From Chimonanthus salicifolius (lineage: Eukaryota > Streptophyta > Magnoliopsida > Laurales > Calycanthaceae), in contig CM023540.1 of NCBI GenBank assembly GCA_013350335.1, positions 22,175,175-22,239,174 on the forward strand: a stretch of 64,000 nucleotides of DNA. The letters run 5' to 3'. Positions within the stretch are counted from its first letter, which is position 1. Each line of letters opens with the position of its first letter. Positions 1-64,000 of this stretch are shown piece after piece. The position numbers were made by a program, and so were the translations under genes. The notes below the pieces were generated by a model, which was not told where the DNA came from, did not search any database, and saw only the letters and a list, made by a program, of their open reading frames with translations.

Positions 1-60
1 TAGCCCATTTGATTGTATCCAAAGAATCCCCCTCTATTACTAATTCACCTATCCATATAA
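1..60 (-). mobile_element. LINE RNase H-domain fragment in an intron (cut by window edge)
   Basis: Read on the minus strand, this stretch is open and encodes ELVIEGDSLDTIKWA. That resembles the RNase H motif (IIESDSSNAIKWA) of the better preserved LINE remnant at 25693-26361. It lies just downstream of the donor site of the last visible intron of the CPSF73-II-like gene, so it is most likely a non-LTR retrotransposon scrap in that intron. Only about 20 codons are visible. An RNase H-like host exon is a less likely alternative. Confidence 0.45.
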
Positions 61-87
61 CACTAAAGGCAAGGTAAGAAAACATAC

Positions 88-3000
88 ATGCCCTGCATAG
101 TAAGCACGGATTTGTAGATCCCTATCGACCTGCACCGTTTGCTTCACGTCAACTGCAATAACTGCAGAACACAAAACCAAGGGCAAAACATTACATCAGA
201 AAAAACAATTATAACTGTCAACTCCAGTCCAGATGTTCCCGTTTTCCTTTGGGGTGGAATATTTTAGCATTTGCCTTTTCCAGCTTCTGTTCTAGAAAGA
301 ATATTATAAAAAAAAAGGCAAAAAACACATTAAAACTTTTGATGAATCCTAATTGAAAAGACAAAGATGTTGCCAGGTTTAAGCTCTAAACAAAACTTCC
401 AGCCTAAACATGACAAACTTCCTGCTGAAATTCTTGGCAACTTCCTTCTTGGCCATTGAACAGAGTAGAATTGATAACTATATAAAAATTTGAGTAGAAA
501 GACGAAGAACATATAACCATTTCAAAATAATAATAATAAAGAAAAATAAAAGAGGAATAATATATAAAAAGTAACCCTTAAAGCATAATAGAGAATGAAT
601 TTCAATGGACAAAGCAAAAGGATCATCAAATTAACAAGAGGAGGGGGGGGAAGGAATGAGGAAGCATTAAATTTAGATTCAGCTCTGTTTTCTAGCTTCG
701 TAAATGTAGGAAACACTCAATGCTGATGGTCGTCATTTAAAAAATGAATAAATAAATAAGCATATGTAAAATGCAAAGGAAAACCCTAATATCATGGCCA
801 TTGGCATATTTATGGCCAAATATAATATCCAGATATTTTAAAATTTTGACATTTTTCTCGGGATATTATTAGAAAAACATCACAGAAAATAAATATTTAA
901 AATAAAACATAAATAAATTGGCAATAATAAATATTTAAAGAAATAACAGAGAATTGAACCTATTGAGATGTAACTTCACACTCTTTGTTAGTAATTATAA
1001 ATTTAATGCAAAATTTTGAACAAGATGAAGTAGGTTGATTACTGCTTAAAAAAGAAAAAGAAAAAAAGTAGTAGGTGGATCAATAGCAGGTCAGGCTCTT
1101 ATATGAGAGGTTGGGGTTTCAAGCCATACTCGAAACATTTTTTCAAATGCAATAATATCATGAAATCTCATGCTAAACCATATAAACAAAAATGGCAATA
1201 TTTTGTAAATAACAATACGTAAATGATATTATCATTTTAAAACCTTGTTGCAATATAATCGCGAGAGAAATCAATTCATCACTGATATTTGTTAGTTTGC
1301 CCAATATTAGGTACTTGCAACTCTTTAGATAAGCAAGCATACGGATGAAACCAGAATGAAATAATTACTGCTCAAAATAGAGCTGCATGGAGCCTTCTCT
1401 CCATCAAGAGAATTACTACAGTTTTTAAAACTGAAACTACTAAAACAATAAATAAGGGGAGTAATTGGAACCTCCCCTCCCTCTTTCTCTCTATCTTCGA
1501 TTAAAAGGCATTAGTGGATTTTCAATACAACAAATGATTAAGCATTTTATGATGAGAATTTTTGTCATTTACCAAAAATAGAGAATAACAGGGTCTCTCC
1601 TTTATAAAAGTAATAGTTGTCTCAACCATTCCCTAATAAAACATATAATCAAGGCAAATACCTTTCTTCATGCACTCCGTGATATCATCAGAGCTAAATG
1701 ATTCTTGCTCTCCTCTTCGGTCAACCATCACTTTTCGATAATCCTCGAGCATTAAAGGGGCCAAAGCTTTTGTTGGGTACTGCAAATACATCAAAGTCAT
1801 GCACATAATAAAATATGGTACTCAAAATGAAATGGGAACAAATACATAATTTTCTGCACACAACCAAGGGAAATGAAGATCAAACTAATAAAATAAGGCA
1901 GTGAAAATTCAAAGATATTAATTTAATAAGCATGCAAGCAAGTCGAATTCATTGAAAAATAACAAAAAGAAGATTTTGGACATGATGTAGCATCTAGAAG
2001 TTAAGAAAAGTACCACCATATTGATAAGATCTCATAGCATAAGTGATTATTATGCAATCTTAAAGACTGTGGTTTGATTCACTGTTGCCATTTCCAAGGG
2101 GGAGGAGGAGAGAAAGAGGATGAGGGGAACCACCACATGTAGTCAAGGATTACTGGAATTGTTCATAAACAAATGTATCTTGTGAAATTACCACCAGAAA
2201 ATCGAACAACAAGAAAAGCATTAAAAAAAGAACAATCTAAGAAATAAAAAAAAAAAGGAACAATCTAAGAAATCAGCATAAAAAAGACAGATCTACGAAA
2301 TCTTCAGTTATCTATTAACGATGATCCAAATTGTCCATCATGAGCTGATAAATTTGTTTGCTTACAAGTATTGGCCCAAAAAAAATGAAGAAGAAGGCCA
2401 TTATAAGAAAGGGGTGATAAATTTGCAAAATAGGCCATTGACCTCCGATAAAACTGACACAAATGTTGCAAGATTCCAAGTTAGTCCAAATACTCTATAA
2501 TCTAACTTAATGGATTCCTTTACAGACTCCAATCATATTTCAACACCTTATCTGTTACGCTCATGTGACCTTCCAACATCAACATCTGTCCTTTCTCATA
2601 ATTGATGGAACAAAATAAAAAAAACGCTTTAAAACTCCCTCATTTTATGTACAAACACTTGAGTTGTGTGAAACTCAAGCATAACATGCTATAGCATGAT
2701 AGCAGCTTAAGCACTTGACACATGTCATAAGATGTGCCTACTGACTTCTCCAAATAATAAAGAGGAGTCATCATTCAAAAAAATAATAAAGAGGAGTTAA
2801 GAATATTCCTAAAGGCAAAATTGTAGTACCCCGCCCCAGAGGAGGTCTATAAAAAAAAAGTTGCACATTGCTAGTTACATTGGAAATTCCCTGGTATATA
2901 AGTGGTATCCTTCCTCCTTCTAGCATAAGGCATTTTGGGAGCAACAGTGGGTTAGCTCGCCAAAGCAAAACCGTGCGTGCCTGCGTGTGTGGGCCAAAGC

Positions 3001-6000
3001 AAACAATATTATGCTAGCGGGACGGATCATTACAAATGGTATCAGAGAATGATTCAACTCTCTGCCTGAGGGTGTGGGTTTGGTTCTTGTGTGTGTGGAG
3101 CCGGGGACGGCTCTGGCTTTAAGGGGGGTAGATTGTAATACCCCGCCCCAGAGGGAGTCTATAAAAAAAAAAGTCTCACATTGCTAGTTGCATTAGAAAT
3201 TCCCTAATATATAAATCGTAGCCTTCTTCCTTCTAGCACAAGGCCTTTTGAGAGTAACAGTGGGTTGGCTCGCCAAAGCAAAGTCGCGCAGGCCTGTGTG
3301 TGTGGGCCAAAGCGGACAATATTGTGCTAGCGGGACGGGTCGTTACAAAAATAGGCAATGGCATTATTCAATGCCAGTCTCTTGATACAAGGTGGCAATT
3401 CTAAGCCAAGAGTTAATTGACTTCAACCTTCCATTCAAACCTCTGACTGAAATGACAAAGTGTGCTGATGTTTTGTCATGTTGAATATCCATGCCATCCT
3501 TATATTTGGTGGGCCAATGGGCACATCACATGCCACATGTCACGTTTTCCTAATCCAATGAGACACTACTATGAAAAAAATGCTTAACTAGTGCATAAAA
3601 AAATTAAAAAAATAGTGTTTTTTTTTAATTAAAAAAAATAGTGCTTTTTTTAATTAAAAAAAATAGTGCTTTGCAAACAGAAAAATATTTTGTAGCAATC
3701 AGGTTGTAGTATAGCCAAGCCTATAGGCCCACACAGATTAGAAGATCACAATCATGGTTTTTAAGACACTAACAATAAATGGCTCAAAATGTAAGAAGTT
3801 CAATCTAAAATAGGAGCAATTCCAATAGAGATGAGTAGTCCATGCCTAGATCCTTTCATCACATGTTGGCCTAGTTGGGCCCCTGATGCTGGTCAGCTGG
3901 TGCAGCACTCTGGCCCTGGTTGCACACAAAATTTTCTTAAACTATTTTTACAGTCACAAAGTTGGTCATATGGATGGGTTTTGTCACCATCAATATAAAT
4001 TGGAATCCCCTATAGACAAAAGTTGCCATGTGGCATGTGTATATTGTCACAGCAATCCACCAAATGGAAAGAGATCGTGTAGAATGTGCATATCCCAAAT
4101 ACTAAAGTCAGGCCATCTAAGTTTTCTGATCATCCAACCTTAGGTCTTGAAATAAATGATTGGTGGAAAAAAGAAATGCTTCTATTCTCATTAGTTCAGG
4201 CCTTAGATGACTCTAAATTATGTTATTCAACTATATCAAATATCCTTTCATTTAGTGGGATCGATACATAGACATCATGTGATGCGGCCTCCTCTTTGTT
4301 TTTGTCTATTGAATTTCCATATAGAGCAGTCCATAAAGGATGCAACTCTTTTACATTTCTTACCTGTTTTGATGGCTTTCTGGGCTCCATCAATTAACTC
4401 AATGGCTGGTGAGAGTGAGGAAGAAACAGGGACACTAAGAAATTAAATATAATTGAACTATGTAAGGAACCACTGCAGACTAGTTCATAGAGGATCCAAA
4501 CTCATCCCCAGTTTGGCAGGAGATTATGAGAATCATGGAAGATGGTTAGATCAAATGTGTTTATCTGTTTAAGCCATATAGCTGATCGATGTTAATCACA
4601 AAACTGCCACTGTGAATTAGAAACAGAGAAAAAATGGATGAAATTACAATTACCATTAAGAGTACAGAATCAAAACAAATATAAATGACCAATGAACTGA
4701 GATAAATAACATAATCAAGTTTTTTTATATAGAAGTGTTGAGGCCAAGGGGATTTGAAACCATTATTTTCCATATAGCCACAAAACCAATATATCCAGAA
4801 AAAATAGAAAGAACGGGAACTTACAGTCATGTAAATTGGCCCACGGTATCCACACACCTCTGTGAAATAAGGAAGAGCTCCAATATGATCTAGATGACTG
4901 AAAATTAAAAAAAAAATGGCAAGAAACAAAAACATCAAGGAAGCAACATCAATGCTTGGCCCCAAATCTAAAAGCATTTTTGTTTGTATTCACATTTCAA
5001 GTGCAAACTATCTTCCACTGAGGAAAAGAATTTGTACTGCAGTTGATTAGTGCTTATTATTGCAATCATAGAAGTTCTGGGTTTGAGTCATGTTACCACT
5101 CAGAGAGTGGTAACCACATTTGCAAGCCAATTATGATAACCAAGCTAAGCTAATGGGATAACTATATATGTCCATAATACCATTTGATCGCCCATATACA
5201 AGTTGAGTAACTGGCAGTAACAGGATACTTGTATGATACTTTGCAGAAGATGATTTAGGTAATCTTACTCTCCCGACTTTGTTATATTCAAAACCAAAAT
5301 TATTACAGCATTTGCCCACAAGGGTGTAGTTCAGTTGGCTTGAGCTTTTAGGAATAGACTAGAGGTTTTGGGTTTAACCCTGCCCGGAGTTACCCAATAC
5401 ACACACACATTATAGTATACTTCTGTACACACGTTACAGTATACTTTTGTCCTAAGAAATATATGAAAGAAAGGTTATGGAAGATAACTGGGGTCAAATG
5501 ATATTAAGCGTGATTGGAAAGCTTCATCATTTAATAGCAGTAAAAGATATAATAGCAAAGGTGAACTGTTTCAAGTGAAAAACATATAACTAGCGTGAAA
5601 GTATATTATGAACAGATACTCATATTTGCATCTGTGATCCTGGAACTAAGAAATTGGTTTTTGTCGTATCCCTGTTTCTATATTGCACCACCGAAGCTGA
5701 TGCTGGGAGCTTCTATAGTGCATCACCAAATCTTCTGCGGGACTCACCAGCTGAAGTTTTTAGATGACTTAAAGGTGAGTCCGACCAACGCCAGTCCACT
5801 ACCCAAAAAAAAAGCCACTAGTTCAGCTAAGTATGATATATATCTTCAATGGTGCATTTGGATTTATCCAGACCACAGGCAGCTTTTTTGTCTCAATTGA
5901 GCAGAAGAATGATTCGACTCAAATGGGTGGAATCAGACTTATACAGAAAATCCAAAACAGTGATAAGGAAGGGATTGATTTTGCTTACAAGTGGGTGATG

Positions 6001-6286
6001 ATAATGCAGGTGAGAGCAGAGTCGAAATCTCCGGAATTGGAGACGAGGGAGAAATCGGGGTAGCGGCGGTGATCGAGATAGCCCATGTGCATTCCACAAT
6101 CAAACATGATCCTCTTTCCTCCAATGGAGACCACCACACAGCTCTTCCCCACCTCCTGCCCCGCTCCTGCAACTCAAACACAATTCTTCCTCAAAACTCA
6201 AGGGAAATTACAGCAAAAAAGGAAATCGAAGAAAAGGACAAGAAGAAGAAGAAGAAAGGACCTAGAACGAGGCATTCGATCGCCAT
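88..6286 (-). CDS. CPSF73-II: CPSF73-II / INTS11-type RNA endonuclease, first five coding exons (partial)
   Basis: This is the N-terminal 156 residues of a metallo-beta-lactamase/beta-CASP RNA 3'-end endonuclease, of the plant CPSF73-II (INTS11-like) type, which acts in nuclear pre-mRNA or snRNA 3' processing. Coding exons on the minus strand are 6286-6262, 6166-5989, 4897-4825, 1779-1662 and 161-88. All splice sites are GT-AG and the reading frame is kept across every joint. The protein starts MAIECLVLGAGQEVGKSC. It has the motif-1 aspartate (FDCG, D31), the metal-binding HFHLDH (H67, H69, D71, H72) split by intron 2, then GALPYFTEVCGYRGPIYM, YPTKALAPLMLEDYRKVM, and ends at the motif-3 histidine (AYYAGH, H156). 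The beta-CASP and C-terminal parts lie beyond the left edge. Exon 1 is only 25 nt, and the roughly 3 kb intron 3 houses a TRIM element. A telo-box lies 14 nt upstream of the ATG. The family call is firm; the Integrator versus CPSF role is inferred. Confidence 0.93.
162..1661 (-). other. Intron 4 of the CPSF73-II-like gene
   Basis: AT-rich intron of 1.5 kb with no coding signal. It holds a possible tRNA-like SINE relic near 1070-1130 (a head resembling GTAGGTGGATCAATAGC and a GGGGTTTCAAGCC B-box-like stretch) and many A-runs. Nothing else is recognisable. Confidence 0.6.
2822..3034 (+). repeat. 5' LTR of the intronic TRIM
   Basis: 213 bp, TG...CA ended. Near its 3' end it carries the block AACAATATTATGCTAGCGGG followed by a terminal ATCATTACA. 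Related blocks recur in the LTRs at 22954, 36715 and 56455. Confidence 0.88.
3134..3347 (+). repeat. 3' LTR of the intronic TRIM
   Basis: 214 bp. It starts TGTAATACCCCGCC, ends GGGACGGGTCGTTACA, and is preceded by the polypurine tract. It is followed by the AAAAT target duplication. Confidence 0.88.
5320..5400 (+). repeat. tRNA-derived SINE head in intron 2 of the CPSF73-II-like gene
   Basis: A tRNA-like internal promoter is visible: an A-box-like TGTAGTTCAGTTGG near 5325 and a B-box-like GGTTTAACCC at 5371-5380. The sequence cannot fold as an intact tRNA, and a (CA)-rich tail follows. It is read as a SINE relic rather than a tRNA gene. Confidence 0.5.
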
Positions 6287-6299
6287 AGTTTCTCTCGAA

Positions 6300-6308
6300 A
6301 AACCCTAA
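6300..6308 (-). promoter_or_regulatory. Telo-box upstream of the CPSF73-II-like start
   Basis: AAACCCTAA on the plus strand (TTAGGGTTT in the direction of the gene) lies 14 nt before the ATG. Telo-boxes are common in promoters and leaders of plant housekeeping genes. Function here is inferred from position only. Confidence 0.4.
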
Positions 6309-6820
6309 AATGGCTGTAGTTGCTGCGCGCGCTTTGGAATTCGGATTGATTCAAACAAGGATTAAACGAGAGCGTCGTCTGCAACACGGGTTTGGTCGAA
6401 CCTGTCCAAGTTAAATTCAACGGTAACCCTACCCAATCCCCCTCTAACCCAAGCAGTATTACACCACCTCTTTAAATCGAACAGTTAATTAAATTGTTTA
6501 AATTATTGTAAATTGTGATGTTAAATATGATATTATAGTAATAATATATTATTATATACGAAAAATAAAAATTATATTACTATCATAATATTATAATAAA
6601 AATAATGAAAGATGTTATTTTAGTTAACTATAAGAAAAGAAAATTAAAATATATAAGAGTCATAATAGTTTTGAAAAAAATCGAATCGTCTTAAGGTCAA
6701 TCATGTGGTTCAATTGAATGTTTATAATATTAATTTAATTCAACAAGTCTCTCTAATCTTAAATTATAACCAATTTAAAATTTGAAAAGTTCAAAAATAT
6801 ATTTTTGTTGATTGAATTTT

Positions 6821-6987
6821 TTTTTTTTTTGGATTATCGTGTGGGAAATTCAGATACAGTACTACTAAAACTCCTACGAATGAGCTCACTACCCTTAAGA
6901 CACATCAATGTTAATTCATGGAGACTCAAACCTGCAACCTCCCGTTTCCTGAGGCTGGAGACAACTAGTTGAGCTACACCATGTGGG
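6821..6987 (-). repeat. tRNA-derived SINE with target-site duplication
   Basis: On the minus strand the element starts with a tRNA-like head (A-box-like GGTGTAGCTCAACTAG, B-box-like GGTTTGAGTCTCC) and ends in a poly(A) run, seen as T-run 6821-6830. A perfect 12-bp duplication TGATTGAATTTT flanks it at 6809-6820 and 6988-6999. Sequences similar to its tail recur near 33345-33430 and 58738-58830. Confidence 0.82.
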
Positions 6988-7258
6988 TGATTGAATTTTA
7001 AAATAAGTTTTGACTCTCTAATCTAATGAATACTTGAAAAAAAAAGTTGAATAATACTATACACCATAATGATGGGAAAAGCTCTCAAATTTTGATTGAT
7101 TGTTTGGTTTAACTCATCTTAAGATTTTTTTAATTATGCATGTATTGCTAAATATATAAACATTTAGAATTTAATATTAAGGTATACTTATGTTTTTCAC
7201 AAGTAGTAGGATATTTATTAATAAAAAAATTATCAGCTTTATAATGGTGTCTATAATA

Positions 7259-7438
7259 CTCATTCTGTCTCAATTTAGTTGTCTCAAATGCATTTTAAAA
7301 CAGTCTCAAAATAGTTGTCTCATTTGCATTTTGAAAAAGTTAAAAGGATATTTGAGAGAAATTGATAAGGCTTTTGAGAGCTTTTTTTTAAAAATTCAAA
7401 TTTTTAAAATGAGACAACTAAAATAGGACAAGAAGGAG
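7259..7438. mobile_element. Stowaway-like (Tc1/mariner) MITE
   Basis: 180 bp with TA on both sides. The left end is CTCATTCTGTCTCAATTTAG; the right end, reverse complemented, is CTCCTTCTTGTCCTATTTTA followed by GTTGTCTC. This is the familiar CTCCCTCCGTYCC-type Stowaway terminus in decayed form. A relative lies at 35342. Confidence 0.72.
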
Positions 7439-8067
7439 TATTACTCTATATATTTAGACATGAAGTTAGGAGTAATGATGAGTTTATTGAAAAGATAAGT
7501 ATGAGTTCTACTAAAAGTCTCTTTAATTAAATCAATAAAAAGGGTTTAGTCCCTCTAACATTGAAAAATCAGTTTCTCGGAAACATTTAAATCTTAGTTT
7601 AGTGCATCAACTCCATAATATTACTCCAATTGAACCAAATTAAGCTCACTCCAAGTTGAACTGTACAGTTATGTTTGGTTTATGAAACACTAATTTAAGC
7701 CCTTTTATTAATGAAATTTGCATGATAGTGTATAGACATTCCTCGGCCTGTCTAAGGGAAGAATAAAGTTTATACTTTTCAGTTTTAAGGGGGTGATATA
7801 TAAATATCGTGTTTGTTGGACTTTATTTGAGAATATCTAAAAATCAAGAGGCCCAAAATTTGGACCTGATGGGCTTAAATTATGTCTCCTTTTCACAATA
7901 GTTCATGTGGTTCTTTTAATGATAAAACCATGAGCCCATATGAGCCCAAATGGGTGATAATTAGGTCAAAGTATTCAGCCCATTTAAGGCCCGATACATC
8001 TATGTTCAGCTTTTTGTATTTAGTATCGCCTATTGTTATATACTATTGTCTAAAATACAAAACCCAC

Positions 8068-8223
8068 TTTAAAAAGTAGGAGTCTTGAGTTCAATTCTCA
8101 TTCCAATCTAAATAGTCACTCTCCGTAGAGTTACAGTGGTGTATGTGAGTAGAGAGACTTTCACATGTCTCGATCAGTAGGATGCTCTAAGAGGCCTCTG
8201 CAAATAGGTCATGAAAAAAAAAA
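8068..8223 (+). repeat. SINE copy (same family as 34612, 39965, 49609)
   Basis: It has a B-box-like GAGTTCAATTCTCA, then the family body with GAGACTTTCACATGTCTCGA and CTAAGAGGCCTC, and ends in an A-run at about 8214-8225. The 5' part is missing or decayed. Confidence 0.6.
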
Positions 8224-8573
8224 AATTAGAAACTATTTAATTTCTATATTTAGAATTTTTAAGTAAACAATATTATTTATGAACCACAATTTAATCAAGA
8301 TTTTATGTGGTCAAATGTACGGAGATGAATGCATTTGAGAAGTGTTTTAAAATGATGCTTCTCATAAAAAAAATCATATTGATTGGATTTGAAAAGTTGT
8401 AATTTTCAAGAATTCAAAGATCAAAGAATAGAATATCTTTGAATGAGTTTTAGTTCAAGGTAAAGATCAACTCGAAATGAATTAATATTAGTTATCACTA
8501 TAGTTCGATGTGATAAAAAGTGTGATTAAATTCAAGCGCCAATGGACCCCACATGAGACCTCATGTGGTGACG

Positions 8574-8711
8574 CTCATTTGGATCGGGAATAAAGGGGGT
8601 GATGGGAGGTAACCCTCTTTACCCTTTTCTAGTAATCCCCCATTACCCTTACCCCTGGATGCACTCCCGTTGATGTACCCCCATGAAAATTTACCCTCCG
8701 TCCAAACGCAA
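8574..8711. repeat. MITE with TTTGGAT-type inverted ends
   Basis: Inverted ends are CATTTGGATCGGGAATAAAGG on the left and, reverse complemented, GCGTTTGGACGGAGGGTAAA on the right. Similar ends occur at 30807-30940, 37037-37309 and 48753-49070. No clear target duplication was found. Confidence 0.45.
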
Positions 8712-8873
8712 CCTTCATTTCAAAATGGCTTGTGAGAGGATACTTTCCACGTGGAGTTAAAAGATTGCGTACTCCACAAGTCTCCATGATTAATTTTCAA
8801 ATGGCGCTAACACAACTCTTAACCGTTCGCATCCCTCTAAAATACGCCCTCTGCGTAATACCCAATCAAAGAG

Positions 8874-8880
8874 TATAAAT
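8874..8880 (+). promoter_or_regulatory. Possible TATA box of the CNOT9-like gene
   Basis: TATAAAT lies 42-48 nt upstream of the ATG at 8922. If used, it implies a leader of only about 15-20 nt. Confidence 0.35.
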
Positions 8881-8921
8881 TCCTTCTCAGCTCTCAGATT
8901 CTCCAGAGAGACAGAGGGAGA

Positions 8922-11900
8922 ATGGAAGAGATTGGCGAAATGATGAATGAGAGAGAATTGCAGACATTGGAGGAGAGAACCATCAATCTCCTTCAAGACT
9001 CAAAAATTGATCAGGGTCTCTCTCTCTTTCTCTCTCTTTATTTTTACATTTCTAAGTGTTCCTTATTTCTTTCTTCTTCTTTCTTTTGCTTTTTTGGTAG
9101 AGTTTTCGGCGGCAAAGGAACGGAAGAGTGGAGGAAAGAAGCTCAAACTGAAATGGTTGCGGAGGCCAATGCCAATCACAGAAGTGATTCGCGAGCTCCA
9201 TGACCAAACTATCAGAGAATACGCTCTCAGATTCCTCAGCCATTTCCTCATCGAGGTTGATTTTTTTAGTTTCTTTTTTCTAGGGTCAGTTTTTCCGGAT
9301 TTTATTCATTTATTGTTCTTTTCTCCTTTTTAATGTTATGGGTTTTACTGAATTGGGTCAGGTATTTTGGTTGTATTTTTTCTTGTTAGGGTTACTGCTA
9401 AACATGGAGGTGCTCATGATTATTTTAACTGAATTATTATTTATATTTGCTCTGCTTGTTGGTCTCAATTTCGTTCCTGTTATTCCCCTACTTCAGTTTT
9501 GAGAACAAAGTTCCAAAACTTGAGACTTAAACTTGACTCAAAATTTAACTGAGTCGAGTAACCAAGATGAGTTTTTCAGAGGGAAAAACTCAATAAAACT
9601 TGCTTTTCGCTGGACTCAAATCCCATTGAATAAACTCTAACTGAATGGCCAGAGTTTTTTCCTCCTGGTGGCATCTTTTGCTTCCTTGAGGTACTGCATT
9701 AGGCCAGACTATATTTGGTTGGATGTGGATTTCTGCCTATTTCCCCAAATCAATTTCCAGTGCATTTTTGGGATATGAATATGAGGAGAGAAGCATCTCA
9801 CCTGGGATTTCTTTGTTTCAAGTCCCAAATGCACCATTAGTTTTGTCTCCAAATTGGACTTTTGTACTGTCATTGTCCTTACTTGGGTTTCAGTTCATCA
9901 GCTTGATGGCCAATTTCTGGTTCTTTCTTTTGTAGAGAAGGGAAGAAGATCCAGATAACTACTACAGAACTGGGTACCTGTTATTCACTTCCTTCGGTTC
10001 GATGACTATCTTGACACAGGTTTTCTTTTCACTGCTAATTTCAAATTTACACTGTTGGGTTTTCTATATCAAAAAATTTTTACAAAAATATACATCCTTT
10101 GTGGAATAGGAGCTAGTCTCATTTCTCAGAAAGATGGTAGATGGCACTCTTAATGTACGATCTTTCAAGCGCGCTGCCAATGTTCTAACCCTTTTTCAGG
10201 TAGCAGAATCTCTTTCTTGACATGATTGTTTTTGTTATATCATGTTTTCATCCACACTACTGACTGCAGTTTGTCTTGATGCAGAGCATTGCTGCCAACA
10301 AAGATACAAGACAGAAATTTTTGAGTAGTAAGATTTCACATACTTCTGAATTATCAAAATTATTAGTACCAAATCCACTCTGAATTTTCAAGAAGCTTGC
10401 TAAAAATATACTAAATTTGATACTCTATAAATTGTTCCATTTGCTTCATTATGTACTAGCTAATGGTGGATGATGTTTGGCTGTCTACCTTTTTTCAAAG
10501 ACACTTTACCTTGTTTTGAGTGTATTTTGGGTGTCCTGGATCATTCAAGATGGCTAGATGCTCTGTTAGAAATAGGGGAATAGGAGTAGATGGTATGAAG
10601 TTCTAATTGGAGATCTTTCTGTCATTACTACAGAAACTACCTAAGTTGAGGACTATCTCTTCTCCTTAAAACAGTAACTGCCCCCAAAACACTGACTTGC
10701 TGTCTGCAATCAGGTTATAGACTTATAATCTGATTGTTGCATGACTGTTTGCAGTACTGAATGCAGCCTTGAATGCCACTATAGAACACCCAGAAAATAA
10801 CTCATAAATTTTTTTGATGAGATAGGATAAAATGTTTTGGAATCCAGGTGTCCTCCATAAACTCCTAGAAGGCACTGGCAAATGGTCACACTTTTTAACT
10901 GGAAAGTCACATTTTCAAATGGGACCTCTTAGGAGAAATTTGAATTAATATTTAGTTCAATATCAGTATTTTGAAAATACCAACATGGTCTCCTGTCAAA
11001 GTTGAATTTCAACTTATTTCAGGACATACTTGAAAAGATTCAACATCGAAAATTGGAAACCAATGTCATCTGGTTCTTCTTTTTCTTGCCGACTCAAAAG
11101 CAGTGTGCAGGATAAACCCTATACACTGTAAAGCATTTGCATGTAAAGCATCATCAAATTTATACTGTCTTTCCTAATTTCGTAATGAATTAGTTTCAGT
11201 TTAAGCTGATAGTATTAGATTTTTAGGTTCAATATTATGCACTGAATATAAAATAGATTGTCATCTAGGATTTTTTTACAGGCAGATCAGAATGGAAGAG
11301 GACTTAGCCCTAAATGAGGACAATTGCTGAATTCACAAAACCAAACTCTCTAGATGGATAGGGATCAAATGATGATGATGAAGATGATAATGCTGAATTC
11401 TAGATTGAACATTTGCACCTTCCAAAGTCTTGAAACTTTCTTTTCTACATGAATTTTAATCATTGTTTTCTGCATTTCAGCATGTGTGCCAAACTTCTTG
11501 ATACCTATGATAGTTCACGAAAGTCTAGAAGAGGCATATGCAGATGTCCAAGCAATATCCCTCTCTGTCATCGGGATTTTGTGCCAGGTACTCATAACCA
11601 TTCAAGGCTTTTGGTTGGTCTTTGACACATTGGCAATTTGATCTGACCTTTGTAATTCCTTCAAAGACTAGAGAACCCGAAATCATTCAATGGGCCATTG
11701 AGAGTGATATGGTGGAAGTCTGCCGCACCGCAATGGAGATTGGGAATGAAATCTCGAAAGTGGTATGATCTATATTGCTTGTTGCAGCGTTTCTAATTAA
11801 TGTAGGATTTACCAACAGAATGTCAAAAATGATAAACTTCCGTCACTCCATGAGTTAGTAACAGGTAACATTTTGCCACTGGTAAAAAGGCATAAGGTTG

Positions 11901-13283
11901 CACAGCATTGTTATGTGCTATGAAGAATCTCTTATTCTAATATCATTGATGAGCAAATTAGACTTGAACTATAAAAAATGTGCATAGAAGATGTATCAGA
12001 AGTTAGGATCATGTGATCAATGGTGGTCAGGAATTAGGATTATGCCATTGCAATCAAGACAATTTTTATAAAGTGGTCCATCAATGTTGGGACCAATATA
12101 AGTAACAACCAGATCAACCATTTAGGAAATCTCTTGCTTGAAAATTTCCAGAAAGATCATGTCCTTTCCTTATATAACAGTAGCTTCATTTAACAAAAAA
12201 AACTCCCTGCCCCCCACCCCCGCCCACCGCCCCAACCAGCCCAACCTCTCCTCTTTTTTTTTTCTTAAATGTATCATACTATAATCTGTATTTCCAGTTC
12301 TGTTTAGAGAAAAACTGTGATTTTATACATTGTTAAGGCAACAAAGATATTAAGCATATACATAGAAATTACTACCACAGATAGCAATGCATATCATCGA
12401 AGCTATGCTGAAAGACAGATCAGGGATATCTCACATCTGCAATCCCCTTTGTGATCCTCTCCTCATAAGACTCATGGAAACGTTCAAACAGCTGGTATCT
12501 ATTTCTATCCCTACTACTTTATATGCTTCATCTTCCATTCATGTGATCACTTTATCCATTGGGAATTCATTCTAATTAGTTATTTCATTCTTTTTTTCTG
12601 TTCTAATTTCTTTAAGGTTTGTGTTTTGGCGGTGCATCAAGACTTCTCACCTCGTCTCCTCTTCCATATTATTAGATGCTTTGTTCTCCTTTGCAATCAT
12701 TCAAGGTTAGAACCACCACAACAAATATACCCAAAAAAAGGTCTTTCCTCTGCTAGTTTCAATTCCCATGTTACATTGCATCAATGCATCCCTGCTGCAG
12801 AGGACTTGCAGTTGTGATCGAAAGTGTTCCTGATGCTATCATGGACGATACCTTCCATGAAATCACAGAGGTACTTCAACTCATAATTTATTGGTTTTAT
12901 TGCCATTTGCCAATGCCAAAATTCTATTACACCATAATTTTTTTTCTTGTTCTCCAACTTCGTAGGAGTTCCCAATAATTCACAACTTGCTCTATCAGCT
13001 TCTTCTGACTATTGGAATGGTAGAAGAGATTCCAACGCCAAAAGAGAAAGCTCCTCCTCCTCTTCCACTGGAAGAAATGCTCCCCTTAAAGCAAGACCAC
13101 TGTTTCCATGATTCTGTTTACCACGGTGCATTGCCGTTGAGGCAGATAAATCTAAACCGGGAGAACTGCTTTGTGACTCCACAAGCTCAGCCCTCGCCAC
13201 TGATCTTGACTGGGAGAGAGAACACACTTTGTGACAGAAACGCTTACAGACTGCTTAATCAACAGCATCAGAATCTAATATAG
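8922..13283 (+). CDS. CNOT9/Rcd1-like subunit of the CCR4-NOT complex (divergent, 11 exons)
   Basis: Encodes a 419-aa armadillo-type Rcd1/CNOT9 family protein. Family members are scaffold subunits of the CCR4-NOT deadenylase that bind CNOT1 and tryptophan-rich partner peptides. Exons: 8922-9015, 9101-9255, 9936-10019, 10110-10199, 10285-10327, 11481-11587, 11667-11762, 12381-12494, 12617-12705, 12801-12870 and 12966-13283. All introns are GT-AG and the frame closes exactly. Landmarks are the N-terminal helix ITEVIRELHDQTIREYALRF, SFGSMTILTQELVS, ANVLTLFQSIAANKDTRQKF, SLSVIGILCQ, AMEIGNEISKV, LLFHIIRCFVLLCNHSRG and LLYQLLLTIGMVEE, which align in order with canonical CNOT9. It differs from ordinary plant CNOT9 by an acidic/basic N-terminal extension (about 65 aa), many substitutions in the core, and a roughly 95-aa C-terminal tail rich in Pro, Gln and Asn. 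I infer a fast-evolving paralogue of the ubiquitous CNOT9. The start choice rests on frame and the nearby TATA-like box. Confidence 0.9.
10328..11480 (+). other. Intron 5 of the CNOT9-like gene
   Basis: 1.15 kb AT-rich intron. I see no embedded gene or clear transposon. A GATGATGATGAAGATGAT simple repeat lies near 11370. Confidence 0.6.
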
Positions 13284-16200
13284 ATTAGATCTGTATTAGA
13301 CTGCTTTCTTCTTTTCTTTTTTTCTCTTTTGGACCCTTCTTGTCCACTGATTCCCTGGAAATGGTGAATAGCTAATGTCTTTACATAGATATTGTAAAAT
13401 CTGTATTGATAGTGGCTACTAAATGAATGATAGCAAAGAAATTGTAACCAATTGTGCATTGACAATGAATTCTTCTGTGGCATGATTATTATTTGTGTTT
13501 TCTCATATTATTTCCAAGACAGACTGGGAGTGCATCACTTACCAACAAATTCTAACCAATGGTACATTCACAATCAAATATGGAGGAAAATTCCAGCTAA
13601 AACCTGTCGGTACACATGCAAACCACTGGATGCCCTACTGATATCAGACTCAAAACAAAAGTACAAGCCATGGCTATTAAACCTTGTCTTTCAAAAAAAA
13701 AATGACTAAAATCATAAAAGGACATAAAAATTCCTCGTTAGAAATAATATAAGCTGAACAGTGACATGCAGGGATGGGAAAATTCTGATAGAACTGCTAA
13801 TTTTTAAGGAATTAGCTTTGAAAATTGAAAGAAACTGTTGACATGTGCCAAGCCTTAAGGATGTCAGTAGGCTGAGTTCAAGTCAGACATGCTAAGCAGG
13901 GTGGCTTCTAGTTTTGGTATAGATGTTTTATCTGACTGCTAACATTTGGAAATTTGCTCTTAAAACTAGAGAAACCTTTCTGTACCAAGACAAAAGTGAT
14001 AGTAGTCACTGCTACAGTTGGTTTTTTATTATAAAATATCCATTGCTTCTTGGGCTGTTTATTGTCTCTGTTGCAGAAACCAGAATTATGATTAAGCCCC
14101 AGTCTAAAAACCTACCCTGATCTGTTAATTATCCAGGCCCAAATGTGTCAATGTCCGAATCACAAATGGATAATCAGATACAATGCTAGTTCATAATACT
14201 TCCAAGCTACACATTAAGAGAATTATTCTTTTTATGACCAAAGGTGTCAAGGTGTCTCTCCCGGCTAGTCCTTCAAGGCATATATACACCTTCCTACACA
14301 CACGTCAGGTTCAAACGGTAAGACTTTACTCTGTACATATCTCATGGAGAGGAACCCTTCATTGAAGTTTTAGGGATTGAACTTAAGACCTCAATCTTGA
14401 AGTCTTGTGTCTCGACCACTAGGCCAACCCCTTGGGATTTACACATTAATAATATGAACCAAACTTTAATGCACAGCTAGTTTCTTCGTGATATCAAAAT
14501 GTGAAAGTCAAGTTTGGATTTTAAATTGTGTGTACACAGAAGAAGATGATAAGAAGATACAAGGAAAAATACAAATCATACATATTAAACAAAGAAACCA
14601 TGGTACAATTAAAAGAGAAGAAATTACACATAAACACAAGATTTACACGGTTTAGCAATATGCCTATGTCTACAGCAAATTAAGAGCAATTTCACTGTCT
14701 TCCAGAATATGATGATAATTCTCTCTTATATATTTTTCAACATAGATGGATCACATAACCCAAGGAATCCCTTAAAGATATCATATACACATGACTTCTA
14801 GTATAAAATTACGAAAATACTCCAATAAGGGCTAAATCTCCGTAGAATACAAGACATCTTCTCAAACATTTTCTAAAGAAAAATATTAGTTAGAAGGCAT
14901 ATTTGAAACTAATTAATACTAATGAATGCAAGGAACTTACTTGTATAGATAAATCTCATTTTAAGGATTTTGGTAGATGAATCTCATTTTAGCACTTGAG
15001 TGGTTGATGGGATACTTTAGTTTTACTTTTATGCTATTAAATTAGACTTTAAGAATCAGGAAAAAATGTCTAGAAAAAAATAAAATTTGAAAAGTTATTA
15101 TTATTATTATTATATATATGTAAATATTATTGTGTTTTATTGGTATTTTGGTACCTTACCAACAATATATTATTTTCTTATTAATATAAGCATTTAATAG
15201 TATAATACATTTTCAAATACTCTACTCTAATAAAAATAAATGATAGTTCTACAAATCAACAATAAAGAATTTTCATACAAAATTGTAGTATATAGCAACT
15301 TGATCTGATAGAATAAAATGCAAAATAGGTTAACAAAAGAAATATTTTTTAAATTTATAAAAATAAAAATAATAATAAGTCTCCAAATTATCACAAGATT
15401 TTTTATGTAATCTAATCATCTTATAATTGAGTTTCTTCTCAATTTTTTTAAGCATTTGTTAGAATAGTAGGTCAATTAAAATTTTCTTTCTAATTGAATG
15501 TGATGTGATCCCCTCAATTATTCATGATTGCTGAGAGTTCTTTTATCTTGAAATTTGAATAATATTCATTACTTCAAATATTTTTGAAAAAAATAAATGA
15601 AGACAATTTTTTTTAACATGGGTATCTTCATCTTTTATGGAAAGTGAAACTAATCTTACGAGCATATCTAAATTTTTCGGTTCATACATACTCATTAACT
15701 CAACAGAGAGTAATTTCATGAAGAGTGATTCAGAGAGGTTAGAACAGGAATTGAACTCAAGATATTATTTCAAGAAATGGACATTTTGACCATGAGACCA
15801 ATTCCCTCCAAATTAAAATACAAACTTGGTGGAGCCCACCGGAGTGTGAATTGTCCACTTTTAGTGCATTTAACGACGAGGAGTCGGCTCTGTAGGCCAT
15901 GCAGTCGACGAAAATGGCGTTTTCAGACTAGCTTTTGCCTGCACAGGAATGAGCTGTATGCTACTGCATTGAAAGGAGAGGAGAAGAAGAAGGGAAGAAA
16001 AGAATAGAAGACAGGAGAAAAGCTCTAAGCCGCTCAAAAAAAAATTGGAAAAATCCAAGCCTACTTTTTCTTGTTTTAATCATTTCAAACGTCCTTTGGA
16101 TCACAGCCCTTTACGAAAGCAAAGTTTCATACCAAACCCCTCTGCCCTCTTGGCGCCGACTTCCTCCACTCTCTCAGCCGTCGCACCATTTCATCAGCTT

Positions 16201-16410
16201 TCCCTCTCTCACCAACTTGTGGTTTCTTCTCAAAAGCGATGTTTCTTCAACTACACTCACATCTCTCTCTCCTCTATTTGCATATTTCATATTTCTTCTC
16301 TCTTATTTATTTATTTGTATTTTACTTATAATTGTAGTCATAATTATATATGTAAGCAATTTTCTCATTTACTTTGTATCTACTTCTTAAATTATCTTCT
16401 CATAAGAAAA
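13284..16410. other. Gene-poor region downstream of the CNOT9-like gene
   Basis: 3.1 kb with no supportable gene. Besides the CNOT9-like 3' UTR (from 13284) it contains a minus-strand SINE (14234-14437), an (ATT)n/(TA)n tract near 15098-15120, and a tRNA-like SINE relic on the minus strand at about 15720-15805 (heads GGTCTCATGGTC and GAGTTCAATTCC). Short ORFs at 15777-16416 look random. Confidence 0.6.
14234..14437 (-). repeat. tRNA-derived SINE, same family as the one at 52183
   Basis: On the minus strand it begins GGGGTTGGCCTAGTGGTCGA (A-box region), with TCTTAAGTTCAATCCC as B-box region. It continues through TACTCTGTACATATCTCATG (read on the plus strand), a block shared with the copy near 52671-52695. 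No clear target duplication was found. Confidence 0.68.
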
Positions 16411-16698
16411 TGTTGAGACGTAAATGAGAGTCCCACATCGTTTGTGAGTGGAGAAATCTAAGAATTTATATGGGAGTCGGTCATTCAACCCATCAGACTA
16501 GTCTTTTGAATTGGAAGTTCAATCCTAACAGTGGTATAATATTCTATTCATTAAAGAGTTTCATCCGAAAGAGAAATTGTTAGGGTGCGAATAAGAGTCT
16601 CATATTAGTTGCAAGAGAAAAAAATTTAAAAACTTATATGAGATTGAATTATTCCATTTATAAAACTAAGTCTTTGGACTAAAAGCCCAATTCTAAAA
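16411..16698 (+). mobile_element. Very short TRIM-like element (about 290 bp)
   Basis: The left LTR 16411-16530 starts TGTTGAGACGTAAATGAGAG and ends AATCCTAACA. It is followed by a primer-site-like GTGGTATAATATTC, a roughly 47-bp internal region, and a diverged right LTR from 16578 (TGTTAGGGTGCGAATAAGAG) to about 16698. The two repeats share the order TATATGRGA...TCATTCAACCCAT / TTATTCCATTTAT...CTTTTGRA / CTTTGGAC...AATYCTAA. A target duplication is not clear, and it is read as an old insertion. Confidence 0.62.
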
Positions 16699-19600
16699 AA
16701 ATTATATTTTTCTCAATTCTCTGTATCGTAATTAAGGGTAATCAGGGTGATAAATTAAATTGTTTTCGTAAAGTATGAGTCCACAACTCTCAAATAAAGT
16801 GATGTTTAACCTCTTGTTTTTCTTTTCCTCTCACTTCGGCCAAAGGCCCACAAAAAGAACATTGCAAGTTTGGGATTTGGGCCGCCTACCATTGGAAGTC
16901 TTGAAGCCTGCTTTTCGAGGGAGAAAGAGAAACAGCTGTAGACGGAAGGCGAGCTGAGAAAAAGGGTCCTGCTTTGGTGAATTCAGCACACCATCCAAGG
17001 AACAAACATTCCACCACGAGATTTTGATTTTATAGGTTGTCCACCCACAAAGCTTAGGTTCCCCAATCTCAATGTTTTGATTGATCATTGGGAGAGTTGC
17101 TCCAAGGAATGTCAATATCTCGGCCGATATTGTATAAAATTTGATATTCATCGAATTTTTTAAGATCGATATCAGTTTATACGATATGTATCAGTCCGAC
17201 TCCAGTTTTAGGTCAATTATATCGTTGTTTAGGGCTTTCCAATGTGACCAATATGCTGTAGAATCTCCACTTGCACTGCTCTCAAGGCCTAGGGCTCCCA
17301 CCAATGTATTGTGCTTAGAGGTCCTGAGATTTCAGAGTCGGTACTGGTATCGGTGTGCCCATCATAATATCGTTGATATATCGCGATATGTATCAGCCAT
17401 AATATCAGTTGATATATTGCCATGGGTGATTTTTTATCTCTTAGATTAGATGCCTTCGATTTAACTTTTCTTGAATTCACCTGATACAAGAGACTTGCGG
17501 TGGTTTTGTATGTCTGAGACTCACGGTAGTTTTGTGTATCTTTTGAATTAGTCTCACCTCCAAAATAGAGTGAGAATCCTATGTTATCAGAAAGGAAAAA
17601 TATTTATAAATTCTAAAAGCTTCAATGTCAAAATTTCTGAGTAATTTTTTAAGAATTTAGGTCCATTGGCAAATGGGGTTAGAATCCAGTTCTTGTTTCG
17701 ATTTATGTCTAAATTGTATTGGACCCAAAACCCTGTTGCATAGATATAATACACAGTAGACATCTTTAATTTTCAACATAATCTGATATTCTTTTGTGCC
17801 ATTTACTACCATATATTTTTAGTTTTTTCATATTCTTTTTGAACTCTTTCTAATTTTTTCAGACTCTTTTCCGGCCAAGATTGACATTGATATAATGTTT
17901 TTGAATATGCATAAAGAAATTTTTTGTTTATCAATAATCAAATACTTTTAAATGTTTAAAGAGCACAAAAAGCAGAGTCGACTCTGACTATAAGTGGAGT
18001 ATGCCGTTGTCTAAGGACCTCAAAAAATAAGTTCAAAAAATTAAAAAATAAAAGACGGATACTAACTTCAGTAGAGTCCCATCTTAAGAGTTTGTTTAGG
18101 ACTTTGAGATTTTAGAGCCGACAAAAAAATGTTAGAATTTACAAAATTAGAAGTATTTAAGTCACCAATCATTACATGTAATTTATAATTGAAGGACGTC
18201 TTTATCATTATCTTCATCATTATAATCACTTTTAAATTTATATAGGATTGACTTCCAATATTATTATTATTATCATTATTTATGTAATTTTCTACATGTA
18301 AATTCTAAAAAAAATAATTATATCTTTTTGCTATTTCACAATCTATCGTATCTTTTATAACACTTCCCTCCAAGTTCTAATGACCTGCTCTCTAATTCAA
18401 GTAGATGTGACCCTGTTATTATTATTTTTAATGCTAGGAATGTCTATAGTCTTTAATAGATAATGATGTTTTTAATGCTTGGATGAAAATTGGAGCACGA
18501 CTCCAGCAAAAAGCCAAAAACAACTAGCAATTCAGATTATTTTTTTAAAAAAATAAAATAAAATAAGGTGGCTTGACTCAATCTTTCTCATTTTCACATG
18601 ATTAGGGTACTCTGAAAATACCATCCTCTCTCTTGTCTTAATTGTAAAAATTATCTTTATGATTTTAATAATTGTAAAAACTACTTATATATTTTTTGTA
18701 TTAAACTCAATCAACTGAATTTAAGATGATAAACTCTTAAATTTAATAGAACTTGAAAAGCTTTTTTAAACTTTTTAAAAGTAAAAAAATGCTCACCTAA
18801 TTTATATTATTATGAAATTCAAAATTTAAATTTGTGGACTAGAGGACAGTTCAGCCCAACAAACTAATTTTGCATGATCCTAATAAGGACTAGAGATGAG
18901 AAAAAGGCCAAAGGGATAAAGGGGTGTTTAGGTGGTCAACTATTTTTAATTTAAACAGCTAATGGGGTCCCATTAGCCTCCTTGTCTAGCATGGTGTGGG
19001 TGTGACCATGGTCCTTGAACAGACAGGACCTATTGTTGTTGCTTACTCACTCCAATTATTGGGAGGCAATATCCCTACATTGAAAGTGATATAGGGGCCC
19101 ACTTTGAATAAATGGGACCCCACAAGTTTGGCATCCAACTCTTCTAAAGTGTTTTTTTCATTTTAGGTGTTCACGGATCTTTTAGAACACTTTACTAATC
19201 TTTTCGATATGTGCAGGTCTATGTATAAAATAAAGTGAGAATTATATTCAGAACTCTCTTTTCCTAAAACGGGTTTTTAGCCACTACTCATACCCTTTTG
19301 GATTATGTTAATTTTTTTTTTTCATTTCAAGATAATATGAGTTTTAATAAATAATGATTTTTCATTTGAAGTTTTAGTTTTATCATGGATGTCTAATCGT
19401 TAATCAGAATTTGAAAATTTGAGACGACAAATGTAGACAGTATGTCAAAATTGTCTTCATCTTTAATTCTATTTGTCTCATGTATATGCAGTTGATTTAT
19501 TTCTATGTTATGCACTTTCACTCTGTAGTATTTTGTACTATAGTGAAGTACCTTTCAGCCTTTCTGTATCCTTATTTTATATAAAAAATATAGTTTCGAC

Positions 19601-20172
19601 TTTTGAATAAAATATGTGAAAAATATTAATTATAGTGAGATACATGCATTCTTCAGAAAATGATTAGTATGGATTAATGGATACTATAGCTAAATTTAAA
19701 AATTTCAGTCCACATATATATATATATATATTTCTCTCCTTAGAGAGAACAAAAATGGGCCCTTGATTCATTTTCTTTTCTTTTGAAAATAAGGAAGAAA
19801 ATCTAGAATGAGCAAAAAAGTTGGGTCTATTTTGGCCAAAATCTGTTAATTTTTTTTAGATTATTTATGAAAATATGATAAAAATGATTTTTTTTTATAT
19901 GACCCCTCCTAAAACCATAATTTTAGCTAAAATCTCTTTTCTAATTTGTCTAGAGGTCCTATGTCAACTTCCCCAAAAAAAAAAGGTAATTTGACAGAAA
20001 AATTATGTATAAATTCCATTCAAGAGATCTGTTATGTGCTATAAAATTCTACCTTAGGCCCTAACAGCTTCTTCATACATGCAGTAAGCTTCAAAATAAA
20101 TAACTAACAAAGATCAAACCATGTTTATTTTGCTTTAAGTGATTTCCAATTAATCTTCATTTACTCAACTGG
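16699..20172. other. AT-rich intergenic region
   Basis: 3.5 kb without a supportable gene. A GATATATCGG-rich patch at 17110-17420 resembles the MITE at 52239 and the fragment at 54165-54290. A (TA)n run lies at 19713-19731. The rest appears to be unstructured AT-rich DNA. Confidence 0.55.
17110..17420. repeat. Decayed member of the GATATCGGCCGATAT MITE family
   Basis: It contains CTCGGCCGATATTG, GATCGATATCAG, GTTGATATATCGCGATATG and AGTTGATATATTGCCATG. This vocabulary matches the bounded hAT-like element at 52239-52621, but no ends or target duplication could be set. Confidence 0.4.
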
Positions 20173-21138
20173 CAGGCCCGGCCCTGCCCTTAGGCAAATT
20201 AGGCTGCCGCTTAGGGCCCCAAAATAGATAGGCCTCCCAAGTCGAGTTCAATTTTTAAGTTTCCGCACATTATTTTATGTTATAAATATATTTTAATGTT
20301 CATTTTATAAACAAATGAATTTCTGGCGTAATGGTAGCGCGTCCTTTCCTCAATCAAAAGGTTGTGCTAGCGATTCACGATTTGGCAAATTTCTTTTTGT
20401 CTAATTATTTTTTCCAAATTTTAAATCTATAATTCTAATAAAATGAATTAAATATTATGATAAAAAACATTTATCTTGTAGTCTTATTTTTCTTTTAAAA
20501 ATTAAGAATTGAGATGATTAATTGACTCTATTATAAGATTAAAATGATTATATAAAGGTCAAATTTTAACTAATCATTATTCTTATCATTTTTTTTAGAA
20601 ATTTTAATAAAAGTGTGACGTAAAAAAGACCCTAAATGAGGAAACTTAGCGTTCACTATAATATAGATGGTTAAATGGAAAGAAAATGGGTTTAGATTTG
20701 AATGACTATTTTGTATTTTATAATTTATAATTGAGTGCTAATTTTTTAAAATAATTTTACTTTATAAGTTATTTTAAATGAATTATATACTTTAGCATGT
20801 CAACTACTTTTTTTAAATACAATAAAATAGTAATAAAAAATAAAAAACCAACATGCATGACACAAGTGGAAATTAAATTAGTAACAAAAAGATTAAATGG
20901 ATTAACTATCTTATCTATTGAAAAAGATATGTTAAAAAAATTTGAATATAGTAATTTTGTATCTTAAAATTCGAGAAGAATAAATTTTATATAATACTTT
21001 GTTATATATTTAATTATGATATTTTATTTGGATGTTTTACACTTTGTAAAAAAATTATATGATTTTATTTTTCTGAGTGTATAAAAGGCTCATTTTAAGA
21101 GTTCGCCTACGGCCCCTAAAATCTCAATGTCGGCACTG
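20173..21138. mobile_element. Non-autonomous hAT-like element, 966 bp
   Basis: Ends are CAGGCCCGGCCCTGCCCTTA on the left and, reverse complemented, CAGTGCCGACATTGAGATTT on the right, with GGGGCC/GGCCCC further in on both sides. Flanking 8-mers TCAACTGG (20165-20172) and TTAATTGG (21139-21146) match at 6 of 8 positions, as for an old hAT target duplication. There is no transposase ORF. A tRNA-like stretch (TGGCGTAATGGTAGCGCG ... GCTAGCGATTCAC) lies inside near 20324-20375 and may be a nested SINE relic. Confidence 0.65.
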
Positions 21139-21149
21139 TTAATTGGTTC

Positions 21150-21422
21150 GAACCCACAACTCATAATCAATTATATATATACTGCCCAAAAGACTAGTCA
21201 ATTGGGATGGATACACAATCATAACAAGTGGTATTAAAATTTGATTTCAGACTACCTCATGAGGTTCAGGAGATCTACCCAGCAAACGGGATAGATGGCC
21301 TTCTTCGAGGGACGATTGTTGGAGCTGCGAACGAGTCCAGAGGGAGATTTCGAGAGTTATAAAGGATTTAGAATCACTCTACCTACTGGGCTAACTTTTT
21401 GGGCTGGATACCGGTCCTAACA
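21150..21422 (+). mobile_element. TRIM-like element with truncated 5' LTR
   Basis: A left repeat ending GGGATGGATACACAATCATAACA is at about 21150-21226. Next come a primer-site-like AGTGGTATTAAAATTTG (21227-21243), about 75 bp internal, and a right LTR at 21317-21422 starting TGTTGGAGCTGCG and ending GGCTGGATACCGGTCCTAACA. The last about 35 bp of both repeats align. The 5' LTR start seems lost near the hAT insertion boundary. Confidence 0.55.
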
Positions 21423-21571
21423 TCCTGAGCTAGAAACCGTCATTTACTTTATACTATAATCTATTATTTTAACTTAAAATATTACATATTCAGATTACCT
21501 TCTAATAAGTATTAATTTTTTTTAAAAAATCATTAAAAATGAAAATTGAGTGAAGGTAGGAGAGCTACTAG

Positions 21572-21956
21572 TAGGATGCAACTCGGGTAGGGCAGGTCGG
21601 GTTCCTTAAAATCCAACCCGACCCCAGTTGATATATATGGAATCCGATCCGACCCGAATTCTCAACTCGAACTTCACAATCCGACTCGACCCGACCCGAA
21701 TTCTAACCCAAATTAACTCGAATTTTGACCCGCATTCTGAACCCATTTTAGCCTAATTTTAGTCGGGTCGGATTGGATTGGGTCGGGTCAGATTAACTTG
21801 TAAAATTCTCAATTCAACCCGACTCGAATTTCATGCGAGTTGTTATCTTCTCAACCAAATCTGATCCGTTGACCAGAAATTCTCAACCTGACCCACATGA
21901 TTTCTCAGGTCAGGTCATGCGGGTCGGACCAAAACCTGACCCGAGTTACAACCCTA
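21572..21956. mobile_element. hAT-type MITE rich in GGGTCGG/CCGACCC
   Basis: Ends are TAGGATGCAACTCGGG and, reverse complemented, TAGGGTTGTAACTCGGG. The body is repeats of GACCCGACCC and GGGTCGGGT. The right flank is AGAGCTAG; the left side has AGAGCTAC three bases before the terminus, so a near 8-bp duplication is likely. It is a longer relative of the element at 31694, in the opposite orientation. Confidence 0.62.
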
Positions 21957-24900
21957 AGAGCTAGGGTGGTTCTTCCACTCCAATAATGATGAAAATTGGA
22001 AATGAGTAGATTACTGAAATCTTACCCACCAACAAAGTACAAAGCGACATCCTTCAACTTCCGCCCAAAGGCCCAAGACACTCTCACATGCATCTATCCA
22101 CCTGTTTGTCATTGTTGTAGACTTACAAGATCTTGGTGGGTTGCGGACCTGCGGTCGATATATATCAGCTTTCATTTTCTCAATACATTGCAACTTATAT
22201 GCAATGTATTAATCTCATTTTTTAGAGATGATTTTAGAGGAGAATTTTAATAAGATTAGAGATTTGAGATACCCAAGATTTATCAAAATTGGCTTTGTTT
22301 TTTTTTTTTTTTAAACATATTTTATAGCTGAAAAGTAAATTCATATTTTATTATTATATTTTTCAATACTCAAATAACTAACCTCTTTTAAAAGCCCAAC
22401 ACAATATATCAAGATTTTTCTTAACATTCAAAAGTACATATACTATCATATTTTTATATTTTTAAATTTTAAATGGAATCTTTTAATGGACTCTCCACTA
22501 AACAAAAACTCTTTACAAGGTGATATTGTAGTAAATCGTAGTGTGTAAAAGAAGCCTATAAGAGTAACGATAAATAATTATAAAGTAATTTATAAAGCTG
22601 TGTGTTTTAAATTCCTCAAATATCATCATTTTAATTATTTTATTGTTCAAAATTTTATAGTCTTTAAAAAAACTAATAGTCTAACTAAATAATTTTGTTG
22701 TGAGTCTCATATTTATAGTGAGGATTAACTTGTATCAGCTACGAAGATTGAAGAACTTTCGGGGAATGTTTTGTAAGGGTAAGTGAGAAATGAGAAGTAG
22801 ATGGATGATTCACACTCACCTCTCTTAGGTTATATCTTAAAAATAATTTGTTGCATGCTTAACAAATGCTTTTTTTTTTTTTGTGAAGAATTTTTAGATT
22901 ACAAAGATGAGTTAACTATAAAAGTTTATACTTTGATGAGAATTGTATCTATCTGTGATACCTCGCCTAGAGAGGGGATTGTTTGTGAAAGAGCGGCAAT
23001 GGGAGAGGAAAATTTTTTTGATAATGCCTATGAGGTGGAATTGGTAGTTGGATATTTGAGGGAGCACCCCTCCCTTCTAGTATAAGGTTTTTTGGGTCCA
23101 GAAGTGACATTTGAACCTAATGTAAAGTCGTGAGAGTTTTTCAAGTATAAGGAGGACAATATTGTTCTAATGAGACAGATTGTTACAAATAGTATCAGAT
23201 AACAGTTCAAGTCTCTACCTTTGTGCCTGTCTATGTGCTCATATGATCTGACAGAGTTAAGGACGATTCTAAAGAACAAAAAGGATCAAAGGAAATGGTG
23301 TGTCCTCTTCTCAATCTTTTCATGAGAGAGTTTCTTCTATTAATATAATTGTACAGAACTTACAAAGATGGAAATGAAAATACAGCAGCAAATCACAATG
23401 GAGAAATCATAGGAGAAATCTTTGGCCGTGTGATCTGTGTGAGCTGGTACCATGTACCAGACTGTGATACCGTGTGCAAGGGTAGCACACTTTCATAGTC
23501 CACGTCGGTGCATATTAATAAATGGTTCCAAACCCCACATCGCAATGTTTTGATTGGCAAATAAGCTAAAATGGATTAGAAGTTTCTAATGGATGTACGC
23601 CAACCTTAGGATGACTCACATCCCACTACGACCAACCACCAGCTATTTTTCAAGTGCACGCCTTCCCAAATCTCCACCGTCGCCTCCTTTCCTTCTCAAT
23701 TCTCAACGGTCACAAATGGTTCACAACTTCACTCACAGTTGGGCTTCTGTGGACCAGATAATCAATGCAATACCTGTGTTTGAAGGTGGGATTCAAATTT
23801 GATTCTAAAAATGAGTAAATAAATGATGTTAAGTGGCTAGTGGATCTGACATTTCAGATCAGACAAATGACGAAATAAATAATTAAAAAAAAATTGGTAA
23901 AGATATCTTGAAATTTATAAAATCTGATGAGAGTGTAATTTATTTTCCCTTAGGATATCTGGTATATCCATGTAGAATAGTTATGGACTAATAAGTCCTT
24001 TGCACTAGTGCAACTTAGGTGATCTCGCGCTGTCTCTCTCTCCCTTTCACTCTCTGATGTGGACATCGAATTCAATGAATTCGATAATGATCCATCGAGA
24101 TTTGGTTGGATGAGATTGATGAATAAGCTCTCTAAATTTATGTTCAAATTGATGGAGGAAAGTAAGACCCAGATGTAATGTATTGGAGTATTGAACGCAA
24201 TTGAATTCAAATATGGACTCAATTGGATCAATTCGGATCTTGACGCATTTAGGAGTTACTTAGCCCAATTAACCCGATCGCTCAACCTCAATTTGTCAGA
24301 TGCACGGTTTGAATGGATTTTAAAACCGTCAGAAAGAAAAAAGAAAAAGAAAACCATGAAAAGCCCTTTTCATCATGCAGTCGAAACAGATTATTCAATT
24401 CTACCCAACCCAAGAAAAACCTCTCATGTGATACGATCGGAAGAGAAAAGCAGCGAGAGAGACGGAAACAGAGGAGAGAAGCAAAAAAACTGAGAGAGAA
24501 GAACATGAGTTAGAGAGAAGGAGAAGAAAATATAATCTTATCTTTTATTTATTTAATAATTAATAATTTAATATAAATTATACTATATTAATTACATAAA
24601 TTTAATCAAGTTTGACTAAAATTCAACCTCAATTAAACTAAACTACTGATAGAATGGTCATCGAGACAAGTTTTAAAACATTGGCTGGAACCCCACCCAC
24701 TGAACCCGCGCACTGGTCATTTTCATCAAATTCTCACTCTTGTATTAAATGGGTCAAATTTAGATGAAACTTTCTGCACAATTGTTCATCAAACTCTACC
24801 AACTTACAAGTAAATTTTCCATTTTCTTGGTAAATAATTGGTACAAAGACAAATGGATGTAATAGAGATAAATATATATTAAAATGGATAGATTAAATGA

Positions 24901-25514
24901 GAAGAAAAGTAAAAAAAAGATTGCCATTTGAGATAACTTGAATTTAATAATACAAATAGTTCTAAGTGAAGAGATTAGGGAAACATTTGATTAAAAAAAA
25001 AAATGAAATGATGAAAGACATACAACAAAGACAAAGAAAATGATCTATTGTGAGGTAAATGACTAGTTTTCATTTAATTTATATTTGTACCTTTTACTTA
25101 TCATTATATCATCAATTTAGTTTGTATTAAAATTGTTCTCATTTGGAGAAACATTTACCGATGAATTAAGTTCAACATTTCAAGTTTTATAGACTTTAAA
25201 ATCATATTTAAAATAAATTTTTAAAATTAAATTTGACACACTAATTATACAAGTGTTGATATCTTATAAAACTTAAATGTTATAATGTGAAATAAAAGAA
25301 ATGATTGTATACAATAATTTTTTTTATAATAAAGTCAAATTTTACATCTTCATGGTTTGCTTAAAAATATTTATATCTACAAAAGAAATTGATTTGCGCA
25401 CAAGTACTTTTTAAAGTGAGCAGATGTAAAATTAAGAAGTTTTTCTATTTTGTCGTTTTACTTCTTAATTTAATTAGTATTAAAATGAAAAAAATATAAA
25501 AATACTATAACTTT
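21957..25514. other. Gene-poor AT-rich region
   Basis: 3.5 kb with no supportable gene. It contains the TRIM fragment at 22954-23285 and short random ORFs. The stretch 24013-24500 is purine/pyrimidine-rich and contains GAATTC-rich imperfect repeats, but no gene is seen. Confidence 0.55.
22954..23285 (+). mobile_element. TRIM fragment: 5' LTR, primer site and internal region
   Basis: The LTR 22954-23187 starts TGTGATACCTCGCC and ends with GGACAATATTGTTCTAATGA then AGATTGTTACA. It is followed by a TAGTATCAGAT primer-site relic (23190-23200) and an internal part matching the TRIM at 2822 (CAAGTCTCTACC; GGACGATTCTAAAGAAC). No 3' LTR is found, so the copy is truncated. Confidence 0.68.
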
Positions 25515-26405
25515 TTTTTTGAAACAGTTGAGTAGATTATCATTAATAAAAGAAAGCAATACAGTGAAGAGAACAGAAAGGGGAGTGGCCTAAGAGGATT
25601 AGGCACCCACCCAAATGAGCATGACAGCTAAAGGAAAAAGAAAAAATACAAGCAAAGCAAAAAAAAAAAAAAACCCCAAGATAAAGGAGCCGCTAACTGC
25701 CCGTGGCAAAAAACGTGCCCCGAATAGCCCCGTCAGCACCATTTTTTGCCAAGAAATTTGCTACCCCATTTGCTGACCTACTAATTTGAGAAAAAGATAC
25801 CTCCAATCCAACCAATAACTCCTTAATCTCCCTAACTAAGGTAATTAATCTCCAAGGGGGGCGCTTCAGACCCTTGGCCCATTTGATTGCATTGGAAGAG
25901 TCACTTTCAATAATTAATTTCTCTCCCCTTAAAGCCGCCCCCAAGGATAGAGCCCTCCGAATACTAAGAAGCTCCGCCTCGTTTGACTCTTTGACTCCTA
26001 CAGACTCTGAGACAGCGATACGAGTATAATCCAGATGATTTTTAAACACACCCCCAATCCCTGCCGGTCCCAGTTTACCTCTAGATGCTCCATCGACGTT
26101 AAACTTCCATGATCCAAAGGAGGGGGAGGTCCAGACAACCGAAGGTTTGCGCCTCAAGGGGGAAGGATTCAGACACCCCTCCAAAGACAAGCACAAATCC
26201 CCAACTTTGTAGTCCCTAAATTCGTTATTAGCACAAAGCCACGAGCATAACCTCCATTTAGCGATATCAAACAGCTCGCTGAACACCAAACTGCTTCCCT
26301 CGAAAATTCTAGCGTTCCTCTCCCTCCAAATGGACCACGGCTGGAATAGTATACCACACAAGCTTCTTCCGGAGTTGCAAACGTCCTGATCCAGGACAAA
26401 CCCTC
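25515..26405 (-). mobile_element. 5'-truncated LINE (non-LTR retrotransposon)
   Basis: A perfect 10-bp target duplication CTATAACTTT flanks the insert (25505-25514 and 26406-26415). The 3' end, on the minus strand, is an A-run directly at the duplication (T-run 25515-25520 on plus). The 891-bp insert keeps only the extreme 3' part of the coding region, the RNase H domain, which is the classic outcome of 5'-truncated target-primed reverse transcription. Confidence 0.9.
25693..26361 (-). pseudogene. RNase H domain of a plant LINE polyprotein (remnant)
   Basis: A 222-codon open stretch. It begins in the pre-RNase H region typical of plant LINE ORF2 (WSIWRERNARIFEG) and runs through WKFNVDGASRG (first catalytic D), NEAELLSIRRAL (E), LIIESDSSNAIKWAKG (D) and RSANGVANFLAKNGAD (last D). 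All four expected acidic positions are present, so the remnant is not very old. Endonuclease and reverse transcriptase domains are missing because of the 5' truncation, so this is not a host gene. The M at 26361 is an accident of the truncation. Confidence 0.85.
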
Positions 26406-27034
26406 CTATAACTTTACACCATTAGATACTTCCATTAGAATAAATATATTGTCTTTACGAATTCTTTTTCTCCAATTAACCTTATTATAAAATATATTAT
26501 CAATTATAATATTAATAATGATGAATAAATAAATTAAACATACTTAATGATTTAATAAAAAAGATGGTTAAAATGATGGAAGACATAATTTTTAATATAA
26601 TAATAAAAAAATTCACCCTAAATATAATTGCTATGATGATGAGCTGAAAACACGGCCAAGTGGGATGTAGGCAAAATAATATATAAATAAATGCATACAA
26701 GCTTCTCATATACAAAAGGTGCACAGTACATTAATCACTATTTCTCTAACTTTCTTTCAGCCAAGGTTTACAAAAGTTAAAAAAAAAAGAAGCCCATGCA
26801 CGTCCAGCTTAACATATACATCTCTCGACACGTTGGTGATCAGATGATCACAACCATCCATTTGCTGGGGACAAGGACATCCAGCCATTGATCAATGCAA
26901 ACCACTCAGCATAATCTTTCAATTCTCACTGTAGATCATGATCATGATCATGATCATCATTGTGGGGCTGACCAGCGCAATGGATGGATCTGATCATCCA
27001 ATTCTCAATCAAATTAGTGGGCCACACCTTTTGT
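26406..27034. other. Spacer between the LINE and the aspartic protease gene, including its 3' flank
   Basis: No gene is seen. A tandem GATCAT run (about 26935-26960) lies some 75 bp past the protease stop codon, within its likely 3' UTR. The rest is AT-rich. Confidence 0.55.
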
Positions 27035-28369
27035 TTAGAGGGTTGTGGTACAATCAGCCTTTCCAAACCCCACCTTCTTATTCAAAACATCAAATTCCAC
27101 CCACATGTTTTGCTGATGGAAGTTCCCAATTATGTTACTCTCCACACCCAACATCTGCGAACTCCCTATCCCGAGGCACGTGACCCCACCACCGACCCCA
27201 TAGAGGGCCCGCTGTCCCTCCATCGCGATATCCACACCGTTGGTCATCTCCAGAGCAACTTCGCCCAGCAACCGTCCGATCTGCGCCACGTCACCTACAA
27301 AACACATGTCCAGGGCTCCACCATAAACGTAGCCCTTCTTCCATCTGGGCCCCACCAGCCTTAACACCTCCTCCTTCACCTTACTGTATGCGTCCTCCAC
27401 TAAGAAAGTGAACTCAGTCCCCGAGTCAATCATCGTCTGACCGGCGCCACCGGCGTCCGGTAAGAAAGCCGTCGGCGGGATATCCAGCCGTTTGCCTGCA
27501 ATGCGTACTCCGGTCATCTTGACCGTGTACGCGGCCTTGTCCAGATACGGTAAGTTCCGGCTTTGATCGAAGCGGAGCAGGTCTATGTACTTGAACCCGG
27601 CGGAGTGGGGGTTATCGCCGACGAGGAAGGTGCCGGAAGGGGGGTCCTGCGCGAGATTCTGGCGAGGGGGGACGCAGTAGGAGAACTTGCGTATGCTGGC
27701 CTGGGAGACGAAGGAGAGGCGGCCGAGGTTCATTCCCAGAATCCCCTCTGGGGAGCTGGAGTCACGGCTGCAGCCGAGGATGACGGGAGGGGACGTTTGG
27801 GAATCTGAGATGGAGATCTTTTCCTTGACGAGATTACCCTCGGCGAGGGTCCCGTCGGCGTAGAAGTAGGAATAATGGCAGAGGCGGTTGGAGTCGCAGG
27901 AGGTGGGGAGGGTAAAATCTGGAATCCGGGGTTTGCAGAGAGGGGTATTGCAGGGGAGGAGAGAGAAGGTCGAAGAGAGTGAAGGATCGAAGGCGGGGAC
28001 CTTTTTCAATTCTGGGATCTTCTTTTTCTGGCACTGGATCCATGAAAGTTGGCTTCCTGTGTCGATGACCATGGGCTGGGGCTGGGGAGGGGTGCCGATG
28101 GGGAGGGCGAGTAAGAGAGCCATGGTGTATTTGAAGCGGGACTTGGATGGAATACGACCATTGGTGTTGGGATTTTCTGGCAAGGAAGATAGTGAGGAAG
28201 AGAACAGAGAGAGGGAGCGGTGGTTGGACAGAGGGCGGGAAAAGAGAGGGAAGGACCTAAATGTTTTTGCAGTTTCAACAAGTTTCCGAGTTTCAGAAGA
28301 TGAGACAGAAACAGAGAAGAGGAAGAAGAAGAAGAATGGCAGTAGAAAGGAGTTGCAGAGAGAAGCCAT
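27035..28369 (-). CDS. Secreted pepsin-like aspartic protease (family A1, nepenthesin group), intronless
   Basis: A 444-aa single-exon protein. It has an N-terminal signal peptide (MASLCNSFLLPFFFFFLFSV) and a pro-region to about residue 80. The catalytic domain has the first active site VIDTGSQLSWIQC and the second MIDSGTEFTFL. The cysteine-rich nepenthesin insertion follows the first active site (CNTPLCKPRIPDF, SCDSNRLCHYSYFYADGTLA, EGNLVKEKI). The C-terminal flap and end motifs are GYVYGGALDMC, CLGIGSS, SNIIGNFHQQNMWVEFD and KVGFGKADC. These blocks match the intronless plant subgroup that includes Arabidopsis At1g66180 and At5g37540, close to the PCS1-type proteases. It presumably acts in the secretory path or apoplast; substrates are unknown. 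Both catalytic Asp residues and the expected length are present, so it should be active. A TATA-like box lies upstream. Confidence 0.95.
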   Translation of the reverse strand: MASLCNSFLLPFFFFFLFSVSVSSSETRKLVETAKTFRSFPLFSRPLSNHRSLSLFSSSLSSLPENPNTNGRIPSKSRFKYTMALLLALPIGTPPQPQPMVIDTGSQLSWIQCQKKKIPELKKVPAFDPSLSSTFSLLPCNTPLCKPRIPDFTLPTSCDSNRLCHYSYFYADGTLAEGNLVKEKISISDSQTSPPVILGCSRDSSSPEGILGMNLGRLSFVSQASIRKFSYCVPPRQNLAQDPPSGTFLVGDNPHSAGFKYIDLLRFDQSRNLPYLDKAAYTVKMTGVRIAGKRLDIPPTAFLPDAGGAGQTMIDSGTEFTFLVEDAYSKVKEEVLRLVGPRWKKGYVYGGALDMCFVGDVAQIGRLLGEVALEMTNGVDIAMEGQRALYGVGGGVTCLGIGSSQMLGVESNIIGNFHQQNMWVEFDVLNKKVGFGKADCTTTL

Positions 28370-28422
28370 GAGGAAGAGAGAGGAGGGAGAGGCTGGGTTG
28401 GGTTCCGAGGGAGATTTGGGGG

Positions 28423-28433
28423 GCTTTTATATG
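28423..28433 (-). promoter_or_regulatory. TATA box of the aspartic protease gene
   Basis: ATATAAAAGCC on the minus strand, about 55 nt upstream of the ATG at 28369, predicts a leader of roughly 25 nt. It is the only clear TATA element in the 300 bp upstream. Confidence 0.55.
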
Positions 28434-30277
28434 TTTGAATGGAGAGACGGAGGGGTCTTCTGGTTGTGGTGGAGAAATATAAAACATTATTGTCACAAAA
28501 AAGACTGATCATCGGATTATTAAAAAATGAGCGGCCAGGATTCAAATTAAAAACTTTGAAAATGTTAGAACAAAATTCTTTGAGTGGACGAGTAAAAATA
28601 TTTTTGTAAAGCAGACGGCAGCTCTTACACACGCTAGGTTTTAAGTGCCAGAGTGCTTCCACCTGTGAAATTAGAAGGTTAATAATTATACAGTTGGATC
28701 CTCTCTAATAGGATTATGAAAATTTGTGAAATGGAGAATATTAGATTATTGTTGATTAATTTTAAAATAAAAATAAAATTATTAGATAAATATTTTATTT
28801 TTAATATTAAATTATTAGAAAGCTACATTAAATGAAATAACTTGAAACAGTAGGTGAGGTACGGAGGACTCAAATCTAACACTTTATGAGCGAGAGATTA
28901 TCAGTTGAACTATACATTTACTTAGATTAAATAACCCACCTTGTAGTTTCGGCCATTTATTTTATAAATTAGGAATTTCAAATACGAATAATTTTCTTTA
29001 AACATCACCACATGATTACTTATTATTTGCAATCTCTTGTAATCTAAATCTATTCATGTATATCCCGTATTAGAGGTATGTTACTTACTATAAATTCAAT
29101 TTGAGAATCTTTATTAGAAAACTTTAAATTAATAATAATTATTAATAAAATTAGTTAAAATCTACAACTCACTTGAGGTAGAAAACGCGTTAAGAGTTTA
29201 TATTGATAACAGATAAACCTCATTATTAAGAAAAATAAAATATATTTTTTATAATTTATACCTTTTTTAGAAGTTTCCTAATATAAAAATTCAAACGATA
29301 CGATATTGCGATGACATAGGGATATAGCTGACGAATGGTCCTGAGTGACGAGTCAATAATGCTGCTACGTGTCACGACTTACTGTAGTGATGGCTTCTCT
29401 TTGTTTGTTTCTTTATTTGGTGACAAAAGGCAGGAAACGAGAAAACGCGTTTCTCTGGAAGAGTTCGTCCCTTTCCTTTTGGAATTTTGAAAATCCAAAT
29501 AAATTATGATTTTAGAAACTTTTTTTCCACTCGGTGGAAATATTATTCTGAAATTTATTTTGAATCATGACTATAATAAAGTTTCTAAAGATTTAAATTT
29601 GTAATTAATTTATTGAGTTTAATCATGAATAGTTGAATACAACTGAAAATCAGTTGAGATTGACATTAAACTTAATTTTTGATACAATAAAAAATATGAA
29701 GAAAGGTGTAAATTTGAACCCAGCAATAATCTTTAATATATCTATAAAGAAACATTTATAATCTAAAAATATAATAATATGTATTAATTAATACGTATTG
29801 TATGGATGTAAGGCAATATGTATTGTACTGTGTTTGTATGATTTTTCTAATTTTTTTAACTCTATTATGAAATTATGATTTTTATTTGAAAAATTCACAA
29901 ATTGTTATAAAAGATACAAGTTATTATGAGATACTGGATAACATAAATTTCATTTCAGGTGTTTTGCTGATATTAGTTGTCTATTATTCAGAGTTTTTAA
30001 ATATTTTTTAATTTTTTATGATAAGTATCTATTTTTTTTTTTCAAGAATTCGATACTCTATACTCTATAGAAATGACTTTTTTTTTTTTTTTTTAAATTA
30101 GGCTTGTAATAAATGAATATTTTCTCTTATTTAATATTCTTAACTTTTTTTTTTCTTAAGTCTTAAGATTGGTTTGTCCTTTTTTTTTAAGGAAAGCCCT
30201 GTTCTTAGGGAGCCATTTCTCTTTTCAAATAAAAAATTCTCAAACCTTAGGTTTATGAACACAAAAATGTTCAACTA

Positions 30278-30487
30278 CTAATGGGCCATAACCTTTCAAT
30301 TCTTTCAATCTTTCTTTCTTTTATTCTTTTTGTATCATCACCCACCCGATTGATTGATCATCAAAATCATGGGGGACCAACTACTAATGGGCCATGACCT
30401 TTCAATTTTTTCAATCTTTCTTTCTTTTATTCTTTTTTTTATCATCACCCACTCGATTGATTGATCATCAAAATCATGGGGGACCAA
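30278..30487. repeat. Two-copy tandem repeat of about 105 bp
   Basis: The unit begins CTACTAATGGGCCAT and ends ATCATGGGGGACCAA. It occurs at 30278-30380 and again at 30381-30487 with few differences (mostly T-run length and CCCACCCG versus CCCACTCG). This is a recent local duplication with no coding signal. Confidence 0.85.
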
Positions 30488-30806
30488 AAAAGTTCATCCC
30501 CATGCTCTCTAAAGGCAGAGATATATATATTATCCACCTTATAAAATATGTGAAAATTCATACATTATATCAATTAAGTAAAGTATCTCATTTCAAAGAG
30601 CCTATTTTATAGAAAAGTTTGAGGCAGAGGGATACACCTATAGAAAAAAAAAAAAGTGAATAGCATCTATCTAACTTCAATAATTTTCACATTAAAATTG
30701 CAAACTCTAAATAAATAAGTCAAGGGTGCATGATGATGATGTGAATAATGTAGAATTCATTTAAACCAATTTATCAATTTCTAAGTTTTACAAACTATGT
30801 TTGATG

Positions 30807-30940
30807 ACTAAGGGAGAGAGGTAAAAAATCAACTTTTTACCTCTCCTCCTCAATTTTTGAAAACTCTTTTCAAGAGAGGCATTTCATATTACATGGAGTA
30901 ATCCCTCTAAAATTTACCCTCCATCTAAACACAACCTTAA
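30807..30940. repeat. MITE-like stretch related to 8574 and 37037
   Basis: It has an internal inverted pair GAGGTAAAAAATCAACTTTTTACCTC and a right end, AATTTACCCTCCATCTAAAC then ACAACCTTA, matching the MITE at 8574-8711. Ends on the left are unclear. Confidence 0.35.
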
Positions 30941-31693
30941 AAAAACTCAAAATCAGTCTGAGTTGACTTGACTTTATGATATTTTGAATAGAGCGAGTGA
31001 ACGAGTTTTACTGAATTTTTTCGAGTCGAGTTCAAAAACTAAACTAAATTCTGAGTTTCACATTTTTAGAACTTTGATCGAAATAAAGTTAAATGAAAAA
31101 AAAAAAAAAACATTGTGAGTAGAGCCCAAATGACAATCACCACCCATTGTCTACTTAGAAACAAAACGTCTGTGTCACTCAAAGTGACTAAGTCTCTAAG
31201 ATTCGTCTTATCCTTGGATGGACTGATTTGAATATTGGGTTAATGACAAATAGGTATTTAAAATAAAATCTGATTCACTGAATAGTTCTTATTTTATAGT
31301 ATTTGGGCTTTTTCTTTCTTCTTTAATTTCCAATCTTACTGTTTACAATAATCATTTAGTGTATAAAACATGAAATCCTAAACTGCTCACAAAGGAAATA
31401 CCAAATTAAACAAACAAACAAAAATTGACCCATAACCAAACTCTGCGTTTGGTGACCCATCACTTGGACGAACTTAGCCAATAAAGTTTTATTCAAAGAT
31501 CATGAGATCCTTATCAATAGTTTTTTTTTCTTAACTATTTTTTAATAAAATAAAAATAAATCAATTCTAAATAGTGGAAGATTGATCTTCAAACAATTAA
31601 ATTATTTATATGATAGACCCATTCTGAGATGACATGTTCCTTGTTAGATGATCCTAGCTTTTGGAGGGCTTGCGATGGATGAATACTCCCAAT

Positions 31694-31939
31694 TAGGGCT
31701 GCAACTCCGGGTCATGCGGGTCGGATCGATAACTTTGGGTCAGCGGGTCGAACCGGGTTGAAAAGATAAAAATCAGCATGAAATTCGAGTCAAGTAGGGT
31801 TGAAGATTTTACAAGTTAACCTGACCCAATCTGACCAAACTCGGCTAAAATGGGTCCAAAATACGGGTCGGGTCAGAATTTGAGTCGGATTTCATATATA
31901 TCAACTCAGGTCAGGTTGAATTCCCGAGTTGCAGCCCTA
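31694..31939. mobile_element. hAT MITE, 246 bp, with perfect termini and 8-bp TSD
   Basis: Perfect 14-bp inverted termini TAGGGCTGCAACTC / GAGTTGCAGCCCTA, and a perfect 8-bp target duplication CTCCCAAT (31686-31693 and 31940-31947). The interior is GGGTCGG/CCTGACC repeats as in the element at 21572. The terminus fits the YAGGGNTGNCAA-like hAT pattern. Confidence 0.9.
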
Positions 31940-33576
31940 CTCCCAATGGTCCACATCTAATGAATTAGTCTACTAGACTATTTATTAGAAACATTTGATG
32001 AGGGAGGCCCCTCAAATTGATTAGTTTGTTTCACGTCTTTCACCAAAAAGTTTGTGTCCTTGTTGAGTTTACGAGTTTTGATTAAGAAATTCAAGATCTC
32101 CCATCTCTCTTTGAATACAACGGTATTGAGAAAAATTCTTGATACATGCAGCCTCCACAAGCCACAGGAATCGATTAATTACGGGACTCCAACCTAAAAT
32201 TTAAAAGTTTTCATTTGCTAGTTCATTTGTGTTCCACTAATCTTGATTTATTTTCTTAAAATTTAAGGTGGGTAGAGAGGCCTAAATTTGGACAAACAGC
32301 ACAAATTACTTGCAGCCTTTTGGGTTATGATTGTCATCAAATTTCTCATATATTCTGTCAAAAGAAATCATAAACTGGTTCATATGTTTAATGGCTCATT
32401 GATGAGATGGTAATGATTCATGGGCGTCAACACTGCATGTTGGGAGACATGAAAGAAATAAAATTGGTAACTGGTTCACTGTTTTTGAGTAAAGGGGAGT
32501 TAGCATTTGGGCCCTAAGTTTTAAATATTAATCATATGTATTAGTTGGGTCCCTTTAATAATATGGATATCCTTATCCTACATTAGACGTAAGGAGGTAG
32601 GACAATACACGAAACTACCCTTAAGCCTCGAGTATCAGGTAAACTTAGCTCATGCCGATTGATTAGTCAAATTATAAATACTTAAAAGGTGTCAAATGGA
32701 AATTAGAAGAATTTTGTACTGCCAATGATGGTTGAAGTTGATAGTATTTCATGTGAGTTTAACTCAACCTATTTGTCATTCTGATTCACTTCCAACGAGT
32801 CAGCGAGTAATGTATGTAGGAAATGGGATATTAAAATGCGTAAAGATGACGATATTGGAAAATTTTAAACCTCAAAATGGAATTTTTTTATATTTAATAT
32901 TATATATAAATCTAATTTTAAATGTTAAAATGGGAGTGTGGTATAAAAAGTAAAAAAAGTTAGAACTAGAAATAAATTTATTATAAAAGGTTAAAGTTAT
33001 GAGTTGATGTAGATTAAAGCCAATGATGGTTGGATGATCCAAGGGTTTAAATAACTCTAATACAATGAAAATGGTATTTATAAAAAGAGATGCATCATTA
33101 AATACATAAATTGTGATAGTAAAACATATGATATGATGAAATATGGGTGAGTGGGTGGCAATAAACATCACTACTAACAGAGTTTGAGTGAAAATAAAAT
33201 TTAAAAGGTTAACATTTAGAAAACTTTTTTATTTTTTTTAATGATGATAACAATGATATATCTTAAATCACAATGTAACTTAAACTGTGATCAATTTAGA
33301 AATGGTTAAGTATATGAAAGTGAGTAGGAAAGAAATGAGCGTTTTTTTTTTTTTTAATTAACGTGTGGAAAATCGTAGGATACCTAACATAAAACTCCTA
33401 CGGGTTGAATCCACTACCCCTAGGAAATACCATTTCAAGTGGTTTTTAATAGCATGGTTTGCAACTTCTGCCGGTGTGGGAAGGGTTTTTTTTCCTCTTC
33501 TTCTCTGTTTTACGAATCTATAATTAGAAATTTTTATCTAAAATTTGATAATTTATTTTATAATGAAAGAAAATCA

Positions 33577-33860
33577 TGTCAACATTCTTGAAGTAGAATG
33601 CACTCTCAAAAGCTAGTCATTGGTCAGACTAGACAATGTGGGACTCTTTGCCAACTTCACACCATCCCTCACGCGTAGCAGGTGGACGTGGAGATATTTG
33701 AAGAACCTACTTTGATACCATGAACAAAACCATATTAACATTCTTGAAATAGAACTTACACTCAAAAGTTAATCATTCTAAGGATGGTGCCTCAGGTGTT
33801 ATATAAAGTCATTAATTTTTCAGTCCACACGATGTAAGACTATTTATCAACTTCACATTA
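33577..33860 (-). mobile_element. TRIM-like element, minus orientation
   Basis: Two repeats start with TCAACATTCTTGAAGTAGAA (33578) and TTAACATTCTTGAAATAGAA (about 33737) and end near AACTTCACA. Between them is the complement of a primer site: CTTTGATACCATGAAC at 33710-33725 reads TGGTATCAAAG on the minus strand. The left copy seems to have an internal deletion. Exact outer ends and target duplication are unresolved. Confidence 0.58.
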
Positions 33861-34611
33861 CTTGCAAAATTTGAAAAGATGGTGACCCACGGTTTGACGA
33901 TTATCCACCGAAGAGAAAGATAGTTTCTCTTCCAGCTTAAGGAGACTATAAAGTCTCGTTTCCACTAAACTACATTGTCAAATGGGTGAAAGGGGATTGA
34001 ATCATCTGCTTTCTATTCTTGCGAGTTATAATTTGTTTATTTTGTTGTGCTTGTAATAGAATATTATTAGATGTTGGACATGATAGTCGACTTATAAAAA
34101 TAATTTATGAAAATTAAATATAAAATCAATTTTTAATTAGAATAATAATTTATACAAAATGATGATAAAATACTGGATATCTCACGATTTTTCACACATA
34201 AATTTGAAAAAAATAAAAATTGGACCTTAATGATAATGAAATGAAGTGTCATTTTAAGCCACCGAGATGCTCATGGTTTTGGATGAAGAAAGGGTATGCA
34301 TCCTCTCCAAGTTGGATAGAAAAGGTGGATTGCAACCACAAGAAAGAGGACTCGTACATGTAATGAGTGAAACATTGAAGAGCAAACGACAAGCTTGGTT
34401 TATTTTCCATGCCCGTGATATGTCCCTCTTTAGATCTCTACCATGGGCCCCAACAGATATCATGGTCACGGGCCTTTAATACAATATTTTCTATAAAATG
34501 GAATGTAACTTTGAGTAATTTGGGTGACTTTGATTTTGCAATGCAAAATTATTCAACTTAACTTAATAAATTTTTAAAAATAATACTTTTTTTTTAAATC
34601 AATAATCTCAA

Positions 34612-34801
34612 CTCAAAGGGGTTAGAGTGATGGTAAAAAACGTGTCTTAGAAGGTGGAACTCTTGAATTTGATTCTCACTCCTCTTTAAAGAATCATTTT
34701 CTGTAGACTTACTAGGTCTTTGTGAATGGAGAGACTTACACATGTCTTGAAAATTAATCGAGTGTTTTAAGAGACATAAATACTTCAGTTATAAAAAATT
34801 G
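34612..34801 (+). repeat. SINE copy with 7-bp target duplication
   Basis: The head is GGGGTTAGAGTGATGG (A-box region), then TTGAATTTGATTCTCACTC (B-box region). The body has GAGAGACTTACACATGTCTTGA and a tail ending in AGTTATAAAAAATTG. ATCTCAA occurs on both sides (34605-34611 and 34802-34808). Confidence 0.68.
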
Positions 34802-35341
34802 ATCTCAATAGATCGGATAACGACTACAATCTGAAATAAGAAAATAAAAAACCATCAATATAATAGTCTATATTTCATTATTGACTAGAACTAAGGTAGT
34901 ATAGTTAAATAATTATCAAACTACATTTAACCTTAGCTAGACATCCAACTCATTAGCAAAAGTGAGCCATATAATAGTCTATATTTCATTATTCATAATC
35001 AATACTCATGCATTGAGTACAAATAACTTTCAACTGATAGAGATCAAATTACAAATATTGAAAATCTAGAGAGTGTATTTACAATTTACTTAAAGATAGG
35101 AGTCTATTCTTCCTCATACGGCTTCACTTGGTGTGCTCTAAGAGTAGTGAATATCATCCGTGAGAATTTTATACTGAATTTTCCACGGTTTTCCACATGC
35201 AAATTCAAAAAAAAATATTTTATTTAAAATAGTTAGTAAGTCTTATAAAGAAAAAGCGTGAATTATAGTATCAAACTTGGTTTTGCATGTCTCACACTAT
35301 ATTTAGAGTTTTTTTCTTCTTGTTAAAGATATATTTATATA

Positions 35342-35626
35342 CTCCCTCTGTTTCATTTTTAGTTGTCTCATTTGAAATATTTGTATTTTTTAAAAAACTT
35401 TCTATATATGACTAGTACTTTTTATAATCTCATCCATTTTTAACACATTTTATACTATTCTAATATAAATAATATAATTATTTTAGAATAATTTCAAAAT
35501 ACATATAAAGTAACTAATTGAAAGAAATTGAGTAATATTTTAGATTAAAACAATTTCTCTCTACACCTGTTACACAATTCAATTTTTCAAGACAAAAGTC
35601 AATTATAAATGAAATGAGTTGAGTCG
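35342..35626. mobile_element. Stowaway-like MITE (decayed right end)
   Basis: The left end CTCCCTCTGTTTCATTTTTAG with GTTGTCTC is preceded by TA. The right end near 35605-35626 (AAATGAAATGAGTTGAG) is its partial inverse. It has the same terminal vocabulary as 7259-7438. Confidence 0.5.
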
Positions 35627-36714
35627 TGACTCAATTTCCACTCGTGGAATCTTCTCTCTCTTTAGCATTAGTAGGGATGGCACGGGCACTTCATGAAACT
35701 GAGTTGGTGAATCTTTGACCACTAATTTGAGATGGAAAGAGAAAGCAGAGAAAGAGACAAGAAATTCTGCATGGCAATCCATGGATTCCCATTCTTTCAT
35801 TTTCATGGAAAAGTCACGTTTGGTGGTTCCATGATTCTCACTCATTACATGCCACTTGGCTTAATCAGATTGCAATCGTCTTTTACTTCACTGACACGTG
35901 TAGATACTAGTTTATTTCATATTCGATCTTTTTCTTTCTCATTAATGGCCCTACACGCACCACTCTTTAATATTTAATCTCTCTTCTCCAATCTCTCGTG
36001 CCATGTAAAAGGATACCACAATTCACATTATGAGTTTCGGGTCGAATTTCAATAAACTTAACTTAATTTATATAAAAAATTATTGAATTACATCTAATCC
36101 AAATTACTAAACCTGACCCAACTCAAATTTTTGACTCAACTCAAATATTGTTTTATAAGTTGGTACACTCGGATTTAATCAGGTTGCTTTTAAATTCCTT
36201 AACTCGACCTGATCTGAATTTCATCTGTATTTATTTTTTCCAACTCGACTTGACGCAAGGTATACAAAAATATAACCAAAACCCATTGATTTTTCGAGTC
36301 GAGTCATACGGGTTAGGTTACCACTCAATCCAACTTTCATCCCTAAGTACAAGGATTCGAGTTGGGAAGTTGACTCAACTTAAATTTCTATCAAATCAGT
36401 AAAGCTCAATTTTGGTTCAACTCGGCTAATAAGACTTAGGTTGAGATACTGTTAACTCGGTCTGAAGGATGGGCCAAAATCTATTAATTTCCCATTCTGT
36501 TTAAATTTATAAATTGAGTTGAGTCATCTTGACTAAGTGAACTTTCGAGTCAGTTTGGATTTCTGATTTAAGCCATAGTCTGGAGAGCAATCCGACATAT
36601 CAACCAATTATAAAAGGCGAATATTAGATTTGATTACCATGGTAATCATAATTTAGGGGTAAACAATCATATTATGAAATCAGATTTTTTTGCAAAATGC
36701 AGTTCATCAATTCA

Positions 36715-36972
36715 TGTGATACCCTTGCCCATCAGCTGTGAGCACACCACCGATGTGAAGAGTCCGACATCGGTACTCGGTAGTGAAGGGAATTAATGGT
36801 GGGTTTATTTGAGGCCACCCACGTGTACTCTAGTGTGTCGCGTTTTAGGCCGGGCCATATGGGCCTGGGCTCAAGAGCAAATCCGTGCGGGCACGTTTGT
36901 GTGCGAGATCCAGAGTGGACAATATCATACTGAGTTGGACCCTAAACCCTATTTTCGGATCGGGTTGTTACA
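36715..36972 (+). repeat. Solo LTR of the TRIM family seen at 56455
   Basis: 258 bp from TGTGATACCC to GGGTTGTTACA. Flanks ATTCA (36710-36714) and ATTTA (36973-36977) match at 4 of 5 positions. Shared blocks with the TRIM at 56455 (read on its minus strand) are CATCGG, GTTTTAGGCCGGGCCAT, GTGGACAATATCATACTGAG and the terminal GTTACA. No primer site follows, so it is read as a solo LTR. Confidence 0.7.
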
Positions 36973-39964
36973 ATTTATCTTAGACAAAATAATGGCTGGG
37001 TGATAAGTAAATAACACTTGTCATAAATGTAAGCAATGACAGCATTTGGATAAGGGGTAAAAATCAAGGTAACCCCTGTTTCCCCTCATTTAATTACAAA
37101 GGGAAGAGGTAAGAAAATCTAAGTTTTTCCTATTCAACACAAATTCAAAAACCCCATCATATCAAAAGGTACTCACTTGGAATAATCTTCTTCCTATTAT
37201 ACTTTTTTTACTACAATTATCAAACAAGATAAGAGAAATCCGTATTCAAGGAAAACCACTACAAAAAGAAAAACCCTTGCAAAACTTACCTCTCATCCAA
37301 ATGCAGTCAATAATACACCATGGTTTTTTATTTTTAACCATGACCTCATGTGACTGTTGAGCTCGTCGGGTAGACAAGACATAACATAGTTCAAATTTTT
37401 AAGATGATTTAAAATTTTAATAATATTAAATACAATAGAATTTTGAATCAGACGTGACTTAGCTAATTGCAACACATAGTAAAATTTGATCGAATTACTC
37501 AATTAAATATTGAGAAAACCTCAAGTGGAAGGAAAAGAGAGTATCTCCTTCATGATAAAGTGCTAATCACAGCCGTCAACAATGAGATCTGGTAAAATCA
37601 CGTCTTAAACATGTAATTGGTATTAAGAAAGAAATTATTAATGTGTTAAGATAGACTAAGATTTTGTCTTTATTAAGCGATAAGACAGAGTACAAACAAA
37701 AGGGAGTAGATATCTTGTCTTATCATTGTGTTCCCAAATTATTCAGAGGGTCATGACTGATGACTCTCTAATAGTCTAATGAGATAAGGATTAAGAACTA
37801 TTTGTTGGATCTAATCATGAATTTGGCCTAATGACTCTTGTCGGCTATTCTATGCTTGCCTGCTGGAACAAGAGACAAGTAGATGAGAGGAATGATGTTA
37901 ACTTAATGTGCATGAAATTAGAATTATATTTTGGATGGGTGCATGCATTAGGACATTCTTTTAATCAAGATAAATTTAATTTCATCACCAATTAATCATA
38001 ATGAGATGATTTAGAAAATTAGAAATATAGTTCACCCATTGAACTATAACCCTAAGTTATTTATTTATTTTTCTGCAAGATAGACTTTAAAGAAAACTCA
38101 AAATCTCTAGATTATGGCTTTATGTGTGTTCGACAACTTTAAATCTTTATAAATTAAAGTTTCAATCTCTTTAAGGTCAGAGAGTTCAATCTATGTGTTT
38201 GATGGGTAATAGATTATAAGCAAATATGTTGAAAAATAGGTGATTTCGAGCTATGAAAGTGCCATATATAACTCTTAAATTTAAATATTTGATTAAAAAC
38301 TCCTTTAATCTATTTCCACTCAAGTAATAACCAATCTAGTGACAACCAAACAGCAAAGTTTTAACATGGGTAAAGTTTCACCCCATCTCCTAAATTCATA
38401 GTCTTCATACCAAGCAAAATTCATCCATTTAAGAAATTTTAAAGCTCGTCCACCATTAGATCTAATGCTTGATGCTTAATCCAACATTTGGATCCGAAAG
38501 TTACGAGCAGACCCAGCAAAATTGAAAGCATTAAACTATTTATGTTAAAATATATAGCAACCTTGGTCCATCTATTCTTCCTAGCACGGATAGATAGGCT
38601 CAAATTAGTCCCACTTAGCTGATTCTAAAAAGAAAAATAAGAAAGTGACAATTATAATTATAATAGGGTCATACTGGATTGATAGCTATCAAACCAGAAA
38701 TGCCTAACACCTCTCACGGGTAGTTTAACTTACAATCACTTTAACTCAGGAATTAGAGATTCCAAATTTGAATCCTGTAATCACTTGAAACCCATGACTT
38801 TTAAGGAACTGCATGTATCTGAATTTTACCCAATGTTTTTGTACTCAAAGAAATATGAGAGTCAAAGTCCATTGATCGGAGTATACAATTTCCTATTCAA
38901 TGTCTTACATTTTGGGCTACTCCCATCCAAAGAAGTCAATTAACCTTAATAAATGTTAGAGATGATTTGTGCACTTTGTTTAAGTGTCAAATGCACATTA
39001 AAAAAATGAGGCAGAAAGAAGTTAATTTCCACCATACACTTGTCTTAGGCATCAAAGAAGCTAGTGTAGGTGGTGATAAGCTCTTCCTTCTCACATCAAC
39101 ATCTGCTATTAATTTCAACTCCCATCAGCCTAACACTGTGACTGGCCCCATTTTGCACATTCTTTACAGACCTAGTTGGGGTTTACATATAATTAATTAT
39201 TAATGTATTATCAAAACACAGCTTAGCCCATGCCGTTGCCCTTGGACCACATAGGCATGGCTGATGACCTTTGGAAAACGAAAACTCAATAACAAGTTAT
39301 CCACACACATTTAGTGCAATTAAATACTAGACAAATGAGCTTATCATATTTCTCTCTCTCCTAATAATCATCTTGAAGTGTAACAGTAGAATTTTCAATG
39401 ATTGAGTCGTATCTTTTGATAATGTTTCGACTAGAGTCTTTGCTAAGTGTGTATCTTGAGCCTCTTCACTTGAGGAATTCAGGAATATATCTATGAATGG
39501 CATTCTGCGTGTTTAGAAAGAATGCATTGATTTGGCCTAAGTATTTCTGTCTGTTGAGCTTATCGTGGATGTATTCGGGCCGAGGATAGATTGCATCGCT
39601 GCTTTGTATTTTTTTACTTTTTCTATATTTGCTCCTCTGGTGCCTCTTTTTCTACTAATATATTAACCTTTCAAAAAAATTATAATCATCATCTAGTATC
39701 TACTAGTCAAGTTGATTTTGTATTTTTTTCATTTTTATAGGTCGATAAATGTCTATTTGATGTCCATGAGACTAAAGCCTTAAACTTTACGAGCGCAACA
39801 ATAAATCCTTTCGACTTTACTATAGGTTTTTCTCATTGTGGATGGACATACAAATTTTGTCTTAGATCAACAAGTCGTGATTAGCTTTACATCAGTTGAC
39901 AAGAACCATGAGTAGCTGTTGATGAGTTGCCAAAAAAATTACTTTGGTGGGGATAATAATATTT
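36973..39964. other. Gene-poor region
   Basis: 3.0 kb with a MITE at 37037-37309 and otherwise unstructured AT-rich sequence. Short ORFs show no recognisable protein. Confidence 0.5.
37037..37309. repeat. MITE with TGACWGCATTTGGAT ends
   Basis: Inverted ends are TGACAGCATTTGGATAAGGG and, reverse complemented, TGACTGCATTTGGATGAGAG, about 25 bp with few mismatches. Length 273 bp. The target duplication is unclear, so superfamily is not assigned. Confidence 0.65.
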
Positions 39965-40165
39965 GGAGTTTAACTCGTGACGGTTGGTTTGACGACGGTC
40001 AAGAACTCACCTGAGATGCGAGTGGTCTTGAGTTCAAGTCACTCTCAATACAAAGGAGTTACTCTCGTAGTGTTACTCGGTGTGTGTGAATAAAGAGATT
40101 TACACATGCTCTAAGCATTAGTCAAGTGCTCTAAGAGACCTCAACACCTTGGTCTTAAAAAAGAT
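39965..40165 (+). repeat. SINE copy with 13-bp target duplication
   Basis: The body is shared with 49609: GTGTTACTCGGTGTGTGTGA, AGAGATTTACACATGCTCTA, AAGTGCTCTAAGAGACCT, CTTGGTCTTAAAAAA. The B-box region is GAGTTCAAGTCACTC. Flanks are GATAATAATATTT (39952-39964) and GATAATAACATTT (40166-40178), one mismatch in 13. Confidence 0.8.
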
Positions 40166-43100
40166 GATAATAACATTTTGTGGGTTTGTTGGAACAACTG
40201 CTAAAATATCAAATTGACTAGAGGAAGCAAGTCGTTGTCATCAACCATAGACTCTTCAGTTCTCAAGTTGGGCACTCCAATTTCATATTTTCATCAGTCC
40301 CTTCTCAAGCAATTCATTCACCTGATCTAGACACAACTTTACTAGGAAATCATAAAAAAAAAAAAAACAAACAAACGAACAGAAAGATATCTTAGTACCC
40401 ATATTCTCTCTCTCATGTGCACAAATAGATGGAGACATACCCTTGTGACCAACAGAATGTGGGCCGAAAGCTTGTCATTAACCAAAGAAAGAATATTAAG
40501 TCCTGAAAATACTTTGTCTTCCACCAATGTTGTCCACATTCTACAAACATGTCCAATATCAAACCGGTTTCTCATGTGCAACTCACATGCCACCTTATGC
40601 CAAAATATGGGTCTCCATGTCCTCTATTCCTAAGATGTTCATTTTTTGTTTTTTCATTAAATAAAACACTGTTGCCCTAGGTCACTCATCCACATATAGA
40701 TGGGATTTTGGCTTTGATTATTATGAACCCAAAAGTATATTTGATCGGCCGATGCTAACCATCCAACAGATGGATCTTTAATACATCTTGCATCTGATCT
40801 ACCGATGTTCAGCCATCAAACCAGCTGTTCTAATAACTTGGTCAAGAAGATTTTTGGATATTAGCCTACATTTCCTTACACAAATTGTTTGGATTGCTGC
40901 ATGATGGGTTACATGGAAATGGAGAGCCTGGATGTTTTGTTGGGATTGCAGAACATCTTACGAATTCTACACCACTGTGTTACCTTATTAGAGAGAGAGA
41001 GAGAGAGAGAGAGAGTGAGTGATCAATTTTACGACAATGCATGAGAAGATAGACAATGCATGATGCTCCCACTTGTTTACTACTATTAAATGTACATGTG
41101 TGGCACACTTTTCTTTTATCACTGATAAAGAAGATACATTCCATGGTAAAAAAGATACGAGAATAAAAGTTCAAGTATTGCTATTTACATCTTTGCATAA
41201 AACAAACAAGCAAGAAAAAACCATCTAATGAACATATCCACTTTCTAAAAAAATACATAATTGAATTTGCATTGTTCTAAGTCCTGAGACAGTTTAAAAA
41301 AACAAATCTTTCACTTAAAAAAGAAACTTCCTTTAGCGGGACTTTTAAGTGTAGTAGCCCTTCAGTCTCCCAAGACGCCGACAAAGGTCATGGGAGATAT
41401 CTCAAAAATCAAATGATGGATGATCCTCATGTGGGCATTGGCTGATATTGCCTATTTATCAGCCACAAAGTAGAAGCCCATTCCTAGTTGGTGAATGGAT
41501 AATGCAGTTTCTGAACTTCGACTTTCCTAAACAGACAGTGAAACACCATTAATCCATTATCCATTCTGGCAAAATATTCAAGTAAATCAGGATTAGGGTT
41601 GCACCCAGCCAAAATGAGGTTGAAGATTTGCAACCTATCATACAGTCATGCTCATAAAAAAGTCACATGATAGGAAAAAAATTAGGCATGTATTTTTTAT
41701 TGTAAATGCACTAATCCACTGAAAAACTGATAATTGTACTTGCAAAACTTATATGCCTTTTTTTACAACACGTGGAAGTGTGTCAAATTTAAGATGTGTA
41801 TCAAACAAGTCAATAATAAATGTTTGCAAGTTCAAACCAAGGAAATGGTTGTACATGACCAAGAATCACAGAAGTGAACTTGTATGCTTCCACGCTCATC
41901 ATGATGAATCTAACCACACCAGGTGTTGATAATTCCATAAGTGGGGGTCTCAGGCCTGGACAAAGGAGAGTGATGAGAATCGACTAGACTGTGCCTAGTA
42001 ACTTCACCCCTTCTTAACATGAGCTTCAACTTTTATTTCAGTTTTGTCAATCAGAAATGAGTGGAAATGTAGACCTGTAGGAGCTAACTCCATGTAGATA
42101 AGGCGTCACTTCGTTTTGGGAGAGAGATTCTTAGAGAGAGACAGATGATACTTGGCCTGTCAAGAGGTAAGTTTACCTGGATTTTCAATTCATACCTCTT
42201 ACAAGTGGCGCCTATGGATCTTTAATCAAAACTGTTGGTAAGGTGGGACACTAGCCATTCCTTGCAAACCCATTATCACATGGTTAAAACTGTCTGATGA
42301 GGTGTTCATTTCAGCATCATCAAAAGTAGGTTCCAACAAATATAGAATGCTTGATTCAAGCAGATTGTAGATTTTATGAACTAGAAGAATGGATCCTCTC
42401 CATTTGTTTCTGGATTCTGTCCATCAGTTCTAAATCCAAAGAAACCATGCCATCTATGGAGAGACAATCGTAGATATCAATGATTGTAAAATATACCAAT
42501 ACTGGATAAAGTTTTTGACATTTTCTACAACACCAAAATCTGCAAAGATGGACAGATATGACTTTTTTTAATAGTAAAAAAAGATGTCATATCAAATTAA
42601 TGTAATGGAGCTCTCTCTCATACTGATGACACATCAAATTACACAATTGAAATCACTTACTCTCTCAAATGACAGGTCCAAATCCATACAACAACAACAA
42701 CAACAATAAACAAATGGACGGGAAAGAGATGGAGAAAGGAAATACACTCTTGAGGCCCTGTATTCTGAAATGAATCCAACATTGAGTTTAACCTTTGAAT
42801 TAGATCATTGTTATGCAGGGAGGGAAGTGGGTATAAAGGGGGCCTAGTGGATCCCACAACACTGTACATGAACATCGGTCAAAAGGAGCACCTTTTAAAA
42901 CTGTACCTAGGTTTTTGAGGCCCACTAAAGCATTCCCTCACAAGCCTGTCGAAACACCATAGCCTCATTGCCCGTGAATATTGGATAGCCACATCCAATA
43001 AAATCCTTACCCTTGATTTATTAGGATCCCAAATTTATCCAACAGATGTTGCTTCCAACTGGAAGGGGAAAGTGCTTTAGCTGTTGCAATTGCATTAGTG

Positions 43101-43897
43101 GCAGAAAAAAACATAGCATATTTGTTAAAGAGAAAAGGAATCCTGGAGACAGGATTTTCAGATACTACAACAATATATATGCTTGTAGCCTACAAACAAT
43201 TTCATGATTTTTTCCTTCATGATAATGATTTGGTGAACAGTGTCCTTATCGCAAATGTGACATCCAAATACTTTATACTTCTAAATATGCATGACTTACA
43301 TTGATATTCAACATTAGGATGGCAACACTCCATGCATCTCCATTCCATCATGCAACCTATAAAGAATCAAGAAAATAGAGTGTTAGATATTTATACTAAA
43401 TGATGCATTAATTATCCAAAAGAAAAAAGTCAAGTATTTTGAGCATCACCTTTTCTTAACCTGTCGGTTTCCATTCATTTTTGGCAAATAATGCAATCAA
43501 AGCACATTACACAATCCCCTGCAAGCTCAGACAATTGTCTGAAAAAAGAAAATGCAGATCAGGACATCAGAAAATCTGGGAAACTGCCACTCCTGAAAGG
43601 CGAAACTTCTAAGTTGATCCAGCCCTTCCATATGGAGTAGGTCATATCATGTAAAAGAGATTCCTCAAAAATCTTTTCCAACAATACATTCCATAAAATT
43701 TATTTTGCCCATTTTAGTTTCAAATATATGCTGTAAGTGTCCATTTGCATGCCTCCGCTGGATAGATAGGGGCACCCAATGGGCATGGTCCACCTGATGA
43801 CAAGGAAGACAAATATCGAAGACAACCTGAAGGTGGCATTGCACCACTACTGGTGGAAAAATGTTTTTAATGCCTTATCTTTAAAACCTGTCCGTTG
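40166..43897. other. Region downstream of the PPR gene
   Basis: 3.7 kb with a (GA)n run at 40989-41015 and no supportable coding exon. The stretch from about 41330 to 43890 is less AT-rich than the surroundings and might hold 3' UTR sequence of the PPR gene. I cannot demonstrate exons there. Confidence 0.45.
40989..41015. repeat. (GA)n microsatellite
   Basis: A run of about 13 GA units with one GT interruption after it. Confidence 0.9.
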
Positions 43898-45547
43898 TCA
43901 AGATTCATTTGCCAGAGCTACTGTACTTTCTATTGTTAGAAGCCCCCTCTTTCTCATTTCTTCTTGCAATTCTATAACAGCTTCAGTATTTTTCTGCTCA
44001 AGGTACCCTGTGATCAAAACATCAAAAACCACAGAGTCTGGATTAATGCCCCTCTGCACCATGTCGTCAAAAACCTGTTTTGCTTCAATCATGAGACCTT
44101 TCTTAGCTAGGCCCCAAATAAGAGTGCTAAAAGTAAGCAAATCAGGCCCACTATCTTTTTGGAGCATTTCCTTCTTAAGCTTAAATGCTTCCACCAAATT
44201 CCCCTTCTTGCATAGCCCTGCTATCCAAGATGTGTACAAGAACTTGTCAGGGACAAAACCTGCCTGCAGCATTTCCCTAAATACCATCTCAACTTGTTCC
44301 AAATTTCCTTCCTTGCACAGTCCATCAATGAGTGTGGTGTATGTAACTTCATTGGCTTTTGTTTCACAGAAATACTTCTTCGCCTCATGCATGAGCCCAT
44401 GCTTGCAAAGTCCATCAACAAGAACTGAAACTGTTACAGCATCAGACTCACACCCTTTATCCAACATATCCTTGTGCACACCCAAGGCTGCTTGAACATT
44501 ACCAGCCTTAAAGTGAGCATCTATCAGTGTAGTATAGATCACCTTATCTGGGGCCAACCCTCTTTTCTCCATGTCTTTCCTAACCTCAATTGCTTGATCC
44601 AAGTGGCCTTTACTACAGAGCCCCCAGATAACTGCTCCATACACTGAAACATCAAGCCTAATCTTGAGATGAGACATTCTATCAAAATAATCCATTGCCA
44701 AATCCACATTCCCATTCTTGAAGTGCCCATCTATCATTGATGTGTAAACTGCTGAATTTGGTTTAACCCCACTCTCCAACATCTTCCTAAACAGCTCATC
44801 AGCCTTGTCCAACATACCTTGTTTACAAAGCCCATCAACAAGTGCATTATAAAGGACAACATTTGGTCTAAGTGATGACTGCAGCATTCTCTCATACAAT
44901 TCAAATGCAATATTCAAGCAACCTTCCTTGCAGTATCCATCAATCAAACAGGTAAAAGTAACCAAGTTAGGTTGCAATCCACAATACAACATATCTCTAA
45001 AAGTCATGTGGCCCATGTCCAATCTTCCCAATTTACAATACATGTCAATGAAGGTACCATATGTAATGACGTTTGGTCTATAGCATTTCCACATGAGACC
45101 CAAAAAGCAAAGCGACTCTTGTTCCATTCTTTTTTTACAGAACCCATTAATCAAAGTATTATATGAGATCAAATCTGGTTTGAGCATTCCAGCCAGCATC
45201 TGATTGAAAATCAAAGCAGCACCACTCAGATCACCAAAGCGACAGTGCCCGTCAATCAAACAGTTATAACTAACAGTGTCTGGGGTGCATCCAATTCTCT
45301 TCATCATTTCCAAGAAACTCTCAGCAGAATTCAAATTACCCAATTTACAGTAAAACCCAATAATTGAATTGCACGATGAAGGGTGGGGAGAGTAGCCGCG
45401 GACAATAAGATCAGAGAGAATTTTTAGTGAGACATCACCGCAATTGGAGGCAATGAGATGGTGGAGAACTTGGTTACAGTTGAAAGGGTCAGGGAATTTG
45501 GAGTTTCTTCGCATCCAAGCGAAAAAAATTATGGATTTTTTCAGCAT
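43898..45547 (-). CDS. P-class pentatricopeptide repeat protein
   Basis: A 549-aa intronless protein built almost wholly of about 15 tandem PPR motifs of 35 residues, from about residue 20 to 530. Typical units are VVLYNALVDGLCKQGMLDKA, KVIYTTLIDAHFKAGNVQAA and EVTYTTLIDGLCKEGNLEQV, each ending in PD or PN. One unit (VSVLVDGLCKHGLMHEAKKYF) is a few residues short. No E, DYW or SMR domain follows, so it belongs to the P class, whose members bind single-stranded RNA in mitochondria or plastids. The N-terminus (MLKKSIIFFAWMRRNSKF) is basic but short. There is no upstream in-frame Met before a stop about 18 codons back, so targeting is uncertain. It is divergent from the GFA gene. The promoter side (from about 45634) is duplicated at 59084, but the coding region is not. 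Confidence 0.95.
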   Translation of the reverse strand: MLKKSIIFFAWMRRNSKFPDPFNCNQVLHHLIASNCGDVSLKILSDLIVRGYSPHPSSCNSIIGFYCKLGNLNSAESFLEMMKRIGCTPDTVSYNCLIDGHCRFGDLSGAALIFNQMLAGMLKPDLISYNTLINGFCKKRMEQESLCFLGLMWKCYRPNVITYGTFIDMYCKLGRLDMGHMTFRDMLYCGLQPNLVTFTCLIDGYCKEGCLNIAFELYERMLQSSLRPNVVLYNALVDGLCKQGMLDKADELFRKMLESGVKPNSAVYTSMIDGHFKNGNVDLAMDYFDRMSHLKIRLDVSVYGAVIWGLCSKGHLDQAIEVRKDMEKRGLAPDKVIYTTLIDAHFKAGNVQAALGVHKDMLDKGCESDAVTVSVLVDGLCKHGLMHEAKKYFCETKANEVTYTTLIDGLCKEGNLEQVEMVFREMLQAGFVPDKFLYTSWIAGLCKKGNLVEAFKLKKEMLQKDSGPDLLTFSTLIWGLAKKGLMIEAKQVFDDMVQRGINPDSVVFDVLITGYLEQKNTEAVIELQEEMRKRGLLTIESTVALANES

Positions 45548-45693
45548 CGTACCTGAGCAATAGCGTTCACATTTTGGGGGGAGATCTAATTATGAGGAAA
45601 TTCAAAGAAATTAGAGAGTGGATGCTCGAGAAAAATCAAATTTCGGGAGTAGAATATAAGGAATTTTGGGGTCAGAATAACGGACTAGAGAAG

Positions 45694-45771
45694 TTAGGGT
45701 TTTAGGCACCATAAGAAATGTGGGAAAATGGATGACCCTTTTACAGCCACATAACGGATCGTTAGGGTTTA
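45694..45771. promoter_or_regulatory. Two telo-boxes between PPR and GFA genes
   Basis: TTAGGGTTTT at 45694-45703 and TTAGGGTTTA at 45762-45771, 150-220 bp upstream of the PPR start codon. Both sites are kept in copy 2 (59144; and 59231 as CTAGGGTTTA). They are plausible promoter elements for the PPR gene; function is inferred. Confidence 0.4.
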
Positions 45772-45832
45772 AGACTTTAGAGACTCTACGTTGTGAACCT
45801 AATTTTAAATATGACTAGTGGTATTAAAAGAT

Positions 45833-46955
45833 GGGTGCCCATATATACACCGTATAATTCTGTAATCAGAAACTGATTATTAGATTTTAAGTAAAAATTA
45901 TCATTCTGTCCTTCCGCGCAGAATCGATCGATCGATTGTACAGTGCACTTTTCGTATCGATCGATCGATTACACGAGAGGATGAAAATGATCGTAAAAAT
46001 ATGAAATTGATTTTGTCGATGGTATCAATCGATTGATTCATAACATGCTATCAACAGATCGATTCATACAGTAATTAAATAAAAAAAGAAAATTAAAATT
46101 TTAAAGTTGTTTTTTAAGCACTGTATATTTTCAAAATTTCTCAAATTGAATATCAGGACTAATTACGATAACCTGATAAAAATACTTTAAGACTTTAAGG
46201 TCTTTTGACACTCCTAAATGTTTAAAACAGAGTGTTTTACAAATAAGGGTATCCCTAGGGTGTGCCGAAAACACATTTAGTAGTGTCAAAAGACCTTAAA
46301 GTCTTAAAGTATTTTTATCAGGTTATTGTAATTAGTACGGATATTTAATTTGAGAAAATTTGAAAATACACAGTGCTTAAAAAATAATGTTAAAGTTTTA
46401 AAGGAAAGATAAAACTTTAACATTATTTTTTAAGCACTGTGTATTTTCAAAATTTCTCAAATTAAATATCTGGACTAATTACGATAGCCTGATGAAAATA
46501 CTTTAAGACTTTAAAATCTTTTGACACTCCTAAATGTGTTTTCGGCACACCCTAGGGATACCTTTATTTGTAAAATACTGTGTTTTAAATATTTCGGAGT
46601 GTCAAAAGACCTTAAAGTCTTAAAGTATTTTTATCAGACTATCGTAATTAGTCCAGATATTTAATTTGAGAAATTTTGAAAATACACAGTACTTAAAAAA
46701 TAACGTTAAAATTTTAAAGATTTTTTTTATTTAATTACTGTAGCATGCATATAATGAATCGATTGATAGCATCAATCGATCGACCCCATTTTACCAATCC
46801 ATTTCTTCCACTCCTAGAATCGATCGATCGACGCGAAAATGCACTGCAGAATCGATCGATCGATTCTACACGGAAAGGGCAAAATGGTAATTTCCAGTGA
46901 AATTTCTAAATTCGGTGTCTGCTGGCAGGTTTTTGCGGTGTCTATATGGGCACCC
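45833..46955. mobile_element. Foldback MULE-like element A (ATCGATCG palindromes)
   Basis: 1123 bp, flanked by a perfect 9-bp target duplication TTAAAAGAT (45824-45832 and 46956-46964). The paralogous copy has the uninterrupted site at 59293-59301. Terminal inverted repeats begin GGGTGCCCATATATACACC (left) and GGGTGCCCATATAGACACC (right). From each end there are 89-90 nt of terminal arm, then two 16-bp palindromes 32-33 nt apart (AATCGATCGATCGATT at 45922 and 46850; variants at 45955 and 46818). Weaker versions follow further in, then a core of two tandem hairpins of about 280 bp. The whole element is one large inverted repeat. No ORF encodes a transposase, so it is non-autonomous. The 9-bp duplication supports Mutator-like mobilisation. 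Confidence 0.93.
46110..46702. repeat. Double-hairpin core of element A
   Basis: Unit 1 (46110-46387) opens TTTTTTAAGCACTGTATATT and closes with its inverse ACACAGTGCTTAAAAAATAA. Unit 2 (46425-46702) does the same. They are joined by an inverted spacer (TAAAGTTTTAAAGG / AAAACTTTAACATTATT). Arms contain AGACTTTAAGGTCTTTTGAC and its inverse. The loops (GGGTATCCCTAGGGTGTGCC in unit 1) are inverted relative to each other. Confidence 0.88.
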
Positions 46956-47692
46956 TTAAAAGATATCACATTAGTTTTATAAAATTAAATAAATATTATA
47001 TTAAAATAAAATATAATTTCTAAAAAACATGATAGTAACCTAGATTTATTTAAATATGTATTATGTTTAATTTATGTGTGAATTAATCATTTAATAAATT
47101 AATTTTCGTTATCATTTGATACACATCTAAGTGTATCATATGAAAAATTGTTACAGAAATTTTATCTCTATAAAATTTTGATAATATCTACTTCACAAAT
47201 TTTTGCATTATTTTTTCTATTTTAATATAGTATTAAATTCTAGTCGAAATTTTTCAAACTCACAAAGTCTAACAAGAGACTTTATTTTTTTTCATTTTTA
47301 TTAATTTCATTTGTTTTTAAATGATAATATGACATACTTAGATGAATTATTTCAACTCATTAAATCTAATATTAAATTTTTTCCTACCTTTTTATATTTT
47401 GAAATGAATTTTTTTTAATACTTTAAGTTAAGTATATGAGACTTTTTAAATTGAGAGTCCCTCGCGAGCCTTTAAATAAAATAGATAATAAATTTAATTT
47501 AATTTGATACATTTAGTAGAGATGATAATAGATGTAACATATGTAAATTTATTTATTTATTATAATTTTGATTTTTAAACTTTAATAAATATAAAATATT
47601 GATTTTTAAATATTTAAAAGTGAATAATAGAATAATGACTGTGACAATGAAAAGTGCATTCCCTATTTATATAATTTTCATTGACACTGAAG

Positions 47693-47701
47693 TTTTCAAA
47701 A
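47693..47701. other. Empty site for element B
   Basis: TTTTCAAAA occurs once here in the context GAAG-TTTTCAAAA-TACTTGAC. In copy 2 the same 9 bases are duplicated around element B. This fixes B's boundaries and shows it inserted after the segmental duplication. Confidence 0.9.
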
Positions 47702-47724
47702 TACTTGACTAACATATTCCAGCT

Positions 47725-47876
47725 ATAGACGCCGACGCCGACATCTTTTCCTCACATCTTTCTCTCTCTTCACATTTAAGTAGACTTGACTAACATATTC
47801 CAGCGATAGACACCGTCGCCGACGCCGACGCCGACATCTTTTCCTCGCATCTTTTGCTCTCTCTTCACATGTAAGT
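47725..47876 (+). promoter_or_regulatory. Probable GFA leader exon with GCCGAC tandem repeats
   Basis: Two roughly 90-bp tandem units, each with TATTCCAGC-ATAGACRCCG, runs of GCCGAC, TCTTTTCCTC and CTCTCTTCACAT. The second ends at a good donor CACAT|GTAAGTGG (about 47869). It probably is the first non-coding exon of the GFA gene, whose next acceptor is at 50573. This is inferred from the donor, the pyrimidine-rich leader-like sequence and conservation in copy 2. Confidence 0.4.
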
Positions 47877-48752
47877 GGACTTGTTACACTTAATATTCCC
47901 TGACTGGATCGTCACTGGTTTCCTTGATTTCCATGCCATGGATACTTCTTAATCTGCCTGAAAATCTCTTTATGTTGTTCCATTATCTCTGTTTTTTCCC
48001 ACCCTAAAACTGGCCTGCTGGAAGAGAGTAAAGTGATGTTGAGATTCTTTTTTGGAACTTTAACCATCCATGATCCATCTCAAAGAATCAAAATTTAAAT
48101 AGTGATTCTCACTTGGGAGAAGAAATAGAATTATCCCATAGACCCAACTGCGGATGTAGCTGATAGTTTGATACTGCTGAATAATAGTCTTTTGGTTTCT
48201 GATTGTAACATATGATCATCTTGCAATCTGAATTTTTGTTTGGGGGTCGGTGGGCAACATCTACTAACTACTATCTTTTATCCTCCGAAAACCATCTTGT
48301 CATCTCATGAATTGGATAGATACCTGATTTGAACCCATTTTGAATTATACTCACCATTGGATTAAACTGAAGAACTACATTATACCTAATGTGATATATT
48401 TAAGTTTATTTTCGGTAGGCCCCCTATCCAAGCATGGATCCAATCAATTCTCCTCGCTATCCAAGTCTCCATCAAAAAGTACTCACCAAATTGAACCAGT
48501 TCTCAGTGGATAATTTCTCCACTGAATCATGGGTGGTCAGAAACAGTAGGAAACATTTAGTTTCTGTCTCACTGTATCTTTGTGGTGGCACGAAGACCTA
48601 ATCAATTCTATGTAATTTCAGCCCTATTCACAAGTGAGCAAATTGGTATAATTATTGTAATATGGGGGTGGAGCGGGGGAGGGGGACGTCGATTGGTGGG
48701 AGTTGAGTGGGAAACGTCAACTTCCTGAGGAAATTTCTATCCCCCTGTTTGG

Positions 48753-49070
48753 ATGAACTTTGAGCCAAAAAGCAAGCCCCATGAGAAACCAACTTACTAG
48801 AAACAGGTTGAGTTCCCCTCTAAGGGCAAAGAGATTATATAAGATACCTCCTTCTCTAAGTTGTGTTCCCTAAACATTATCAAGCTCTCCACTAAAAAGA
48901 GGGTGACTAAAAAAGTAGGGGGAGGCAAAGTAGGGTTTCCTACCTGTAGGGGAACTCTCTATCTTCAAATTCATTAAGGAGCTCCTTGTTTTTAAGTTCC
49001 CTCATCCAAAGCACCTTGAGCGCTCTGTGTTGTGAAGGCCGTTCTTTGGGGTCCATCCAAACACAGTCTC
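48753..49070. repeat. MITE with TTTGGAT-type ends inside the duplication
   Basis: Left end CTGTTTGGATGAACTTTG; right end, reverse complemented, CTGTGTTTGGATGGACCCC. It is present in both copies of the segmental duplication (also about 62997-63325), so it predates the duplication. Confidence 0.5.
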
Positions 49071-49608
49071 ACTGCCTTATCTTTTACCCAAATTGCAAGT
49101 GCCAAGTGATCTTTATGTTGTAATTCAGATGGTGATAAGAGTATGACAACATCTGTGAACAAGAACCTTAGCATGGGCTGAGTAGAAGTCATTACTTTCA
49201 AAAAAAATTAACTAGTATAGATGCCAACGCCAATGAAGTTGGATCAAGCTTTGGTGATGATGATGATGATGATGAAAAGTAGCTGCATACATTATCTTGA
49301 ATGGCAATTGCTTATTAGATTTATCTGCTGTGGAACATTATCTATAAGATGCTATTTAGTAGTTTACGACTAAAACTGCTTTAGTTCTTTTTCTTCACAA
49401 TCATGCATCATAAAGTATTCATGAATTTTGCCTTTAGTTTTTAACTGCCACCAGTTCTCACTGCAATCACCTTACACATTATTTAGTAGGGTACTATGAA
49501 CTGTAGACACAAACTGATGCTGTCACATCCATTCAAATTAATAATGTCCAATTTATACCATTCTACAACTTTTAGCTTATAAATGCACAAGACAGAAAAA
49601 AAATTCAA

Positions 49609-49800
49609 AGGGTTGGAGTGATGGCTAGGAATCCTGCCTCAGGAAATTATAATACTGGGTTCGATTCTCACTCTACCCCAAAGGGCCACTCCCTATAGAG
49701 TTACCCGGTGTGTGTGGATAGGGAGACTTTCACATGCCTCGAGGATTACTCGGATGCTGTAAGAGGCCTAGACAGCTTGGTCATTAAAAAATGATTTTTT
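49609..49800 (+). repeat. tRNA-derived SINE (best preserved copy of the family)
   Basis: A-box region GGTTGGAGTGATGGCTAGGA, B-box GGGTTCGATTCTCAC. The body has AGAGTTACCCGGTGTGTGTG, GGGAGACTTTCACATGCCTC and GAGGCCTAGACAGCTTGGTC, with an A-rich tail. It is duplicated at 63865-64000 by the segmental duplication. Other family members are at 8068, 34612 and 39965. Confidence 0.78.
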
Positions 49801-50573
49801 TAGAAACGAGGTATCATTTTACACAAATAAATATCAGATATTAAGGCTGCCTAAATAGAACTTGATTGTGCACCTTATCACCTCTCATATATGAATGTGT
49901 TGATGCTTATGCAGGAGAAGCCTTTTGGTGACCTCCAGTATAAGTATCTGTTCTCGAAGGTAACAGACGTATAATCAAGAAAATCACTTGAATGGTGTAT
50001 TAACTTGTACACCATACATGCTCACAACTTTAGGCCTTCATTTGGTAGCTCGGAATTGCTTAATGGAACCAGAATTCTATGGAGCTACAGGCTTCCACGA
50101 AGGAATTCTGGGCTATCAACCAGGCTTTAGTGAATATAAAAGATGGCATTGAAGTCATAAATGTTTCTTCATTCGAGGGTTCATGTGAAATGATTTTGCT
50201 CATCTATATGATGGATCGTATTGGATGGATTATGCAAACAGAATTACCCACATTGCAAGATGCAAGCTTCCTAATTCTTGGCCCTTCCTCAATTGAGTGT
50301 TGACCATGTTTTCTTCTCTGAAGTTATTAAGAGTGTAGAAGTAGGGAGGGTTAACGTTTTTATTGGGGGCGGTGCCCTTGTACTACAGCCACCAAGTGGT
50401 GGGTTTCTCATTCTCACTTGTTGACAAGTTGTATGGATACTATATATCCTTTTTCATGGTTCATTTCATCTTTCTTTTTTCATAGTCTTCCTTTTTTATC
50501 TGAATATTCTACAGAAAATGTTCTGTTTGCTATTTCCTATATAGAAACTCTCACAAGTTTCATTTCACTGCAG

Positions 50574-51020
50574 CTGTTCTGAACAAAGCACTCTTATAAG
50601 ATGGATGGTGAAAATGTAATCCATAGTGGTGGATGCCACTGCAGGCATGTTAGGTGGGAAGTTGAAGCACCAACAAGCATAGTTGTATGGAAGTGCGATT
50701 GCTCCAACTGTTCTATGAGGGCTAACATCCATTTCGTAGTCCCAAGTACAAAGTTTAAATTGATGGGAGATTCTGAACAGTTCCTCACCACCTACACATT
50801 TGGTACACACACAGCAAAGCACACCTTTTGCAAGGTCTGCGGCATTACATCATTTTATGTGCCGCGGTCTAACCCAGATGGTGTTGCCGTGACATACATG
50901 TGTGTCGACCCCGGAACACTTGAGCATGTTGAGATGAGGCATTTTGATGGGAAGAACTGGGAGAAGTCCTATTACCAGACATCCATTGCATCATTCTCTA
51001 AATCAGGTGATGAAATGTGA
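50574..51020 (+). CDS. GFA / CENP-V-fold zinc-binding protein (CDS from 50601)
   Basis: The 139-aa coding region runs from ATG 50601 to 51020. The exon begins at 50574 after a clear acceptor (TTTCACTGCAG), so the leader is spliced. The protein is a glutathione-dependent formaldehyde-activating enzyme (GFA)/CENP-V family member like Arabidopsis At5g16940. It shows the zinc ligands SGGCHCRHVRW (CxC), WKCDCSNCSMR (CxCxxC) and FCKVCGITSFY (CxxC), plus HFVVPSTKFKL, YTFGTHTAKH and RSNPDGVAVTYMCVDPGTL. The length is normal and no key cysteine is missing. The small-molecule substrate in plants is not established, and the formaldehyde link comes from bacterial Gfa. The GFA gene is divergent from the PPR gene, and its presumed leader and leader intron are within the segmental duplication. 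A second copy may follow beyond 64000. Confidence 0.92.
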
Positions 51021-52182
51021 AGTTAATAACTCAAGTTTATCCATCAAAGTATGACTCCTAATGCACACTATCAGCCTAATTCCTGTACTTAGTAATGTCT
51101 GAGTCTTTAATTATCTTAATATAAAAGTAGAAGTTTGCGAGATTCAGCATTTAGTCTTTTGTTTGTTACATTGTCTGTTGGTTGGTCTAATAGTTGGATT
51201 TATTCATAACTTTTTTTTGAAAATTTGTATTCTTTCAAAAATGGTAGGTCAATGTCCACAAATGCAGTCATGGGTAGTAATCAGGGGTCGAAAAATCGGC
51301 CTGGCATGCACTTCAGGTCCATTTCTTTTGGGCCTGGGTAATGGTTGGATGATGGGGGACAATGGGCTAAACATGTATGGAATTGTCTGAATGAAGTTTT
51401 TAAAGCCCAAAACCCAACTGAGTAACTCGGTCGAGTTTCAACTTAAGATCATTCATTTCAAATAGTATGTCCGAGTTTTTTCAAGTTTTATGATTCAATG
51501 GCTTATACATCTGCATTAATTTGATCCTTTGCTATTTTAGCAAGATTCATTAATGTCTTAATGAGAACAAAAGTGGGACACTAATGGGCAGACTCTTAAA
51601 TGCCTAAGCCCAACTGGTTACATCTGGGCCTGAAATTAGGCCCAGACTACTCCTACAAACATCAATCAGCAGTTTAACCTGGGATGCAAGTCAAGTTGTA
51701 ATAGACAAGGAATAGAAAGATCATTCCATTTCTTAGATGCCAAGCAATCAGGTTTGAATTGAAGATGGGCCTATAGTAAAATCTCTAACCAGAAATAACT
51801 GAGTCAGAGTGACTCAATTTTAATTTAAATAAAATGTATCAGTGGGTCCCCTGTTGGATCTAACTTAGCATTGTTCAATTTAGGTTGTGTGCGCAGGACG
51901 TGGAATTGTCATGGACCCAGCTGTTAGCTTACCCATTTAACCCAACCCAAGATGGGTTTTTAGTATTAATAAAATATCAATATTTACTATATGTAAAATA
52001 CGTATAAAGTAATAATATAAGGTAGAATATGTCTAATCTATCTGTACAACATTATTAAGTGTAAGTAATGGAGGTTCAAGCCCAAGACCAGATGGATACA
52101 GACCTTTCACGTTTGGACCTCCAGTTGGAGCTGATTTTCAAATAGATCCTATTTTCAGGCAACCCTTTTGGGTACCGATTGA
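51021..52182. other. Downstream flank of the GFA gene
   Basis: 1.2 kb including the GFA 3' UTR. No further gene or bounded repeat is recognised. Confidence 0.5.
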
Positions 52183-52781
52183 ATTTTTTTTAACGACAGA
52201 AGGTGTTGAGGTGTCTCGTCCGACTAGTCCGTCAGGATCAGGGGTATAGATATCGGCCGATACGAAATTTATTGGCCGATATATATAGTTTTTTCAATGC
52301 CGATCTATGTCGGCCATACGAACTACTTCTCAACCGATATATCAGCGATATATATTGGTCCGATATCGGCTGATATGATTAATATCAGTCTGTTTTTTAA
52401 AAAAAAAAAAAATTCAAAACGGTGGTGGGCCCAGGTCGAAATATAGGTCGATATCAGACTAATATTGGCTCAGATATCGGCCGATATTTACGTTTTCAAA
52501 TTTCTTTTTGAAAAAATCAGTTTCCTTTTCGGTTTTTTTATATTTTTTAATTCAGAAAAAAATACCGATATTTAAAAAGAGAGAGAGAGATTTATCGGCC
52601 AGGCCAAATTTTTCACCCCTGGTCGAGAGCACGCCTCCCTACACACACATGTTGGGTTCAAGCAGTTGAACCTTACTCTGTACATATCTCATGAAGAGTG
52701 GCCCTTTATTAAAGTTACCAGGGTTTGAATCAAAGACTCCAGAGTGTTTTGTCTCAACTACTAAGCTAACTCTGTGGGGTT
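52183..52781 (-). repeat. SINE split by a hAT-like MITE
   Basis: A perfect 10-bp target duplication TACCGATTGA flanks it (52173-52182 and 52782-52791). On the minus strand the head begins near 52780 and the poly(A) tail is the T-run at 52183-52190. It is the same family as 14234-14437 (shared TACTCTGTACATATCTCATG and ACTAGTCC blocks). Bases 52239-52621 are a later insertion. Confidence 0.85.
52239..52621. mobile_element. hAT-like MITE of the GATATCGGCCGATAT type, nested in a SINE
   Basis: Termini CAGGGGTATAGA / CAGGGGTGAAAA (right end reverse complemented) each lead into GGCCGATA. Internal palindromic GATATCGGCCGATA and CGATATATAT motifs recur. Flanking 8-mers GTCAGGAT and GTCGAGAG agree at 5 of 8 positions, which is weak. 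The split SINE independently fixes the boundaries. Confidence 0.68.
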
Positions 52782-53532
52782 TACCGATTGATATCACTAA
52801 TTTCAAAGCTTCATCTCAACCACCAGTTCAATAAGAAATTTGGTTTTGAATTGGGTAGTTCAACCTACCTTGTTAAATAAAAATTAGTTTTTATATTTTC
52901 TATCATCATTATTATAAGTTAGAATCTCGTCAATGTAAGTCAATTTTACGAGTTATTCTTCTCCAATTCATGTTATATAATTTTTTATATTTTTATCAAA
53001 TTTAAATAATTTTCTATTCTCTTAAACCAACGAAAGTATTCGTGACATAAATTAGTGTGAACTTTATTACAGTCTTTGAATAGTGAAGAAATTGTCAAGT
53101 TTCCTAACTTTCTGCACCCTGAAATAAAGATTTGTTGGGTCGAAATAACTTATAAAACCAGGTCACTCTGACATTCAAATAAAATACTCGTGTCTAAAAA
53201 TAATTGATGATATGAATGCCATCTCAGAAACAGTCACTTCGAAGAAGAAAAGGGAATATATTTTTGCTGTTGCGCATGCCACACATTTCTATATTCTATT
53301 CTTCACATGTACTGAAGAATTAATTCTTCAGGTGCATCTACATGTAGTACCAAATAGTGATGGAATAATAAAGGCCTTTTTGGATATTTTTACACGAATA
53401 CATAAAATTACGCACGAGAGGAATCGAATCTAAAATATCTGATTTTTGTCTAATCTTAAAACTTTTGACCAATTGAATTATATCTATTTCTAAATAGATT
53501 TACCATTTTATTCATTTGTCTCACCTAAATAG

Positions 53533-53758
53533 TGATATATTAATAGAAGTAGTGATCCTCCCACATGCATTTTGTGTAAATCGAAAGGAATTTTACTGTA
53601 TTGTCCATTTTACCTTTTGAATTAGCTCACCGAAATATTCAAATAACTTAAATCAAAGGGTTTATCGAGCTGATTCGAAGGGTAAAATGGATAATAAAGT
53701 AAAATTCATATTAAGTTATACAAAATACACGTAGAAGGATCGTTGTCCTATTAATATC
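53533..53758. repeat. Long-hairpin MITE
   Basis: Two arms of about 100 bp are inverse to each other: left GATATATTAATAGAAGTAGT...TGTCCATTTTACC, right GGTAAAATGGATAATAAAGT...GTCCTATTAATATC. They are separated by only about 20 bp. A foldback of this sort can yield a near-perfect RNA hairpin. Target duplication not resolved. Confidence 0.65.
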
Positions 53759-54555
53759 TTTTAATATTAAAAACACCGGCATCTCTATCATTTCTCTTAT
53801 GTATTGATGCCAATGTTGAGTTAATAATAGAGGCACCACAATGTTAACATGGTTCGTGAGCAACAGTGGTCTAATGATCTTGAGTGTCCAATTGAAGGGC
53901 CTTCAATTAGATGGATTGTATTGTCACTTAGAAAAATAGTTATTAATTATCTTCGGGCATCCAATTTAGGACTACAAAATAGATATTTTTAGTGACTTCA
54001 TTTTAACCATCCATTGTACAACATCAGATCAGATAGTTAAAGGTTGACCAATTGATCTGATTTTTTATTTAATCTGTGACTAATCTACAATCCTTGTATA
54101 AATATAATAGAAGTCTTGAATTCCAATAATTGCCTTATCCCAAGATTAAAAGACTGGTCTCTTTAAAAAAGACCGATATTAATCATATCGACCGATATCG
54201 GACCGATATATTGATCATATCGACTGAGAAATAGTGTGTACGGCCGATATATTGTGGTGCCTTAAAAATCGATATATATCGGCAGATATCTTTAATGAAT
54301 CCTCTCCTGTGTGTAATCATCAAATGGGTTTCAATGTTTGGAGTCAGTAATCTCATTTAAACAGTGATTAGAGGAGGAAAAAGGGGTCTTATCAATTAAT
54401 CATTGTCATTCATTGAAAGTGAAATGCACCAATGCTATGAAAGTGATGTATACTCAACTTCCAAATATAGCCGTCTTTATCTTTAAAGTTTAAACCATGA
54501 CCAAGACTCCACCAATATCAATCTTGTTGCATGGGCAATCAGAGCCGTACATGTG
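53759..54555. other. Intergenic spacer before the solo LTR
   Basis: No gene. A GATATATCGG-type fragment at 54165-54300 (ATCGACCGATATCGGACCGA, CGGCCGATATATTG) belongs to the same MITE family as 52239. Confidence 0.5.
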
Positions 54556-56104
54556 GCTGTTGTCACGCCCTCGACCAGAAGAGTGGGTGCAGAATGTGAC
54601 TGAATTTTTTTTTTGAAAGACTAAACTAATTTAAATATTCTAATTGGGCCAGATCAACAGTTAAGCCCAAAAGTCACACATGATCCCATTATGTGGACTC
54701 AAACATATACCATAAGTCTACCTAACATAAACACACATAATTCCAAACATCGAATTATTATTTCAATTATCAGAATAACTACAGTAGCATGCTACTTTAA
54801 TACATCACATTTAAACAAACTAAGTACCACACGCGGTACTTTACAAAACAAATGGTTCCAAGAACCAAAAGGCAAAGACAAGGGTATTCCCCTCAATGGG
54901 AATCCCAAAGCAATGTTGCAGCTTATCCACTCTAAGCTTCAAATAGAGGGTTCTCCTCATCGAGTTCATCTCCTGAAAGGTGAGTGGGGTGAGCTAACTA
55001 GCCTAGTGAAAGAAATATAACAGTGCAGTTTATGTAAACATCAGGTTAGCAAATAATCAACAGTTGCAATACAATATCTCATGCTTGATAATAAATTCTC
55101 AACATCAAGTATAATATCATCATCATTCCCATAATTCATCATCCCTTCCAATACTGTTGTCATCCAAAGTAACGCCTACATACTATGCTGAGACCATTGT
55201 ATTAAGTCCCGACACGGTCAAAATACATCCTTTCAAGTACATTTTCGGCTCTCACATAGCCGATACTGACACTCCTCAAGTCAGCAACTGTCGACGCCCA
55301 TGGTCCAGTAGAAGTAAATCATCTCACACACATGGCTGATATTGGTTCAATAGTCAAGGGCATGTGGAAGAAGTATTACACATCTCATATGATCAACATC
55401 ATAGTATTCATAAGCATCATAAGCACTTCTTATAACAGTGCATCATATCCAAGCACATGGGTGGGTTCATCAAATCTGAAACTACTCATTGCTCAAGTCT
55501 CATCTCATAATAAAAACTTGTTTACACCTACTGTAAAGTTAAGTTCCCTCATCGTAAATGTGTGGTATCGCGGTCTCTGTTCAAATAAGCAAACAAGTGC
55601 ACAATCAATCATAAGTCAACATTCATAGCATCAAATGCACACACACAAGTAGTATTTCGAAATCATACTTGTTTTCCCAAAAATATCCAAGGTAAATGGA
55701 ATTGAGTCACTTACTTGGTTTCTAACCATTTTAAGTTACAATAATCCACAGTAGAGTAATAATAAGGTGCTCAGTCCAAAACTCATATTGCCTTCTAGGC
55801 ATGACCAGATTGACTTATTGAGTTAGGTCTAGATACTCAGGTCACTTCTCAGTTGTCTTCTGGATAGAGCCAGATCTGACATGTTGAGTAAGGCCTCGAG
55901 ATCACTCAGTGTCCGACAAATACAGCGTCGGCCTAGAAGTGAAGTCACTCAATGCCCGACCAATAGAGTCGGCCTGGAAGTGAATACAATAGTAGATACA
56001 CTATAGTAATAAGAGAAGATGGTTAGTACATATTTTTAATTTATCAAAGGGTATAACAATCATATGCATCATCATTCAATCAAACAAGATTATACACTTA
56101 AAAC

Positions 56105-57100
56105 TGGGTCCCTCGGAACATGCCTCGGAACCAGGTATTGTGGCTTCGGATCATCCGAACGACTGCCTACACTAGTCACTGACCTCGGACTGAGGGTCTG
56201 ATTTCGGATCGTAAGAAGATCGGGTCTCGGATCATCCGAACTCCTTCTGAACCGATAAACTCTGAAAAACTGGTCTCGGTGGGTTTGTGAGTCTCGGAAC
56301 ATGCCGAGTGAGGCTCGGATCGTCCGAGTAGGGTTCGGTCCTTCCGAACTCGGCTCGGAACATCCGGACGAGTCTAGCAAGCCTCGGACGCTTCTGGGCT
56401 TCGGGTGAAGCTCAAAACGTCCGAAGGATCCTCTCGGACCGTTCGAAGGGTGTGTGTAACGACCCGACCCAAATACAGGGCTTAGGGCATGACTCAGTAA
56501 GATATTGTCCGCTTTGGGCCTCGCACACAGCTCAAACCGTCACGGTTTTGCATTTGGGCCCGGGCCACGTAACGCGTCTCACTTGAGTTCATGGGGTGGC
56601 CACTTAAAACCCCTTTAATTTCAATCCTCCCAACCGATGTGGGACTTTTCACTTTTCCCACATCAGGTTGAGGGGGTGGGTATTACAATCACCCTCCCTA
56701 AAGACTCGAGCCGTCCCCGGCTCGACCCGGTCTAGCTCGACAACTGCAGGGAAGGAGGAAAGCCTACACAGTCCGAGTGTAGAACTCGGCTCTTGATGTC
56801 ATATTTGTAACGACCAGACTCGAATACAAGGCTTAGGGCATGACTCAGTAAGATATTATCCACTTTAGGCCTCACACACAGCTCAAACCCGCATGGTTTT
56901 GCATTTGGGCTCGGGCCCACATGGCCCGGTCTAAAACGCGTCTCACTTGAGTTCATGGGGGTGGCCACTTAAAATCCCTTTAATTTCAATCCTCCCAACC
57001 GATGTGGGACTTTTCACTTTTCCCACATCAGGTTGTGGGGGTGGGTACTACAGTGTGACCCTCGGACTGTCTGAAGATCGACTCTCGGACCGTCCGAGAG
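56105..57100. repeat. Cluster of TCGGA(N)TCCGA inverted motifs in the solo LTR
   Basis: Examples on either side of the nested TRIM are TTCGGATCATCCGAA, CTCGGATCATCCGAA, CTCGGATCGTCCGAG, TTCGGTCCTTCCGAA, CTCGGACCGTTCGAA and CTCGGACCGTCCGAG. They are irregularly spaced over about 360 bp left of 56455 and resume at 57058-57101. The purpose is unknown. Confidence 0.75.
56455..57052 (-). mobile_element. Complete TRIM retrotransposon nested in the solo LTR
   Basis: LTRs 56455-56687 and 56806-57052 (ends TGTAACGACC...TATTACA and TGTAACGACC...TACTACA) surround a 118-bp internal region. A perfect 5-bp duplication GTGTG flanks it (56450-56454 and 57053-57057). On the minus strand a polypurine tract TTTAGGGAGGGTGAT adjoins the low-coordinate LTR. 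ATATGACATCAAGAGCC lies where the primer-binding site should be, a variant of the usual TGGTATCAGAGC. No coding capacity. A solo LTR of the same family is at 36715. Confidence 0.92.
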
Positions 57101-58392
57101 CCGTCTTCCTCCACTATCTGCTACAGTGACGGGCAGACACGGCATGAGATACGAATCCTGAAACAGTGGGTTTCTCAGATTCGATTTTTACATCTAGCCG
57201 GTCCGATAGACTCCTCAGGGAGTCCTCTTTCCATGGGAGTGATTTTAAACTTTGAAACCCATTAAGCCAACGGATTTTAAAATCAAAACCTCACTGGTAC
57301 AAGAAATTCCATGGTTTTTCTTAAACTTCAAACTGATTTTGACACACTCAAAAGTAAGTCAAAATTAGTTTTTCTTGATTCTAAACCACTTAAAATTTGA
57401 AAAGGAACACAGTGGTTATCTTCACTCGAGTTCCTAGGTTCAAAATCTGGTCTTTAGAAAAACTTCCCTCTTAAGCTACGACAAGAAAAAGACTTTGAAA
57501 ATAACAGAGAGGGATCAGCTGATTTGGTTTCAACTGAGTCTGAGAGAGAAGAGAAGATTTTGTGGGAGTTTACTCAGCTGAAGAGGCTAGGATTTATAGC
57601 CATTTTCATCCGTAGATGGTGGCCATCTGGCCATTGCATGTGATTGCATGCAGCTGCTGCCGACGTCCGAACTAGTAACCGTACTATTTGGGCGTTGGTT
57701 GCAAGATCAACCCTTCAAAATTTTTCATTTTGCAAATAAGTCCTCTTTTGATAAAAACTTGATTTTTAACTAAAAACAACACTCTTAAAGCTTGAAAATT
57801 TTAATCCAACCTGACAGATAAGTTGGGTTTTAAAAACTTTAATCACCATAAAAATTTGGAGATTTAAAACTCACCAAAACCATAGATTTAATTAAAAACC
57901 ATAATTTTGCACTATTTATGTGATTTAACTTGTGCTAAATAAAACAATTTAAAGTCCTCATTTTTGAGGTTTGAAAAAATAAAATAGACCATACTAAAAT
58001 GGTCTAATATACTAAACGTTGTTTCAAAATTTATTTCATTTCTAAAACCATTTAAATATAATTATTACTCCCTTTTGGGGTTTTAACAGGCGGTTTTAAA
58101 TACTATTTTCTGAAAAAAAATTATTTTAAAATCAGAAATAGAAATCCTTGACTAAGGAGAATAATATCAATAAATAATAATCACATAACAATACAATTTA
58201 TAAAATAATAACAATGAGCAGTAAATTACCATTTTGCCCCTCCAACTGGACAAGCTGGATCACTGGGCTTTTGAACTCAGATTGGGCCACTAACTGGGCT
58301 TCTCACTAAGCCCTAACCGAAAACTTGGAGGTTAACTGGTCTAAGCAAGATTATTATGCTAAACTGTGCCTAATCTAGGTAAGAGTATTACA

Positions 58393-59083
58393 GCTGTTGA
58401 ATCTAGAGTCAAACCAATCATCTAATTGGCCTTTTTTCCTTGGATGGGCCATGGCAGAAAAGTTAACACAGAATTTGCTAGGTGTGTTTGAAGTCATTTC
58501 TACATTAAATGTATAGTAGATATCTAGATATAGAATATATTAAAGAGAGTGATGAGGGTATGTTGAAAGGTCTAACATTGAATATATAACCTACTAAAAA
58601 CACTTTAATTAAATTACTTAAAGTCATATTTTTAAAAGCAATAAAGTTTAAAGGTTAAAATTAATTTAAAAAGATAAATTTTGAAAACTTAAGAAATGCA
58701 GTTTAATTAATTTAATCGTGATGATTTTTTTTTTTTTAATTTACATGTGGAAAACTACGGAATATCTAGCGTAAAATCTCCACGGATGAGCCCACTATCC
58801 CTAGGCACACTAAGGTTAGGCCATGGTGATGATTTTTTGTGGGTCATTTGTTCAAAAATGATATTTCCATTGAAATTATCACCATCTTATTCTATAAACT
58901 CTTTGCTTAAGTATGCATCATTGTTATTTAAGTCATTTATCTCATTACTTACAAAGATTTACGATGAATGAGTCATTTATGTCACTTTTCAAATTTTGTT
59001 AAAGTTAATAAACTTATCATTAGATGGATTAAGTGAAATTATTTATTTAAGATTTTATAAAATTCATTACGCTCTTATTATTT
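58393..59083. other. Spacer between the solo LTR and duplication copy 2
   Basis: About 0.7 kb, AT-rich. A fragment at 58738-58830 (TACATGTGGAAAACTACGG, TAGCGTAAAATCTCC) matches the SINE tail family of 6821-6987. No gene. Confidence 0.5.
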
Positions 59084-59292
59084 AATCAAATTTTGGGAGT
59101 AGAATGTAAGGAATTTTGGGGTCAGAATAACGGACTAGAGAAGTTAGGGTTTTAGGCGCCATAAGAAATGTGGGAAAATGGCAGCGCCTTTCAAAGGGAT
59201 GACCCTTTTTTATAGCCGCATAACGGATCGCTAGGGTTTAATACTTTAGTGATTCAACGTTGTGAACCTAATTTTAAATATGACAAGTGGTA

Positions 59293-59301
59293 TTAAAAGA
59301 T
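59293..59301. other. Empty site for element A
   Basis: TTAAAAGAT occurs once here, between GGTA and ATCACATTAG. In copy 1 the same 9 bases are duplicated around element A. Confidence 0.9.
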
Positions 59302-60030
59302 ATCACATTAGTTTTATAAAATTAAATAAATATTATACTAAAATAAAATATATTTTCTTAAAAACATGACAGTAACCTAGATTTATTTAAATATATATTA
59401 TGTTTAATTTATGTGTGAATTAATCATTTAATAAATTAATTTTCGTTATCATTTGATACACATCTAAGTGTATCATATGAAAAAAATTTACAGAAATTTT
59501 ATCTCTATAAATTTTGATAATATCTACTTCACAAATTTTTGCATTATTTTGTCTGTTTTAATATCTAAGTATTAAATTGTAGTCGAAAATTTTCAAACTC
59601 ACAAAGTCTAACAAGAGACTTTATTTTTTTTTCATTTTTATGAATTTCATTTGTTTTTAAATGATAATATGACATACTTAGATGAATTATTTCAACTAAT
59701 CAAATTTAATATTAAATTTTTTTCATACCTTTCAATATTTTTAAATGATTTTTTTTAATATTTAAGTTAAATATATGAGACTTTTTAAATTGAGACTCGT
59801 TCGCAAGTCTTTAAATAAAATAGATAGTAAATTTAATTTAGTTTGATACATTTAGGAGAGATGATAATATGGTAAATTTATTTATTTATTATAATTTTGA
59901 ATTTTAAACTTTAAAAAATATAAAATATTGATTTTTAAATATTTAAAAGTGAATAATAGAATAATGACTGTGACAATGAAAAGTGCATTCCCTATTTATA
60001 TAATTTTCATTTACACTGAAGTTTTCAAAA

Positions 60031-61883
60031 GAGAGCACTTACACACACCCAGAATTCCTGCCTCTACACACCTGTTTTTGAAATTTTGAGTGAAATTACG
60101 ATTTTACCCCCCGATTTCCATTCATTCGAATGAATGCCCAGTTCATTTTGGCATTCATTCGAATGAATGCCCATGTGTAATTTCAATTTATTCGAATGAA
60201 TGGGCTGAGCAGTAACACGGAATACTGCTCAGCCCATTCATTCGAATGAATGGGCCTCATTCATTCGAATGATTCTTTCAGATCCTTCAGCTTTACAGCC
60301 GTTCATTCATTCAGCAGTAAACATAACATTATTTAAATATTTTTTTTAAAAACTTTAAACTTATTTTTTGATCACTGTATATTTCCAAAATTTCTCAAAT
60401 TTAATATCTAGACTAATTAAAATAACCTGATAAAAATACCTTAAGACTTTAAGGTCTTTTGACACTCCTAAATATTTAAAACACAGTATTTTACAAATAA
60501 GGGTATCTCTAGGCTGTATCGAAAATACATTTAGAAGTGTCAAAAGACCTTGAAGTTTTAAGGTATTTTTATCAGGTTATTTTAATTAGTCTAGATATTC
60601 AATTTGAGAAATTTTGGAAATACACAGTGCTTAAAAAATAACGGTCTATTTTTAAAACATAGACCATTATTTTTTAAGCACTGTGTATTTTCAAAATTTC
60701 TCAAATTGAATATCTAGACTAATTAAAATAACCTGATAAAAATACCTTAAGACTTCAAGGTCTTTTGACACTCCTAAATATTTAAAACACAGTATTTTAC
60801 AAATAAGGGTATCCCTAGGCTGTGTCGAAAATACATTTAGGAGTGTCAAAAGACATTGAAGTCTTAAGGTATTTTTATCAGGTTATTTTAATTAGTCTAG
60901 ATATTCAATTTGAGAAATTTTGGAAATACACAGTGCTTAAAAAATAACGGTCTATTTTTAAAGCACTGTGTATTTTCAAAATTTCTCAAATTGAATATCT
61001 AGACTAATTAAAATAACTGATAAAAATATCTTAAAACTTCAAGGTCTTTTGACACTTCCAAATGTGTTTTCGACACAGCCTAGGGATACCCTTATTTGTA
61101 AAATACTGTGTTTTAAATATTTAGGAGTGTCAAAAGACCTTAAAGTCTTAAGGTATTTTATCAGGTTATTTTAATTAGTCTAGATATTAAATTTGAGAAA
61201 TTTTGAAATACACAGTGATCAAAAAATAAGTTTAAAGTTTTAAAAGAATTTTAATGAATTTACAGTATACTGTATACTGAATGATTTGTGATGAATCATT
61301 CGAATGATTCGTGATGAATCATTCGAATGATTCGTGACTCCCTTCATGTTCGGATCTGAATCATTCGAATAATTCGTGATGAATCATTCGAATGATTCGT
61401 GACGGTCATTTCCTTCATGTTCATTCGAATGAACGAATGAACGTTCATTCATTCGAATGAATGGTCTATTCATTCGAATGAATTGATGGAATGAAGGTCA
61501 TTTTATTACTATTCATTCGAATGAATCATCCATTCATTCGAATGAATTGGGCTGAGTAGTATTCCGTGTTACTGTTCAGCCCATTCATTCGAATGAATTG
61601 AAAATACACTCTAGGATTCATTCGAATGAATCCAAAATGAACTGAGCATTCATTCGAATGTATGGAAACTGGGGGGTAAAATCATAATTTCACCCAAAAT
61701 TTTAAAAAGAGGTGTGTAGAGGCAGGAAATCCGAGTGGGTGTAAGATTCATTCGAATGAATGCCAAAATGAACTGAGCATTCATTCGAATGTATGGAAAC
61801 TGGGGGGTAAAATCATAATTTCACCCAAAATTTTAAAAAGAGGTGTGTAGAGCCAGAAAATCCAGGTGGGTGTAAGTGCTCCC
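60031..61883. mobile_element. Foldback MULE-like element B (ATTCGAAT palindromes)
   Basis: 1853 bp, flanked by a perfect 9-bp target duplication TTTTCAAAA (60022-60030 and 61884-61892), with the empty site at 47693-47701. Left terminus GAGAGCACTTACACACACCC; right terminus (reverse complemented) GGGAGCACTTACACCCACC, alignable with element A's end. The palindrome ATTCATTCGAATGAAT starts 89 nt from the left end (60120) and again 33 nt later (60153). The octamer ATTCGAAT occurs about 19 times in the element, all in the two arms. The core has three hairpin units of about 280 bp. The right arm is tandemly duplicated (about 61616-61745 and 61746-61883). No transposase ORF. Confidence 0.93.
60362..61228. 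repeat. Triple-hairpin core of element B
   Basis: Units 60362-60640, 60667-60947 and 60959-61228 each open and close with (TTTTTTAAGCACTGT / ACAGTGCTTAAAAAA)-type inverse ends and contain AAGACTTTAAGGTCTTTTGA plus its inverse. They are homologous to the two units of element A. Unit 3 has its loop inverted relative to units 1 and 2. The outermost ends (TTATTTTTTGATCACTGT / ACAGTGATCAAAAAATAA) are themselves inverse, so the core is nested. Confidence 0.88.
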
Positions 61884-61899
61884 TTTTCAAAATACTTGA

Positions 61900-62099
61900 C
61901 TAACGTATTCCAGCGATAGACACCGTCGCCCACGCCGCCGTCTTTTACTCGCATCTTTTTCTCTCTTCACATGTAAGTAGACTTGATTAACATATTCCAG
62001 CGAGACACCGTCGCCGACGCCAGCGAGACACCGTCGCCGACGCCGACGCCGACGCCGAGATCGTTTCCTCACATCTGTTGCTCTCTCTTCACATGTAAG
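61900..62099 (+). repeat. Copy-2 version of the GCCGAC leader, more repeated
   Basis: It matches 47725-47876 but with extra GCCGACGCC units and an additional CAGCGAGACACCGTCGCC step. It ends at the same donor-like CACATGTAAGTGG. Different repeat number in the two copies shows ongoing slippage. Confidence 0.75.
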
Positions 62100-63864
62100 T
62101 GGACTTGTTGCACCTAATATTCCCTGACTGGATCGTCACTGGTTTCCTTGATTTCCCTGCCATGGATATTTCTTAATCTGCCTGAAAATCTCTTTATGTT
62201 GTTCCATTATCTCTGTTTTTTCCCACCCTAAAATGGCCTGCTGGAAGAGAGTAAAGTGATGTTGAGATTCTTTTTTGGAACTTTAACCATCCATGATCCA
62301 TCTCAAAGAATCAAAATTTAAATAGTGATTCTCACTTGGGAGAAGAAATAGAATTATCCCATAGACCCAACTGCGGATGTAGCTGATAGTTTGATACTGC
62401 TGAATAATAGTCTTTTGGTTTCTGATTGTAACATATGATCATCTTGCAATCTGAATTTTTGTTTGGGGGTCGGTGGGCAACATCTACTAACTACTATCTT
62501 TTATCCTCCGAAAACCATCTTGTCATCTCATGAATTTGATAGATACCTGATTTGAACCCATTTTGAATTATACTCACCATTGGATTAAACTGAAGAACTA
62601 CAGAATGGTTAATTCTGTAGCCTTTTAAGGCCATACCTAATGTGATATATTTAAGTTTATTTTCGGTAGGCCCCCTAGCCAAGCATGGATCCAATCAATT
62701 CTCCTCGCTATCCAAGTCTCCATCAAAAAGTACTCACCAAATTGAACCAGTTCTCATTGGATAATTTCTCCACTGAATCATGGGTGGTCAGAATCAGTTG
62801 GAAACATTTAGTTTCTGTCTCACTGTATCTTTGTGGTGGCACGAAGACCTAATCAATTCTATGTAATTTCAAGCCCTATTCACAAGTGAGCAAATTGGTA
62901 TAATTATTGTAATATGGGGGTGGAGGAGGGGAGGGGGACGTCGATTGGTGGGAGTTGAGTGGGAAACGTCAACTTCCTGAGGAAATTTCTATCCCCCTGT
63001 TTGGATGAACTTTGAGCCAAAAAGCAAGCCCCATGAGAAACCAACTTACTAGAAACAGGTTGAGTTGAGTTCCCCTCTAAGGGCAAAGAGATTATATAAG
63101 ATTCCTCCTTCTCTAAGTTGTGTTCCCTAAACATTATCAAGCTCTCCACTAAAAAGAGGGTGACTAAAAAAGTAGGGGGAGGCAAAGTAGGGTTCCCTAC
63201 GTGTAGGGGAACCCTCTATCTTCAAATTCATTAAGGAGCTCCTTGTTTTTAAGTTCCCCTCATCCAAAGCACCTTGAGCGCTCTGTGTTGTGAAGGCCAT
63301 TCTTTGGGGTCCATCCAAACACAGTCTCAGTGGCTTATCTTTTACCCAAATTGCAAGTGCCAAGTCGTCTTTATGTTGTAATTCAGATGGTGATAAGAGT
63401 ATAACAACATCTGTGAACAAGAACCTTAGCATGGGCTGAGTAGAATCATTACTTTCAAAAAAAATTAACTAGTATAGATGCCAACCCCAATGAAGTTGGA
63501 TCAAGCTTTGGTGTTGATGATGATGATGAAAAGTAGCTGCATACATTATCTTGAATGGCAATTGCTTATTGGATTTGTCTGCTGTGGAACATTATCTATA
63601 AGATGCTATTTAGTAGTTTACGACTAAAACTGCTTTAGTTCTTTTTCTTCACAATCATGCATCATAAAGTATTCATGAATTTTGCCTTTAGTTTTTAACT
63701 GCCACCAGTTCTCACTGCAATCACCTTACACATTATTTAGTATGGTACTATGAACTGTAGATACAAACTGATGCTGTCACATCCATTCAGATTAATAATG
63801 TCCAATTTATACCATTCTACAACTTTTAGCTTATAAATGCACAAGACAGAAAAAAAATTCAAAA

Positions 63865-64000
63865 GGGTTGGAGTGATGGCTAGGAACCCGCCTCAGGAAA
63901 TTATAATACTGGGTTCGATTCTCACTCCACCCCAAAGGGCCACTTCCTATAGAGTTATCCGGTGTGTGTGGATAGGGAGACTTTCACATGCCTCGAGGAT
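63865..64000 (+). repeat. SINE, copy 2 of 49609 (cut by window end)
   Basis: Same A-box and B-box regions as 49609 with a few substitutions. It is present because of the segmental duplication, not an independent insertion. Confidence 0.85.

Follow-up and report, generated by a model that had tools for sequence, protein, structure and literature searches.

How can two related transposons carry different palindromes at the same positions of their arms? This question is raised by a 64,000-nt stretch of the Chimonanthus salicifolius genome (assembly GCA_013350335.1, contig CM023540.1, positions 22,175,175-22,239,174, forward strand; hereafter the window, in which all coordinates are given unless stated otherwise). 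A preliminary description had recognised two sister foldback elements here, A and B, and proposed that the palindromes had been swapped wholesale, beyond what ordinary divergence can do.

Two foldback elements inserted into a duplicated segment

Element A (45833-46955, 1123 bp) carries palindromes of a GATC type and combines a left arm of subtype A1l with a right arm of subtype A1r, and element B (60031-61883, 1853 bp) carries palindromes of an ATTC type. Positions 45634-49746 and 59084-64000 are copies of a single segment, with 93-94% identity within long blocks, and each copy is unoccupied by the other's element. A is flanked by the 9-bp sequence TTAAAAGAT at 45824-45832 and 46956-46964, which is present once at its empty site in the second copy (59293-59301), and B by the 9-bp sequence TTTTCAAAA at 60022-60030 and 61884-61892, present once at its empty site in the first copy (47693-47701; all on the plus strand). 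Flank comparison and empty sites thus confirm the 9-bp target duplications claimed for both elements. Because the duplicated segments supply reciprocal empty sites with a single target, both insertions are proven, and A and B are mobile elements. The local duplication also places the two insertions in order after a datable event.

Elements of the Mutator type (MULEs) have a target duplication of 8-10 bp, usually 9 bp, and long terminal inverted repeats. A and B have 9-bp duplications and long inverted repeats, as well as the inverted, internally repeated arms and inverted core of a foldback element; A and its reverse complement match at 82% over 1153 columns, and the B arms are complementary at 89% over 147 nt, target duplications included. 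Both belong to the non-autonomous Mutator-type foldback transposons, and their description as sisters is supported by homologous arms and a shared hairpin core. At 30 core loci a script searched for end pairs with matching 8-10-bp flanks (at most two mismatches), and 21 of the loci had such a pair. The start codon of an ORF for a PPR protein is 286 bp away from A, which lies on its upstream side. A search for tRNAs found none.

Perfect 16-bp palindromes had been reported 89 and 122 nt from the left end of each element. In B they indeed start at 60120 (60120-60135, ATTCATTCGAATGAAT) and 60153 (60153-60168), and are followed by others at 60186, 60236 and 60259 (60186-60275), by a core of about three hairpin units homologous to the A core (60345-61248) and by a right-arm array (61293-61664) that includes AATCATTCGAATGATT at 61294, 61317 and 61382. 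The right terminus is a tandem duplication with a period of 131 bp, 96% matches and two palindromes per copy (61615-61876). The sequence quoted as the B terminus, GGGAGCACTTACACCCACC, belongs to the right end, and the left end has GAGAGCACTTACACACACC. In the left arm of A the two starts are also as reported, at 45922 (45922-45937, AATCGATCGATCGATT) and 45955 (45955-45970, TATCGATCGATCGATT), but the second palindrome is perfect over 14 bp rather than 16. In the right arm the offsets are 90 (46850-46865, within a 20-bp perfect palindrome at 46848-46867) and 122 (46818-46833, perfect over 12 bp), instead of 89 and 122. An inner palindrome of intermediate form, TATCAATCGATTGATT, lies at 46023-46038, and the core consists of two inverted units of about 310 bp, common to B (46082-46728). 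Since the A motif is an overlapping GATC run, it has a less sharply defined register and dyad centre than the B motif. The A dyad is often imperfect: the mixed AA/GA is the inner pair in 34 distinct contexts of A arms, more than the 30 with the symmetric GA/GA.

Palindrome type follows lineage

To follow the palindromes beyond the window, 100 arm ends were read from copies elsewhere in the same genome, 66 of them A-like and 34 B-like; the best 40 candidates per similarity search were scored, and the B copies were retrieved with a query that contained the palindrome. GATC-type sites were present in 65 of the 66 A-like ends, the remaining end being siteless and probably spurious, and ATTC-type sites in all 34 B-like ends. 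The motif of the other lineage was present in none of the 100 ends read; within the first 320 nt, TCATTC|GAATGA was absent from A arms and TCGATC|GATCGA from B arms. The claim that each element uses its own type throughout therefore holds for these ends, with no mixing.

A position-ordered sample, picked by a generic motif and not by motif type (of 746 matches, the 39 listed with their letters), comprised 37 B-like termini, 3 of them untestable, and 2 A-like termini, of which the one that could be tested was not of the ATTC type; all 34 testable B-like termini were ATTC-type. Genome-wide, a pattern joining the inner terminus to the generic motif gave 1850 matches, 1447 ATTC-type and 403 non-ATTC, and reversed-pattern controls gave 0 matches for both the generic and the ATTC pattern. 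In the copies and counts examined, palindrome type is thus locked to lineage. A family-specific short motif is reiterated in non-coding DNA and differs as a set between the families, and both lineages are abundant in a single genome.

In A1 and B the site nearest the end also persists: of 26 ends of subfamily A1, 22 have a GATC-class site at 89-90 and two of the other four are probably spurious, and all 34 B ends have an ATTC site at 89 (33 perfect, 1 with a mismatch). L025 and L067 are doubtful loci. Subfamily A2 (40 out of 66 A-like ends) mostly places its sites at 111/142/173 instead of 89/122. The preliminary description had held that its proposal would fail if other copies lacked palindromes at 89 and 122; this applies to most of A2, while A1 and B keep the site at 89-90. 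A1 and A2 are 28-30% different over the terminal 89 nt and differ in site placement, and the motif TCGATCGATCGA is kept in both.

Relationship of the A and B arms

Chance can be excluded as the origin of the palindromes, because matches at two or fewer mismatches (18 for the B palindrome, 4 for that of A) are far above the shuffle means (0.06 and 0.01, respectively). At E 0.01, blastn connects A to B through the core only. The terminal 89 nt nonetheless align above dinucleotide shuffles, as had been claimed, with z between 4.8 and 7.5 and 0 of 1000 shuffles equal in each of the four arm pairs. This rules out that only the core is common to A and B. Since the arms are homologous, the strong form of the alternative that these are distant families with nothing but a captured core falls away, although core and arms are partly modular. 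The 17-nt spacer said to be conserved does contain a similar word (CAGTKCA-TTTT), with 10-13 of 17-18 positions alike, but is weak evidence taken alone, 7 to 50 of 1000 shuffles being equally good.

The palindromes themselves have TC..TC|GA..GA in common. In register, the half-sites agree at 5 of 8 positions (P 0.035-0.043, which is weak and marginal) and are three base changes apart, and one-step intermediates between the types are present. With arms that are 42-45% different, a wholesale swap beyond ordinary divergence is not supported. Unrelated palindromes exchanged at fixed positions are ruled out by the shared skeleton, the intermediates and the A2 geometry. Neither motif version looks like an unrelated replacement of the other; the two seem to be related.

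Proposed explanations: a co-evolving dyad site or DNA-level copying

The explanation we favour, at roughly even confidence, is that the palindromes are dyad sites for a putative family-specific, element-encoded protein, which changed together as in the VANDAL/VANC system while foldback copying homogenised them. Each arm bears a series of dyad-symmetric sites built on the skeleton WTC-NW-TC|GA-WN-GAW, and these dyads would be docking sites for a dimeric DNA-binding protein. This protein could be the transposase, with the outermost site (offset about 89-111) as its internal recognition site, or an anti-silencing protein like VANC. As the lineages of A and B separated, the half-site may have shifted between AATCGATC and ATTCATTC by way of the intermediates AATCAATC and AATCATTC, in an order and direction that we infer, the arms diverging meanwhile. 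Tandem duplication and inter-arm copying within the foldback would then have made the arrays of each lineage uniform again. Binding of the palindromes by a protein, and its co-evolution with them, are likewise deduced. The often imperfect A dyads, the marginal resemblance of the half-sites and a third core carrier in which no such palindrome was seen by eye (below) weigh against this explanation, as does the retrieval of the B copies with a palindrome-containing query.

Array structure bears on this explanation and on its closest competitor. Among 203 B sites, 34 have a symmetry of 22 bp or more, against 4.1 expected; four cases of 40-46 bp are apparently relatives of one another, and the symmetry reaches past any plausible binding site. 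Changes among B sites are correlated across the dyad: position 2 of the consensus is changed on both sides in 43 and on one side in 50 of 278 distinct contexts (Fisher P 6e-16, the relatedness of contexts being uncorrected). B sites vary in number and position, some being 17 nt apart, and array length is variable. The earlier suggestion of spread by conversion within the foldback thus finds signs of tandem, symmetric array growth, the copying mechanism itself being presumed. The B symmetry beyond binding-site size also fits DNA-level copying, as do the variable sites, the terminal tandem duplication of B and the paired changes, which speak for dyad sites of a protein too. It is conceivable, if somewhat improbable, that concerted evolution proceeded at the DNA level without a binding role: tandem slippage and copying templated by the foldback or a hairpin would produce the palindromes, a variant arisen by chance would spread across the dyad and from arm to arm, and a few amplifying master copies would fix the type. 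Against this, the nearest-end site persists in A1 and B as described above, and A2 keeps the motif in different spacers, whereas copying alone should bring the spacers too.

Modularity of arms and cores

Within A the arms are modular. A1/A2 chimeras exist (L008 and L010), other elements join A1l and A1r arms, and A1-A1 and A1-A2 cores are equally similar. No A/B chimera was present among 32 loci with both ends called. A-B cores are 88-89% identical, compared to 55-58% for the arms, and in a midpoint-rooted core tree all 78 core units of B group in a single clade (support 0.995) nested within A-query units, several weakly supported nodes surrounding it. A third core carrier occurs inside L069 (positions 2217-3136 of that locus), with 83-86% core identity; by eye, no such palindrome was seen in its arm sequence examined.

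The arm and core identities, the nested B clade and the recombination within A would suit two older MULE families whose subterminal palindromes evolved independently and whose core was moved by recombination, offsets 89 and 122 reflecting a general transposase geometry. We consider this unlikely, given the homologous arms, the similar spacer word and the lack of A/B chimeras among those 32 loci. Moreover, arm divergence exceeds core divergence by a factor of about 3.5 both within A (A1-A2: arms 28-30%, cores 8%) and between A and B (arms 42-45%, cores 11-12%), so that B requires no extra event. Recruitment of a host factor, such as a transcription factor or chromatin protein that differs between lineages, would agree with arrays of short dyads outside coding DNA and with A lying 286 bp upstream of the PPR-protein start codon, but we know of no such factor for either motif and regard it as highly improbable.

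Within the explanation by a co-evolving element-encoded protein, a more specific version can tentatively be put forward. The dyad may serve as a lineage address, with AATCGATC and ATTCATTC as mutually exclusive codes read by diverged versions of one dimeric protein. The foldback would rewrite every site symmetrically, so that the whole array could track a change in the protein, and A arms would recombine with one another and not with B because mixed ends cannot pair.

Candidate partners and known systems

The first 87 of 100 listed places contain 31 opposite neighbouring pairs of B-type ends, and in 5 of these pairs the ends are 7.6-7.9 kb apart (C1:6642250-6649996 and C1:14235175-14242931 are examples); these 5 are candidate autonomous elements. 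A 6.1-kb element (L057, L083 and L056; C7:62726142-62732249) has an AT-rich 8-bp flank match, TTTTTAAA, and is unsupported as the autonomous partner, no Pfam domain being found in the 8 short ORF pieces scanned. When viral_contigs was scanned for the B palindrome and for a core 16-mer, 3 + 3 stretches matched, which we treated as chance because none resembled A, B or the window (blastn, E 0.001).

The B palindrome string was not found in the open-access literature, and no described family with lineage-specific dyad arrays was found in the open-access texts available, subscription journals lying outside this coverage. The closest parallel in this literature is that of the Arabidopsis VANDAL MULEs and their VANC anti-silencing proteins, in which each of the related families repeats a short motif of its own outside coding DNA and motif copies and tandem repeats change jointly (PMC5735166, PMC10398659), as seen for the VANC21 and VANC6 motifs (PMC5735166). 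VANC motifs are 8-9 bp long, in contrast to the 16-bp dyad in the subterminal foldback arms of the present non-autonomous hairpins (PMC5735166, PMC10398659). Galileo, a foldback-like P element of Drosophila, shares long foldback inverted repeats, a family-specific site and chimeric elements, but has a 7-bp target duplication and a THAP transposase (PMC3688188, PMC2775673). Plant tandem-TIR MULEs have tandemly duplicated termini like the right end of B with its 131-bp period (PMC3310237). Nowhere do PMC5735166, PMC3688188 and PMC3310237 use the word 'palindrome' in their main text. Muta1 and other Aedes MULEs (PMC5225508) and Tm1 of root-knot nematodes (PMC3169594) are similar in their 8-9-bp target duplications (9 bp in Tm1) and long inverted repeats of short subterminal repeats, and are classed with or likened to Foldback; these repeats are 9-15 bp and tandem (13-15 bp in Tm1), not dyads, and the 10-bp imperfect palindrome of Muta1 is at the very tip (PMC5225508), unlike the subterminal dyads of A and B.

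Transposons, satellites and VANC-like systems all raise the question of how a multi-site element keeps pace when its binding protein changes specificity. Since the two lineages are abundant in one genome and have homologous termini, three changes per half-site, intermediates and chimeric A arms, protein-site co-evolution is directly testable here, by binding and by the compatibility of mixed ends.

Insertion sites of elements A and B

The non-autonomous foldback elements A (45833-46955) and B (60031-61883) both consist of inverted arms and inverted cores flanked by perfect 9-bp target site duplications (TSDs). The window maps to C9:22175175-22239174 of the searched 852.6-Mb assembly. It is taken to be plant DNA, given ORFs that encode, among others, a TAXi-type aspartic protease, a PPR protein and a GFA-domain protein. 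Self-comparison of the window showed that one segment is present twice, at 45634-49746 and 59084-64000, the copies being 93-94% identical in two long blocks and 86% identical in a short outer block. The second copy lacks A and holds its target TTAAAAGAT once (59293-59301), and the first copy lacks B and holds the target TTTTCAAAA once (47693-47701). The 9-bp target duplications proposed in the preliminary description are thus borne out for both elements by perfect TSDs plus empty sites. Since each segment copy provides the empty site of the other element, with the target present once, the insertions of A and B, each with a 9-bp TSD, most likely postdate the segmental duplication. This duplication runs to the end of the window and begins upstream of the PPR ORF, at a distance of 87 bp from the ORF start; a 106-bp tandem duplication (95% match) is located at 30272-30487. 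Judged by TSD, TIR and foldback anatomy, A and B are putative MULEs.

Palindrome type follows arm lineage

Genome copies were collected with a 309-bp core query of A (3650 first-look candidates, of which scoring of the best 40 led to 30 extracted loci, supplemented by 16 wider stretches that partly overlap these loci) and with a B left-arm query (1909 candidates, the best 40 scored, 30 loci cut out). Because 40 candidates were scored per query, the subfamily proportions are those of the best matches and not of the genome. The core-query loci were chosen regardless of their arms, and the B left-arm loci were chosen by a query containing palindromes, which is a source of bias.

Among 100 distinct arm ends, 66 were A-like and 34 B-like, two having low scores against the four references. 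A GATC-class site was present in 65 of the 66 A-like ends, the exception being an end in locus L025 with a probably spurious terminus. Palindromes at offsets 89 and 122 were confirmed in the left arms of both A and B. Their occurrence in other copies held for B ends (at 89 in 34/34, of which 33 perfect and one with a mismatch; at 122 in 29/34) and, at 89-90, for 22 of 26 ends of the A1 subfamily, but not for the 40 A2 ends, where sites lie mostly at 111, 142 and 173. The motif of the other lineage was not seen among the arms read.

Pattern searches sidestep the query bias as regards motif type, although TCNNTCGANNGA still limits the samples to its motif class. Generic termini with the generic motif gave 746 genome matches, the inner terminus with the generic motif 1850, and the inner terminus with the ATTC motif 1447 (controls 0 in each case). 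Of the first 100 listed places of the inner-terminus generic pattern, 87 recurred in the ATTC search and 13 were absent. Among 39 lettered termini of the 746 matches, all 34 testable B-like termini were ATTC-type and the sole testable A-like terminus was not; three B-like and one A-like termini were untestable.

Arms diverge more than cores

A and B, whose termini were previously described as alignable, are indeed homologous over their terminal 89 nt (z 4.8-7.5), but the likeness is poor (55-58% identity, compared to 70-72% for A1-A2 and 95% for B-B). We compared 212 core units, of which 132 came from A-core-query loci, 78 from B loci and two from a third element. Core identities were 88-89% for A-B, 95% for B-B and 92% for A1-A2, the cores being sorted into A1 and A2 by locus, so that a few, such as those of L035, are possibly misplaced. 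Arm divergence is about 3.5 times core divergence, for A1-A2 and A-B alike. In the midpoint-rooted core tree the 78 B units form a single clade (support 0.995) nested within the A-query units, several nodes near this clade being weak (0.28-0.93), and the cores of A1 and A2 are unseparated.

Loci L008 and L010 each pair an A1 arm with an A2 arm, and the flanks of these chimeras match over 9 bp (perfectly in L010, with one mismatch in L008). This shows that a single element can be bounded by dissimilar arms that share a motif type. Element A itself combines the arm subtypes A1l and A1r, which are about 70% alike. Both ends were called at 32 loci (28 A, 4 B), and none of these was an A/B chimera; they include L025, one end of which is probably spurious, and L067, whose flanks do not match. 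A third, divergent core carrier, L069:2217-3136, has a mean identity of 83-86% to the others and the terminus GGGAGCACATTTAGGCATCC; no dyad palindromes were seen by eye in its available arm sequence, the right end being cut off.

Half-sites and changes within sites

The half-sites AATCGATC and ATTCATTC have the same base at 5/8 positions in register (P 0.035-0.043). Intermediate half-sites occur in the elements themselves, AATCAATC in A and AATCATTC in B, and the four form a series of single steps. This is suggestive, though no proof, of a ladder that would connect the A and B motifs, because sites with AATCAATC on both sides are rare (3 distinct A-arm contexts). Symmetry is looser in the A motif than in that of B, since the commonest distinct contexts in A arms are mixed AA/GA (34) beside GA/GA (30).

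Across 278 distinct B-site contexts the outer positions vary in pairs across the dyad: with copies treated as independent and kinship ignored, position 2 was changed on both sides in 43 and on one side in 50, and position 1 in 7 and 30, respectively. Counted in the same way, symmetry beyond 16 bp exceeds chance, reaching at least 22 bp in 34 of 203 compared to 4.1 expected; four symmetries, mutually similar, extend to 40-46 bp.

Possible mechanism and candidate partners

We favour, at about even odds, the reading that the palindromes are putative docking sites of dyad symmetry, to which a protein encoded by the elements and differing between the lineages would bind, with foldback copying making the sites within arrays uniform. 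The motifs of the VANC anti-silencing proteins (PMC5735166, PMC10398659) and the Galileo transposase sites (PMC3688188) provide precedents for docking sites of an element-encoded protein. The main rival, foldback copying alone, appears rather unlikely to us; the paired changes and extended symmetry fit both a dimeric binding site and hairpin copying. No description of lineage-specific subterminal dyads was found in the open-access literature searched.

A 6.1-kb stretch between B-type ends at C7:62726142-62732249 (L057, L083, L056) has 8-bp matching flanks and contains core units on one side plus other DNA, which is perhaps captured sequence. As regards the docking protein, opposite B-type ends 7.6-7.9 kb apart made up 5 of 31 opposite neighbouring pairs on C1 (first 87 of 100 listed places), a discrete long class alongside pairs 0.7-2.7 kb apart. 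These five (C1:2773769-2781253, 6642352-6649894, 14235277-14242829, 21916855-21924615 and 30253877-30261623) are candidate autonomous elements, and the partner protein may be encoded within them.
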